Assembly (NCBI GenBank): GCA_010015675.1
Contig: ML976984.1
Location: 1,354,383 to 1,418,382, forward strand
Direction: 5' to 3'
Length of the DNA: 64,000 nucleotides
From: Byssothecium circinans
Lineage: Eukaryota > Ascomycota > Dothideomycetes > Pleosporales > Massarinaceae
This document shows, piece after piece, positions 1-64,000 of the stretch (the first letter of the stretch is position 1; every line of letters begins with the position of its first letter). The position numbers were made by a program, and so were the translations under genes. The notes under the pieces are model-generated. The model ran no database searches. It was not told where the DNA came from and worked only from the letters and a program-made list of their open reading frames with translations.

Positions 1-938
1 ACTCGCTCATCACTAGGCTCCATGGCATATCGCGAAGTCGCGACAATGTTCGCACCGTCGGTCCTCAACGCGTTTGCCACGTCGTTGGAGGATACTGGCA
101 TGGTCGGCATTGGCCGCAACATTCGCCGCCGCATCCGACTTTGTGCTCTTGTCGCCAGCGCTGCCAGCTATCAATTCTGCAGCCAGCCGCAATGCCTCAT
201 GTCTGGTTATCAGACTGTTATATTGCATCTACGATGCAGAGACGTCCTCTTTCAGATTGTCGAACCGGTAGGACTTATTTCGTTCATCCAATGGGGGTCG
301 ACGGAGGCTCACCAAAGTCGCCTTCGCCCCGCTCGTGGGCTTCAACGCGCCGCCCCCAGCGGTCGAGAGTGACGGTGATGGCGTGTAACGCGAAGTCCAT
401 TGCGACGGGTGGTGCCATAGTGATTTCGCGTGTGGGTGTGATGGATGTAGTCCGAAGCGGAAGCGAAAACGCGCAGACGAAAGACGGTGAGCGCTTGGAC
501 CACCCCACCTTAGTGTACGTCATTGCTTTGGGAAAGCCACGTGAGTTCTGGGGGGAAAAGTAAGAAATGAGGTATCGGATCTGGGCATGAATTGGAGGGA
601 CTAGTACTGGAGTTTGAGAGGTGAGTGTCCTATTCCGAACCTCGAGCCTCCTTCAGGCCATATTTGCTTCGAGAAGACCTAGCAGCAAACACCGTCGCGG
701 GCGCATACGTTCAAAATGTAGTTGCAGGTTGAGTGGACACAAAACGGATAGTAAAGTACCTCTAGAAAAAGTTGCACTGGGAAAGGTTGTACAGAAGGTG
801 TGGGTACTGTGCTGAGGTTGGAGCTTGGGAGGTACGGGTAGTGTAGGTGAAGAAACGCGAAGATATTGACAGTGGAGATACTAACTATGCAACAGCATAA
901 GATAACATCGGTCTTTTATTCCGTTAGGTAGAGGCATG
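1..938. other. Left flank; no confident gene
   Basis: Ordinary, non-RIP base composition. The only candidate is a short minus-strand reading frame with an ATG at 418-416 in a good context, starting MAPPVAMDFALHAITV, followed by a possible GTGAGC donor at 312. I could not find an acceptor that joins it in frame to the open stretch at 228-13 on the same strand, so it is not called as a gene. The part from about 840 to 938 is the 3' flank of the ABC transporter whose stop codon is at 939. Confidence 0.4.
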
Positions 939-1227
939 TTACTTCCTCTTACTCGTGACCCTAACCGACGTGACCCAGTAAATCACAAAAGTCCCTACAA
1001 TGTTGAATAGCACAAATCCAAACGTAACACCAAGCCTCCACCACCAATCTCCATGAATTTCTAATGCCTCGAGAACCGCCTTCGTACTAGTCAACGGACA
1101 TAGTGAGCATGTTCCATCTGACGAACTCGGGACTAAGACGCCTCCAAACTCGGAAACGTACTCCTGGAGGTAGACCTCGCATGATTCCATGGTTGATGCG
1201 GAGGCATTCAATGTAACGATGGGGATA
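939..1227 (-). pseudogene. 3' end of PDR-type ABC transporter, detached by a transposon
   Basis: This minus-strand frame encodes the last roughly 95 residues of a PDR/ABCG-type full transporter. It has a Cys-rich extracellular loop (CEVYLQEY, then a CSLC segment), a WWWRLG turn and a final transmembrane helix (FVLFNIVGTFVIYW) ending in basic residues, as the C-terminus of this family normally does. The rest of the gene is at 25262-29338. If the element at 1228-25259 and one TA copy are removed, the codon AGT on the far side is followed directly by ATC CCC ATC here, in the same frame. The fragment was therefore coding in one exon with the other part before insertion. Loss of this end should prevent a normal second transmembrane domain. 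Confidence 0.88.
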
Positions 1228-1273
1228 ACGTGTTGGTTCAGCACTTGGCGGGGTTCAGCAAATGGCGCACCCC
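1228..1273 (+). repeat. P1 left terminal inverted repeat
   Basis: These 46 bp match the reverse complement of 25214-25259 exactly. TA lies immediately outside at 1226-1227. The P2 copy at 46648 has the same end with one visible difference (CAG versus CGG in the second TTC repeat). Confidence 0.93.
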
Positions 1274-1317
1274 CGCATTTTCCACCCAATCCTTCACCCA
1301 CCCACAACTCAGCCAAT

Positions 1318-2678
1318 ATAGATCCAATTAACAAGGCAATTAAAGAAATCGAATCGCGTAGACTAAAAGAAAAATGCTTGTATTAAAAAATAGTAAAAAA
1401 ATATAGTATACTAGATACTACGTTAAAGAGGATACACTAAGGTAAAAACTTACTAATAAAAAAATAATAACTTTAATAGCAAAAGCTTACCTCTTAATAA
1501 AAACTAGAGCTTATAAGCTATATAAAAAAGCTTATAACCCGTCGTCTACTACTTATAAAAAAAATGCTATAGAATTTTGTTTTATTAATTACTTAAACTA
1601 ACAGCGAATAATTAGTAAAAAAAAGTTAAGTTACTTAATTTATTAACTATTATAACGTTAAAATTACTTTTTATTAGGTTACTAAAATAGATCGCGAGCG
1701 CTACTAAGCTAATTTAAGAGTTAAATACGAGCAATTTTTTTAACTTCTACTAAAGAAAATTAAAGAGTACGATATAAAGCCTTGTTACACGTATAATATA
1801 AATAAGAAAAGCTTCCTTATAGGGGTAATTAGAAGAAGCAAAATTTTTTTTAGCAAAGCTATATAAAACTATAGGGAAGTAAAATTAGCCCTTTAAAATA
1901 GTAATAAAAAGTAGACGACTATTTTAGCTTACGTTTATACTAATAAAATAGCGTTGCTACTAGGCCTACTATTTATAGCTATTAATAACGCTCTCTAATT
2001 AGCCTAGGTAAAGGATATTAAAGCTAGAAAGTATAAAGTTTTTATTACTACTTCTTTTAATAGATAGACTAGCAATAATATAAGCTTTACGTAGCTTAAG
2101 TAAATCTTTAATTAGTATATAAAAGTAAAAGCTTATTAAGCTTACTAATTATTAATCTTAGATAGCTATAAGTTTTACGTAACTATAGACTTTATTAACT
2201 ACTATAACTATAATTAAATTCTTTTTATAATCTTTTCTCTTTATTTAACATACATGCTGCAGCCCCTTAATGTAGTACTCTTTAAGCCTCTTTTATTAGC
2301 TTACTTAAAAGCTCTTACTACTTACTTTTACGAGGCCTAGGGACTACTTTTAATAAAGAAAAGAAATTTTTTTCCTCTCTTTTAGGAGGCCTAGACTACC
2401 TTTTTTTAAAAAAAAATAATTCTAAAGTTCTTTAAGGCTACTAATATATAGCCTTATAACTCTAGTATAATCTTTTAAAAGTTTATTAAATTAACGCTAG
2501 AGCTATAGAATTTAAAAGAGAGCTCTATCTTAGTACTTAGCAGCAAGGATTAGCTTAAAATTAAGACCCTTATGCGTAAGGCTATAAGAAATAAAAGTAG
2601 TAAAGAAGTATAAAAGCTAAAGCATTCTCTCTACTATATCTTTATTTAAAATAATATACTCTACGCTAAGGTACAAAG
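1318..2678 (+). pseudogene. P1 transposase, 5' part (Fot1/pogo, DD35D), RIP-decayed
   Basis: The presumed start ATG is now ATA at 1318-1320 (followed by DPINKAIKEIESRRL), the same M-D-P start seen in P3. The frame contains the N-terminal helix-turn-helix (KIVKKYSILDTTL) and the DDE core. The first catalytic Asp is changed to Asn (AAT, 1801-1803). The second is kept in LLILDS (GAT, 2161-2163). The third is Asn in LQPLNV (AAT, 2269-2271). These codons lie at positions 162, 282 and 318 from the start with no net indel, so damage is by substitution only; the 35 residues between the last two give DD35D. Many TAG/TAA codons replace CAG, CAA and TGG. The frame stops where A0 is inserted and resumes at 24567. 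It cannot encode a working transposase. Confidence 0.9.
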
Positions 2679-3165
2679 TGTTACTAAGGGGTATACTTAC
2701 CAGTCTTAATCCTTATTAAGAGAGGTCGGTTAGTATAAGGTATATACGTTAGGTAGTATACTTTAGTAATTTAAAAGGTAAACGTGCGAAAGCAACTAAT
2801 TCTATAACTAACTATAGAATGACTAAGTATTAATCTAGGTAAGAGATAAACTATTAAAAGTTAACTACAAAGAACTAGAATTTAAAAGATAAAGGAAATT
2901 TGTCTAGTCTTTATACTATTTACTTTATTCCTTTACTTTATCTTATAAACCCTAATCTCTAAAGATTGCCTTTAAAAGCAAAATTACTCTTACTCTTTTA
3001 TACAAGCCTAATCTCTAGAGATTAGTATTCTTAGCAAGATTAATGTTACGTAACTACTAACTTAATTCTATCTTACGCATTATTATGTTGCTATCCTCTA
3101 GTCTTAATACCCTTCACGCTGCATTATCTAGTTTTAGATACTTTATATCTATTTTATTTATAACA
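2679..3165 (-). repeat. A0 3' LTR
   Basis: Starts TGTTACTAAGGGG and ends TTTATAACA on the plus strand, so it is bounded by TG...CA. It shares with 24080-24566 a distinctive early segment (CTTAATCCTTATTAAGAGAG type) that the A1 and A3 LTRs lack. A purine-rich tract (rc of 3166-3182, AAGAGGGGGATAA) lies just inside, as expected for the polypurine tract next to a 3' LTR. Confidence 0.88.
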
Positions 3166-3316
3166 TTATCCCCCTCTTTAAGATTATTATTCTAATAATT
3201 GTAAAGAACTAGCCGCTATACCGCATTAAGCCTTAGCTAGCGTATAAAGCGCACGAGTTTCTTACCGTAAGTAGTATTATATCTTTCTTAGATATTCCTT
3301 AACCTCTTATCTAACC

Positions 3317-3760
3317 ATGCCTAGGGAATCCCGTCTTCGAGTCCTAAAGGTTCCTCGCATAGATCCTTTATTTGTCTCTGCCAGCTCATCTACTGCTCGT
3401 CGGAAACTGCTCGCTAGTCACGTTCTAGCGAATAATCGCGAGATGCCTTCCCCTTACTTTTTTTGCCGTAAGGAGAGTTAAAAGTGCGTTATAAGTCTAA
3501 ATTCTAGGCGTTGTTTTAAGTGTCTAAATTATAACTTTAAGTGTAACCTAGTCGTAACTCCTCGCAAGTAAGCTAAGCTTAACGCGAAGCAAAATCGCGT
3601 ACGTTAGCGTTTGCTTAAGCTAGAGAAGTCTCTACGTAAGTCGCAGCTAAAGCTTTTATATTTTAATTGTTAAAAAAAGGAGATGTACTATTAAGAGTTA
3701 GCTTTAATAGAAAAGATAGAAGGCTTTAAGCATAAAGCTAAGTTATTAACTACTACTTTT
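3317..3760 (+). pseudogene. A0 antisense ORF with Zn(II)2Cys6-like cluster
   Basis: This frame lies opposite to gag-pol, about 150 bp inside the 3' LTR, and starts with an ATG (MPRESRLRV). It contains a cysteine array that reads, with one RIP change (TAC for TGC) restored, as C-x2-C-x6-C-x8-C-x2-C-x6-C, the spacing of fungal Zn(II)2Cys6 clusters. Visible pieces are FFCRKES, KCVISL and RRCFKCLNYNFKCNL. A Lys/Leu/Glu-rich stretch likely to form a coiled coil follows. The A1 copy at 4722 is the same gene. Two or more TAA/TAG codons interrupt it. The zinc-cluster assignment rests on spacing alone; DNA binding is not shown. Confidence 0.7.
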
Positions 3761-3779
3761 AAAAGTATAGATATTACTA

Positions 3780-4095
3780 TTACACCTTTACCATCGCCAC
3801 CCGTATCATTAATTAACCTAGGCTAGTTGTAGGCTAACTCTTCTTTTTTATTTAATTCTTCCTTATCTTTTAATTTCTCTATTTTTCTAGCAAACGTAGA
3901 TTTGCTACTTTTAGATACTGTTAGTAATAATCCTTTACTAAATCTTTATAGCCTATAAGATTCTATATTAGTTCTTAGGTATTCTAGCTATCTAGCTAGT
4001 TCTTCTATTTAACTAAATACTTCTACTAACGTTTAAACTTTCGCAGGTCTTTAATTTCTTTAACCTCGTAGTTTTTATTTTTAAGTTTGACTTAC
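3780..4095 (-). pseudogene. A0 pol C-terminal end with chromodomain, RIP-decayed
   Basis: Read on the minus strand this is the last part of A0 pol, homologous to 12050-12240 of A1, where the KYLVKWK core of a chromodomain is legible. It is separated from the rest of A0 pol by insertion of A1 at 4095/4096; the pol frame resumes at 18404. A chromodomain at the integrase C-terminus defines the chromovirus branch of Ty3/gypsy and is known to direct integration into heterochromatin. Here it is broken by several stop codons. Confidence 0.68.
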
Positions 4096-4570
4096 TATTA
4101 CTGAGGGGTATACTGGCCTTACCTGATCTAGGTGAGGGGAGGAAGGTTAGTGTATAGTATATATGTTAGGTAGTATTCTTTAGTAATTTAAGAGGCAAAC
4201 GTATAAAGCAAACTAATTCTATAACAAACTATAGAATAACTAAGTATCAATCTAGGTAAGAGATGAACTATTAAGAGTTGACTACGAAGAATCAGAATTA
4301 GAAAGATAAAGGAAATCTATTCAACCTTTATACTGCTTGTTCTGTTCCTTCGCTCCTATGATCTCTTGAGATCCTAAGATCACTCCTAATCTCTTAATCT
4401 CTTAGGATCTAGAGATTAATCCATAATCTCTGTTCTTAGTGAGATTGATGTTACGTGACTGCTAACCTAATCCTGCCCTACGCATCACTGTGTTGCTATC
4501 CTCTAGTCTTAACACCTCCTGCGCTGTGTCGTTTAGTCTTAGATACCCTATATCCTTCTTATTCATAATA
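4096..4570 (-). repeat. A1 3' LTR
   Basis: Begins TATTACTGAGGGG (TG changed to TA) and ends CATAATA on the plus strand. Same length and register as 17929-18403 and 61769-62243. The segment inside the LTR (4571-4590, rc purine-rich) is the polypurine tract. Confidence 0.9.
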
Positions 4571-4721
4571 TTATCCCCCTTTTTAGGATTATCGTCCTAA
4601 TAACCTAAAAGGTCTAGTCGCTGTGCCGCGTTAGGCCCTAGCTAGTATATAAAGCGCGCGAATCCCCTACCATAGGTAGTGTCGTATCCTCCTTAGATAT
4701 TCTATGACTTCCTGCCTAACC

Positions 4722-5070
4722 ATGCCCAGGGAATCCTATCCTTAAGTCCCAAAGGTTCCTCATACGGATCCTCTGTCTGTTCCTGCTAACACGTCCACTA
4801 CTCGTCGAAAACTGCTTACCCATCGCGTTCTGGTGAACGGCCGTGAGATGCCTTCCCCATACTTAGCTTGCTATAAGGAAAGCAGGAAGTGCATCATAAG
4901 CCTAGATTCTGGGCGTTATTTCAAGTGTATAGATTATAACTATAAGTGCAATCTAGTCATGACTCCTCGCGAGTGGGCTAAGCTAGATGCAAAGCATAGC
5001 CACCTTCGCACCTTAATTCTAGAGTCTTAGCTTAAGTTAGAGAAGCTTAATTATTAAGAGAAGGAGATGT
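4722..5070 (+). pseudogene. A1 antisense ORF with Zn(II)2Cys6-like cluster, 5' part
   Basis: The ATG at 4722 gives MPRESYP, as in A0. The cluster occupies 4860-4956: YLAC, KCIISL, RYFKC and NYKCNLV, with Cys 1 and Cys 4 changed to Tyr (TGC to TAC). The implied ancestor is C-x2-C-x6-C-x8-C-x2-C-x6-C. The frame is open from 4833 to 5030, unusually long for this decayed region. It runs into B1 at 5071 and continues at 11809 with the matching ELALIEEVE stretch, so B1 landed inside this ORF. Orientation is opposite to gag-pol and the start faces away from the 3' LTR. A regulatory or DNA-binding role is only an inference from the cysteine spacing. Confidence 0.75.
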
Positions 5071-5533
5071 ATGTTATGATCTAGAAGTGGGGTCGCCACA
5101 CTTATGTAATAACTAGCTGCGCGCCCTAACTAGACAGACGGTCACGAGTAGTAAGCAGAGTTACGTAACCATCCTAGCGTCCTAGGAGTCCTAGAGGTCC
5201 TATGAGGAACTAGGACGAGCGGGACAGATAGGACGAAGGGACGTAACTAGTATATAGATAAACTTAATCTCTACATTATAGGAGTTGTGTTTAACCTTCT
5301 ACTTAGGATTACAATCTATTCAGTATCTTATACTCTATAATTGTAAGCTTACCTAAGTTCACTAAGTGTACGCCCTTTAGATAAATATTACTACGTACTG
5401 TTAGAGTACCACCATGTGTCGTGAATTAATATCTCTTCCTAGAGAACTAACTAAGCTCTAGAACCTTAAGCACTCTTATTACCTAAAAGCTCTTTGAGCT
5501 ATCTCTAGTAATAAGCCCCCCTAGACCTTAACA
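5071..5533 (+). repeat. B1 5' LTR
   Basis: Starts TGTTATGATCTAGAAG and ends CCTAGACCTTAACA. Matches 11347-11808 and the B2 LTRs at 54965 and 61205. Confidence 0.92.
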
Positions 5534-5553
5534 TTTTAAACACCCTTAGAAGG

Positions 5554-6395
5554 ATGTCTAAGACACATGATACCTAATCCCATGGTAACGCTAGTAAGGT
5601 CGCTAAGCCAGATCTCTACCACGGAGATCGCGCTAAACTTAAGGGATAGCTCCTGCAAATTAACTTGTACTTTAAGTTTGCAGCTAGCACCATCAACGAC
5701 GTAGACAAAGCCTCCTTTGTCACGACCTATATGCGTGGCGACGCTAAATGATGGATTAACCCTTATCTCACTAAATACCTAGACAATAATAATGATGACG
5801 ACGAAGTCATGATACTCTTCAAAGACTACGCCTAGTTTAAGACCTGTCTCTAATAGGTCTTTAGAGTCTTAAACGAAGAATCCGTCATAGGAAGGAAGGT
5901 GCAACGCCTTAGGCAACAACGCTTAGCCGCTGAATACACCGTAGAGTTCTAGCACTACGCGATTCAGATGGGCTAGGAAGATAAGGCACTCATGACCATG
6001 TATAGATAAGGCCTTAAGGATACTATTAAAATAGAACTTATGTGATTAGGAGCATCTATTACTACCTTAGAGGAACTATACTAGGAATCCATCAGAATCA
6101 ATGGACAACTATATGAGTTAACGTCCGAGCTACATGATAAACGAAGTAGACTTAGCGTGGGCAAGACTAAGAGTACCTACACTAAACCTAGGTACTTCCC
6201 CGCTATGAAACTATAAAAGTAGTACTTAGACCCCTACGGGCTATAGCTAATGCAGCTTAACAACGTTGAAAAAGGGAAAGGGAGAGGCCACTACCACGAG
6301 AAAGAAGCTAGGACGTACTACTCGTGCGGAAAAACAGGCCACATCGCTAGAAACTGTCGTGCGAAGCTAGGAAGAGCTAAGCATACAGTCTAATA
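5554..6395 (+). pseudogene. B1 gag
   Basis: The ATG at 5554 (MSKTHDT) leads into a Ty3/gypsy-type Gag: KPDLYHGDRAKLKG, INLYFKF, then a helical capsid-like region and a CCHC zinc knuckle at 6316-6357. In the knuckle the first Cys is Tyr (TAC, 6316-6318) while the second Cys, the His and the last Cys (TGT, 6355-6357) remain. The reading register is kept from 5554 to the knuckle without an indel; the protein is broken by TAG, TGA and TAA codons. Gag forms the virus-like particle and the knuckle binds RNA. A TAATAG pair follows the knuckle region, after which the pol-related frame starts. Confidence 0.82.
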
Positions 6396-6399
6396 ATAG

Positions 6400-9300
6400 T
6401 TAAACATGATCATGGCATCCTATGCCTTAGGTTGCCTCCCTAACGTTAAAGAAAATGATAAATGGGAAGTGATTAATTTAGGTGAAGAAAGAGGAGACGC
6501 TATTAGATAGAAGATACAGGAATTATCTATTAGAAAAAGGGTTAGTAAAGCAGCCAATTAGATATAGCATAATAAGGAAGTAGATACTATAGATGATAAA
6601 GTCTAGGACTTCCTTAATAACCCTAACCAACCCCTTAACGCGAGAGAACAACAACTTTAGGATTACTTGCTTAGCGAATAAGCCAAGGATAATAAAGGAC
6701 TATTATGGGCTGATAGAGCTCTTTAAATTATTAGTAGAAAAGAAGAGTACCTTAGAAAAGAAAACTAAGACCCCCATGACTCTGAACTACCCTATACTAA
6801 AATCGCGCAAGGAAACCATCCACGATAGACGGATGAAGACCCAATGTAGTATGACAGCGAAGTTACATTAGATAATAACAAACTAATGGATCAAGGACGC
6901 TTAGGATACAATAAGCCTAGCGTAGGACTTAATGATGAGTGCCTATATGAAGATCCGAACCCCAGGCCTAGGAAGCAACGGAAGCTAAGGCACAGGCAGG
7001 AAAAAGCCTATGAAAGGCAAGCTAACTAGGTGGACTAAGAGCTCATAGAAGGAAGCATCTAATAAGTAGTATAGCAGAATGAAGTAACTAAGGAACTATG
7101 ATATAACATGGACTATTAAAATGGAAACCACGGAAAGCTTAGCTTCACCTAGTGCAATAATGATGGTTGTCTCACCTACTATAATGTGAAGGTAAAAGTA
7201 AACTATTTCCTAACTATTAAAAAAGACTGCAAGTTTAAATAGTATGACTGCTATAATAACAAGTGCCTAACGCACTTATATGATAAATGAGCATGACCAT
7301 GGTTCCCAGGCAAGGAAGATCCCGCAGAATTAATGAAGATGAACCTAATTATCAATAACATCTGCACCTAGAGCAAGTGGCAGACATGTCTACATACTAG
7401 GTGCAAAAGGCACGCCAAAGAAAAAGAGAAGAATAGATTTAGAGCATCTTTTTTAGATCCCTACCTAACACTGCTAAAGGGCTGTATACCCTAGGAGCAG
7501 CAGGCGAACGTCTAATCAAGATCCCAATCTGTCTTAGTGGAAAAAGGATGAAGGCATTAGTAGATTCAGGATTACAAGCAAACTACATCTTAATAGTAGT
7601 GGCGTTCTTAGCTAGACTAAGACTATTACTAAAGAAAGATCCTTATCTACTACATGTAGCAAATGGACAAGCCATGCTAGAGCAACCTAAGATTCAACAC
7701 GAGATTACCTTAGTACTTATGAGGATCTACTACTACAGCGAACGGATTACCTTAGACTGTTTTGAGATGGCCACTTACGACGTCATATTAGGAATCCCTT
7801 AGCTAAAAAAGCATAACCTAGTAATTAACTAGAAGAATGACATGATATCATTAGTAAACTGCGCCTACTAACGCACTTCAAAGCCTACGCATCAGCAGCG
7901 ATCAATGGTAGATAAGAAGGCAATCAATAACATTGCTTTAACAAAGACGCGTTTAGTAAGAACGGTTGACTCTACAGATGCTATTTAGTTAATAGATTAA
8001 TAAGTAAGAGTAAAGGAGAAAAAGGCACCTCTAGAGATCCCTAAAGAGTATAGAGAATAGGAGTACCTCTTTTAGAAAGACGTAGGCGCCACGGCGCTAC
8101 CTAAGCATCAACCCTAGGATTGCGAGATCACGCTATAGGAAGGAAAGCAACTAACTTTTAGACTAATCTATCAACTATTAGAGAAAGAGCTAAAAGCTCT
8201 ATAGGACTACATTGATAAGAGCCTAGTGAAAGGCTACATACGAGAGTCAAAGTCACTAGCAGGATACCCAGTCCTCTTCGCCCTAAAGAAGGACGGATCA
8301 CTGCGACCATGTATAGATTTTTGGAAACTGAACAAGATTACAGTCAAGAATCACTACCTATTACCTAACATTAGAGAACTACAGGATTGACTGGCGCGTG
8401 CGAAGATATTCATGGCCCTTAACCTGCAAGACGGATACCATCTAATCCACATGAAGGAAGGCAAAGAATGGAAGATAGCGTTTAGGATATAGTATAGATA
8501 CTATGAATACACCATGATGCCCTTTGGTCTTACCAACGCCCTGGCGACTTTCCAAGCATTAATTAACAACGTATTGCGTACACACCTAGATATCTTTGTG
8601 ATCACGTACTTAGATAACATACTCATCTATTTAGAAAACGTTGAAGAATATATAGGACATGTTAAGTAAGTGCTTTCGTGCTTGGATGCCGCAGATCTGC
8701 GCCTTAAGCTGGAAAAGTGCGAATTCTACAAGGAAGAACTTGATTTCCTAGGATTCGTAGTCAACACCATAGGGGTCAAGATGAGCCCAAAGAAAATATA
8801 AGTAGTATAAGACTAGCTGATACTAATAATGGTTAAAGGAGTGTAGGAATTCCTCAGATTCTGCAACTTTAATAGGAGGTTTATTAAAGAATACACCTTA
8901 ATAACCTTACCCCTAGTAGGACTTACTAGGAAAGACGTACTCTTTAGATAGTTAGAAGTACAGGAGAAAGCATTTAAAACTCTAAAAGAGAAGTGCATAA
9001 GCCCACTAATACTAGTAGCATTCAGGAGCGGAGAACTAATAAGGATTAAAATAGACGCATCTAATCTCGCACTTAGAGTAATAGTAAGTTAGATAAGAGA
9101 CGGCTAATAGCACCCCATCACCTACTACTTAAGGAAGTTCTTAGGACTAGAAGAACGATACGACGTACACGACAAGGAATTAATAGCTATTATAGACTCA
9201 TTAAAGCACTAGAGAGTTTACGTGGAGAGCTACTCTAAACTTACTATCTTTACTAATCATAAGAACCTACTCTACTTTATGATAACTAAACAACTTAATA

Positions 9301-10790
9301 AAAGACAAGTTAGATGGTCTAAGTTACTAGGGCAGTATAAGTTCAAGATTATGTACACACTAGGCAAGGACAACGGACGAGCCGATGCCCTCAGCCAATG
9401 AAGCGATATCGCAGGAATGAAAGAAACTGTCGAAGCACCAATACTATGAGCTAACAGGGATGGATCCCTAGGACTGGCTCAATAGCTAAATGGCATCCTG
9501 CGAATTAGTAACGAAGTACTAGAGGAGCTATAGGAAGAGATCATACGACAATATCACGATGATCCTGTACACGGACACCCTAGCATTTAAAGAACTATTG
9601 AACTAATTCAAAGAAACTATGAGTTCAAAGGTATAAAAGAAAAGGTTACACGCTTTATTAGCAAGTGCGCAGACTGCCAGAGAAATAAACATAGCACGCA
9701 TGCATCCTACGGAGAAATGTAGCCTATTAAGCTACTAAAAGCACTATGGGAAGACATCTCTATAGACTTTATAACAGGTCTACCTATGTTAAGAGACCTT
9801 ATAACTAAAATAACCTATAACGTCATCTTAGTAATCATCAACAGATTCATGAAATATGTAGAAATGATACTATTCAGAAACGACTATAACGCGGAACAAC
9901 TTAGATACATGATCCTAGATAGACTTATCAGATACCATAGCATACTAAAATCAATTATCAGTAATAGAGACAAGCTCTTCACATCAAACTACTAGAAAAC
10001 GCTGATAGCTGTAATTAGAATGAAACGCAAGCTATCTACAGCATATCATCTATAGATGGATAGACAGACTGAAAGAACAAATTGTACAATAAAGATATAC
10101 CTACGAATCTATAGTAATACCTAGTAGAATAATTAGGTTTCCCTTTTACCTATAGCTTAACTAGCGTATAATAATAAGATATTAGAATCTATAGGACAAA
10201 CGCTATTCTACGCAAACTATGGGAAGCACCTAAATCTCTTTAAACGCACACTACTAGGGGGCAAGGCAGTGGTAGCCTTAATAATAATAGAGGACTTAAA
10301 GAACGTACACTAATTATTATGGGTTAGCCTTAAAACAGCACAACGTAAAAGTATTTCGCACGTAAATACTAAACGAAAAATGGCACCTTAGCTAGAAAAG
10401 GGGGATAGAGTATACCTACTTACGAAGAATCTTCGCATAAAAAGACTAAGCAAGGGACTAGATAACGTTAAAGTCGGACCATTTTTAATATAAGCTAGAA
10501 TAAGCCCTGTCAACTATTAACTCTAGCTACCTAAATAAGCTAAGATATATCTAGTTTTCCACATATCTAGATTAGAACTAGTAGACCCTAAGACGCTAGT
10601 ATAGAAAATATTCTATTATGAAGTTAAGGAAGAAAATAAATTTAAAGTTAAAAGGATCACGGATTAGAGAGATCGCGAAGGAACAAGAGAATACCTAATT
10701 AAGTGGAAAGGTTACCTAGAGAATAAGAGCACATAGGAACTAGCTACATACCTTATAGGTTACAAGTATCTTCTAAACTACTAGCATTGA
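6400..10790 (+). pseudogene. B1 pol (protease, RT, RNase H, integrase, chromodomain)
   Basis: Domains in order. Retroviral-type aspartic protease at 7548-7802 with ALVDSG and YDVILGIP. Reverse transcriptase at about 8200-8800 with the LPNIREL and MPFGLTNA blocks. RNase H at about 9040-9330. Integrase at about 9540-10330, with a CADC zinc-finger half at about 9667 and the MDRQTERTN block. Chromodomain at about 10640-10770 with EYLIKWKGYLENKST. The polymerase motif YxDD reads YLDN (8607-8618), so the second Asp is lost by a G-to-A change. Many CAG/CAA/TGG codons are stops. The element is dead but its order is fully legible and diagnostic of a chromovirus. Confidence 0.88.
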
Positions 10791-10799
10791 CATTCCAGA

Positions 10800-11316
10800 A
10801 AGGCGACCAATCAATGGTAGCGGCACTAAGCGCGGCCTCTAGATTTACTAAAGCAATATCCTGAAGCAGAGCCTCCTACGCTTCTAACGCCTCTAACTCC
10901 TCTATAGATAACACTCCTTTGTCAAACATTTCCTGCTCCTTCTAGTGAAGCAGTTTCTTTTGTTTATGAAGCCTTAAAAGCTTCTCCCTTACTAGACGGG
11001 CGCGCTGTAGAGTGGCCTTAGCAACATCCTCTTCTACACGCAAGTGAGCCTCCTCTTCTTCCTCTAGCACCTCAAGACAACCCATCTCTTTGTCAATTTT
11101 CAAGAAATCTGGCAAAGGTAAACCCGCGGGTTCGCACGAGCTACGCCTAACGCGAGTGCAGTTATTATAACGCTTGTGAAGGGACGATAGTTTGCAAGGA
11201 AGCTAGCAGTTAGCATAGTAGGAACAAGTGACTATGGCAAAGGAACCGCGACTATTGATATGGTTAGCGAGTTGATAGCAGTAATAAACGGAATAAGAGG
11301 GTAGTTATTAACTCAT
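10800..11316 (-). pseudogene. B1 antisense ORF with Zn(II)2Cys6-like cluster
   Basis: On the minus strand the ATG at 11316-11314 lies only about 30 bp from the 3' LTR. The frame reads MS, two stop codons, LPSYSVYYCYQLANHINS, and then a cysteine array: CSYYANC, LPCKLSSLHKRY, NNCTRVRRSSCE. Taking Tyr as mutated Cys at positions 2 and 4 gives C-x2-C-x6-C-x8-C-x2-C-x7-C, inside the Zn(II)2Cys6 consensus. B2 confirms position 4 as Cys but not position 2. A long Glu/Lys/Leu-rich helix follows (EVLEEEEEAHLRVEED, RLVREKLLRLHKQKK). It runs toward the end of pol. It is clearly conserved between B1 and B2; its function is unknown. Confidence 0.75.
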
Positions 11317-11346
11317 GAGGACATTAAGCTCTAAGAGGGGGGATAG

Positions 11347-11808
11347 TGTTATAATCTAGAAGCGGGGTTACTATACTTATGTAATAACTAGCTGCGCGCC
11401 CTAACTAGATAGATGGTCATGAGTAGTAAGTAGAGTCACGTAACTATCCTAGCGTCCTAGGAGTCCTAGAGGTCCCATGAGGAACTAGGATAAGTAGGAC
11501 AGATAGGACGAAGGGACGCAACTAGTATATAGATGAACTTGATCTCTATATTATAGGAGTCATGTTTAACCTTCTACTTAGGATTATAATCTATTTAGTA
11601 TCTCATACTCTATAATTGCAAGCTTACCTAAGTTTACTAAGTGTACGCCCTTTAGACAAACATTACCACGTACTATTAGAGTACTACTATGTATCATGAA
11701 TTAATATCTCTTCCCAGAGAACTAACTAAGCTCTAGAACCTTAAGCACTCTTGTTACCTAAAAGCTCTTTGAGCCATCTCTGGTAACAAGCCCCCCTAGA
11801 CCTTAATA
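11347..11808 (+). repeat. B1 3' LTR
   Basis: Starts TGTTATAATCTAGAAG and ends CCTTAATA, followed by the target duplication ATGTA at 11809-11813. The preceding purine run AGAGGGGGGATAG is the polypurine tract. Confidence 0.92.
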
Positions 11809-11960
11809 ATGTACTATCAAGAGTTAGCTTTAATAGAAGAGGTAGAGAGCCTTAAGCGTAAGGTAGGATCCTTAGCCGCTGCTCCTAAGAGTATAGATGC
11901 TACTATTACGCCCTCACCACTACTACCCGTATTATTGACTGACCTAGGCTAGTTACAGGC
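11809..11960 (+). pseudogene. A1 antisense ORF, continuation after B1
   Basis: The sequence after the B1 target duplication (encoding ELALIEEVESLKRKVGS) continues the ORF broken at 5070. The same stretch is uninterrupted in A0 at about 3680-3760. The Leu/Glu/Lys content suggests a coiled coil, followed by a Pro/Ser-rich end. Beyond about 11960 the plus-strand frame only mirrors the pol chromodomain on the other strand. Confidence 0.68.
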
Positions 11961-12049
11961 TAACTCTTCTTTCTTATTTAATCCTTCCTTATCCTTTAAT
12001 TTTTCTACTTTCCTAGAGAATTTAGGACTACTACCTTTAGACACTATTA

Positions 12050-15000
12050 GTGATAGTCCTTTACTAAATCCTCGCAGCCTATAAGATTCTATATTAGTTC
12101 CTAGGTATTCTAGCTATCTAGCTAGTCCTTCCACTTAACTAAGTACTTCCACTAACGCTTAAATCTCTGTAGGTCCTTAATTTCTTTAACCTCATAATCT
12201 TCGTCCTTAAGCTTAATTCGTGTTTCTAGCTCGGCGTCTGGCGGTGCTAGTTCAAGGAGGGATTTATAAAAAATAGGGTGTATGCGCATGCTCTTAGGGA
12301 GTTCTAGTTTAAACGTGACTAGTCCCTTAACCTCTAGGATCTAAAAGGGTCCTATTTAAAGGTTATCTAGTTTGTCGCATAGCCGTTTAGTTTTTAAATT
12401 TTTTTATAATAGGAAAACTTTATCCCCCTCTTTAAGGGTTAGTCCCTTAAGCCTTTTCTTATTTACTAATCTAGCTGTCGTAAGGTTCTATTAAGTGTTT
12501 CGTTAGCTTAATTTGTCATGCAATTCGCGAAGTAGTCGTGCCTTATCGTTAGCTCTAGCTAAAAGACTCTTAACGTCCTTAGGATTTTGATGAGTAATTA
12601 GCTTATACCTATAGTTCACGTAGTGCGGTGAGTATCCTATTATTAAGGATCTTGTACTATTGTAGGCTAGTTGTGCTATTAGCAGGAGTTTAACCTAGTT
12701 ATCCTATAGCTTATTAGCGTACATCCTTAGATACTATTCTAGTGTCTAGTTTATTTGTTCTATCTAACCATCTATCTATAGATGAAAGCTAGTTAAAAGC
12801 TTCTTATCAACTCTAAGCTTTACTAAGAACGTGCTCTAATACTTAGAGGTGAATAGTATTCTATGATTAGTAATAAACTATTCTAGCATACCATGTTAGC
12901 TAATAAGTGCCTTAGTTACTTTATAAGCTATCTCCTTAGCTATAACCGTTTCTTCCATTAGTACGAATATTAATGCTTTAGTTAATTAGTTGATGATTAC
13001 TAGTATCAAGTTGCATAGCCGTGCTAATCTAGGTTCTAACGATTTTAGGAGCTTTACTATGAAGTCCATCATAACGCTGATTCATAGGCGTGCGGGTAGT
13101 TTAAGTGATTAGAGTAATCTATAGGGCTTATATCTCTTAGGCTTGTTCTTAGAACATGCTAAACAGTTACCTATTACGTTTTAAACTATTTTTTATACAT
13201 TAGGGATCAAGTATTTATTTGAGATCCGTTAAACTATTTTATTAATCCTGGGGTGTCTATATTCCTTAGACTCATGTAGCTTCCATATTAGGGTTAGTGT
13301 AAGGTCTTTGCGTAGTATAATCTATTATTCCTTATCTTAGGGCGGCCTAGCCTTAAGATGGTTGATTAAGTCATATTCTACCCTCTAGTCTAGGGTTAAA
13401 TAATTATAGTCTGTAAAGTTATGTACCTCTAGTCCCTAGTAATTGATCCTAGCTACCTTAGTAAGCTTATCAAGCTTCTTATTTTATAGTCGTGTAACCT
13501 TAGTCACCTTAGCTAGTCATTCAACTAGAGTTCCCTTGAATAGCTATAGTTAATTATAGCCTAGACTACTATCTTTGTCCTTCTATAGGACCACGTTATG
13601 CGTGATAGGTCTATCTGTTTCCCAAAGGTCTAATTATTAGCTAAGAGCATCCGCTGCTCCGTTTAGCGTTCCTAGGTGATAGTGTACCTTAAAGTCGTAG
13701 TCTACCATCATTTTAGCCTATCTAACCTATCATTAGTTAAGTTTCTTAGTCATCATGAAACTTATTAGGTTCTAGTAATCTGAATATACCTCTACCTAGT
13801 ACTTGGCGCCTACTAGCTAGGCTCGCCATTATTTAAAGGCGTCTACTATTGCTAGTAGTTCCTTATCATAAATGTTATAGTTAAGTTCTGCTCCTAAGAA
13901 CTTTTAAGAATAGTAGAATACTAGTCTCTATTTCCCATCATCGCCTTGCTATAAGAGAATCGCTCCTAAGGCATAGTCTAATATATCTATTTCCACTCGC
14001 AGTAGTCATTCCAGGTCATGCATCTATAATATAGGGGCTAACAAGAATAATTCCTTAAGCTTTTTAAAAGCCTTTTGCTATTCCTGTCCCTAATGGAATC
14101 CCTTCTCTTTCTTAGTAATCTCTGTAAGAGGCGCCGTGGTCTTTAAGTATCCCTAAATAAACTTTTAATAGAAGTTCACAAATCCTAAGAAGGATTATAC
14201 GTCCTTAACTATTTTAGGAGTTTTCATGTCCTGTATAGCCTTAACTTTCTTTAGGTCCATGGTAATGCCATCTCGCGAGATGATAAATCCTAAGTAATCC
14301 ATCTCTGTAACGTAGAATTCGCACTTTTCTAGCTATAGAGGTAATTAATACTCCCTAAGCTTCCTAAGCACCTTCTTAACGTGCTTAATGTAATCCTTAA
14401 GCGTCCCTAAGGTGTACACTAGTATATTATCTAGGTACGTAGTCATAAAAACGTCCAAGTATTCATAAAGTACTCTATTAATAAGTGCCTAAAATATCGC
14501 AGGTGCGTTCATTAGTCTAAAGGGCATAACCATGTACTTATATAGTCTATACTAAGTTTTAAAGGCAGTCAGCCATTTAAAGCCCTTAGCTATCTATATT
14601 CAATAGAATCTATCTTATACATCAAATTTCATAATCTACTTGACTCCTTGGAGGTAGTCTATAAGTTCCTAGATTAGAGGAAGAGGGTAATAGTTCTTCC
14701 TTATAACGTGGTTTAGCTGTCTATAATCCATATAGAGCTACAGCTTTCCATTCTTCTTTAGGATAAAGAGAATTAGTGAAGCCATTAAGCTTACACTCTC
14801 TTATATGTATCCTTATTTTAAGTTCTTCTTAATGTACTCTCTTAGTTCTGACTACTAATCTTAAGTAAGCAGATATATTAGTCCTGGGCGCAGCTTCGCG
14901 CCTTCTTCTAGGTAAATCTTATGATCCCATTCCTAGTGATCTAGTAATGCAGTTTCTTCTATTTCTTTAAATAGGTCTCGAAACTCCTCGTATTCCAGTG

Positions 15001-17900
15001 GTATCGTTAGTTAGGGTTCATCCTTCATAGGCGTAACTCTCTATATCTAAATGACTCCTATTTATAAAGGGTCCTTCTCATAGATTCTCTTAATCTTATA
15101 AGGTGATATCTTACTAATCCGTCTAGTCTAACTAGATAAGCTCTAGATTGCTGGGCTCAATCTTTTATAACGTGTTCTAGCAACCTTACGCGCTAGTTCT
15201 TAGCTAAACATCATGCCTTTCTACTAATCTATAGTAGGATTATGCTTCCTAAGCTAATTATATCTAATTAACATGTCTTCTTCACTAAGATCCATGATGT
15301 TAAGGGCTGTCGTGTCCTTAATTCTAAGTACGTGGAATAACACTTCTTAGGTTTCCAACCTTAAGAATCTATTACTATAGGATATTAGTCTATTATTAGC
15401 TAATACTACTCATATTAGACGTTCCTTATCTTAATAGGGTATGTCATATTTCTTAACTACTTATAGGGAGATAATTATCTATGCAGCTCTACTGTCTACT
15501 AGTGCTGTAAGCCTGCGTCTATGTACGTATACCTCTACCTTTAATTAATGAACTAGTGGATCTAGGTGTCGTACATTATATAGGGTCGTTGTAAGAATGC
15601 TCTCACCAGCGTGACCTAGTCCCTAGTAGCATCCTAGTTTTTTAATCCCTAGGGTCCTTCTATAGATCTTCCTACTACCTATTCTTCTAGCAGGTGGATG
15701 TAATAGTCGTCTATATAGCACGCTATCTAAGGTAGGCGAGCATGCTCTACCTCTGCGTTATCTAGTCGTGGGAAACCTTTCCTAAGTTTCTCTAAGAGAT
15801 GTGCTTAACATAAGTTATTAAAGCACTATTTATAGGGTAGGTCATTATAACTTTCCCTATTAATAGCTTTAGGTGGGCGTCTTATAGTCTAAGTATATAA
15901 GATATCATCTCTAGCAGCCCTATCTTCTAGGTGGCCTTATAGCTAGTGTTGCGTTTCTAGCAACGTTCGCCATATCTATTACGTGAGTGCCGTCTTTTAT
16001 CCGAAAGCATCTTCCTTAGTTTTATTAGGAAGTAGCAGGAATTTATACCATTTACATACGTCCGCTAAGCACTTAGAAGGAGGCAATAGCTTATAGTGGG
16101 CTCTATACTAGGTCTATGCTACTTCTTCCTTTAGGAGGAGATAAAACATACATCCTAGGAGGGATAGGTATTCGTTCTAATTAATCTCCTTATGTCCCTT
16201 ATCTAAAGGGTGTCCTATGGGGTAATAGTAGAGACATGCGCTATTCTTATATACTAATATTTCTCTATCTATTCTACTAGCTAGCTAGTATCCTGCAACA
16301 TGCTTACTAAGCTAGTATAGTTAGTAGTGCGTATCGTAGCACCTGCTCTAACCTAGGCGTTCATGCTATTTTTACTAATATTTAAAGTAATGTATGTAGC
16401 AGTTATCTTCCATATAATCTATTAATAGGAGAAGGGCATAAGAGGCTTATCTAGGCGTGTGTCGCACACTTTACCTTTCTTATAGGTAAGTAATATAGTA
16501 CTCCCTTATATAGTTATACTATTTAACTTCATTATGTTTATTATTAATCTTAATTTATTATACTTTTATCTATAGGCCTTACTCCTTCATCACTATTACT
16601 ACTGCTTCGTGGGCATGGCTACCGCGTACCAGCGTGTCATAGGTGCATGTTTCACCTTTATATGTATTATCCCTATACATCTAGTATAGATCTTCTTTAA
16701 GCTATTAAAGGACCTCATAGTTATCTATCTAGTTTAAGGGTTATATTACTTAGGTCGTAATAGATTCTGTGTCACTAACTTCGTTATTAGATGGTTCCGT
16801 AGCCTGATCTGCTTCTAGAGGTAGGCAAGGAGTAGGCTGCTAACGTAGCACCTCTAAGTTATCCTCTTTAGGTCCTATTACCTTAAACTTAATCATCCTA
16901 ATCTTAACCGCTCTAAGCTTGCTTGCTTAGCCTTGGTTCTTTAGGTAGTCCCTGCGGAAGTGTCCTACTTCGCCACATTAGAGACATGCTTTCTTCTTAA
17001 AGCGTTCCTAGCGTTATTCATGGGTTAGGCTATCTAGCTATCTTCCCTTACTCTTATCAAACTACTTCTTTTATTAGACTTTATCTGTTATCACTACATT
17101 ACTATCATGGTCGTAACGTAGTGCCTTCAGCTTTCTATAACGTCTAGAGTTAGGAATAATCATTATATCCTATTGTTTCTTTTGTAGCGCTCATTCGTGG
17201 AGCCTATTATTGATTTAGGTGGCTAGGTCAATCATGTCTTATAGGTCTTCTAGCTTATCATGATGGATTATTCTATCCTTAACGACTTCCTTCAGCCTAT
17301 TATAGAAGGCTGTGCGCAATAGCGCATCATCCTAATTAATCTTTAACTGTAGTTGCTTAAACTCTGTCACATATCTAGTAACTAACCTATCCTGCTAGAT
17401 CTAAGAGATCTTCTACTCTACCTAGGTCTCCTTATCAAGTTCTCTAAACACCTTTTAAATCTCTTCCTTAAACTTCGTCTAGCTCTTAAAGATAGCCTTT
17501 GTATCATCTTTGCAATTCCTCATATCATTCGTGAGGTAGTCATCTATGAAGGGCTGCATCTAGGCAGCTGCCTTATCCTTTAAGTGCATGCTAGCCGCGA
17601 GGATTTTGTCTTCATCATTTATTATGAGGTTGAACTAATAGTATAAATCCATATTAGTAAGAAATGGCTTTAAGCTATCTTATCCTCTATTATACTTCTC
17701 TAGCGCCGTAATCTTTCCCTAAGGAGTAGTATTTCTAGCCTAAAGCTAAGCTATCACTTATATTAGTTCATTAATCTGCATGGCCTATTGCTATAACTAG
17801 TTAGCCTAGGTAGCTATTACTAATACTAGGCTTAAAGTAGGTATGTTAACACTACTACTAGTAGCACGTAGGGTAGCAGGAGCTACTATTACGTACGTTT
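12050..17900 (-). pseudogene. A1 gag-pol, RIP-decayed
   Basis: Minus strand. Gag runs from about 17880 to 16900 and ends in a zinc knuckle near 16939-16995 (ACL-stop-CGEVGHFRRDY; the last Cys is Tyr). A protease-like ALVDSRAA block is at about 15484-15520. Reverse transcriptase covers about 14970-14300, with the catalytic motif YLDN (14426-14437) in place of YLDD. RNase H follows, then integrase with a CLAC finger half near 13175. The C-terminal GPF and RIHPIFYKSLLE blocks lie near 12230-12450, and a chromodomain (KYLVKWK) is at 12060-12200. The gag-pol linker is longer than in B1 and contains no domain I recognise. Numerous TAG/TAA codons interrupt all domains. Confidence 0.85.
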
Positions 17901-17928
17901 AGGTTCTTAAACCTATAGGTAGTTAAAG

Positions 17929-18403
17929 TGTTACTAAGGGGTATACTAGCCTTACCTAATCTAGGTAAGGGGAGGAAGGTTAGTGTATAGTATATACGTT
18001 AGGTAGTATTCTTTAGTAATTTAAGAGGTAAACGTATGAAGTAAACTAATTCTATAATAAACTATAGAATAACTAAGTATTAATCTAGGTAAGAGATAAA
18101 CTATTAAGAGTTAACTATAAAGAATCAGAATTAGAAAGATAAAGGAAATCTGTTCAACCTTTATACTACTTATTCTGTTCCTTCGCTCCTATGATCTCTT
18201 GAGATCCTAAGATCACTCCTGATCTCTTAATCTCTTAGGATCCAGAGATCAATCCATGATCTCTGTTCTTAGCGAGATTAATGTCACGTGACCGCTGACC
18301 TAATCCTGCCCTACGCATTACTGTGTTACTATCCTCTGGTCTTAACACCTCCTATGCTGTGTCATTTAGTCTTGGATACCCTGTATCCTTCTTATTCGTA
18401 ACA
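17929..18403 (-). repeat. A1 5' LTR
   Basis: Starts TGTTACTAAGGGG and ends TTCGTAACA (plus strand), followed by the duplication CTTAC at 18404-18408. It is nearly the same sequence as 4096-4570, with transition differences only in the stretch compared. Confidence 0.92.
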
Positions 18404-21400
18404 CTTACGTTTTAATTTTGGCGTCTAGTGGTGCTAGTTTAAGGAGTAATTTATAAAAAATAAAGTATATGCGTATGCTCTTAAAGAGTTTTAGCTTAAA
18501 CGTTACTAGTTCTTTAGCCTTTAAGATTTAAAAAGGTCCTATTTAGAGGTTATCTAGTTTATCGCATAGCCGTTTAGTTTTTAAATTTTTTTATGATAAA
18601 AAAACTTTATCCCCCTTTTCAAGGGTTAGTCCCTTAAGCCTTTTCTTATTTGCTAATCTAGCTGTCGTAAGGTTCCTTTAAGCAATTCATTAGCTTAATT
18701 TATTATGTAACTTGCAAAGTAGTCGTGCCTTATCGTTAGCTCTAGCTAAAAGACTTTTAACGTCCTTAGAATTTTAGTAAGCAGTTAGCTTATATCCGTA
18801 GTTCGCGTAGTGTAGCGAGTATTCTATTATTAAAGATCTTATACTATTATAAGCTAATTATGCTATTAGCAAAAGTTTAACCTAGTTATCTTATAGCTTA
18901 TTAGCGTACATTTTTAGATACTATTCTAGTGTCTAGTTCGTTCATTCCGTCTAACTATCTATCTACGGATAAAAGCTAGTTAAAAGTTTCTTATTAACTT
19001 TAAGCTTTGCTAAAAACGTGCTTTAATACTTAGAGGTAAATAGTATTCTATAGTTAGTAATAAACTATTCTAGCATACCGTATTAACTAACGAGTACCTT
19101 AGTTACTTTGTAAGCTATTTCCTTAGCTATAACTATTTCCTTTATTAGTACGAATATTAATGCTTTAGTTAATTAGCCAACAATTACTAATATTAAGTTG
19201 CATAGCCGTGCTAATCTAGGTTCTAACGATTTTAAGAGCTTTACTATAAAGTCTATCGTAACGTTGATCTATAGGCGTGCGGGTAGTTCTAGCAATTAAA
19301 GTAATCCGTAGGGCTTATGTCTCTTAGGCTTATTTTTAGAACATGCTAAATAGTTACTTATTGCGTTCTAAACTGCTTTTCGTACATTAAGGATTAAGTA
19401 CTCATTCAAGATCTATTAAACTATTTTGTTAATCTTAGAGTGTCCATATTCTTTAGACTTATATAGCTTTCGTATCAAGGTTAGTACGTAAGCTTTTTAT
19501 AATATAATCTATCGTTTTTAGTCTTTAGATAGTCCTACCTTTAGGTAATTTACTAAGTCGTATTCTACCCTTAGCTCTAGAGTTAAATGACTGTAATCCG
19601 CAAAGTCATATACCTTTAGTCCCTAATAATTAATCCTAGCTACCTTAGTTAATTAGGGTTGATTATAGCTTATACTTTTATTATAGTCCTTTCGTAGGAT
19701 CGCGTCGTGCGTAATAGGTCTATCTATTTCCTAAAGGTTAGATCTTTAGCTAAAAGCATCCGCCACTCTATTTAGTAATCCTAGGCGATAGTATACCTTA
19801 AAGTCGTAGTCTACTATTATCTTAGCCTATCTAACCTATCGTTAATTAAGCTTCTTAGTCGTTATAAAACTTATTAGGTTCTAGTAATCTAAATATACTT
19901 CTACCTAGTATTTAGCGCTTACTAGCTAGGCTTGCTATTGTTTAAAGGCATCTACTATTGCTAGTAGTTCCTTGTCGTAAACGTCATAATTAAGTTCTAC
20001 TTTTAAGAACTTTTAAAAGTAGTAGAACACTAGTCTCTACTTCTTATCTTCGCCTTGCTATAAGAGAATCGCTCCTAAGGCGTAGTCTAATGCATTTATT
20101 TCTACTCGTAGTAGTCGTTCTAAGTCGTGCATCTATAGCATAGAGGCTAACAAGAATAATTTCTTAAGCTTTTTAAATGCCTTTTATTGTTCCTATCTCT
20201 AATAGAATCTCTTTTCTTTCTTAGTAATTTCTATAAGAGGCGCTATAGTTTTTAAATATCCTATAATAAACTTCTAGTAGAAGTTAGCGAATTTTAAAAA
20301 AAAAATTATACGTCTTTTACTATCTTAGGTATTAGCTATTTTTTTATAGTTTTAACTTTCTTTAGGTCTATAGCGATGCCGTCTTATAATACAACAAACC
20401 CTAAGTAGTCCGTCTTTGTAATATAGAATTTGCATTTCTCTAACTATAAAAGTAATTAATACTCTTTAAGCTTCCTAATCACCTTCTTAACGTGTTTAAT
20501 ATAATTCTTAAGCGTTCCTAAGGTATACACTAGTATATTATTTAAATACGCAGTTACAAAAACGTCTAAGTATTCGTAAAGTACTCTATTAATAAGCGCC
20601 TAAAACGTTGCAAGCGCGTTTGTTAGTCTAAAGGGCATAACTATATACTCGTATAATCTATAATAAGTTTTAAAGGCAGTTAGCTATTTAAAGCCCTTAG
20701 CTATCCGTATTCGATAGAATCTGTCTCGTATATTAAATTTTATAATCTACTTAACTCCTTAAAGGCGGTCTATAAGTTCCTAGATTAATAGAAGAGGGTA
20801 ACAATTGTTCTTTATTACGTAGTTTAGCTATTTGTAATCTATATAGAGTCGTAGCTTTTTATTCTTCTTTAGGACAAAGAGAATTAGTAAGGCCATTAGG
20901 CTTATACTTTTTTATATATATCCTTGCTTTAAGTTTTTCTTAATGTACTCTCGCAGTTCTAAGTGCTAGTTTAAAGTAAGCAGATATATTAGTCCTAGGT
21001 GTAGCTTCGCGCTTTCTTTTAGGTAAATCTCGTAATCCTAATCCTAGTAATCTAGTAATGCGGTTTCTTTTATTTCTTTAAATAGATCTTAAAACTCTTC
21101 GTATTCTAGTAGTATCGTTAGTTAAGGTTCGTCTTTCGTAGGCGTAACTCTTCGTATTTATATAACTCCTATTTGCGAAGGGTCTTTTTTATAGATCTTT
21201 TTAACCTTATAAGGCGATATCTTACTAATTCGTCTAGTCCAACTAAGTAAGCTTTAGATTGCTAGGCTTAATCTTCTATAGCATGTTCTAGCAACCTTGC
21301 GCGCTAGTTCTTAGCTAAACATTATGCATTTCTACTAATTAATAGTAGGATTGTACTTCTTAAGCTAATTATAACTAATTAATAGTAGGATTGTACTTCT

Positions 21401-24079
21401 TAAGCTAATTATAACTAATTAACATATCTTCTTTACTAAGATCTATAATGTTGAGGGATGTTATGTCTTTAATTTTAAGTACGTAGAATAACACTTTTTA
21501 GGTCTCTAACCTTAAGAATCTGTTGCTGTAGGACATTAGTCTATCGTTAGCTAATACTACTTATATCAAACATTCCTTATTTTAATAGGGTATGTTATAT
21601 TTCTTAACTACTTATAGAGAGATAATTGTCTATATAACTCTACTATCTACTAGTGCTATAAGCCTGCGTCCGTGTACATATACCTTTACCTTTAATTAAT
21701 AAACTAGTAGATCTAGGTATTGTACGTTATATAAAGTTGTTATAGGAGTACTCTTACTAGCGTAACTTTATCCCTAGTAGCATCCTAGTTTTTTAACTTT
21801 CTAGGTTTTATTAGAAACTATCCTAATCCCTATTTATTAGATAGGTGTATTAAATAGCCGTCGTTGTAATACGCTATCTAAGATAGGCATCTATGCTTTA
21901 TCTCTACTTTTTCCTTCCTTAGGAAACCCTTCCTAAGTTTCTTTAAGAGGTGTGTCTAACACATGTCATTAAAGCATTATTTGTAGGGTAGATCATTGTA
22001 ACCTTCTCTTTTAATAGCTCTAGGTAGGTATCTTATAGTCTAAGTACGTAAGATATTATCTCTAGTAGCCCTATCTTCTAGATAGCTTCGTAGCTAGTAT
22101 TGCGTCTCTAGCAACGTTCGCTATATTTATCGTGTAAGTATTGTCTTTTATCTAAAAGCGTCTTTCTTCGTTTCATTAAAAAGAGCTAGGAATTTGTAGC
22201 GTTTACACACATCCGTTAGACACTTAAAAAAAGGTAGTAGCTTATAGTTAACTCTATGCCTAGTCTATGCTACTTCTTCCTTTAAAAAGAGATAGAACAT
22301 GCATCTTAGTAGTAATATATACTAGTTCTAATTAAGCTCCTCGTGTCCCTTATCTAAAGGGTATCCTATAAGGTAATAGTATAAACATGCGTTATTTTTA
22401 TACTTTAGTACTTCTCTATCTATTCTACTAGCTAGCTAGTATCCTACGACGTGCTTACTAAGCTAGTGTAGTTAGCAGTGCGTATTATAGCACCTACTTT
22501 AACTTAAGCGCTCGTGCTACTTCTACTAGTATTTAAAGTAATGTACGTAGTAGTTGTCTTCTATATAGTCCTTCTTTAAGAGAAAGGCGTAAGAAGCTCG
22601 TCTAGGTATATGTCGCACGCTTTTTCTTTCTTACAGGTGAGCGACGTAATGCTCCCTTGTGCAGTTATACTAATTAACTTCGTCGTATTCATTATTAATC
22701 TTAATCTATTATACTTTTATTTATAGACTTTGTTCTTTTATTGCTGCTACTATAGCTTTATAAGCGTGACTGCTGCGCACTAGTGTATCTTAAGTACACG
22801 TTTCACTTTTATATATATTATCTCTATACATCTAGCATAGATTATCTTTAAGCCGTTGAAGGACCTTATAGTTGTCTATCTAGTTTAAAAGGCAAGTTAT
22901 TTAAGTTAAAATGGATTCCGTATTACTAATGCTATTATTAGAGGATTCCGTCGCCTAATCTAGTTCTAAAGGTAGGCAAGGAGTAAGCTACTAACGTAGC
23001 ACTTCTAGTTTACTCTCCTTAAGTCCTGTTACCTTAAACTTAATTATTCTAATCTTGACTACTTTAAGCTTGCTTGCTTAGCCTTAGTTCTTTAGGTAGT
23101 TTCTACGGAAGTATCCTACTTTACTACATTAAAGACATGCTTTCTTCTTAAAGCATTCCTAGCGTTGTTCGTAAGTTAGGCTATTTAGCTATTTTTTTTT
23201 ACTTTTATTAAACTACTTTTTTTATTAAACTTTGTCTATTATTACTACGTCGCCGTCGTAGTTGTATTGTAGTGTTTTTAGCTTTCTATATTATCTAAAG
23301 TTAGGAATAACTATCGTATCTTTTTACTTCTTCTACATTGCTCGTTCGTAAAGCCTATTATTAATTTAGATAGCTAAGTTAATTATGTCTTATAAGTCTT
23401 CTAGCTTCTTATAATAGATTATACTATCCTTAACAGTTTCCTTTAACCTATTGTAGAAGGCTGTGCGCAACAGCGCATTATCTTAATTAATCTTTAACTA
23501 TAGTTGTTTAAACTTCATTACATATCTAGCAACTAACCTATTCTACTAGATCTAAGATATCTTTTGTTCTACTTAGGTCTTTTCGTTAAGTTCTTTAAAC
23601 ACCTTTTAAATCTTATCTTTAAACGTTGTCTAGCTCTTAAAGATAGTCTTTATGTCGTCTTTACAATGCCTTATCTCATTCGTAAGATAGTCGTCTATAA
23701 AGGGTTGCATCTAAGTAGCTGCCTTATCCTTTAAATGCATGCCAGCCGCGAGGATTTTATCTGAATCCTCCGTTAAGGCATTAAATCGATAGTACAAATC
23801 CATGTTAGTAAGGAATAGCTTTAAGCTATCTTATCCTTTATTATACTTTTCTAGCGTTGCAATCTTTCCATGGGGTATAGTGTCCTTGGCCTAGAGTTAA
23901 GCAATTGCTTGCATCAATCTATCGATCTATTTAGCCTATTGCTATAACTAGTTAGCCTAGTTAGCTATTACTAATGCTAGACTTAAAGCAGGTGTACTAA
24001 CACTACTGCTAGCAGCACGTAGGGTAGCAGGAGCTGCTATTACGTACATTCAGGTTCTCGAACCTATAGGTAGTCAAAG
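18404..24079 (-). pseudogene. A0 gag-pol, heavily RIP-decayed
   Basis: Homologous throughout to A1 gag-pol on the same strand. The gag zinc knuckle at about 23085-23150 has lost both its His (to Tyr) and its last Cys (to Tyr). The protease-like block ALVDSR is at about 21630-21660. The reverse transcriptase motif has become YLNN (about 20536-20548), with both catalytic Asp codons mutated. The frame continues across A1 to its chromodomain end at 3780-4095. A local duplication of about 60 bp is visible at 21340-21415 (the CTACTAATTAATAGTAGG segment occurs twice). No domain could be functional. Confidence 0.82.
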
Positions 24080-24566
24080 TATTACCGAGGGGTATACTTG
24101 CTAGTCTTAATCCTTGTTAGAGGAGGTCGGTTAGTATAAGGTGTATACGTTAAGTAGTATGCTTTAATAATTTAAGAAGCAAATGTGCAAAAGTAACTAA
24201 TTCTATAACTAACTATAGAATAACTAAGTATCAATCTAGGTAAGAGATAAACTATTAAGAGTTAACTACGAAGAACTAGAATCTAAAAGATAAAGGAAAT
24301 CTGTCTAGTCTTTATATCATTCGCTTTATTCCTTTGCTCCGTCCTATGAACCCTGATCTCTAGAGATCGCCCTTAAAGGCAAGATTACTCTTACTTCTTC
24401 GTACAAGCCTAATCTCTAGAGATTAGTGTTCTTGGCGAGATTAATGTTACGTAACTGCTAACCTAATCCTGCCTTACGCATCATCGTGTCGCTATCCTCT
24501 AGTCTTAATACCCTCCGCGCTACATTATCTAGTCCTAGATACCCTATATCTATTCTATTTGTAACA
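24080..24566 (-). repeat. A0 5' LTR
   Basis: Starts TATTACCGAGGGG (TG changed to TA) and ends TTTGTAACA. It carries the same subtype-specific stretch as 2679-3165 and is followed by CAAGG, the partner of CAAAG at 2674-2678. Confidence 0.88.
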
Positions 24567-25106
24567 CAAGGCCTAACAAAAGCCTTATAAGTTAAGAAGA
24601 AGTATTAGAAGAAGAGCAAGCCTCTAGACCTACAGCAACGCAAGGAGTACTATGGTAGAGTAGTTTTCTAGTCCCTAAAAAAGCTAAGGGAGGCTAGAGT
24701 ACGTTTAGCTATTAAGGATTAAGAAAAAAAGGAGCAATAACTTAAGAAAGCTTGTAAGAAAGCAGAATAGGCCTTAGCTAAGCTACGTAAGCTACAAGAG
24801 AAGGAAGAAAAAAAAAGGTTAAGGGCTAAAAAGAAGGAGGAAAAGGAGAAGATCATGGCGGGGAAGGAGGCTAAGAAACAACGCAAAATTTAGGAGAAAA
24901 AAAACTCTAAAAAGGCTACACAAACTTCCTAAAAGGGAAAGAGGAAGGCCTTAAAGCCTGCCGCAGCGCCAAAATAGAAGAAAAAACAACGTGTGGTGGT
25001 TGCTAAGGATAGGGGGGATAAAAGTAGTAAAATAGCGCGCGATCTAGCACCTATAACTATAACGCGCCGTGGCCGCAACATTAAACTTCTAGCGAAATTC
25101 CAATAG
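24567..25106 (+). pseudogene. P1 transposase, 3' part
   Basis: Resumes the transposase frame after the A0 target duplication. It encodes KPLDLQQRKEYYGRVVF and then a long Lys/Glu/Arg-rich helical tail and a terminal RRGRNIKLLAKFQ, the usual C-terminus of Fot1/pogo transposases. A few TAG/TAA codons interrupt it. The stretch is G-richer and less decayed than the 5' part. Confidence 0.85.
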
Positions 25107-25213
25107 CGCATCTTTTTCGCAGCAATTTGTATAGTAATTGAATGAATTATTAGAATATTCTAGCTATTATGGATGGCTCAGTAACGAGGTGTTGTAAACT
25201 GCGTGATTTGGTT

Positions 25214-25259
25214 GGGGTGCGCCATTTGCTGAACCCCGCCAAGTGCTGAACCAACACGT
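25214..25259 (-). repeat. P1 right terminal inverted repeat
   Basis: Exact 46-bp reverse complement of 1228-1273, followed by TA at 25260-25261 and then the ABC transporter coding sequence. Confidence 0.93.
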
Positions 25260-25261
25260 TA

Positions 25262-28200
25262 CTGACTAATTCTGCAGCTGAGCATTGCACTGGAACGTCT
25301 CCCAAAGAAGCCGAGATTAGTCCGCTGGTGTAGTATGTGAGTGGGGTTACCCGATACATGAACTTCCAAAATCGGGGTAACATGGACGGCTTCGCAAGGA
25401 CTCCGCAGAAGATCAAAGAGAGCGAGTACAACAGCTGAGCAATGTTCACCGCCGTTGCAGCAGACTTCATCCCCGCCACCACGAGGTATGACAGTGACAG
25501 CGTAAACTGCATGAAAGACCAGATGAAGAGGAAAATGACTCCTGATCGCTCGCCGATGTCGCATGTCGATTCGCCGTTGCGCTGCATACCGATTGGATAG
25601 TACCAGCAAACGAAGAGGATCACTGACATGAGGGTTTGCCATGCGATTTCGACGATGAAGTTGGCTAAGAGGAAAAAAATCCACGAATACATTTTTGACG
25701 GCCCCTCCCGGATTTCGTAGATCGATAATTCGTAAATTGCGGGATGATCTGTTGGTCGAGGTTTGTGAATATCGTCATCAGCAAAAATATTGCGAAGATT
25801 TCGTTTTGAATGCCTTGCAACGTGTTTGGTGAAAACCAGAAGGAAAAGCCAATAACCAATGCCGAGCCAAGACACAGAGCGGCTTTCGAGTACAGGTATG
25901 TGTGAGTTCGCCAGAAATGCTTGAACAGCCTTGATGTAACGGTTCGGAGCTGGGTCAAGGACGAAGTAGCAAACTCTAATCTCTTCATATCGTCGTTTTC
26001 GGTTTTGTGTAATTGGTCGCAAAGCACCTGGATCCGTTGTTGAACCAGATGCTTTTCAGTCGAGCGTTCCCACTCTTTGCCCCAGTCGACGGACTGTGTG
26101 GGACTGGCTGTCACTTCCATTAGCCATTCAGCAGGGTTTTGCTTGACTGCACAAGTAGCCGCGCCTCGCTCCTTGAAATATCGGTTGACTGTTTGGGAGT
26201 TCGCGCCGATATCCCCAAAGTATATGCATCGTCCTTTTCGGAGGAGGAGTAGGCGATCGAACATAGAGAAGAGTGACTCAGATGGCTGGTGGACTGTGCA
26301 AAGAATGGCTTGGCCTTCATCTGCTAGTCGACGCAAAAGAGAGCAAATTGCCCATGCGGTATCGCTGTCGAGTCCGGAAGTGGGCTCATCGAGAAACAAC
26401 AGAAGCTTTGGTCGCGCCGCGAGCTCCGCTCCAATCGTGAATCGTTTGCGCTGTTCGACATTAAGACCTTCCCCAGCAATGCCGACAATAGCCTCAGCAA
26501 ATTTTTCCATTCCCAATGAACAGATCACGTCTTCTACGTAAGAAAGCCGTTCCTCTTGGGTGTAGGATCGCGGCTGCCGTAACATGGCGCTGAACTGTAG
26601 TGCTTCTCGTACTGTTGTCGAGGGTAAATGGATATCCATTTGCTGAGCATATCCGATGTTGCGAGCGTAGCCATCGGAAGCAAAGGCTGGGTTGATGAGC
26701 ATGTCACCACGCACGATGCCAACTGCGGCCCGCCCGGCGAGAACGTTCAAGAGTGTTGTTTTGCCGGCTCCACTCTCTCCCTGTTCTAGTTTAGTCATAG
26801 TTTGGGAATACGAATCAACAATGCCGATACCCTTCTTGCACAAAATCAGTTCCAGTAAAGAGAGGAACACACTTACCACAAGAGCTGTAAGAGTGCCATG
26901 TTCGATCCACCCATCGACCTCGTCGAGAAGCCTTTTGTATGCTTTCCCTGCCTTCACGTCGAATGTTATTTTGTTCCAGCAAATTGCCACCTTCCCATGG
27001 TTTTCGGATACTCTGGCTCCTTCAGTGGTGTTCTGTCTGGGTGAACCAATTACGCGGGGATCAATTCCATCAGATGCTTCGGCTGATGCAAGCTTGCGAT
27101 CCTTGAACCAAAGAACCTCGCCTCTGCTCTTTTTTACCGTGGCATACGCAGCCCCGAAAAGGTGTAGAGCACATGCAAATAGCATGATTGCACATAGAAT
27201 GCCGAAGTTTCTGGAAGACGGTCAGCTGAATCCACATGTAAGAGTGCCATTACTCACCTCCACAAATGATTCGTGCTGTATGCGTAGCTCAAACGAATAT
27301 GATCCTCACCAAGAACCGTGGGTTGCCCAGGGCGAGCTCTGACTACGTTGCATGTCTTCTCAGCTGTGGAAGAATCGTAAGACGAACCGCGAGGAACAAA
27401 CTCTCCACACCTAAATTCTCTACCAGAGAACTCATTGATCATAAGACTCTCGAATGTATAAGCGACAGGATTGACGTAGTTGAACCATCTGAGTCACGGG
27501 CGCATGTACGGTACTGGTAGTGGGAATCCGGAATAGATCATGAGCAACAACATGAAGATTGCAGCGGGCGCCATCGATCCCGCCAAAGTCGAACACCAAC
27601 TCCCAATGGTCCGAAAGAGCATTGACATGATGAGAAGGCAGGCAAACGAGAAGAACCAGAAAGTGCAGAAGGCAGAGCCGGTCCGTCGCAAGTTCGTCAG
27701 GAAGTAGATCGGAACGTTGAAATTGACGGAGAACAGGAACTTGTTTGGTAAATCGGTTACCATGGAGGCGATGGCTTCGGAAACCGGCTTGTATAGTGCG
27801 TATCGGTAGTGCTTCTCGACTATGGGTCTTGATACCCAAAGCAAGCCCGGTTCAAAGCCACTGACGAAGGCGTTGAGAAGTGTTGCGAAGAAGAGTAGAG
27901 AAGACCGCGCAAAAAAGCTACTTGTGTCGTTCGGAAGGTCCAAGAAGACAGTGCCCAGCACGATTCCCAAGATACAATTGCCCACAAGATTCGAGATAGG
28001 CGGTGAAAGGTCGTTGTGTATTCGAATGAAGCCTCTTGCTACGCAAAGAGCGATCTGCTGGGTGATGGGTGCTTGATATTCTTTCACCGATATATTGGCC
28101 GAGGTGAGCGGGTAGCTCTCTTCAAACTGGGCCATGTCTCTTAGCAGCTCGGCACGCTCTAAACTTCCTTTCCATGTCTCCGCCATTTCAGCCGCTGTGC

Positions 28201-29338
28201 GGGGGAAGCATTGTTCGTACTCTGGCCGTATGTGTCGTCGCACTGGGTTCGTGACCGATGTCAAAAATTCTGCTTCAGTCTCACCCTTTGACGCAATAAA
28301 TCCCAGGCGCTCGAAATACTCGCGAGTAAGCTGCAAGGGGCCGAAGTAGATTAAGTGGCCCTCGTGGAGAATACAGACCTTATCGAACAGCCTAAAAACG
28401 TTATCGGACGTCTGATAAAGGCTGACGACGACAGCAGTTCCCAAGCGACTACTCCGATCCCTAATGGCGCGCATAAACTGAAGCGAATTAACACTGTCAA
28501 GGCCACGAGTACTGTTATCCCAGCATTGCAGCGAGGAAGAGCATGCCAGCACTTCGGCAATGCTGAGCCTCTTTCGCTCTCCGCCACTGATACCCGGTAT
28601 TTCTTCGTTGCCGACCTTGGTGTCTCTCGTGTGTGACAGTCCCAGCTCCTCGAGAATCTTTTCTGCCTTTTCCCGGGCATTTTTCTTTGATGTACCCCTC
28701 GCCTCGACTGGGATCATAACCGTTTCGCACGTTGTAAGGGTTGGAAAATGTACGTCGAGTTCGGCCTGATAGATGCACTCTCCGCAGGCGCGAGAATCCA
28801 TCTGCGGGGCTGAGATACCTTGGTAGTTGATATAAGCATCTTTCCCGACATCGAAGCCTTTTGTTTCGCCCGCGATGGTGCGAAGTAGGGTTGAGCAGCC
28901 GGCGCCGGGTCGTCCCAAAACAAGAAGCATCTCGCCACTCCTCACTAAACCCTCACAATTTTGCAGTATCTCTACGCGCCTCTTTTGCTTTCTATAACCC
29001 AAAAAGGATAAAGCATACTGAATAAACGCAAGAGGGAAGTTCCCAAAGGTCCTTTGGTAGTCTGTTCGTGTGGCGAAAGCGAAGGCGTTTACCGATCGGA
29101 ATGAAACGCCTCTGGATTGCGTGGGTGGTCCTTCGCTGGGTGCCAACGCTGCTTCGCACGCGCTCGCCTTCTCAAACATTTTCATAGACGGATGGAATAA
29201 AAGGCGCCAAAGAATTTCCAGAAGGGAAGAAATAACTCGAAGGCGGAGTTGCGGGTTTATCCTTCGTTCAGACAGCGCGACAGGGCCCGGCAGGATATGG
29301 CTATGCGGCAGTGCATATCCTTGGAAGCGCGGTGTCAA
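25262..29338 (-). pseudogene. PDR-type (ABCG) multidrug transporter, inactivated
   Basis: Two-half transporter in the order NBD1-TMD1-NBD2-TMD2, a family that exports drugs and lipophilic compounds at the plasma membrane using ATP. The N-terminal frame (29338-27494) holds Walker A GRPGAGCST, signature ISGGERKRLSIAE and Walker B LQCWDNSTRGLDS. Introns are recognisable at 27211-27257 (47 nt) and 26781-26876 (96 nt, in frame), the latter just before the second Walker A, GESGAGKTTLLNVLAG. NBD2 also has LNVEQRKRFTIG and LLLFLDEPTSGLDS. Three lesions are visible: TGA in place of the conserved Trp after PYMRP (27494-27496), a frameshift near 25716-25725 (NYRS continues as IYEIREGPSK in another frame), and the P1 insertion. 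The start may be ATG 29338 or ATG 29185; homology begins at about residue 76. Confidence 0.9.
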
Positions 29339-29627
29339 TCACCCAGTAATACCCAGTAAACAGTGTTCAGGAGCTTCTTGCATGAGCAACGCTGATTGGC
29401 TGAGCTGGACACCCTGTGCCGTGGTCATTATCGACTCTCAGGCGGCACAGTAAACACACCTTGTCTTACCGTTCACGCGGGAGCCTGTTCCACCCTTAAT
29501 TATTGTCTTCGGTCACCGAGGAATGTTGCATACAATGCTCAGTTCGCTAGGGTAATTGCACCCTCGTGCGTTGATGCTTAGATGCATGATTGCGGCGCAT
29601 GCAAAACATTGATTTGATCTTCAAAAA

Positions 29628-30898
29628 TCACACGCGCTTGTACATCGCCTCCGGAGACTGCAGGGGCTCCCCGTCTTCGCTTTCTCGAAAAATGCCACTC
29701 GTCGTCGTTTCCAAATTCGTCGTCTTGCCGTTGTCGTTGATGAATGTTCTCAATCCCGTGATCGTGCCGCCCGGTATCTGACACTGGAGACCGAAGCTAG
29801 AATCGTCCTCGGTGTCTTCAGGGCGTTTAAGAAATTTTTGTCGAAACCTCTGCGCAAAATGGCTTCTTGGAGTGGACCATTTTGCAGAATTGCGCGCAGC
29901 ACGTTGGACAAAGAACGTCCTGAATGCTGTGGCCGAAAAAACCGTAATGCCGATGCAGACTTCGACATATTGCCAGTACACTCCCCAGACTACGTCCACA
30001 GTTTGCTGTTTAGGAATCTTCAAGCCGACCACACGAATGAGAGTAACCGCAATCGTCATAACTGACAAGCAGAGAGACATTCCTAGGAATATCTTGGTGC
30101 GTAGAGGAACCTTGATACGATGCAGAATGATAACTGGGATGCTGATGACTAGAAAAGAGTCAGCGAAGCCTTTTGAACGCATGTGGAATAGCCAACTTAC
30201 TCAAAAGGTCTGAGGCAATGTTGAGCGAGATCAAGGTCGCGGCAATGGCGATAGTCTTGGGGAACTTATCTCCCTGAGCGCAAGTCACTTCAGCTTCAGT
30301 CAGTACGCGGTTCTTTTGATCAAAATCAACGACTCACAAGCTCGCTCGTCAAAATAAGGGCAAGACACAATTTCCATCGGCACGCCACCAGCCCACGTAA
30401 GAACGGTGAAGACAACAACAGCCCACCAGTACCAGCGAAGTCTACTCGCCGGAGTGATCAGTGCGCCGAAAAACAACAAGAAGCTAAGCTTGACCATGGA
30501 GAGAGCAGTCCAAGACAACACCAATGCAATATCGCTTAGTTTGTGGAGACGCAAAGTTTTTGGTATGATGGCTGCGGAATCCAAGTCTGGAGTAATGTTA
30601 CCCATAAGAAGGCTCTGGGCAAAATACATGTCATCGACGAAGCTGAACCAAAGGCCCAAGCAGGTGCAGAGCAGCAGGATAGCAATTGCCAACAAGGCAT
30701 CATCCAAGGACAGCCGCCGCTGGTAGTATAGTCGCACTGTGAAGCGGGACAAAGCCGAGAGTACTGCCAGCACGAAGAGTGCCAACAACGAGCCCTAACG
30801 CAACATCAGCTCTGTGAGTTTATGAAAAAGTAAATGTGCAATCGACTTACGTCTTCTGCTCGTCGGGAAATTCTGCCAGCGTTGTCGTAGGGAGCCAT
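29628..30898 (-). CDS. SAT4/rhodopsin-like fungal integral membrane protein
   Basis: Four exons: 30898-30851, 30794-30338, 30287-30201 and 30148-29628, with introns of 56, 50 and 52 nt. The joined length is 1113 nt (370 residues) in one open frame. The start ATG at 30898 gives MAPYDNAGRISRR, followed by transmembrane helices: LLALFVLAVLSAL, a DDALLAIAILLLCTCLGL segment, LVLSWTALSMVKLSFLLFF, YWWAVVVFTVLTWAG, IASDLLIISIPVIIL, IFLGMSLCLSVMTIAVTLI and YVEVCIGITVFSATAFRTFF. The LDDAL block after helix 1, the Asp-containing SDLLIISIP helix and a charged C-terminal tail are the pattern of the fungal SAT4-type family. Such proteins sit in membranes and often flank secondary-metabolism genes; their biochemical role is not established. 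No defect is visible. It is transcribed in the same direction as the dead ABC gene, whose 5' region begins about 290 bp downstream. Confidence 0.85.
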
Positions 30899-32024
30899 GA
30901 CTGAATACAGTTGTGATGTTTGAGCTGGAGTGAAGGATGCTGACGTTACAACCAAAAGCCCTCAAGCGACAGTCCACAATGTTTAGCTGCTTCGCAAGCT
31001 GCCTGATGTGTTGTCATCCAAGCATCCAAGCTGAGGCACAGTCGCGATACGCCGTAGCCTAGCGTCCACTTCCATGTTATCTCGGGCCTAGGTCTTGATA
31101 GCGTTCTCACAGTAATTGATGAAAACCCCGCTGCACCTTCAAGGGCACCCTGTACGTACTCGATTTTCAGTCCCCTCGATTTACCTCCGCAACATGGGAT
31201 GGGAGGCACAACCCCTTCGACCAATACAATTACATGTACTAACGCCTTGGGCAAATTCGCTCCGGGGCCAAAACTGCTGCATTAGATTAACTCGAAAATG
31301 ATATTCGCCGGTGGCGCGCTGATGCCCGCGGAAGGCGTCTTTAGCGTGTGGCGCCGCTTCGGCCCGTTATCGCTTCTGCCGCTAAGCTGCAAGCATACCG
31401 AGCGAAGCGAGGTAGTGCGGTTCTGGCACTGCGACGACCTGAGCGCCAAAATACGTCTACGTCGGCTTTACGATTCGAGACAACTTTCGCTCCCATCATG
31501 AATTTCGCGTCGTGTCCTAACGAAACTTGATCTTGTGGAGACTATACCTTCCGCCTCCTAGAATGCACATGCCTAGAGGATTCATCCCGTGTGAAGCAAG
31601 ATATTAGTAATACCCGCTACAAACTTGGCCCTCCTGGCCCTCCATCCACTCGCGATGGCCACAACTCCAGCTACGCTATACGCTTGAGGCATGTATTAAA
31701 GCCCTTATGGATAATGCAGCCACAATGCTAAATGTAAATCTCCACAACATGCTGCACTAGCAGGTATAGATAAATAATGTATGCTTTGCCGTCCCTAATC
31801 CTAATCTTAATGCGTGATAATGCAGTAACGTGAGACTTCTGTGGTCGTTGTTGATGGTCTAGGAGAGACAGCCCCGGGAAATAAGCTATTAAAACTTGCG
31901 TTACCATTAAATTCCAGCGATTAGAGGAGTTACTAGGGACTGAATCACCCGTGGATGAGCTTTGAGGACCATAGTAGCAGCCTCTTGGTACATAAAGAGG
32001 AAGCGCTAGGCCCGAAACAGGCTA
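30899..32024. other. Intergenic region; no confident gene
   Basis: Short open frames occur on both strands (for example 31254-30946 minus and 31298-31501 plus) but none shows a recognisable domain. The only structured part is a copy of a dispersed repeat at 31565-31680. The last 300 bases probably contain the promoter of the plus-strand gene that follows. Confidence 0.5.
31565..31680. repeat. Dispersed short repeat, copy 1
   Basis: About 110 bp nearly identical to 37598-37709. Copy 2 lies in an insertion with a 15-bp target duplication, so both are likely copies of one short mobile sequence. Copy 1 lacks the duplication and has a CAG deletion after GAAGCAAG. Confidence 0.75.
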
Positions 32025-32105
32025 GTGCGGACGCTTGTACAATACTTGCATGTGCTGTTTTCGATACCTTCATCAACGTACAATTCCCATCAGCACTCGA
32101 TAATT

Positions 32106-33408
32106 ATGCGAATTGACAGCTTGCCACAGACTCCTCCGGAGGATTGTAAGGTTCCTCACCACCAGTATAAAATAACGCAGCTAACGGCTTCGATCGCAGT
32201 GCCCTTTCCTACAACTCCCGCGAGGGAGCGCTCAATCGAGGACATGTCGGCAGCATACAAAGCAGCGAAGAAGCAGCTGGAGGCTTTCGCGGCCCTACAG
32301 CCTAGGCGCCTGGCATTCGGAGCCGACATGTTGTTTATGGCGAATGCCACAGCGGAGGGGTTTGACCCACAGAGGACGCCTGGTGCACCTGATAGAATTG
32401 GCTTATATGAACCAGCAACGCCGATACAGCCTGAGTCTCGGACACTTCGGCGCACGTCGCGATTTTCCAATTCTCCGTCGCGAAGTTCTCCCAATGCCTC
32501 GTCAACGCGATATGCCACCGGTACCCGATCCATGGGGACATCGGAGCCCGTCTCGAGCGTCGACATCCAGTGGCAGCTCTGGCGGAAAACGTCCCAGCTT
32601 GGGATACAGTCCACAAGACGACAATGACTACGATGTTTCGCACCGTTCACCCTCGTTCGCGGGCTCAGATGACGGATTGCACGGCCTGAGTAATGAATTT
32701 GCTTCGTTCGGACGACATGCAAAGCTGCCGCGACTCGACAATCCGCCGGTATTTACTCCACCTTACATGCCTACTTTCGCACATTCCCCGACGCCTACGC
32801 CTCCGCGGCCTGTCAGCGGTAAGCCCAAAGTAAAGAGGAAGGCCGTGCTGGTAGGTCCACAAAAGGAATCCAGATCCATTCGAACAGCACCGGAAATCCC
32901 CATTGTCATTCGAAGTGAGAACAATAGGAGCTGGCATGCTGTGGACAAAGATGGGTTGCATAAGGACTTGTGGCCAATGCTGGAAGCAGCAAGCCTGGAG
33001 GTGAGGACTAAGCAGCCAGCTAGGTTTCCGAGCGTCAGTTATAGCGACTCCGCCGATCCCAAGGCCACGTGTCCCCGTTGCAAATTGGTACTCGAAATGA
33101 GCTGTTCTCGCAAAGACGACTCAGAACATGATCACTGTACAAATGCGTCGATTCCTTGCGCAAGGTTCATACTCGAAAATCATGAGGTCAAGCTTGGATT
33201 TGTACCTCTCAAGGAAAATAACCGAAATGGTGGCTATGGAGACTTGCCATTCTGGGTCAAGAACGCGGTATCCGCGCAAGCCAATCAACCGCAACATGCG
33301 ATGGATGTTGATGATGCGGAGGTAGCTGATGATGCGGAGGTAGCTGATGATGCGGAGGCAGCTGATGATGCGGACAAGACGGCATCTCAAGTGTCTCAAG
33401 AGCTATGA
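32106..33408 (+). CDS. Low-complexity Ser/Pro-rich protein with acidic repeat tail, unknown function
   Basis: Starts at ATG 32106 (MRIDSLPQTPPEDC) or an upstream ATG at 32025 in the same frame. The first frame is open to 32627; the second, offset by one, runs from 32344 to 33408. An intron or a frameshift must join them between about 32344 and 32620; I could not place it. The second part has Ser/Pro-rich low-complexity sequence, a Cys-rich block (CPRCKLVLEMSC, then HCTNASIPCARF) that could bind a metal, and a tail of six-residue acidic repeats (DDAEVA) encoded by an 18-bp tandem repeat at about 33309-33372. No family is recognised. P3 lies 68 bp beyond the stop codon. Confidence 0.55.
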
Positions 33409-33476
33409 TGGATACACTCCATTCCCATGCTCGTACTTGGTAGCGGCCGGACATCATGCCCTGGAGTTGTTTGGTA

Positions 33477-35272
33477 AGCTAGCCGACCGGGTAGCTGGCC
33501 ACCCGTGGATGCTGGCCACCCCTCAGAAATCGGCCACCCCTCAGAAAATCGTGATATCTCAACACCCACCCTACCAAAATGGATCCCCGTGAAGCAGCTA
33601 TACAAGCAGCTATTAGCGACGTTATTTCTGGAGTTTTTCCTAGTCAACGAGCTGCTGCAAAGGCGTACAAGATCCCACGAAGCACGCTTGCTGCGCGTCT
33701 ACGCGGTACGCAAAGCAACCAAAACAGCCACGTATACCAGCAGCGATTGACTCCACAACAAGAGGAGTTTCTCGTACGATGGATCCTTGAAGAAGACGCA
33801 CGCGCTTTTCCTCCCTCCCACACGCGCGCGCGAGAAATGGCGAATCGAATCCTGCGGATGAATAGAGACGACAATCCTGTTAGCAAACATTAGATATCCT
33901 ACTTTATTAAGCGTAACCCACGCGTCGCATCTGTTATGGGTAGAAAGATAGAGGCCTCACGGGCTGAGGCAGCAACACAGGAGCAGATACGCGGGTTTCT
34001 TCAGCACTATAAGAGGCTGCGCGCAGAGCTAGGTATACAGGCTAAGGATACATAGAATATGGATAAGACTAGGAAGGCCCTAGGTGTATGTGCAAACACT
34101 AGAGTACTCGCAAGTAGTTAGAAAAAGAAGGCTTATTATCAGTCTCTAGAGAATCGCGAGTGGGCATCTATAATTGAGTGCGTATCAGCTACGGGCAAGA
34201 AACTACGCTGCGTAGTGATATTTAAGGGCTAGAACTTATAGACTACCTAGTTTCCTACGACTATTCCAGACTAGCTTTATACAACCTCACAGAACGGCTA
34301 GACATCTAATGCGATTAGAACTGAGTGGCTACGGCGCGTGTTTCTACCTGATACAGCTCCCTTACGCGATCATTGGAGGATACTCATCCTAGATGGCCAC
34401 GGTAGCTATGTTGACCTAGAATTCCTATAGCTCTATAAATAGAATAAAGTTTATCTTCTATTTCTACCTGCTTATTCCTCGCACGTCCTACAGCCTCTAG
34501 ATCTCTTAGTTTTCTTAGTAGTAAAGCGTTTCTATCAGTAACAGATTTAAGAACTATCCTACCTTAACGACGTAGCACCTATTAAAAAGGAACGTTTTAT
34601 TACTGCCTACTACGCAGCTAGAGAGAAAGGGATTACTAAGAGAATCGTACGAGCTAGATGGGCTACTGTAGGCATCTGTCTATTAAATATTAAGCGGGTA
34701 GTTAACTCCTCTTAAGTAGCTTAGAGGCCTATTACGCCACCTCATCAGAACTAACCTTAACCTGCTTAGAGCTATCTATCTACCCCCCACGGACCTCGCG
34801 ATCTTTTTATAGCTTAGCGAGAGCTACACGGAAGGCAGAGAATCCATCGCGAGGCTCATCAGCTTATTGAAAAAGCAGGCAAAGCAATTGCCTTTGCAAA
34901 TACACACGCAGCGCTGCTGGAAATAGAGAACAAAAGACTACACAGTTAACTTGAGGCCCTTAAGCCTCAACAGCCACGAAAGAGAATACGGGTAGACCTA
35001 AATTAACGCTTTGCAGATATAGATACAATCATGATAGCAAAACAGGCAGCAGATCTTTTAGCGTTACAAAACAACGACAAAGCAGCAGAAAAAGAAGCAG
35101 AGAGAGCAGCAGCTGAAACAGCAGCTGAAACAGCAGCTAAAACTCTTCAATCTATGTGTACAGAGTGGCAATTGTAACTAGGTTGACTGAAATAAACACG
35201 ATTTTCTGAGGGGTGGCCGATTTCGTGATGTGGCCAGCATCCACGGGTGGCCAGCTACCCGGTCGGCTAGCT
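33477..35272 (+). mobile_element. P3: Fot1/pogo transposon, lightly decayed
   Basis: 1,796 bp with terminal inverted repeats (33477-33553 and 35197-35272). The outer 43 bp are identical and begin AGCTAGCCGACCGGG. TA duplications lie at 33475-33476 and 35273-35274. Inside each repeat the GGCCACCCCTCAGAAA motif occurs, twice in tandem at the left end. It encodes one transposase. The element is far less mutated than P1/P2, so it is younger or escaped most RIP. Confidence 0.93.
33579..35177 (+). pseudogene. P3 transposase (Fot1/pogo, DD35D) with nonsense codons
   Basis: ATG 33579 (MDPREAAIQAAI) to TAA 35175-35177 is exactly 533 codons in one register with no indel. A helix-turn-helix lies at residues ~20-45 (SQRAAAKAYKIPRSTLAARL), then a CENP-B-like segment (LTPQQEEFLVRWILEED). 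The catalytic Asp codons are all intact: NMD at codon 162, LILDGHG at codon 272 and LQPLD at codon 308, giving a DD35D triad. Around twenty TAG/TAA codons (mostly former CAG, CAA or TGG) break the frame; the first is the Trp codon after VSKH. The C-terminus is an Ala/Glu-rich helix. It is RIP-damaged but still clearly aligned with P1. Confidence 0.9.
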
Positions 35273-35274
35273 TA

Positions 35275-36420
35275 GCGACGAGTCTGATTAGGCGAGACAC
35301 TAGTCGTTTTGGTAGCGATCGTCTCTGCTACGTTTACATATTCGAGCAATCAAAACGAATAAAGACTTCATACTTGCATGATTGATAACCTTACTGAGCG
35401 ATTCTTTGCGCATATGTAAAATCGGCAGGACTAGATAGGGGCAGCGGTAGCGGAGCGCGAGGTGAAAGCGTATGGGTGGGTCTAACAACTAGCTAGGTTG
35501 TCCATGAGCGTAGCCATTGGAATCAAACACTTGGATGATGAGAATGACAGGCCCGCCCAGCGAGAACGTTCAAGAATGTTGTTTTGCCGGCTACACTTCC
35601 TCATGGTTTGGGAATACGAAACGACATTTTCGAAACCCTTCTTACACGAAAATGGTACGGGTAGGAAAGAGAGGAACACACTTACCATAAGAGCTGTAAG
35701 AGCGCTATGTTTGATCTACCCATCAACTTCATGTAGGAGCCTTTTATATACTTTTCCTGCCTTCATGTGGAACGTCATTTTGTTCTAGCAAAGTGCTACC
35801 TCCCATGGTTGCTGCTTATTCTAGCTTAGTCAGTGTCATTCTGCCTGGGCGACACGAGGATGAAACTCGGCTGATGCAGTCTTGCGATCGTTGGCGGAGG
35901 TCCCAATCGCTAGCTGACAAACTACCTGGAACTTTAGGGACGTCGACGCTACCTGGTACTTCACTCCTCAACTGTACCTCACTTCACTCCCGCCTCCACG
36001 ACATTATGCGGCAGAGGTCATGCGTGCAAAGAGCTATTGAGATATGTACCCCCATCCCCAGATGGAATTTAGCGCATTCAGATGGATCGAACCACCCAAC
36101 ACACAGAGAGAGAGTTCGGATTCGCACTAGAGTCGATCAATAGACGCAATAGTGTTTGAAAAAGAGATATATGAGAAAAAAGGCGTAGAATTGTATTCAT
36201 CCATGTATCTAGTAAGGATGGTCACTTTTTTACAGAGTGCCCAGCATCACACCCGCATGTGGCACTGGGGCAACAGAGACGTCACCTGATTGACCTTCAC
36301 GGCGAACATGAGCACAGAGAACCCCAGATAGCGAGCAATAATCGTTGATCGAAAACATGGCCTAAGCTAAAAAAAAATACAGAGAGGAGAAACAGAAGCA
36401 AGGAAGAAAAGGGAGGCTAG
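35275..36420. other. Intergenic region with an ABC pseudogene fragment
   Basis: Apart from the ABC-like fragment at 35490-35895, I see no supported gene. Short frames at 35300-35488 and 35793-36143 have no recognisable content. The segment 36130-36420 is A-rich and featureless. Confidence 0.5.
35490..35895 (-). pseudogene. Degenerate copy of the ABC transporter NBD2 5' region
   Basis: The sequence follows 26655-27105 of the large ABC gene: the antisense of the Walker A/GERSRW segment, the intron donor ACTTAC context with GGAACACAC, the stretch encoding the region before NBD2 and a GCTGATGCA block. Copies of both exon and intron are present, so it arose from genomic DNA or a related gene and not from spliced RNA. 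It lacks the rest of the transporter and contains stop codons. It may be a remnant of a paralogue. Confidence 0.72.
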
Positions 36421-36569
36421 TCCAACTTTACCCTATTGCTACCCTCAGCGACGAAAGCCGACTGTTCGCCCGTGGGAGGCACACCAGTTCCCACCAAACC
36501 AGGGGAGTTACCATGGGTAGAGTTAGTAGCCTCTACCGCTTCACCAGCGGTATTGGGGGGACCCTTCAC

Positions 36570-36705
36570 CACATTGGACGCGACATTAGAGGGATGGATG
36601 ATCCTTCATCGCATTAGACGCGACATTAGAGGGAGAATCCTTCATCGCATTGGACGCGACATTTGAGGGAGAATCCTTCATCGCATTGGACGCGACGTTA
36701 GAAGG
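36570..36705. repeat. 36-bp minisatellite, coding-like
   Basis: About four units of a sequence containing GCATTGGACGCGACATTAGA, spaced mostly 36 bp. On the minus strand each unit encodes a 12-residue block (ASNAMKDSPSNV). The unit is a multiple of three, so it probably belonged to the C-terminal tail of the minus-strand gene at 36762; a 4-bp irregularity after KDHPSL breaks the frame. Confidence 0.72.
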
Positions 36706-36761
36706 AAGGTCATGACTAAGTTCCGTCGTGTTTGTTCTCACGACATTTTGAACGATCGCAA

Positions 36762-38340
36762 CTAACGTTCACTGCGCTCCAACGTGTTTTTCAGTCCATT
36801 CACCTCCTGCCCCAGTCCATCGATGTCACGTTTGATCTCGGCTAGCTCGTGTGTGTCTTCATTTCCATTTGGGATACGCTTGTGCCATTCGTTCTCGAGC
36901 TTGCCAATGCGGGTGCGATACTTGTCGAGAATCGCAATACAGCCCTCACATCCGGTTTTAAGCTGCTGGAATTTTGTTCCAAGGCGCCCATCACAGAGCA
37001 AATTGATGCGCATCGCGTCCGACCTCCAATTATCAAGAATAGGAGTGAATTCCATGACGGTACGGATGACCTTGGTACCGAAAGTCATCGTGTCATTTTC
37101 GAATTCTTCACACACATCCAATCCAAGATCACTTCGCCAGGGCGAGTGCGTCAACGTAGCAATGGTGATGTAGGCCATTGTGATCTGCCCCGGTTCTCCA
37201 ATTATACAAACCACATGATCGTGGAATTTGTATCGTCGATGTGGATAGAAGACTTCAAAGAAGGCCTGCACCAGACGGTCGCACCTGGTTTGATGTCCAC
37301 AATTATGGTGATTGATGCTGATGGGGCCTAGTTTAGCACAGCCGGTGAATGTCATGGGCACAGGGAGAGGATCGGAATCTTTGAGGTCGAGACCTGTCAA
37401 TGCCATGCCTTTGGCCCAGACCATGAGATCCTCTGAACCCTCAACGGAGCAGTGATCCTCCTCAGTCCGGTTCAGCGCCCAGGACTTATCCATCGCTTGT
37501 TCGACCAAATTTATCTTCGAATGGTCGTACGGGAGACCTTTGTCGTGGTATGATGCTGTAAAGTCACTAAGCTCCCTTGTCTCGCGAGCATGTGAGAAGC
37601 ACATGCCTAGAGGATTCATCCCGTGTGAAGCAAGCAGATATTAGTAATAACCGCTACAAAATTGGCCCTCCTGGCCCTCCATCCACTCGCGATGGCCACA
37701 ACTCCAGCTCCCTTGTCTCGGCAACCGTGGGCGGACAACCGTTTTCATCTCCGACAATGCGGACAAAAATTGCCGGATGTTCCAGAGACTGAAGCTTCGC
37801 GTTGTTCAAGTAGCTTCTCAGCTCGCCGTCGCGTCGATTCTGTCGGTCGTTGAGATACGCATGGGCAAGGTTACCTGCTGCAAGTAATCGAACAACTTCC
37901 TCAGGCATAGAGCACAGCGTCAGCGAAGAGAGTCCGTAAAACATGGGCCGAATTAGGCTTCATTGACGTCAGCTGTGTTGTTCTGATAGGATTGTCAAAA
38001 GTATTGTACGTACGCTACATGTTCTGGCTGGACGAAGCCGTCTGCTTCCGCAAACTTGTGAGTCCAAATGGCCTCCATGAGAGGTAGGTAGCCCTGTTGC
38101 GGAACGACTTGCACTTTGCTGACAATGCTCCCGTGCCCCGCTGCCAGCAACAAGGACCGGCTTTGCTCGATTACTGAGACGGAAAACATTTGTATGCGCC
38201 TCTCGCACCTTTCCAGCTTGTTGCATACGATACCAATCACTTCTGTGCAGAGATAGTGGCAGACTCGCGGTTCTGTAGCTCGCGGAGCTTGACAGCATTT
38301 GGGCTCATTGATATAGTGACGAGATCGCCCCGGAGGCACA
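36762..38340 (-). pseudogene. Unknown minus-strand gene, interrupted by a short insertion
   Basis: Exons read on the minus strand. One part (about 38300-38014) encodes EVIGIVCNKLERCERRIQMF and onward, joined through a 56-nt intron (38013-37958) to LIRPMFYGLSSLTLCSMPEEVV. The frame then meets a 121-bp insert (37585-37705). Removing it with one 15-bp duplicate restores CPPTVAETRELSDFTASYHD in register, after which the frame is open to TAG 36762. The C-terminus contains a probable coiled coil (EIKRDIDGLGQEVNGLKNTL). Upstream, the frame KIIDVCLRGDLVTISMSP (about 38350-38240) needs a one-base shift to join, so a frameshift or unseen intron exists there. No family is recognised; the ankyrin-like PEEVVRLLAAGNLAHAY wording is suggestive only. 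Confidence 0.6.
37570..37720. mobile_element. 121-bp insertion with 15-bp target duplication (dispersed repeat, copy 2)
   Basis: The direct repeats 37570-37584 and 37706-37720 are identical (AGCTCCCTTGTCTCG). Between them lie 121 bp, most of which recur at 31565-31680. The duplication length is typical of target-primed retroposition (LINE/SINE), not of Tc1/mariner (2 bp) or LTR elements (5 bp). No poly-A tail or clear A box is visible; GGGATGAATCC on the minus strand weakly resembles an RNA polymerase III B box. Confidence 0.65.
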
Positions 38341-38599
38341 CGTCAATGATTTTCCGATCCTAGGTTGGTTCGTGAGTATAAAGGACAGCTAGTTGTCAAT
38401 ATCCTGGCGTTGCCCGCAGACATGACAGGGACGGATGTAGAATCTCGCCTGATTGTGATTAAACTTCACACAGGCGGCGTGTTTGTTAAAGAATGCGGTT
38501 ATGTGAGTATCCACGGCCGTGAGCTCATATTGCTCCATATTGTTGGCAAACAAGAGGAGGTTGTAGAGGTGTAGAGAATGTGTGGCACTACAACCTCGT
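38341..38599. other. Intergenic; possible 5' exons of the minus-strand gene
   Basis: An open plus-strand frame (38365-38574) and a minus-strand frame starting MEQYELTAVDTHITAFF overlap here. Neither has a recognisable domain. A possible acceptor CTAG precedes the minus-strand DRKIIDVCLRG stretch, so the minus frame may be an upstream exon; this is not firm. Confidence 0.3.
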
Positions 38600-38682
38600 T
38601 TTCCCTAAAATAGGGTATCTAACACCCTATTTTAGGGAAAGAACCCCTAATTGCGCAAAAAAATTACCCTACTTTAGGGAAA
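38600..38682. repeat. Perfect 17-bp palindrome with 7-bp loop plus a third half-site
   Basis: Arm 38600-38616 (TTTCCCTAAAATAGGGT) and arm 38624-38640 are exact reverse complements around ATCTAAC. A further copy of the right arm with one mismatch is at 38666-38682. This could be a remnant of a MITE end or a protein-binding site; no coding sequence overlaps it. Confidence 0.85.
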
Positions 38683-39020
38683 TAGCGACCGTAGTGGGGG
38701 GAGAAGAGAAGTTGAGGTTGGCTTCGTCGGTGGTCAAAGCGCCCCGGCGGTAGCAGTGTGCCATAGCCGCAACCGTAACTCATGGAATATTGACTAGCAA
38801 CACCAATGGCCAGTTCCAAGCACCCTGAATTGTATCACTGATAAGTAGGGTCCGCTATCTTCTCTTAATCTCGTCGGTATGAATTGGTGTTCTAGTCACA
38901 ATTGGGTGTCACTATTGGGCTACTGACAACAATAGACAATTCGAAATATTCTCTGTCCGTCGAATATCTGATATTCGCTGTACAACGCCCACCACGCCCA
39001 TTGACGACAGATCTGCGAGT
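38683..39020. other. Intergenic; nothing recognised
   Basis: Ordinary composition, no gene supported. It contains the 3' flank of the minus-strand gene ending at 39021. Confidence 0.5.
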
Positions 39021-39865
39021 CTATACAAACGGCATAGGGTGATCCTTGATGTAGCGACCCCAGGCCATAACGTGGTTGACATCGTTGATGAGATGCATTT
39101 GCCCCCCGACCTTGCTAAACTCGCGGTCTTCGTACTTGTAAAACTGCACATCCAACCCAATCTGAACCATTCCATAGCAATTCTTCGAGTCGTTCCCATT
39201 TCCTTCAAGATGATCGCGGAGATGATCTTCTGTGGCTCCCCAAGCCACTTTCGCCTTCTTGGATTCCACGAGCATGAACTCGTATTGGTATAAGGTTCCA
39301 CCAGGCTTTTGACAAACCTTGAAGAGACAGAAGTCGGGCTGAGTGTTGACAGACACCGTCTCCTGGACGACAGAGTACCCTTCGCTCGAGGGGAAGATGA
39401 AACGAAGGATGTCTCCTGTGGGCCTTCGATAGATATGTTCAGGTGAGTCCGGTAGCCTGTACAGAAGGTCTAGGCCGGCCTTGATGTTGATATCGTCGAG
39501 GTACGTTTGCGGCGGAGGGGGGTTGGGATTGATGAGGACTGCCCTCCCCGTCCTGCTGTTGTTCCTGGAGACCATTATTCAGCGTGATTTGCATTGCATG
39601 GGCCGTGAACCCTACGCACCATTGTGGCCAACTCTTTGTTGTGTCGCGAACCCAGGTATCCTGTCCGGTATAACCATCAGCGGCACGACCTTACTTTAAC
39701 TGGTAGGTGGTGGGAATAACGTACGCCTGCGCTATCTTGGAACCCGTTCGGGATTGCATAACTTGTCGTTCCTGTGACAGTATCGTTGTAATAGACCTGT
39801 CCAGCGGAGTTCGCGTATTGGTTGATTCTTCCGCCTGTCAAGGGTCCAAGGAAGGTACCGCTCAT
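39021..39865 (-). CDS. Small protein with WW-like N-terminus and PD-(D/E)XK-like core, unknown function
   Basis: Two exons, 39865-39690 and 39564-39021, joined by a 125-nt intron (39689-39565) give 720 nt, 239 residues, in one frame from ATG 39865 (MSGTFLGPLTGGRINQY). Residues ~10-40 resemble a WW domain (GQVYYNDTVTGTTSYAIPNGF), although the usual Trp residues are Tyr. The second exon contains PDFCLFKV followed about 15 residues later by EFMLVESKKA, a spacing and E-x-K arrangement like the PD-(D/E)XK nuclease fold, and a conserved-looking YGMVQIGLDVQFYKYED block. The nuclease likeness is inference from motif alone. No stop codon or frameshift is visible, so it may be active. It lies alone between decayed genes. 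Confidence 0.65.
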
Positions 39866-40794
39866 GGTTCGGTTTTGGGTGATCGGTACTATAACAAGTG
39901 ATTTGAATTGAATGGGGGGAGATTCACCTCACTATATCTTGAACGACCATCAGCCCTCGAACATTGGTCTTCATTATATAGCAGTACCCAATACGGCACA
40001 GCAACACCTAGGCAAAGCGCCATGTGGATGTTTCCCACCATGAAGGCGACAGGCGCTACATGAAACTTCAAAGTACATTCAAATAACCGCGCGGTTTTAA
40101 TTTAGTGTTTACACCGGGCCATTGTTGGTTGATGCCACCCTGAAGCGCCGATGAGCACGCAGTTTACATACTTACATCGGCCCGTTTATTAAGCAACAAA
40201 CTCACACGTCTTGCGTAAAATTAGCTCAAGCTTCCTTGCTCGGCGCCTTTGCGAAACAAAATTGCGGCGAAGCCCTTGTGGTATAGCCGAGACCAATCTC
40301 CGCCCGTCATTACTCGAGAGTAATACGCCCTGCTCTATTAAACCAATTAAACAGCAGGAATTTGCCAGGCTCTCCTAGTCACCTTTCTAACATTATTTTG
40401 AAACAGACATGGGGAGATTTCGCCCCTACCATTTTTCAATCGGAGTGGAAGCCGCGCGGCTACGCCTAGTGTTGGCATTTATCCTGACTGGCAATTTTTC
40501 CGTACCCTCGTAGCGCTGTGGATATATCACCTCCACAGAAAATAATTAGCATTGGGCGGTAAAGAGTGGTAGCAGTTCCGGATCTTCGCGCGCGGCAGGG
40601 CTGAAACAAAAGACCTTTGGAGCAGTAGTCCCGACTTAACCAAGTATTTCTTCATAGTACATGCATCTCTAGCTGTCAAATTTCCCGGGCGGGTGGCTAG
40701 CAAAAATGACAAAGAGTGACTGGAGGTCTCGTTTCGGTGTTGGATGGTGGCTGCCATAATTCCTCTCGAGAACTGAGAACATTCATGGTTTGCA
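39866..40794. other. Intergenic; nothing recognised
   Basis: Includes the 5' flank of the WW-like gene. An open minus-strand frame at 40901-40527 is offset from the kinase frame and shows no domain of its own. Confidence 0.5.
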
Positions 40795-40998
40795 CTATTC
40801 AGGGACCGAAGCCTTCTCGCTCGTAAACCCCGAGCCTGCCAGTTGAAAGTGGCTTTCGTAATCATATATGACCTTGCAGAGAATGTTGTGAGGACTGACA
40901 TCGCGATGGCATAGTCTTGAAGCGCTAGACAATTGCTGAGAGCACCATAGCTCTATCATGTGACTCAAGTTCCTATATTGATGCATTCTGTGACCCAA
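40795..40998 (-). pseudogene. Protein-kinase catalytic-loop remnant
   Basis: The minus frame encodes the catalytic loop CHRDVSPHNILCK (HRD with the metal-binding Asn) and about 14 residues later LAGSGF where an LADFG-type metal-binding motif is expected; the DFG Asp is replaced. The N-lobe with the ATP loop and Lys is absent and the frame stops shortly after the motif. It is therefore a fragment of a decayed kinase and not a functional enzyme. Confidence 0.6.
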
Positions 40999-41542
40999 TA
41001 GTTACGCCTAATTATAGCTAGGGCACTAATTTATGCCGACAAGGTCAAGGGAAGATGGTGGGCCCTACGCATTAGTACAAGTCAGGGTATTTGGAACGTG
41101 TCATTGGTGCTACGCTGCTACCGCCGGGGCGCTTTGACCACGGACGAATAGCTTATTTCTTAAGGTTGTCTTTCCTGGGCCACCAACGACGGCCACAGAA
41201 GTACCTAGGTATTCTTCATTGGCGGGCAACGCATCAAGGACCGACAGCGCGAACATCGACAGGGCTTTGCAGCATGCGATCGATGCCTTGATTGGAATGA
41301 TGCTCGCGTCAATGCTAGCCAGACCGGCGTGAATGCCATCTCCTCTTCCTTGGAGTTCCCCAGCCCAACCATCCCCTCACATCGGTACAGATATAAACGC
41401 GAGCCTCCCACCACGGCGAAGGCGCTGCTGTTATACGGCCTGGCTTCACAAGGTGTGGATACGGTGGTGACGGCAGTCACGCCGACCTGTGAGGGACTCG
41501 TTGACGAGGTGAAAACCTTGCAATCCTTAATTGAGGGCCTGT
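40999..41542. other. Intergenic; nothing recognised
   Basis: Short frames on both strands without domains. The right edge is the 3' flank of the gene ending at 41543. Confidence 0.45.
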
Positions 41543-42760
41543 TTACTTGTAGGCTACGCCACTAGGATAGTCACCAAAGCAAATATGCGACTCCACAGGA
41601 GTGCAAGGTGTTCGAGCACGACGGCCTTCCTCCCTTTCAATGATTCGGTTGCCGCTTCTCCATGCAAAAACTGACCCAGCGTCAAGCATGCAACCAACCC
41701 TGGCGCTCTCAATTGGTCCCGCTGATACCTTGTCAATGATCGCATCCTGCAACTCAACTGGGAGCTTGTGAAGAGGAGATTTAGGGATGCTGGTCTGCGT
41801 GGCTTGGAGAAGGAGCTCGATGGCGTCGTCTGAAGGAGGATGCGTCCCATCAAATAGACGCCTGGGTTCCGTATATCTTTCGAGCTGCCTGTTCATCCGA
41901 TACAATATCAGCTCCCGCACCGATAGTATGAGATAAGTGCGACTTTTCTCTGCGGAACCGGGAGTAGACAGGGTCTGCTTTCCGAAATCCTCTCGGATCA
42001 GCGTTGCGGCGTGCGGAGCATGCTGGCACATGACGATGGACGTCCCACCGACCCTGACGATGTGCCCAGTCGCAAAGTCCCACTCTGGGAGATTGTCTAT
42101 CCAGACCAAGAACCCGCCAATGCCCGGGCGTGAAAGCGTTGCTTCTTGGACGGTAAAGTCCAGGGTCACAATCCTGACGATAGCATAGGCAAGCCTTCGA
42201 AAAGTGAAGTTGTTGTAATAACCACTGAGGACGTGCCTCCACTGGAACGCAAAGTCGGCGAGTATCCTAGACACGAAAGCCTTGCGCCGCTGCAGGTAGT
42301 GTAGGTCGATATCCATGGGCGTCATTTTCCAGCACCGCGCTGGGTAGATGGATTGCAGGGTATGTTTGGCGGGTGTTGGCGGTGGTTCGCATGGCTCGAA
42401 ATCAGAAATGGTTATGGGACGCTGGCGAACAAGGTTAAGTGGAACTCGAAGGTTGCGATCTATCTTGTCCAATCGCAGAATATCGTGATCAAGGTCGAAG
42501 GACCAGACTGATCTAACATGAGTCCATCGGCGGTCGTTAAAGGGCGTAAAGACGTCGTCCTGCTGATGCCAGTCTCGGGCAACTCGTGAGTACAAAACAT
42601 CAAATGTGGATTCTGCATCTATAAGCGGGGTTCTCCCACCACTCCGGGCGATGATGGATTACACACCTCTTGCTACGCCCACAAGCTTGCTTGAATACAT
42701 TTGCAGCATGTCCTCATCTTCGGCAGAGCGATGTGCACCAAAATAGACGGTCCCTGGTAA
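41543..42760 (-). CDS. Large unknown fungal protein
   Basis: The main exon is 42618-41543. A 48-nt intron (42666-42619, GTGTGTAAT to TTATAG) separates it from an upstream exon encoding YFGAHRSAEDEDMLQMYSSK. The 5' end is uncertain because the upstream frame stays open to 43051. The protein contains blocks such as WTHVRSVWSFDLDHDILRL, PITISDFEPCEPPPTP, IDLHYLQRRKAFVSRIL and FLVWIDNLPEWDF, and near the end SPLHKLPVELQDAIID, which resembles the start of an F-box. I do not recognise a family for the rest. The frame shows no stop codon, so it may be intact. Confidence 0.6.
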
Positions 42761-43492
42761 TATGTAAGAAACAATGGTCGTCCATGACTGTATGATAACG
42801 GCAACGCACCCTGCAAGCAAAGGTTGATATACGCTGCCATGGGGTGCTGTACACAGGGACGGAATTACTGGAACGGTTGAGTGTGGAGCCGACAACAAAT
42901 CGAAAATGGGATAAGCTTGACGACGCTGGCCACAGTCTACCTTCAAGGCTTTGTTTTGCGGTGGGTGGTGGCAAATAAACGCACGGTCCACCTCGATTCC
43001 GTGCGCTTGTTTCCGGCAACTGACATGTGGCTGTGTTGCTGAGTCAGCCACTGGAGGTACGAGGTACCGGTATCACGAATTTGCTGTCGTAAGTATGCGC
43101 AAGGGTTCTATTATGTGTAACGGCCTGATGTAGAATCTAATAAATTCTTATTGATGTACCTATAGTGGTGGTACTGGATTATAGTATATCGTATCTGCTT
43201 TGGTTCTGGCTACGACATTGATGGGTCGAGTTGGTGTTCTCGCATTTGGGTGCCGCGCAGCCGCTCTAGTGCGCCCGGGGACAGTAGCCTCATGTGACTC
43301 ACAATCAACCAACCAGAAGCATCCGCTTAGCCTACCTCGCCTGCTTAGAACCTAGGTCCTTACCTGCGGGGAGCATTAAACATTCACGCAGCCGACAACA
43401 CCAACACCAACGTCCAAAAAAATATGTCCCATCGATGGAAGGAAAGGGGCTCATTTCATCTGCGCTAAAATTGCTACGACGAAATCACCCAT
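42761..43492. other. Intergenic; nothing recognised
   Basis: Probably contains the 5' end and promoter of the unknown minus-strand gene. No RNA gene or repeat seen. Confidence 0.45.
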
Positions 43493-44253
43493 GTGTTCGA
43501 AGGCACTGACGTACGGGCACCGCCCGCGCCCTACCTACGTGAGACGCTTTTCACCATTATGTATGTATTGTACGCCTCAGCCTCGAATACCTCCGCGACG
43601 GGAGGCTTCTTATCATTTACGCAAACAGCTGATGCCTCTCTCATTTTGACCCCACCTATCCTGGCTTGTCGCGCTGCTTCTCTGCGCGTAATTACAGAAT
43701 TGACACCATCGTCGAACCCGGCACTGATTTTATCGGTTACCGTACGTTGGCCTTATCGAATCCCTGGACCGAGCAGTATGGTACAGTTGAGTCAAATGAT
43801 CACAGGTACACTGGACGCAGCTCAAGTCACACTCCATGTATTCATGAAAGAAGACATGGAATTGATGATGGGCAGGAACAAAACGGCTACGCCAAGGTAC
43901 CGAGTCTTCAGGGCATCACCACCTTCACGCTATCCATGGTCCTACGCTGATATGGAAGAGGAGCCATCCATTTCATTGCCTGGGCTACTCACGAGGTTGC
44001 AAACGTAGTTGCTGATATAGTTCTTGCTCACCGTCAACACATGAACGGGACTGGCGCAACGGTCTACCATTGTTACCAAGAAACTCATGAAAACACGTAA
44101 TTTTGATACAAAACCAGACCCAGTCCCCAAGCTTCTCGCCGAAGCCACGTTGCGGCGCTCCGAATCCCCCATGCTTTCATGAAAACCAGTTGAACGTTAC
44201 TCCCCTTAGACCTCTTCGCCTCCTCTTGTCAACCATTACTACATGTGTAGTAG
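43493..44253. other. Unassigned open frames on both strands
   Basis: A 171-codon plus-strand frame (43493-44008, MFEGTDVRAPPAPYLRE) overlaps a minus-strand open stretch that reads ISAGFDDGVNSVITRREA and onward. Only one can be real and neither has a domain I recognise. The minus reading has a more protein-like composition and matches the strand of the neighbours, but it contains stop codons near 43940 and 43790. It may be a decayed gene. Confidence 0.3.
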
Positions 44254-46014
44254 TCAACGCGCAAATATGCGAACCGGAAACCCGTCTGCCGGATGCGCTG
44301 ACCCAAGTTGTATCTGATAAGCTCGCTCGCCATCAACCGTCTTCACTCCCTTGGGTTTGTTGACCCGGTCCCATTCTGCAAAGGCTTCTTGGAGATCAAA
44401 GTCCCGGGCTGTCAGCGCTAGCACAATCTTTAGTTCCGTCATAGCAAGCTCCGTCCCGATACATGCACGCGGTCCGAGCTCGAACGGGCGCCACGCATTT
44501 TTCAGCGGTCGCAGTTCGTCCGGCCGATCTTGATCAGGCAAAAATCGCTCGGGGAGGAATTCACCAGCGCGTGGCCACCAGAGGGGATTGTGGTGCAGGC
44601 CGTGATGTACTGCCCATACCAGGCAATTCGCAGTCGGGAAACGCTGGCCTTTTGAGTCGGTTAAGATGAAGTTCTTCAAACCGCCCCGCGGCGATGAGAC
44701 TACAGGAAAGATCCGAAGCGTCTCTTTGATTACAGCAAGTGTGTATGTGAGTCGGTTCAGGAGCACAGGGTTCGCCGATAATACAGACGCAGCCGTGTTT
44801 GGGTCAGGTCCAAGCACCGCGTCATGCTCGTCGCGGATCTTGGCCATTGCTTGAGGATTGCGGGAAAGCAAGAGCCAGGAGTAGCAGATCGTCGTTGAAG
44901 TTGCGTCGTGACCTGCGAAAATGAAAACCTTCATTTGGCTCCGCGCGTACCTTCGGAAAATAGCATCAATCGGTCCTTTATCGTTGCCGGGTGGGATTCT
45001 CTCGGATTTATACGCTTTCAAGGCGAGATCGATGATGGTCTTGCTTTTTGTGTCCTGTTGCGTCGCGCTATACCGGCTATCAAGATCGCGGTCGATGTAT
45101 TTGTCCATGATCCTTCGATTGTTCCACATGTGGAAATAGCGCATGGGGTTAACGAGCATCCAGATTCCCATCTCGAGTCCGAATGCGGCCCACTGTCTTT
45201 GATGCAGCAAAGCCGAGATCCACGGGCTGGGCTGACCTTGGATGTTAAGTTTGGTGTCTCTAAAGAAACGCGGGTTAGCAGACGTTACGAGAGCCCGGAG
45301 GGAATATCGAGTCAAGGCGACATACAGTGCGACCCGTCCAATCACATCAATTGCCAAACTGAGCGCATGATTCTCGAAAGAAAACATCCTCCCTTCACGA
45401 GCTCTGTCCACCAATTCTTTTCGAAATATTTCGACTTCATCCACAATAGTTGGGACGAGCGTCTGCATATGCGCGGCTGAAAACCCAGGATTAAATAGCT
45501 TTCTCCAAAACTTCCATGTCTCTCCATCTAGACAGTTGAGGTCGTATCCTCCCGTGATGGGGTACATGAACGTCTTGACACCAGGGTGCTTTGGCAGCAA
45601 ATGATCTGGAGCACAAAACTGCGCGATAACATCCGGATCCGTGACAATCAGCAAAGGGTCCGAGAACGGCCACAGATCAAGATAGAAGACAGGCCCAAGA
45701 TCTGGATATCGCTGGCGAATCTGACCCGCTAGGTAATGACCATGTGCATCAGACGGTAGATTCTTTTGTATGCTCGCTACAAGACCAAGATGTCCAATAA
45801 TGATGTGGTGAGGCGGCATGGGCTGTTCGCCGTTTAGTTTCACCACTGCATCTGGTCAGTCAGTGTGACTTACTAGGCCTTGCTTCTGCAGCAACCTCAT
45901 GTATCGTCGGGCGTGCCATGCTTTCCGCGCAAAGTTCGCGATGAACACAATTACCAGGCCTATCCACACCGTCCACAGTGACAAGTGCGCCAGCGAACTC
46001 AAGTGGAGAGCCAT
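44254..46014 (-). CDS. Cytochrome P450 monooxygenase, membrane-anchored
   Basis: Three exons (46014-45874, 45822-45326, 45259-44254) with introns of 51 and 66 nt; the second has a TGCTAAC branch site. The joined frame is 1644 nt, 547 residues. It starts at ATG 46014 (MALHLSSLAHLSLW), giving an N-terminal anchor helix (WTVWIGLVIVFIANF) and then a Pro-rich hinge (LPMPPHH). Hallmarks are the I-helix oxygen-binding motif FAGHDATST, the K-helix ETLR, PERF in FLPERFLP, and the heme loop FELGPRACIG with the thiolate Cys. It should be an ER monooxygenase that uses electrons from a P450 reductase; the substrate is unknown. All motifs are intact, so it is likely functional. It is the only intact enzyme gene I can recognise in the island and may belong to a degraded metabolite or detoxification locus with the ABC transporter. 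Confidence 0.9.
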
Positions 46015-46385
46015 TTCGCGGTTGCGATCACTGTTTGGGCTGGGGATTTTGGGGGCGTTTGCCGCTCTTTGACCGGGCGCGGGTGATAGTGATAAGACGA
46101 GGAGTGCGAGACGGTGGTGTGACTGGGAGCTGAGGTATGCTGCCTGTTGAAGCGGTTGGGAGGCGCATACTTGTGCCCTGGCCAGTGCGAAAGAAGCGCA
46201 ACATGGATGCAAAAGCTTGAATAGATTGAGGCACAGCACTTATGCAGATAACGATCATGCACCAAACAACACACCCCGCTCTGGGGCCGAGTTCATTTAT
46301 ATTAAAACCCGAACCAAATGCGTATGAACCTCCACTCAGGCGCGTATATGTAAATCTATAGCGAAACGGAGATATCAGAAGAGAA
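46015..46385. promoter_or_regulatory. Upstream region of the P450 gene
   Basis: Between the P450 start and the second P450 fragment. It contains an A/T-rich TATA-like stretch near 46297-46306 (TTATATTAAAA) about 285 bp upstream of the start. An open frame upstream of ATG 46014 is likely leader sequence. Position only; no specific factor site identified. Confidence 0.35.
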
Positions 46386-46645
46386 TCACGTCTTGAAACC
46401 TAATGCGCCATCATTGGCGCCTTGCCGAAACTGGAACCGAGCAGGGAACGCATCCACAGGGGGGAGCACCGTGGTCGTCATCGTACTTTGAAGCGACTTT
46501 GGGCAAATCCACTTTCCATCCTCAAGGAACACATTGTAAGAGAGCAGAATGAGCGCCGTGATGCTCAAAATTTGCACGGTAGCAAAGTGACGTCCTAGGC
46601 ACAGAGCCGAGCCAATTCTAAATGGTCAGAATGCTGCTTGCGACT
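46386..46645 (-). pseudogene. C-terminal end of a second cytochrome P450, cut by transposon P2
   Basis: The minus frame reads QAAF, TGA, PFRIGSALCLGRHFAT, then ILSITALILLSYNV and a C-terminal tail ending GALGFKT. The heme loop (PFRIGSALCLGR) has the thiolate Cys. The TGA stands where this P450 type has Arg, so CGA to TGA is the simplest change. The frame stops a few codons upstream of the loop at the P2 insertion (TA 46646-46647). The rest of the gene is not seen in this window and should lie beyond its right edge if not deleted. It is a different P450 type from 44254-46014. Confidence 0.85.
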
Positions 46646-46647
46646 TA

Positions 46648-47310
46648 ACGTGTTGGTTCAGCACTTGGCGGGGTTCGGCAAATGGCGCACCCCCGCATTT
46701 TCCACCCAATCCTTCACCCACCCATAACTCAGCCAATATAGATCTAATTAACAAGGTAATTAAAAAAATTAAATCGCGTAAACTAAAAGAAAAATACTTA
46801 TATTAAAAAATAGTAAAAAAATATAGTATACTAGATACTACGTTAAAGAGGATACACTAAGATAAGAACTTACTAATAAAAAAGTAATAACTTTAATAGC
46901 AAAAGCTTACTTTTTAATAAAAACTAGAGCTTATAAGTTATATAAAAAAGCTTATAGCCTATTGTCTACTATTTATAAAAAAAATACTATAGAATTTTAC
47001 TTTATTAATTACTTAAACTAATAGCAAACAACTAGTAAAAAAAAGCTAAGTTACTTAATTTATTAACTATTATAACGTTAAAATTACCTTTTATTAGGCT
47101 ACTAAAATAAATTATACGCACTACTAAACTAATTTAAAGGCTAAATATAAGTAATTCTTTTAACTTTTACTAAAAAAAATAAAGAAGTATAATATAAAGC
47201 CTTATTATATGTATAATATAAATAAAAAAGGCTTCTTTATAGAAGTAATTAAAAAAAGTAAAAAGATCTTTAGCAAAGTTATATAAAACTATAGGGAAGT
47301 AAAATTAGCC
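46648..47310 (+). mobile_element. P2: left part of a second P1-family Fot1/pogo transposon
   Basis: It has the same terminal inverted repeat as P1 (outer ACGTGTTGGTTCAG), preceded by TA (46646-46647), and the same transposase 5' part with the start ATG changed to ATA (46738-46740). Homology to P1 runs collinearly to about 1880 of P1 (end of the REVK block), where a helicase element begins. The remainder of the transposase and the right inverted repeat are not found in the window. The first 90 bp are again almost free of RIP while the interior is saturated. Confidence 0.87.
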
Positions 47311-50300
47311 CTATCATACAATAGGAAAATTAGATAGACTCTATCTAGTTTTTAAGTGCACTATGCGCGCTGAAATACAGGGGCCTATCTAATTTACAAA
47401 CTTTAAAAAACTAGATAGGGTCCAAAACAATAGAAGCTAAAGCTGCAATTTTATAGCCTAGTGCAATATGACACGGCAAATCTAGCGCAGGTTTCCATGT
47501 AATAATCTAACGTTAGGCTCACGAGCAATATAAGTAAAAGTACTAAGGGGTTAATATTTATAATAGTAATCTATGCGCGCGTAAGCAAAGCTAGCAACAC
47601 TACTACTATTACTAAAATCACGTTGTATAGAGCTAACCCAGCAGCATAGAGCAGTTAAATAGTATTTTTAAATATTTGCAGGCATATCGCATTGCTATTT
47701 GTAAGACCTACTATCATGCCGTAGTGCGGTCCTAGCTGCGTACCTACCTAGACTATAAGCACAAGGAATCTACCCTAAAGATACGCTAGAAAGTAGTTTT
47801 AGCTGCTAGGTCATTCTGTTAATAGGTGACTATAGAAGATAAAGTTATATTTTCTAAGCCTAAATCTAGGCCTATCCCCTACTTAGAAGTATACAAGAAC
47901 GGATTCATGTGCATAAGGTTAACAGCTAGCAATTAAGCGTGTAGTCACATATATCACACTATATAAGATATCTAGAGCTATTGCCGGTCTAAGCACGGCT
48001 AGCAGAACATAAAGAAGCGAGGCCGACCTAGTAAAGGCTAGCAGCTAGAGCATCCCATTATATAGATAGAAGGGGTATCATACTAAAAGTTTTAGCCCGC
48101 AGGCTATCTAGGCAAGCCGTTTACGGTCAGCGAGCCTAAGCAAAACTAGCACAGACCTAGCTATAGGGATAAGGACGAGAATATCTAACAAGCTATTACT
48201 ATATTATTAAGCTAGATGACTGCTAATATAAAGCTTTCTAAGAAGAGGTAGCAAGACTATATTAACGTTAACTAAGACTAGTACATGTTCAACGTGTATC
48301 TAGACTATACTAAGTAAGCGAAATATTTAAAGGGCTTAGACTATAGCTAGCTATTAACTACTGTCTAGAAGCTAAGGCCTAAGGAGAAAGCATTAAACAA
48401 AGTATATTAGGCGTTGCAGATAGTTATTTATAAGGCCTAGCAGTCGTCGTAGTTTATTATAGTAAGGTTAGCAGCTATAAACTACATTAACTAGCGTAAG
48501 GTAAGCGGTATTACTAATAAAAAGCCATTTAACGTACGGCAGATAGGCAAGACTATAGTCAAGTATAGCGGGTAGTAGTTAAAGATTATACAGTATATTT
48601 AGTAAACGCACGAGTTGCCTAAGATTAGTACAGACGAAGAGCACGAGATTTAAAGCAAGAGGCTACTATACCGTTTAACCGCCTAGTAGGAAAGGCCGTT
48701 GCAAAAAATTAAAGCTATAGTAGGGCAAGATGAGAACGAGAACAAGAACAATTAGTTTTCTAAGTCTAATAGCAACAATAGATTTAACGTAGAATAAGAA
48801 GAAGAGCTAAAAGAATAAGTATTAAAGTTTGTATTATAGTTGCTAGACTATAAACTTAAGGACAATAAGTATAGTAGTACGTTAATTAGCGCTATAGCTA
48901 TGCTAAGAATTAACGCTAACTATAGGTAGATAACACTATTGCTATACACACCTAAGCAAGCCGCCGTCGTTAACGTGTCGCGTATGTTAGTGTTGTACTA
49001 GTTAACGCAAATACGCAAGGTCTATAGAGCCGAGTTAAAAGCAGAAGGGTAGAGTTAATAAAACGTAGAAGATATAACACCTAGCCATTTCTACTTTATA
49101 AAGGAAATAGCTAACTACTTTATAATATTAACTAAGTATAATAGTAAGCTAACCCCTATTAACGCCATCTAACAGTTGAAGGCATACGGGATAAAGATCT
49201 AGTATAGTTTCAGCATAGAAAGCGTAGTAGATTAAGTAGATAATACATTATTATACGGCAATATTTACTTTAGCATGCCGCAGTTATAGTTAATAATCTA
49301 TAGCATAGTCACTAGCGCGTAGAGGCAATTAATAAAGGTGTTAATGCTATTACAAGTTAATAAAGAGAGTAGTATCGTGCTAGGCACTACTATATTACCT
49401 AAAATCTATTAGAATAGGCTAGTAGACAACCTAGCTAAGTAGAAAATAAAGTAGAGTTTTTAAAAAAATACCCATAATATAGACGCTATTAACGCGGAGT
49501 TTCCCCTAATATAGTTAAAGCAGTAGTTAATTAATAAGCTATAGTTAACAAGGAAGTTCGTTGATAGAATAGCGACTAAAGTGGCCATAGCTGTTAGCAG
49601 GCCTATAGTATAAAACTAAGACCAAATCAAGGCATACTAACGAGCTATAAGGGAGTTCTAGCAAGAGTTAGCAGCGTTAGTGCATATAACGGGAAGATTA
49701 CTAGTACGAGGAACTAAGCTAGTAACAATCTAGTATAAGAACAACGTAAATAAAAAAAGTTAGAGGATTTTTATTAAAGGTAAGTTAGTAGTATATGTAA
49801 CTATGTACTATAAAAACATTAGGTAGTTAGAGAGCACTAAGGTGATCTACTAATATTTGCCGCATAAAGTAGGCGAGTTAATAGTGTATTATTTATAGTT
49901 TGCACTACTATTCGCGGAGAAGATAGAACGCATATTAGGTAGCAAGAAGGTCAAGTCTAGTGCGTACATTTAAGAACCTAAGCTAGAGAAAGAATAGATA
50001 ACGCCTTAGTAAAAGAAGTAAACAACTAACGACCGTTCACGGCAGAGCGTAGGAGGCGAAGAGGAAGATAGAAAAAAAAACAAAAATAAGAAAAAAAATG
50101 GCTATGCAGTTGAGCTGTAGAATAGCAACTAGGTCAAGCACGCTATCTAGAAGGCTTCGTTAAAGTATATAAGCATTCCTGTAATTATTATAAAATAAAA
50201 GCATAGGACTAAGGTAATTTACCGCCAATACATTAATAGCAAGACAGCCGTACGGACGTTAGTATAGGCCAACAAAGACAATAAAAAGGAGAAAGAAGAT

Positions 50301-51120
50301 AAAGTAGCTAATCTATAAACTAGGCACAGTTCCTACATTAGTAGGTTGATATACGGGTGGCTAATTAGCGAGGCTACGTTTAGCACTAAGTCTAAGCGGG
50401 CAGCGTTCTGGCGGGTAAGTGAGGAGTAGCACGCATTTTTGCAGATACTATCCGCATTTAAGGCACGACGCAATAGGAGAATAAGAGCCGCAGCTGCTGC
50501 ACGCAGAGAAGCTACGAAAAAGGAGTACTAACGGTAGAGGATAATATAGCACGTAGATGTTAAAAAAGAGTTATGGAAGTTAGTAGACTAGTAGGTAATA
50601 TTCTACAGCGTATAAAAGCTAGCGGTGCAGGCTATTATGCAATAGAAGAGCCCCGTAGTAGTGATTATAAGGATAAAGGTAAGCAAGAGCGTATTGTTCA
50701 TGCTGCTAGCGTTAGTTTTAAGCGGGGTAACGGTAGTTATTATGCCGCTAGTATTATTGCAAAGGAATATAAAAGAGTAGTACAATAAGTTAAAAATTAC
50801 GTGTATAGAGTAGAACAGCCGCAGGCTACATAAGTAAGCATAGGTAATGTTAGTAACACTCGAGTCTACTATAAAAAAAGCGTTTAAGCATTTCATAAAC
50901 CGCTAGCGCGCTATAGGCCGGTTAGATTATATTATAGTAAACAAGTGCTATATAGTATTAAATTTAATGCAAGGGTAAAAAGCATAGATGTTAGTATTGC
51001 AAAGGTTAGTTATAGTAGAGACGTAGATAGTATATTTAACAGCGACGTTGCGGCCTAGTAAGAAGGCGTAATTTACATAGTTAATAAAGTTGCTAGATAA
51101 AAAGCAGTGCTAGTAGTTCT
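47311..51120 (+). pseudogene. RecQ/TLH-like helicase element, unit 1 of a tandem pair
   Basis: A RIP-decayed plus-strand frame. N-terminal C2H2-like finger at about 47900-48010 (GFMC...ACSH...YCRSKHG) followed by RGRPSKG; a long middle region (DYINVN, KEKALNKVY); then helicase motifs: a decayed Walker A ending SKSVLFM at 50668-50690, a motif II that reads VNKCY (50937-50951, expected DECH; D to N, E to K, H to Y) and motif III YLTATLRPS at 51031-51050. The order and the finger match fungal RecQ-like telomere-linked helicases. The unit ends soon after motif III without the second helicase lobe. It is inserted in P2 and the next unit follows immediately. Confidence 0.7.
47337..47422. repeat. 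Inverted repeat near helicase unit start (also 51146-51231)
   Basis: GACTCTATCTAGTTTTTAAG (47337-47356) is the near-complement of 47401-47422, with one mismatch and one gap. The same structure recurs at the start of unit 2, so it belongs to the element's leader. Confidence 0.7.
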
Positions 51121-54100
51121 ATCATATAATAGGAAAATCAGATAGACTCTATCTAGTTTTTAGGTGCACTATGCGCGCTAAAATATAGGGGCCTATCTAA
51201 TTTATAAACTTTGAAAAACTAGATAGGGTCTAAAACAACGGAAGCTAAAGCTGCAATTTTATAGCTTAGTGCAACGTGATACGGCGAATCTAGCGCAGGT
51301 TTCTATGTAATAATCCAACGTTAGGCTCGCGAGCAATATAGGTAGAAGTGCTAGGAGGTTAATGTTTATAATAGCAATCTATACGCGTGCAAGTAAAGCT
51401 AGCAACACTACTACCATCACTAAAATCACGTTGTATAGAGCCAACCTAGCAGCATAGAGCAGTTAAATAGTATTTTTAAATATTTATAGGTATATCGCAT
51501 TGCTATTTGTAAGACCTACTATTATGCTGTGGTACGGTCCTAGCTGCGTACCTACCTAGACTATAAGTACAAGGAATCTACCTTAAAGATATGCTAGAAA
51601 GTAGTTTTAGCTACTAGGTTATTCCGTTAATAAGCGACTATAGAAGATAAAGTCGTGTTTTCTAAGCCTAAATCTAGGCCTATCCCCTACTTAAAAGTAT
51701 ATAAAGACGGATTCATGTGCATAAGATTAACAGCTAGCAATTAAGCGTGCAGTCGCATATATCGTACTATACAAGATATCTAGAGCCATTGCCAGTCTAA
51801 GCACGGCTAGCAGAATATAAGGAAGTAAGGTTAACCTAGCAAAGGCTAGCAGCCAGAGCATCCTATTATATAGATAGAAGGGGTGTTATACTAAAAGTTC
51901 TAGCCCGTAGGCCATCTAGGCAAGCTATTTATGGTTAGCGAGCCTAAGCAAAACTAGCACAGACCTAGCTATAGGAATAAGGATGAGGATATCTAATGAG
52001 CTATCACCATGTTATTAAGCTAGGCGACTACTAACATAAAGCTTTTTAAGAAGAGGTAGCAGGACTACATTAACGCTAACTAAGACTAGTATATGTTTAA
52101 CGCGTATCTAGACTGTGCTAGATAGGTGAAACATTTAAAGGGCTTAGACTATAGCTAGCTATTAACTACTATCTAGAAGCTAGGGCCTAAGGAGAAGGCA
52201 TTAAATAAGGTATATTAGGCGTTATAGATAGTTATTTACAAGGCCTAGTAGTCGTCGCGGTCTACTGTAGTAAAGTTAATAGCTATAAACTATATTAACT
52301 AGCGTAAAGTAAGTAGTATTACTAATAAGAAGCTATTTAACGCACGGCAGATGGGCAAGACTATAGTCAAGTATAGCAGGTAGTAGTTAAAGATTATGTA
52401 GTACATTTAGTAAACGCACAAGTTGCCTAAGATTAGCATAGATGAAAAGTACGAGGTCTAAAGCAAGAAGCTACTATACTATTTAACCGCCTAGCAGGAA
52501 AGGCCGTTGCAAAAAATTAAAGCTATAGTAGGGCGAGACGAGGACAAGGACAAGGACAATTAGTTTTCTAAGTCTAATAGCAACGACGGATTTGACGTAG
52601 AATAAGAAGAAGAGCTAGAAGAATAGGTATTAAAATTCGTATTATAGTTGCTAGACTATAAACTTAAAGATAATAAGTATAATAGTACGTTAATTAGCGC
52701 TATAGCTATGCTAGAGATTAACGCTAACTATAAATAAATAATACTATTGCTGTATACACCTAAGCAAGCTACCATCGTCAACGTGTCGCGTATATTGGTG
52801 TTGTACCGGTCAACGCAGATACGCAAGGTCCGTAGAGCCGAGTTGAAAGTAGAAGGGTAGAGTTAGCAAGACGCAAAAGATATAATACCTAGCTATTTCT
52901 ACTTTATAACGTTGACTAAGTATAATGGTAAGCTAACCCCCATTAACGCCATCTAATAGTTAAAGGCATACGGGATAAAGATCTAGTACAGCTTTAGCGC
53001 AGAAGGCGTAGTAGATTAGATAGATAATATATTATTATACGGCAACATCCGCTTTAGCATGCCGCAGTTGCGGTTAATAATCTATAGCATAGTCACTAAC
53101 GCGCAGAGGCAATTAATAGAGGTATTAATGCTATTATAAGTTAATAAGGAAGGTAGCGTCGTGCTAGGCACTACTACATTACCTAAAATCTATTAAGATA
53201 GGCTGGTAGACAACCTAGCTAAATAGAAAATAAAATAAAGTTTTATAAAAGATGCCCGTAATATAGACGCTATCAACGCGGAGTTTCCCCTAATATAGTT
53301 AGAGTAGCAGTTAATCAACAAGCCGTAGTTAATAAGGAAGTTCGTTAATAAAATAGCAACTAAAGCGGCCATAGCCGTTAGTAGGCCCGTAGTATAGAAC
53401 CGAGACTAGATCAAGGCATATCAACGAGCTATAAGAGAGTTCTGGCAAGAGTTAGCAGCGTTAGTGTACATAACGGGGGGATTGCTAGTACAAGAAACTA
53501 AGCTAGTAATGATCTAGTATAAGAATAGCGCAAATAGAAAGAATTAAAGGATTTTTATTAAAGGTAAGTTAGTAGTGTATGTAACTATATACTATAAAAA
53601 TATTAGGTAGTTAAAAAGCACTAAGGTAATCTACTAATATTTACCGCGTAAAGTAGGCAAGTTAATAATGTATTATTTATAGTTCGCACTACCATTTATA
53701 GAGAAGATAGAACGCATGTTAGGTAGCAAGAAGGTTAAGTCTAGTGCGTACATTTAGGAACCTAAGCTAAAGAAAGAATAGATAATACCTTAGTAAAAGA
53801 AGCAGATAACCAATGACCATTCACGGCAGAGCGTAGGAGGCGAAGAGGAAGATAAAGAAAAAAACAAAAATAAGAAAAAAGACGGCTATGTAGTTAAGCT
53901 ATAGAATAGCAACTAGGTCAAGCATGCTATCTAGAAGGCTTTATTAGAGTATATAAGCATTCCCGTAATTATTATAGGATAAAGGCATAGGACTAAGGCA
54001 ATTTACCACTAATACATTAATAGTAAGATAGCCGTACGGACGTTAGTATAGGCTAATGAAGATGATAAAAAGGAGAAGAAAAATAAAGTAGCTAATCTAT

Positions 54101-54842
54101 AAACTAAGCACAGTTCCTACATTAGTAGGTTGATATATAGGTAGCTAATTAGCAAGGCTACGTTTAGCACTAAGTCTAAGCGGGCAGCGTTCTAGCAGGT
54201 GAGTAAAGAGTAGCACGCATTTTTATAGATGCTATCTGCATTTAAGGCATGACGTAACAGGGGAACAAGGGCCACAGCCGCCGCACGCAGAGAAGCTACG
54301 GAAGAGGAGTACCGACGGTAGAGGATGATATAGCACATAGATATTAAAGAGGAGTTGCAAAAGTTAGTAGACTAGCAGGTGACGTTCCGCAGCATGCAGA
54401 AGCTAGTGGTGTAGGCTATTATGCAGTAGAAGAGCCTCGTAGTAGCAATTATAAAGATAGGGGTAAGCAAGAGCGTGTTGTTTATGCTACTAGCGTTAGT
54501 TTTAAGTAAGGTAATAGTAGTCATCGTGCCGCTAGTATTATTATAAGAGAATATAAAGAAGTAGTACAACAAGTTAAAGATTACGTATGTAGAATAGGAC
54601 AGCCGCAGGCTACATAAGTAAGCATAGGTAGTATTAGTAACGCCTAAGTCCGCTATAAAAGAAGCGTTTAGGCATTTTATAAACCGCTAGCGCGCTATAG
54701 GCTAGTTAGATTAGATTGTAATAAACGAGTGCTATATAGTATTAGATTTAGTGCAAGAGTAGAAAGCACAGATATTAGCATTGCAAAGGTTAGTTATAGT
54801 AGAGACGTAGATAGTGTATTTAATAGCAACATTACGGCTTAT
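51121..54842 (+). pseudogene. RecQ/TLH-like helicase element, unit 2
   Basis: A head-to-tail copy of 47313-51120 with transition-type differences and a short deletion near 52898. The Walker A region (54445-54475) is better preserved (GVSKS) and motif II reads INECY (54717-54735). After the motif III region (YLIATLR) the sequence departs from unit 1 at about 54842. It is interrupted downstream by B2. Most domains contain TAG/TAA codons. Confidence 0.7.
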
Positions 54843-54964
54843 CTTAAGGCGCTAAATCTACCGTTATAAGAGTAGAATACTTTGTTAAGGATAGAAACTA
54901 CGCGTATAGCATGCACATCTAAGATTTAAGGGTAAGGTAGATTATTATTTTATAGATAGGGTAG
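54843..54964 (+). other. Sequence between helicase unit 2 and B2
   Basis: A/T-rich and decayed. The frame of the helicase stays readable but I do not recognise it. The last five bases GGTAG are the B2 target duplication, and the sequence resumes at 61661. Confidence 0.5.
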
Positions 54965-55415
54965 TGTTACGATCTAGAAGCAAGATTACTATATTTATAT
55001 AATAACTAGCTACGCGCCATATAAAAGATTACGAATAGTAAGCAAGGTTACGTAATTATCTTAGCGTTCTAGAAATCCTAGAAGTCTTACAAAGGACTAA
55101 GACGAATAGGACGGATAAGATAATAAGACGCAACTAGTATATAGATAAACTTAACCTCTACGTTATAGAAGTCGTGTTTAACTTTTTACTTAGGATTATA
55201 ATTTATTTAGTATCTTATACTCTACGATTATAAGCTTACCTAAGTTTAATCTTTATACGCCTTTTAGACGAACATTACCACGTACTATTAGAGTATAATA
55301 GTATGTCATAAATTAATATCTTAATAAGAACTAACTAAGCTCTAGAACCTTAAGCTTTCTTATACTTAAAAGCTCTTTGAGCTATCTCTAGTATAAGCCC
55401 CCCTAGACCTTAACA
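54965..55415 (+). repeat. B2 5' LTR
   Basis: Starts TGTTACGATCTAGAAG and ends CCTTAACA. Homologous to the B1 LTRs, about 12 bp shorter. Confidence 0.9.
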
Positions 55416-55434
55416 TTTTAAATACTCTTAAAAG

Positions 55435-58400
55435 ATATCTAAGACACACGATACCCAATCCTACGGCAACGCTAGCAAGGTCGCTAAACCTAACCTCTAT
55501 CACGGAGATCGCGCTAAGCTTAAAGGATAGCTCCTGTAGATTAACTTGTACTTTAAGTTTATAGCAAGTACTATCAACGACATAGACAAAGCCTCCTTCG
55601 TTATAACCTACATGCATAGCAACGCTAAACAATAGATCAACCCTTACCTCGCTAAGTACCTAGACGATGATAACGATAACGATAATGTTACAATACTCTT
55701 CAAAGACTACGCCTAGTTTAAGACCCGCCTTAGGCAGGTCTTTGGAGTCTTAAATAAAGAATCTATCGCAGGAAGGGTAGTACAGCGCCTTAAACAACAA
55801 TAATTAGCTGCTAAATATGCTGCGGAGTTCTAACACTACGCTATTTAGATAGGTTAAAAGGATAAGCCACTAATAACCATGTATAAATAAGGCCTTAAAG
55901 ATACTATCAAGACTAAGCTTATAAGATCTAGAGCTACTTTAATGACTTTAGAGAAACTGTACCAGGAATCCATTAGAATCAACGCGGAGTTATACGAGTT
56001 AGCTTTAAAGTTACGCTAGGATTGATACGGCAGACCTAGCATAGGCAGATTAAAAAGTACCTATACTAAACTAAGGTACTTCCCTATAACGAAGCTAAAG
56101 AACTAATACCTAGATTCTTACGGGCTGCAGCCCATGCAGCTTAACAACGTTAAGAAAGGGAAAAGGAAAGGCTACTACTATAAAAAAGAAGCTAGGACGT
56201 GCTACTTATGCGGAAAAGTAGGCCACATCGCTAGAAACTATCGTGCGAAGCTAAAAAGAGCTAAGCATATAGTCTAACGATAGTTAAATATGATTATAGC
56301 GTCCTATGCCCTAGGATGCCTCCCCAACGTTAAAGAAAATGACGAATAGGAAGTGATTGATTTAGGCGAAGAAAGAGGAGAAGCTATTAGATAGAAGATA
56401 CAAGAACTATCTATCAAAGAAAAGGTTAGTAAAGCAGCTAATTAGATATAGCACAATAAGAAAGTAGATACTGTAGATAATAAAGTCTAGGACTTCCTTA
56501 ATAACTCTAACTAACCCCTTAACGCAAGAGAATAACAACTTCGGGATTATCTACTTAACGAGAAAGCTAAGAACAATAATAGGACATTATAGGCTAATAG
56601 AGCTCTTTAGATTATTAGTAAAAAAAAAGAGTACCTTAGAAAAAAAAACTAAGACCCCTATAACTCTAAATTACACTATACTGAAATTGCACAAAGGAAC
56701 CATCCATAGTGGACGAATGAAGACCTAATATAGTATAATAGCAAAGTTACATTAGATAATAATAAACTAATAGATTAAAGACGTTTAAGGTACAATAACT
56801 AGCACTTAAAGCTAAGCGCAGGATTCAATGATAAGTGCCTATACGAAGATCTGAACCTTAGGCCTAGGAAGCAACAAAAGCTAAGGCATAAGCAAGAAAA
56901 GGCCTATAAGAGGCAAGCTAACTAGGTAGACTAAGAGCTTAAAGCAAAAGAAAGCTTCCAACGAGCTACATAAAAGATAGAAAAACCTAAGAAACTACGG
57001 TATAATATAAACTACTAAAATAAAAATTATGGAAAACTTAGCTTTACCTAGTGCAACAACGACGGTTATCTTACTTACTATAATGCAAAAGTAGAAGTGG
57101 ACTATTTTCTAACTATTAAGAAAGACTATAAGTTTAAATGGTACGACTATTACGATGACAAATGCCTAATGCATTTGTATAATAAACGAGCACAACTATA
57201 GTTCCTAGGCAAGGAAAATCCCGCGGAGCTTATAAAGATAAACATGGTCGTTAACGGCATTTACACTTAGAATAAGTAGTAAACGTGCCTGCACCCTAAG
57301 TGTGAAGGACACGCTAAACAAAAAGAGAAGAATAGATTTAAAGCATCTTTTTTAGACTTTTACCTAACGTTGCTAAAGGGCTGTATACCCTAGGAATAGT
57401 AGACGAGCGACTAATCAAGATCCTAATCTATCTTAGTAGAAAGAGAATAAAGGTACTAGTAGACTCTAGATCGCAAGCAAACTATATCTTAATACAAGTA
57501 GCGATCTTAGCGGGACTAAGACTATTTTAAAAAAGCGAGCCCTATCTACTGCTTGTAGCAAACGGACAAGCAATGCTAGAACAACCTATGATTAAAGACG
57601 AGGTTGTTTTAATACTTATAGAAATCTACTATTACAGCGAATGGATTACCTTAGACTATTTTAGAATGGCCACCTACGACGTTATATTAGGAATCCTTTA
57701 GCTAAAGAAGTATAACCTAGTAATTGACTAGAAGAACGACACGATATCATTAGCAAACTATGCCTGCTAACGCACTTTAAGGCCTACGCATTGGCAGCGA
57801 TTAATGGTAGATAAGAAGGCAATCAATAATATTGCTTTAACAAAGACGCGTTTACTAAGGATGGTCGACTCTACAGATGCTATCTAGTTAACAGATTAAT
57901 AAGTAAGAGTAAAAGAGAAAAAGGCACCTCTAGAGATCCTTAAGGAGTATAGAGAATAAAAGTACCTCTTTTAAAAAGACGTAGGCGCTACGGCGCTACC
58001 TAAGCATCAACTCTAGGACTACAAGATTACGCTGTAGGAAGGAAAGTAACTAACTTTTAGACTAATCTATTAATTATTAGAAAAAGAGCTAAAGGCTCTA
58101 CGGGACTACATTAATAAAAGCATAGCAAAAAGCTATATAAGGGAGTCAAAGTTACTAGCAGAATACCTAGTCTTTTTTGCCTTAAAGAAAGACAGATAAC
58201 TACGACCATGTATAGATTTTTGGAAGTTAAACGAGATTATAGTCAAGAATTATTACCTGTTGCCTAACATTAGAGAATTACAGGATTGACTAGCGCGTAC
58301 AAAGATATTTACGGCCCTTGACCTACAAGACGGATATTACCTACTCCGCATAAAGGAAGGTAAAGAATAGAAGATAGCATTTAAGATATAGTATAGACAC

Positions 58401-60690
58401 TACGAATATACTATAATGCCCTTTAGTCTTACTAACACCTTAGTGACTTTTTAAGCATTAATCAACAACGTGTTGCGAACACACCTAGATATCTTTGTAA
58501 TTGCATACTTAGATAACATATTTATCTATTTAAAAAACGTTAAAGAACATGTGAAACATGTTAAGCAAGTACTTTCATGCTTAGATGCCGCGAACCTACG
58601 CCTCAAGCTAGAAAAGTGTAAATTCTATAAAAAGGAACTTAATTTCCTAGAATTTGTAGTTAACACCACGGGAGTTAAGATAAGCCTAAAGAAAATACAG
58701 GTAGTACAAGACTAGCTAATACTAACAACAGTTAAAAGAGTGTAAGAATTTCTTAGATTCTATAACTTTAATAGAAGGTTTATTAAGGAATACGCTTTAA
58801 TAATACTACCCCTAGTAGAACTTACTAGGAAAGACGTACACTTTACATAGACAAAAAAATAAGAGAAGGTATTTAGAACTTTAAAAGAAAAATGCATAAG
58901 CCTACTAGTACTAGTAGTATTTAGAAGTAAAGAACTAATAAAAATTAAAATAAACGCATCTAACCTTGCACTTAGAGCGGTAGCTAGCTAAATAAGAGAT
59001 AGCTAATAGCACCCTATCGCCTACTACTTAAGAAAGTTCTTTAGGCTAGAAGAACGTTACGACGTACACGACAAGGAATTAATAGCGATTGTAGATTTAC
59101 TAAAATATTAAAGGGTCTACGTAGAAAGTTGCTTAAAACTTATTATCTTTATTAACTACAAAAACCTACTCTACTTTATGACAACGAAACAGCTTAACAG
59201 AAGACAAGTTAGGTAGTCTAAGTTGCTTAGATAATACAAGTTCAAGATCGTGTACACACTAGGAAAAGACAACGAAAGGGCCGATGCTCTCAGCCAACGA
59301 AGTAATATTGTAGGAACGAAGGAAACTATCAAAGCACTAATATTGCGAGCTAATAAGGACGGATCCCTAGGACTAGCTTAACAATTAAATGGCATCCTGT
59401 AAATCAACAATAAAGTACTAGAGGAACTATAGGAAGAAATTATACGACAACATTACAATAATCCTATACACGGACACTTTAGCATTTAAAGGACTATTAA
59501 ACTAATTCAAAGAAACTATAAGTTTAGAGATATAAAAGAAAGAGTTACACGCTTTATTAGCAAGTACGTGGACTGCAAAAGAAACAAGCACAGCACACAC
59601 GCATCCTATAGAGAAATGCAACCTATTAAGTTACTAAAAGAACTATAGGAAGACATTTCTATAGACTTTGTAATAGGTCTACTAGCATTAAAAGACCTTA
59701 TAACTAGAATAACCTACAATACTATCTTAGTAATCGTTGATAGATTTACGAAATACGTAGAAATAATACCGTTCAGAAACAACTACAATGCGGAATAACT
59801 TAGATACGTAATCTTGGACTAACTTATTAGGTACCATAGCATGCTAAAGTTAATTATTAGTAATAGAGATAAGCTCTTTACATCAAACTACTAGAAAACG
59901 CTAATAGCTGTAATTAAAATAAAATGTAAGCTATCTATAGTATACTATCCATAGACGGATGGACAGACTAAAAGAATGAACCGTACGATAAAGATATATC
60001 TACGGATTTACAGCAATACCTAGTAGAATAATTAGGTTTCCCTTCTACCTATAGCTTAGCTAGCGTATAATAATAATATATTAGAGTTAATAGGACAGAT
60101 ACTATTCTACGCAAACTATAGGAAACACCTAAATCTCTTTAAACGCACACTGCTAAGAGGTAAAGCAGCGGCGGCTTTAATAATAATAGAGGACTTGAAG
60201 AACGTACACTAATAGTTACAGGTTAGCTTTAAGACAGCACAACGCAAGAGTATTTTATATGCAAACACAAAACAAAAAATAGCACCTTAGCTAGAGAGGG
60301 GGGATAGAGTATACCTACTTACAAAAAATCTTCGCATAAAACGACTAAGCAAGAGACTAGATAATGTTAAGGTCGGACTATTTTTAATACAAGCTAGAAC
60401 GAGCCCTATTAACTACTAACTCTAGCTACTTAAAAAAGCTAAGATATATCTAGTGTTCTACATATCTAGACTAGAACTAATAGACCTTAAGACGCTATTA
60501 TAGAAAACATTCCATTACAAAGTTAAGAAAGAAAACGAGTTTGAAGTTGAGAAAATTACAGACTAGAGAGACCGCAAAGATAGAAGAGAATACCTAATTA
60601 AATAGAAAGGTTACCTAGAGAACGAGAACACGTAAGAACTAGTTATATACCTTACGAGTTATAAGTATCTTTTAAAGCACTAGCATTGAT
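55435..60690 (+). pseudogene. B2 gag-pol, RIP-decayed
   Basis: Gag from about 55435. The zinc knuckle at 56200-56241 keeps the first two Cys (CYLCGKVGHIARN) but its last Cys is Tyr (TAT, 56239-56241), the converse of B1. Protease near 57450-57720 (ALVDSR, YDVILGI). Reverse transcriptase near 58080-58720; the motif reads YLDN (58506-58517) in a local frame that is open from 58470 to 58715. RNase H, integrase (CKRNK block near 59575) and a chromodomain near 60550-60680 follow in order. Many stop codons. It is dead and aligned base for base with B1. Confidence 0.85.
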
Positions 60691-60699
60691 ATTCTAAAA

Positions 60700-61190
60700 A
60701 GGCGACTAATTAACGGTAGCGGCACTAAGCGCGGCCTTTAGATTTACTAAAGCAATATCCTAAAGTAGAGCCTCTTGCGCTTCTAACGCTTCTAACTCTT
60801 TTATAGATGATATTCTTTTATTTATGAAGCTTTGAGAGCTTCTCCTTTACTAGATAGGCGCGCTGTAGAGCAGCCTTAGCAACATCCTCCTCTATACGCA
60901 GACGAGCCTTTTCTTTCTTTTTTAGCGCCTTGAGACGACCTATCTCCTTATCGATTTTCGAGAAATCTAGTAAAGGTAAACCCGTAGGTTTATAAGAACT
61001 ACGCCTAGCACGAGTACAGTTATTGCAATGCTTATGTAGGGATGATAGCTTGCAAGGAAGCTAGTAGTTAACGTAATAGAAACAAGCGACTATAGCAAAG
61101 AAACCACGACTATTAATATAGTTAGCGAGTTAATAGCAGTAATAAATAGAATAAAAAGATAGTTATTAACTTATAAGAATATTAAGCTCT
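60700..61190 (-). pseudogene. B2 antisense ORF with Zn(II)2Cys6-like cluster
   Basis: The minus frame is homologous to the B1 antisense ORF: CFYYVNY, LPCKLSSLHKHCNNCTRA, RRSSY, then KIDKEIGRLKALKKKEKAR and a charged helix. Here the fourth and fifth cluster Cys are present (HCNNC) and the sixth is Tyr; in B1 the fourth is Tyr and the sixth is Cys. Together the two copies support five of the six cluster cysteines. Confidence 0.72.
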
Positions 61191-61204
61191 AAGAGGGGGG
61201 ATAG

Positions 61205-61655
61205 TATTACGATCTAGAAGTAAGGTCGCTATACTTATATAATAACTAGCTACGCGCTATGCAAAAGGTTACAAATAGTAAGCAAGGTTACGTAATTATC
61301 TTAGCGTCTTAGAAATCCTAGAAGTCCTATAGAGAACTAGAATGAATAAGATGGATAGGATAATAAGACGTAACTAGTATATAGATAAACTTAACCTCTA
61401 CGTTATAAAAGTCATGTTTAACTTTTTACTTAGGATTATAATCTATTTAGTATCTTATACTCTATGATTGCAAGCTTACTTAAGTTTAATCTTTGTACGC
61501 CCTTTAGATGAACATTACCACGTACTATTAGAGTACAATAGTGTGTCGTAAATTAACATCTTAATAAGAACTAACTAAGCTCTAGAACTTTAAGCCCCTT
61601 TATACTTAAAAGCTCTTTAAGCTATCTCTAGTATAAGCCCTCCTAGACTTTAATA
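61205..61655 (+). repeat. B2 3' LTR
   Basis: Starts TATTACGATCTAGAAG (TG changed to TA) and ends CTTTAATA, followed by GGTAG. Preceded by the purine tract AGAGGGGGGATAG. Confidence 0.9.
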
Positions 61656-61768
61656 GGTAGATTTAGATCCTATTATTAGATTTATTTTAAACTTAGATAA
61701 GTTTTTCGTACTATTAAGCTACACCATCTATAGGATTTGCAGAAACCTAACTTGCGTAGTAGGACGTA
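61656..61768 (+). other. Continuation of the sequence split by B2
   Basis: After removal of B2, 54964 joins 61661. The frame across the joint (RVDLDPIIRFILNLDKFF) is open but unrecognised. A3 starts at 61769. Confidence 0.45.
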
Positions 61769-62243
61769 TGTTATGAACAAGAAGGATACAGGGTATCCAA
61801 GACTAAATAACACAGCGTAGGAGGTGTTGAGACCAGAGGATAGCAACACAGTAATGCGCGGGGCAGGATTAGGTCAGTGGTTACGTGACATCAATCTCAC
61901 TAAGAATAGAGATCACGGATTGATCTCTAGATCCTGAGAGATCAAGAGATTAGGAGTAATCTCAGGATCTTAAGAGATCATAGGAGCGAAGGAACAGAAT
62001 AAGTAGTATAAAGGTTAAACAGATTTCCTTTATCTTTCTAATTCTAATTCTTTGTAGTTAACTCTTAATAGTTCATCTCTTACCTAGATTAATATTTAGT
62101 TATTCTATAGTTTATTATAGAATTAGTTTGCTTCATACGTTTACCTCTTAAATTACTAAAGAATACTACCTAACGTATACACCGTATACTAACCTTTCTC
62201 CCCTTACCTAGATTAGGCAAGGCTAGTATACCCCTTAGTAACA
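61769..62243 (+). repeat. A3 5' LTR
   Basis: Starts TGTTATGAACAAG and ends TTAGTAACA. It belongs to the A1 LTR subtype, not the A0 subtype. Confidence 0.9.
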
Positions 62244-62349
62244 CTTTGACTACCTACAGGTTCAAGAACCTAAACGTACGTAATAGTAGCTCCCGCTACC
62301 CTACGTGCTACTAGTAGTAGTATCAACATACCTGCTTTAAGCCTAGTAT

Positions 62350-63240
62350 TAGTAATGGCTACCTAGGCTAACTAGTTGCAGTAATAGGCTACGCAGATTA
62401 ATGAACTAATGCAAGTGATAGCTTAGCTTTAGGCCGGAAATACTGCTCCTTAGGGAAAGATTGCAGCGCTAGAGAAGTATGATAGAGGATGAGATGGCTT
62501 AAAGCCATTCCTTACTAATATAGATTTGTACTATCAGTTTAACCTCATAATAAATGACGAAGATAAAATCCTCGCAGCTGGCATGCACTTAAAGGATAAG
62601 GCAGCTACCTAGATGCAGCCCTTCATAGATGACTACCTCACGAATGATATAAGGAATTACAAAGATAACACGAAGGCTATCTTTAAGAGCTAGACGAAGT
62701 TTAAGGAAGAGATTTAAAAGGTGTTTAGAGAACTTGATAAGGAGACCTAGGTAGAGTAGAAGATCTCTTAGATCTAGCAGGATAGGTTAGTCGCTAGATA
62801 TGTAATAGAGTTTAAGTAACTATAGTTAAAGATTAATTAGGATGATGCGCTATTACGCATAGCCTTCTATAATGGGCTGAAGGAAGTCGTTAAGGACAGA
62901 ATAATCTATTATAACAAGCTAGAAGACCTATAAGACATGATTAACCTAGCCACCTGAATTGATAACAGGCTCTACGAATGAGCGCTACAAAAGAAACAAT
63001 AGGACATGATAATCATTCCTAACTCTAGACGTTATAGAAAGCTAAGGGCACTACGTTATAACTATGACGGTAATGTAGTAATAACAGATAAAGTCTAATA
63101 AAAGAAGAAGTTTAATAAGGGTAAGGGAAGATAGCTAGACAGCCTAACCCATGAATAACGCTAGGAACGCTTTAAGAAGAAAGCATGTCTCTAATGCGGT
63201 GAAGTAGGACACTTCTACAGGGACTACCTAAAGAACTAAG
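62350..63240 (+). pseudogene. A3 gag
   Basis: The best-readable A-family Gag: a helical capsid-like region (DLYYQFNLIINDED, LKDKAAT, KFKEEIQKVFRELDKE with stops at former Gln codons), DRLVARYVIEFKQ, a basic tail and a CCHC knuckle lacking its last Cys. About ten TAG/TAA codons. The frame is collinear with gag of A1 and A0 in antisense. Confidence 0.8.
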
Positions 63241-63860
63241 GCTAAGCAAGTAAGCTTAGAGTAGTTAAGATTAGGATGATTAAGTTTAAGGTAATAGGAC
63301 CTAAGGAGGATAACTTAGAGGTGCTACGTTAGCAGCCTACTCCTTACCTACCTCTAGAAGCAGATTAGGCTATGGAACCATCTAATAACGAAGTTAGTAA
63401 CATAGAATCTATTACGACCTAAGTAACGTAACCCTTAAACTAGATAGATAACTATAAGGTCCTTTAACAGCTTAAAGAAGATCTATGCTAGATATGTAGG
63501 GATAACACACATAAAGGTAAAACATGCACCTATGACACGCTAGTACGCGGCGGCCATGCCTACGAAGTAGTGGTAACAGTGATGAAGGAGCAAGGCCTAT
63601 AGATAAAAGTATAATAAATTAAGGTTAATAATAAACATAATAAAGTTAAATAGTATAACTATATAAGGGAGTACTATGTTACTTACTTATAAGAAAGGTG
63701 AAGCGTATAACATACGCCTAAACAAGTCTCTTATACCTTTCTCCTATTAATGGATTACATAGAAGATAACTACCACATGCATTACTTTAAATATTAGTAA
63801 AAATAGCATGAACGCCTAGGTTAGAGTAGGTGCTATAATACGCACTACTAACTACACTAG

Positions 63861-64000
63861 TGAGCCAGCGTAGCTCACACAACTCCAATTCGGCTCACGG
63901 TATGGGATATTCGTAGAGGGAACGCGTGTTTGGTAGCCAAAGCAGTTGTATTCTTTTCTATCCTAAACAAAGAGTGTGGTGTACATGGTGTCGTCCCTAG
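63861..64000. other. Non-RIP sequence at the right edge
   Basis: Base composition returns to normal. A short inverted repeat, GTGAGC (63860-63865) and GCTCAC (63873-63878), with another GGCTCAC at 63892-63898, may mark a different element. No gene seen; minus-strand translation shows no P450 motif. Confidence 0.4.

What the first reader, a model, noticed from the sequence alone, without database searches (positions are those of the whole stretch)
10800..11316. Antisense zinc-cluster ORF in chromovirus family B
An ORF opposite to gag-pol, with its ATG about 30 bp from the 3' LTR, encodes a Cys array compatible with C-x2-C-x6-C-x8-C-x2-C-x7-C plus a charged coiled-coil-like tail. Both B copies keep it. 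Zn(II)2Cys6 proteins are normally fungal transcription factors, so the element may carry its own LTR- or heterochromatin-binding regulator, expressed from the LTR in antisense. I do not know of a description of this arrangement.
Basis: partly seen in the sequence, partly recalled or inferred. Interest (0 to 1): 0.86.

Follow-up and report, generated by a model that had tools for sequence, protein, structure and literature searches.

The report
Antisense zinc-cluster gene in fungal retrotransposon
A fungal jumping gene carries, on its opposite strand, a real and conserved small gene whose protein resembles fungal DNA-binding switch proteins; a gene in that position was already known from a related element, and its job is still unknown.

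Summary
In Ty3 chromovirus family B an ORF antisense to gag-pol starts 30 bp inside the 3' LTR and converges on the pol chromodomain. Both window copies are RIP-damaged (copy 1: 5 stops, 4 of 6 Cys; copy 2: start lost, 41-bp deletion, 4 of 6 Cys). One of 22 genomic copies is uninterrupted (187 aa, C-x2-C-x6-C-x8-C-x2-C-x7-C). The frame is coding: 65 related proteins were found, 32 of 34 aligned rows that cover the array keep all six Cys, and transversions among copies favour synonymous changes (6 of 10; 16.5% expected; p=0.002). The predicted fold is a Cys cluster, a linker and a long helix; the cluster's structural matches are Gal4-type Zn2Cys6 factors, but weak, and sequence scores stay below Pfam's cut-off. 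Membership is probable, not proven. Tails of two relatives run into the antisense of a pol end, so the arrangement exists elsewhere. A second family in the window carries a diverged cousin. The arrangement is published (brtn of Botrytis Boty elements, 2011); my searches found no print on a zinc-cluster identity. Most likely role, inferred: a nuclear, dimeric DNA-binding regulator of the element.

The parts
5072..11808 (+). Element B copy 1 (Ty3 chromovirus), nested in the antisense ORF of another element
   Evidence: LTR match 5072-5531 / 11347-11806, 91%; 5-bp target duplication at 5067-5071 and 11809-11813, which puts the LTR ends at 5533 and 11808
11347..11808 (+). 3' LTR of copy 1; presumed source of an antisense transcript
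   Evidence: promoter role inferred, not tested
11333..11346 (+). polypurine tract between the antisense ATG and the 3' LTR
   Evidence: sequence; named from position and composition
10753..11316 (-). antisense ORF, 187 codons plus stop, in register with the uninterrupted copy; 5 premature stops in this copy
11134..11226 (-). six-Cys array (codons 31-61), 4 of 6 Cys in this copy
10921..11103 (-). long helix, coiled-coil-like (codons 72-132)
   Evidence: AlphaFold2 model of relative P0001 (same numbering here), block means of pLDDT 94-98 for residues 71-130
10939..11004 (-). conserved basic stretch in the helix (codons 105-126); NLS-like or nucleic-acid binding (inferred)
   Evidence: K or R in 81-100% of the rows at 12 of 22 positions
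10668..10820 (+). C-terminal end of pol (chromodomain), to its stop 10818-10820, with 3 stops inside in this copy; overlaps the antisense ORF by 68 bp, convergent
   Evidence: PF00385 E 7.9e-5 (22.9 bits, cut-off 25.1) on a 22-aa window piece and 4.1e-15 (55.9 bits) on the same stretch of another copy
60652..61174 (-). antisense ORF of copy 2, decayed (start codon lost, 41-bp deletion, frame shift); lower end approximate
4746..5027 (+). diverged antisense ORF of a second, minus-oriented chromovirus-like family: zinc-cluster-like piece, 94 aa
11809..12135 (+). further stop-free pieces of that second antisense frame beyond the nested element B
   Evidence: pieces read apart, not joined

Best explanation
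It is an accessory gene of the retrotransposon, in the class of antisense ORFs between pol and the 3' LTR (like brtn of Boty). Shown: a conserved protein-coding frame, antisense to and convergent with pol, present across family B and, as relatives, in other fungal and metagenomic sequences. Supported by prediction: an N-terminal helix, a Zn2Cys6-like Cys cluster, a short Pro-containing linker and a long helix with acidic and basic parts, i.e. the layout of a Gal4-type DNA-binding domain with a dimerisation coil. Inferred: an antisense transcript starts in the 3' LTR; the protein enters the nucleus through its basic stretch, dimerises, and binds element DNA (the LTR, or the cDNA or integration complex), tuning sense transcription or integration. 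It would work somewhat like HBZ of HTLV-1, a nuclear protein made from an antisense gene.
For: Uninterrupted 187-aa frame in one of 22 copies. Relatives at 28-69% identity in alignment A2. All six Cys in 32 of the 34 rows that cover the array, 36 rows in all. 12 of 12 premature-stop columns hold a Gln or Trp codon in another copy; in the other five frames 109 of 128 stop columns hold such a source. Transversions: 6 synonymous and 4 not, against 83.5% expected non-synonymous, p=0.0023; synonymous in the control frames 1 and 2 and 2, 4, 2 of 10. hhalign probability 88% with six Cys in register against 20 Zn-cluster domains of the same genome; 20 column shuffles reach at most 19.5%. Model pLDDT 86, pTM 0.48. 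Put3, Pho7 and Leu3 are the first three of six Foldseek rows; 12 of 15 VIA rows are Zn2Cys6 factors, eight of them over 36-41 residues at rmsd 1.9-2.7. Tails of P0010 and P0029 match best, over all six frames of the window, the antisense of pol's end. A second family in the window has a similar arrangement. A Monilinia transcript similar to truncated Pol and to BRTN exists (PMC5987419, passages).
Confidence: 0.6

Rival explanations
1. A conserved accessory protein, but the Cys cluster is structural or binds RNA: it acts as a nucleic-acid chaperone, a particle component or a partner of Gag or integrase, not as a DNA-binding regulator.
For: Sub-threshold PF00172; the strongest conserved basic stretch lies in the long helix, not in the cluster.
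Against: Structural matches to the cluster are Zn2Cys6 DNA-binding domains, though weak; six Cys in register with the host's Zn-cluster profile.
Confidence: 0.25
2. The antisense transcript matters, not the protein: it forms double-stranded RNA with the genomic RNA and limits the element by silencing; the ORF is a by-product.
For: Considered for plant antisense ORFs (PMC7264820, passages).
Against: Protein-level conservation to distant relatives and synonymous bias. Both roles may coexist.
Confidence: 0.08
3. A captured host transcription-factor fragment that rides along without use.
For: The host genome has at least 131 Zn-cluster matches, so sources abound.
Against: Conservation across many relatives and two element families with a similar placement; synonymous bias.
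Confidence: 0.04
4. Chance ORF in RIP-shaped DNA.
For: The window frame itself is broken.
Against: Relatives at E 2.1e-72 that keep the six Cys.
Confidence: 0.01

Closest known systems
brtn of Boty-like (BcGypsy1) elements, Botrytis cinerea (Zhao et al. 2011 Virology 417:248; seen only in passages of PMC8365987, PMC7264820, PMC4227169, PMC5987419)
   Same: Ty3 element with a chromodomain in an ascomycete; extra antisense gene between pol and 3' LTR.
   Different: The BRTN sequence is not held here, so homology was not tested; no zinc cluster is mentioned in the passages that I saw.
Antisense ORFs (aORF-3R) of plant elements: Grande gene23, RIRE2, Retand TRP28 (passages of PMC7264820, PMC11963269)
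   Same: [quoted passage not shown] nuclear (Grande) or predicted DNA-binding (TRP28).
   Different: Plant elements; other protein domains; no Cys cluster in the passages that I saw.
Fungal Zn2Cys6 factors (Gal4, Put3, Leu3, Pho7; PF00172)
   Same: Cys spacing, predicted cluster shape, linker and dimerisation helix.
   Different: Scores below Pfam's cut-off; 187 aa with no room for a middle regulatory domain; carried antisense in a retroelement.
HBZ of HTLV-1 (nuclear: PMC11963269; antisense promoter in the 3' LTR of HTLV: PMC7264820; passages)
   Same: Antisense gene of a retroelement, nuclear protein with a coil (coil recalled).
   Different: bZIP (recalled), no zinc cluster; an analogy, not homology.

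Membership tests
Zn2Cys6 binuclear cluster (PF00172) | C-x2-C-x6-C-x5-12-C-x2-C-x6-8-C spacing (recalled) | tested here: met
   ORF C-x2-C-x6-C-x8-C-x2-C-x7-C; of 65 relatives 50 match a looser six-Cys pattern, 43 of them with x2, x6, x8-10, x2, x6-7 and 7 with a longer second gap; 15 do not match, several being fragments
Zn2Cys6 binuclear cluster (PF00172) | score over Pfam's curated cut-off | tested here: not met
   no match for the ORF; 10.5-12.8 bits against 21 in 4 of 10 relatives, no match in the other 6; 19 of 36 members match at E<=10, best 0.0044, single scores not printed
Zn2Cys6 binuclear cluster (PF00172) | cluster fold | tested here: inconclusive
   [not shown]
Zn2Cys6 binuclear cluster (PF00172) | two zinc ions, DNA binding | not testable with these tools
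   needs purified protein
antisense accessory ORF between pol and 3' LTR (aORF-3R) | antisense, between pol and 3' LTR | tested here: met
antisense accessory ORF between pol and 3' LTR (aORF-3R) | kept in most copies of the family | tested here: inconclusive
   22 places match, each spanning at least 99% of the query by its ends; how many B elements lack the region was not counted
brtn | sequence homology to BRTN | not testable with these tools
   paper not held; no hit bears the name BRTN in the tables
chromovirus | chromodomain at the end of pol | tested here: met
   PF00385 4.1e-15, 55.9 bits against 25.1, in one other copy; 22.9 bits in a 22-aa piece of the window copy

The most novel reading that the evidence does not exclude
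Ascomycete chromoviruses carry an old, diversified family of antisense-encoded Gal4-like zinc-cluster regulators, in two element families of this one window: an element-owned transcription factor, a fungal counterpart of HBZ, which either came from or gave rise to part of the large host Zn2Cys6 family.
Probability: 0.35. Interest if true: 0.75.

Novelty: new member of a known kind. Interest (0 to 1): 0.55.

Why it matters
The function of antisense genes near the 3' LTR of retrotransposons is called unknown in the passages of PMC7264820 and PMC11963269 that I read. A recognisable zinc-cluster-plus-coil layout turns the question into a direct test: does the protein bind zinc and its own LTR? It would also show mobile elements using a transcription-factor type that is typical of their fungal hosts.

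Full report
What is there. The window lies in a 48.4-Mb genome whose element copies show RIP-type changes: C>T and G>A are 1684 of 2151 differences between one copy and the other 21 in the ORF. Element B copy 1 spans 5072-11808, with LTRs 91% identical and a 5-bp target duplication. Between pol and the 3' LTR, on the minus strand, an ORF runs from the ATG at 11314-11316 to a stop at 10753-10755. 30 bp, including the polypurine tract, separate its ATG from the LTR. Its end overlaps the end of pol by 68 bp, tail to tail. Pol ends in a chromodomain (PF00385).

The frame is real. The DNA occurs at 22 places, and all 22 were aligned and translated as they stand. One has the frame open for 187 aa; the other 21 carry 2 to 12 stop codons in its register. 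All 12 columns with premature stops have a Gln or Trp codon in another copy, and no column is a stop in all copies; in the other five frames 19 of 128 stop columns lack such a source and 10 are stops in all copies. This contrast is small on its own. At the six Cys positions all 132 codons are Cys (83) or Tyr (49). Transversions, which RIP does not make, fall in 10 columns: 6 synonymous and 4 not, when 83.5% non-synonymous is expected (p=0.0023). The same count gives 1 and 2 synonymous of 10 in the other antisense frames and 2, 4 and 2 in the sense frames. The copies are related and two of the ten columns lie in one codon, so the p-value is optimistic.

Relatives. Three protein searches gave 14, 42 and 39 proteins at E<=0.001, 65 distinct ids; the last two scored only the candidates sharing most words. 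The 36-row alignment A2 holds one row from this genome and 35 relatives; 7 shorter fragments of the 42 hits and the later finds were left out. Of its rows 34 cover all six Cys columns and 32 have all six. Named hits are Ilyonectria, Fusarium and Camillea proteins; two Fusarium ones (P0056, P0062) carry a UniRef name that begins 'Zn(2)-C6 fungal-'. Most others are metagenomic and have no organism here. The tails of P0010 and P0029 run past the usual end; scanned against all six frames of the window they match best at the antisense of pol's end in copy 1 and next in copy 2 (for P0029 the second place is shared with an unrelated spot). So the same convergent arrangement probably exists in those sources. 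P0045, P0013 and P0018 did not give this.

A second family. Just before element B's 5' LTR lies a frame on the plus strand, weakly similar to P0058 and P0056 (E 2e-4 and 3e-4). Six other copies were fetched; three showed a readable frame, each with five Cys of the array and Tyr at the second position, and three did not. One piece gives PF00172 at 11.3 bits, the window piece none. Its element's pol lies on the minus strand beyond B (pieces; a Tf2-1 SH3 match at 21.2 bits, under its cut-off of 30). Element B is inserted in this antisense frame. The DNA has 27 matches of 425 bases or more in the genome, 40 of 112 candidates having been scored. So two families in the window show a similar arrangement.

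How it may work. Shown: coding, conserved, antisense, convergent. Predicted: zinc cluster, linker, coil. Inferred: transcription from the 3' LTR, nuclear entry, dimerisation, binding to element DNA and control of transcription or integration. A Monilinia transcript of 802 nt similar to truncated Pol and to BRTN (PMC5987419, passages) suggests that such regions are transcribed; the passages do not give its strand.

What is known. Zhao et al. 2011 named brtn, an antisense gene of Boty-like elements. I saw it only through passages of citing papers (PMC8365987, PMC7264820, PMC4227169, PMC5987419); the paper is not held. Plant elements have similarly placed antisense ORFs with unknown function; Retand's TRP28 is predicted to bind DNA (PMC11963269, passages). 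So the arrangement is not new; the zinc-cluster reading, the selection signal and the spread are what this study adds, as far as eight answered paper searches reach. A match to BRTN, which I could not test, would make it a plain member of that gene family.

Noticed in passing
window 4746-5027 and 11809-12135 (+): A second chromovirus-like family carries a diverged antisense zinc-cluster-like ORF, split by the nested element B.
   Followed up: partly
window 3275-3955 (+): Another remnant of that second antisense ORF, in pieces.
   Followed up: partly
window 12000-24400: Two minus-oriented elements of the second family may lie in tandem sharing the LTR at 17931-18230 (repeat spacing about 6.15 kb).
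   Followed up: no
window 1226-1525 and 46646-46945: A 300-base direct repeat, 95% identical, about 45 kb apart on either side of the GC-rich part.
   Followed up: no
P0036 (157-kb contig), P0041 (375-kb contig): Relatives of the antisense protein on long contigs; whether they sit in elements or are host genes is unknown.
   Followed up: no
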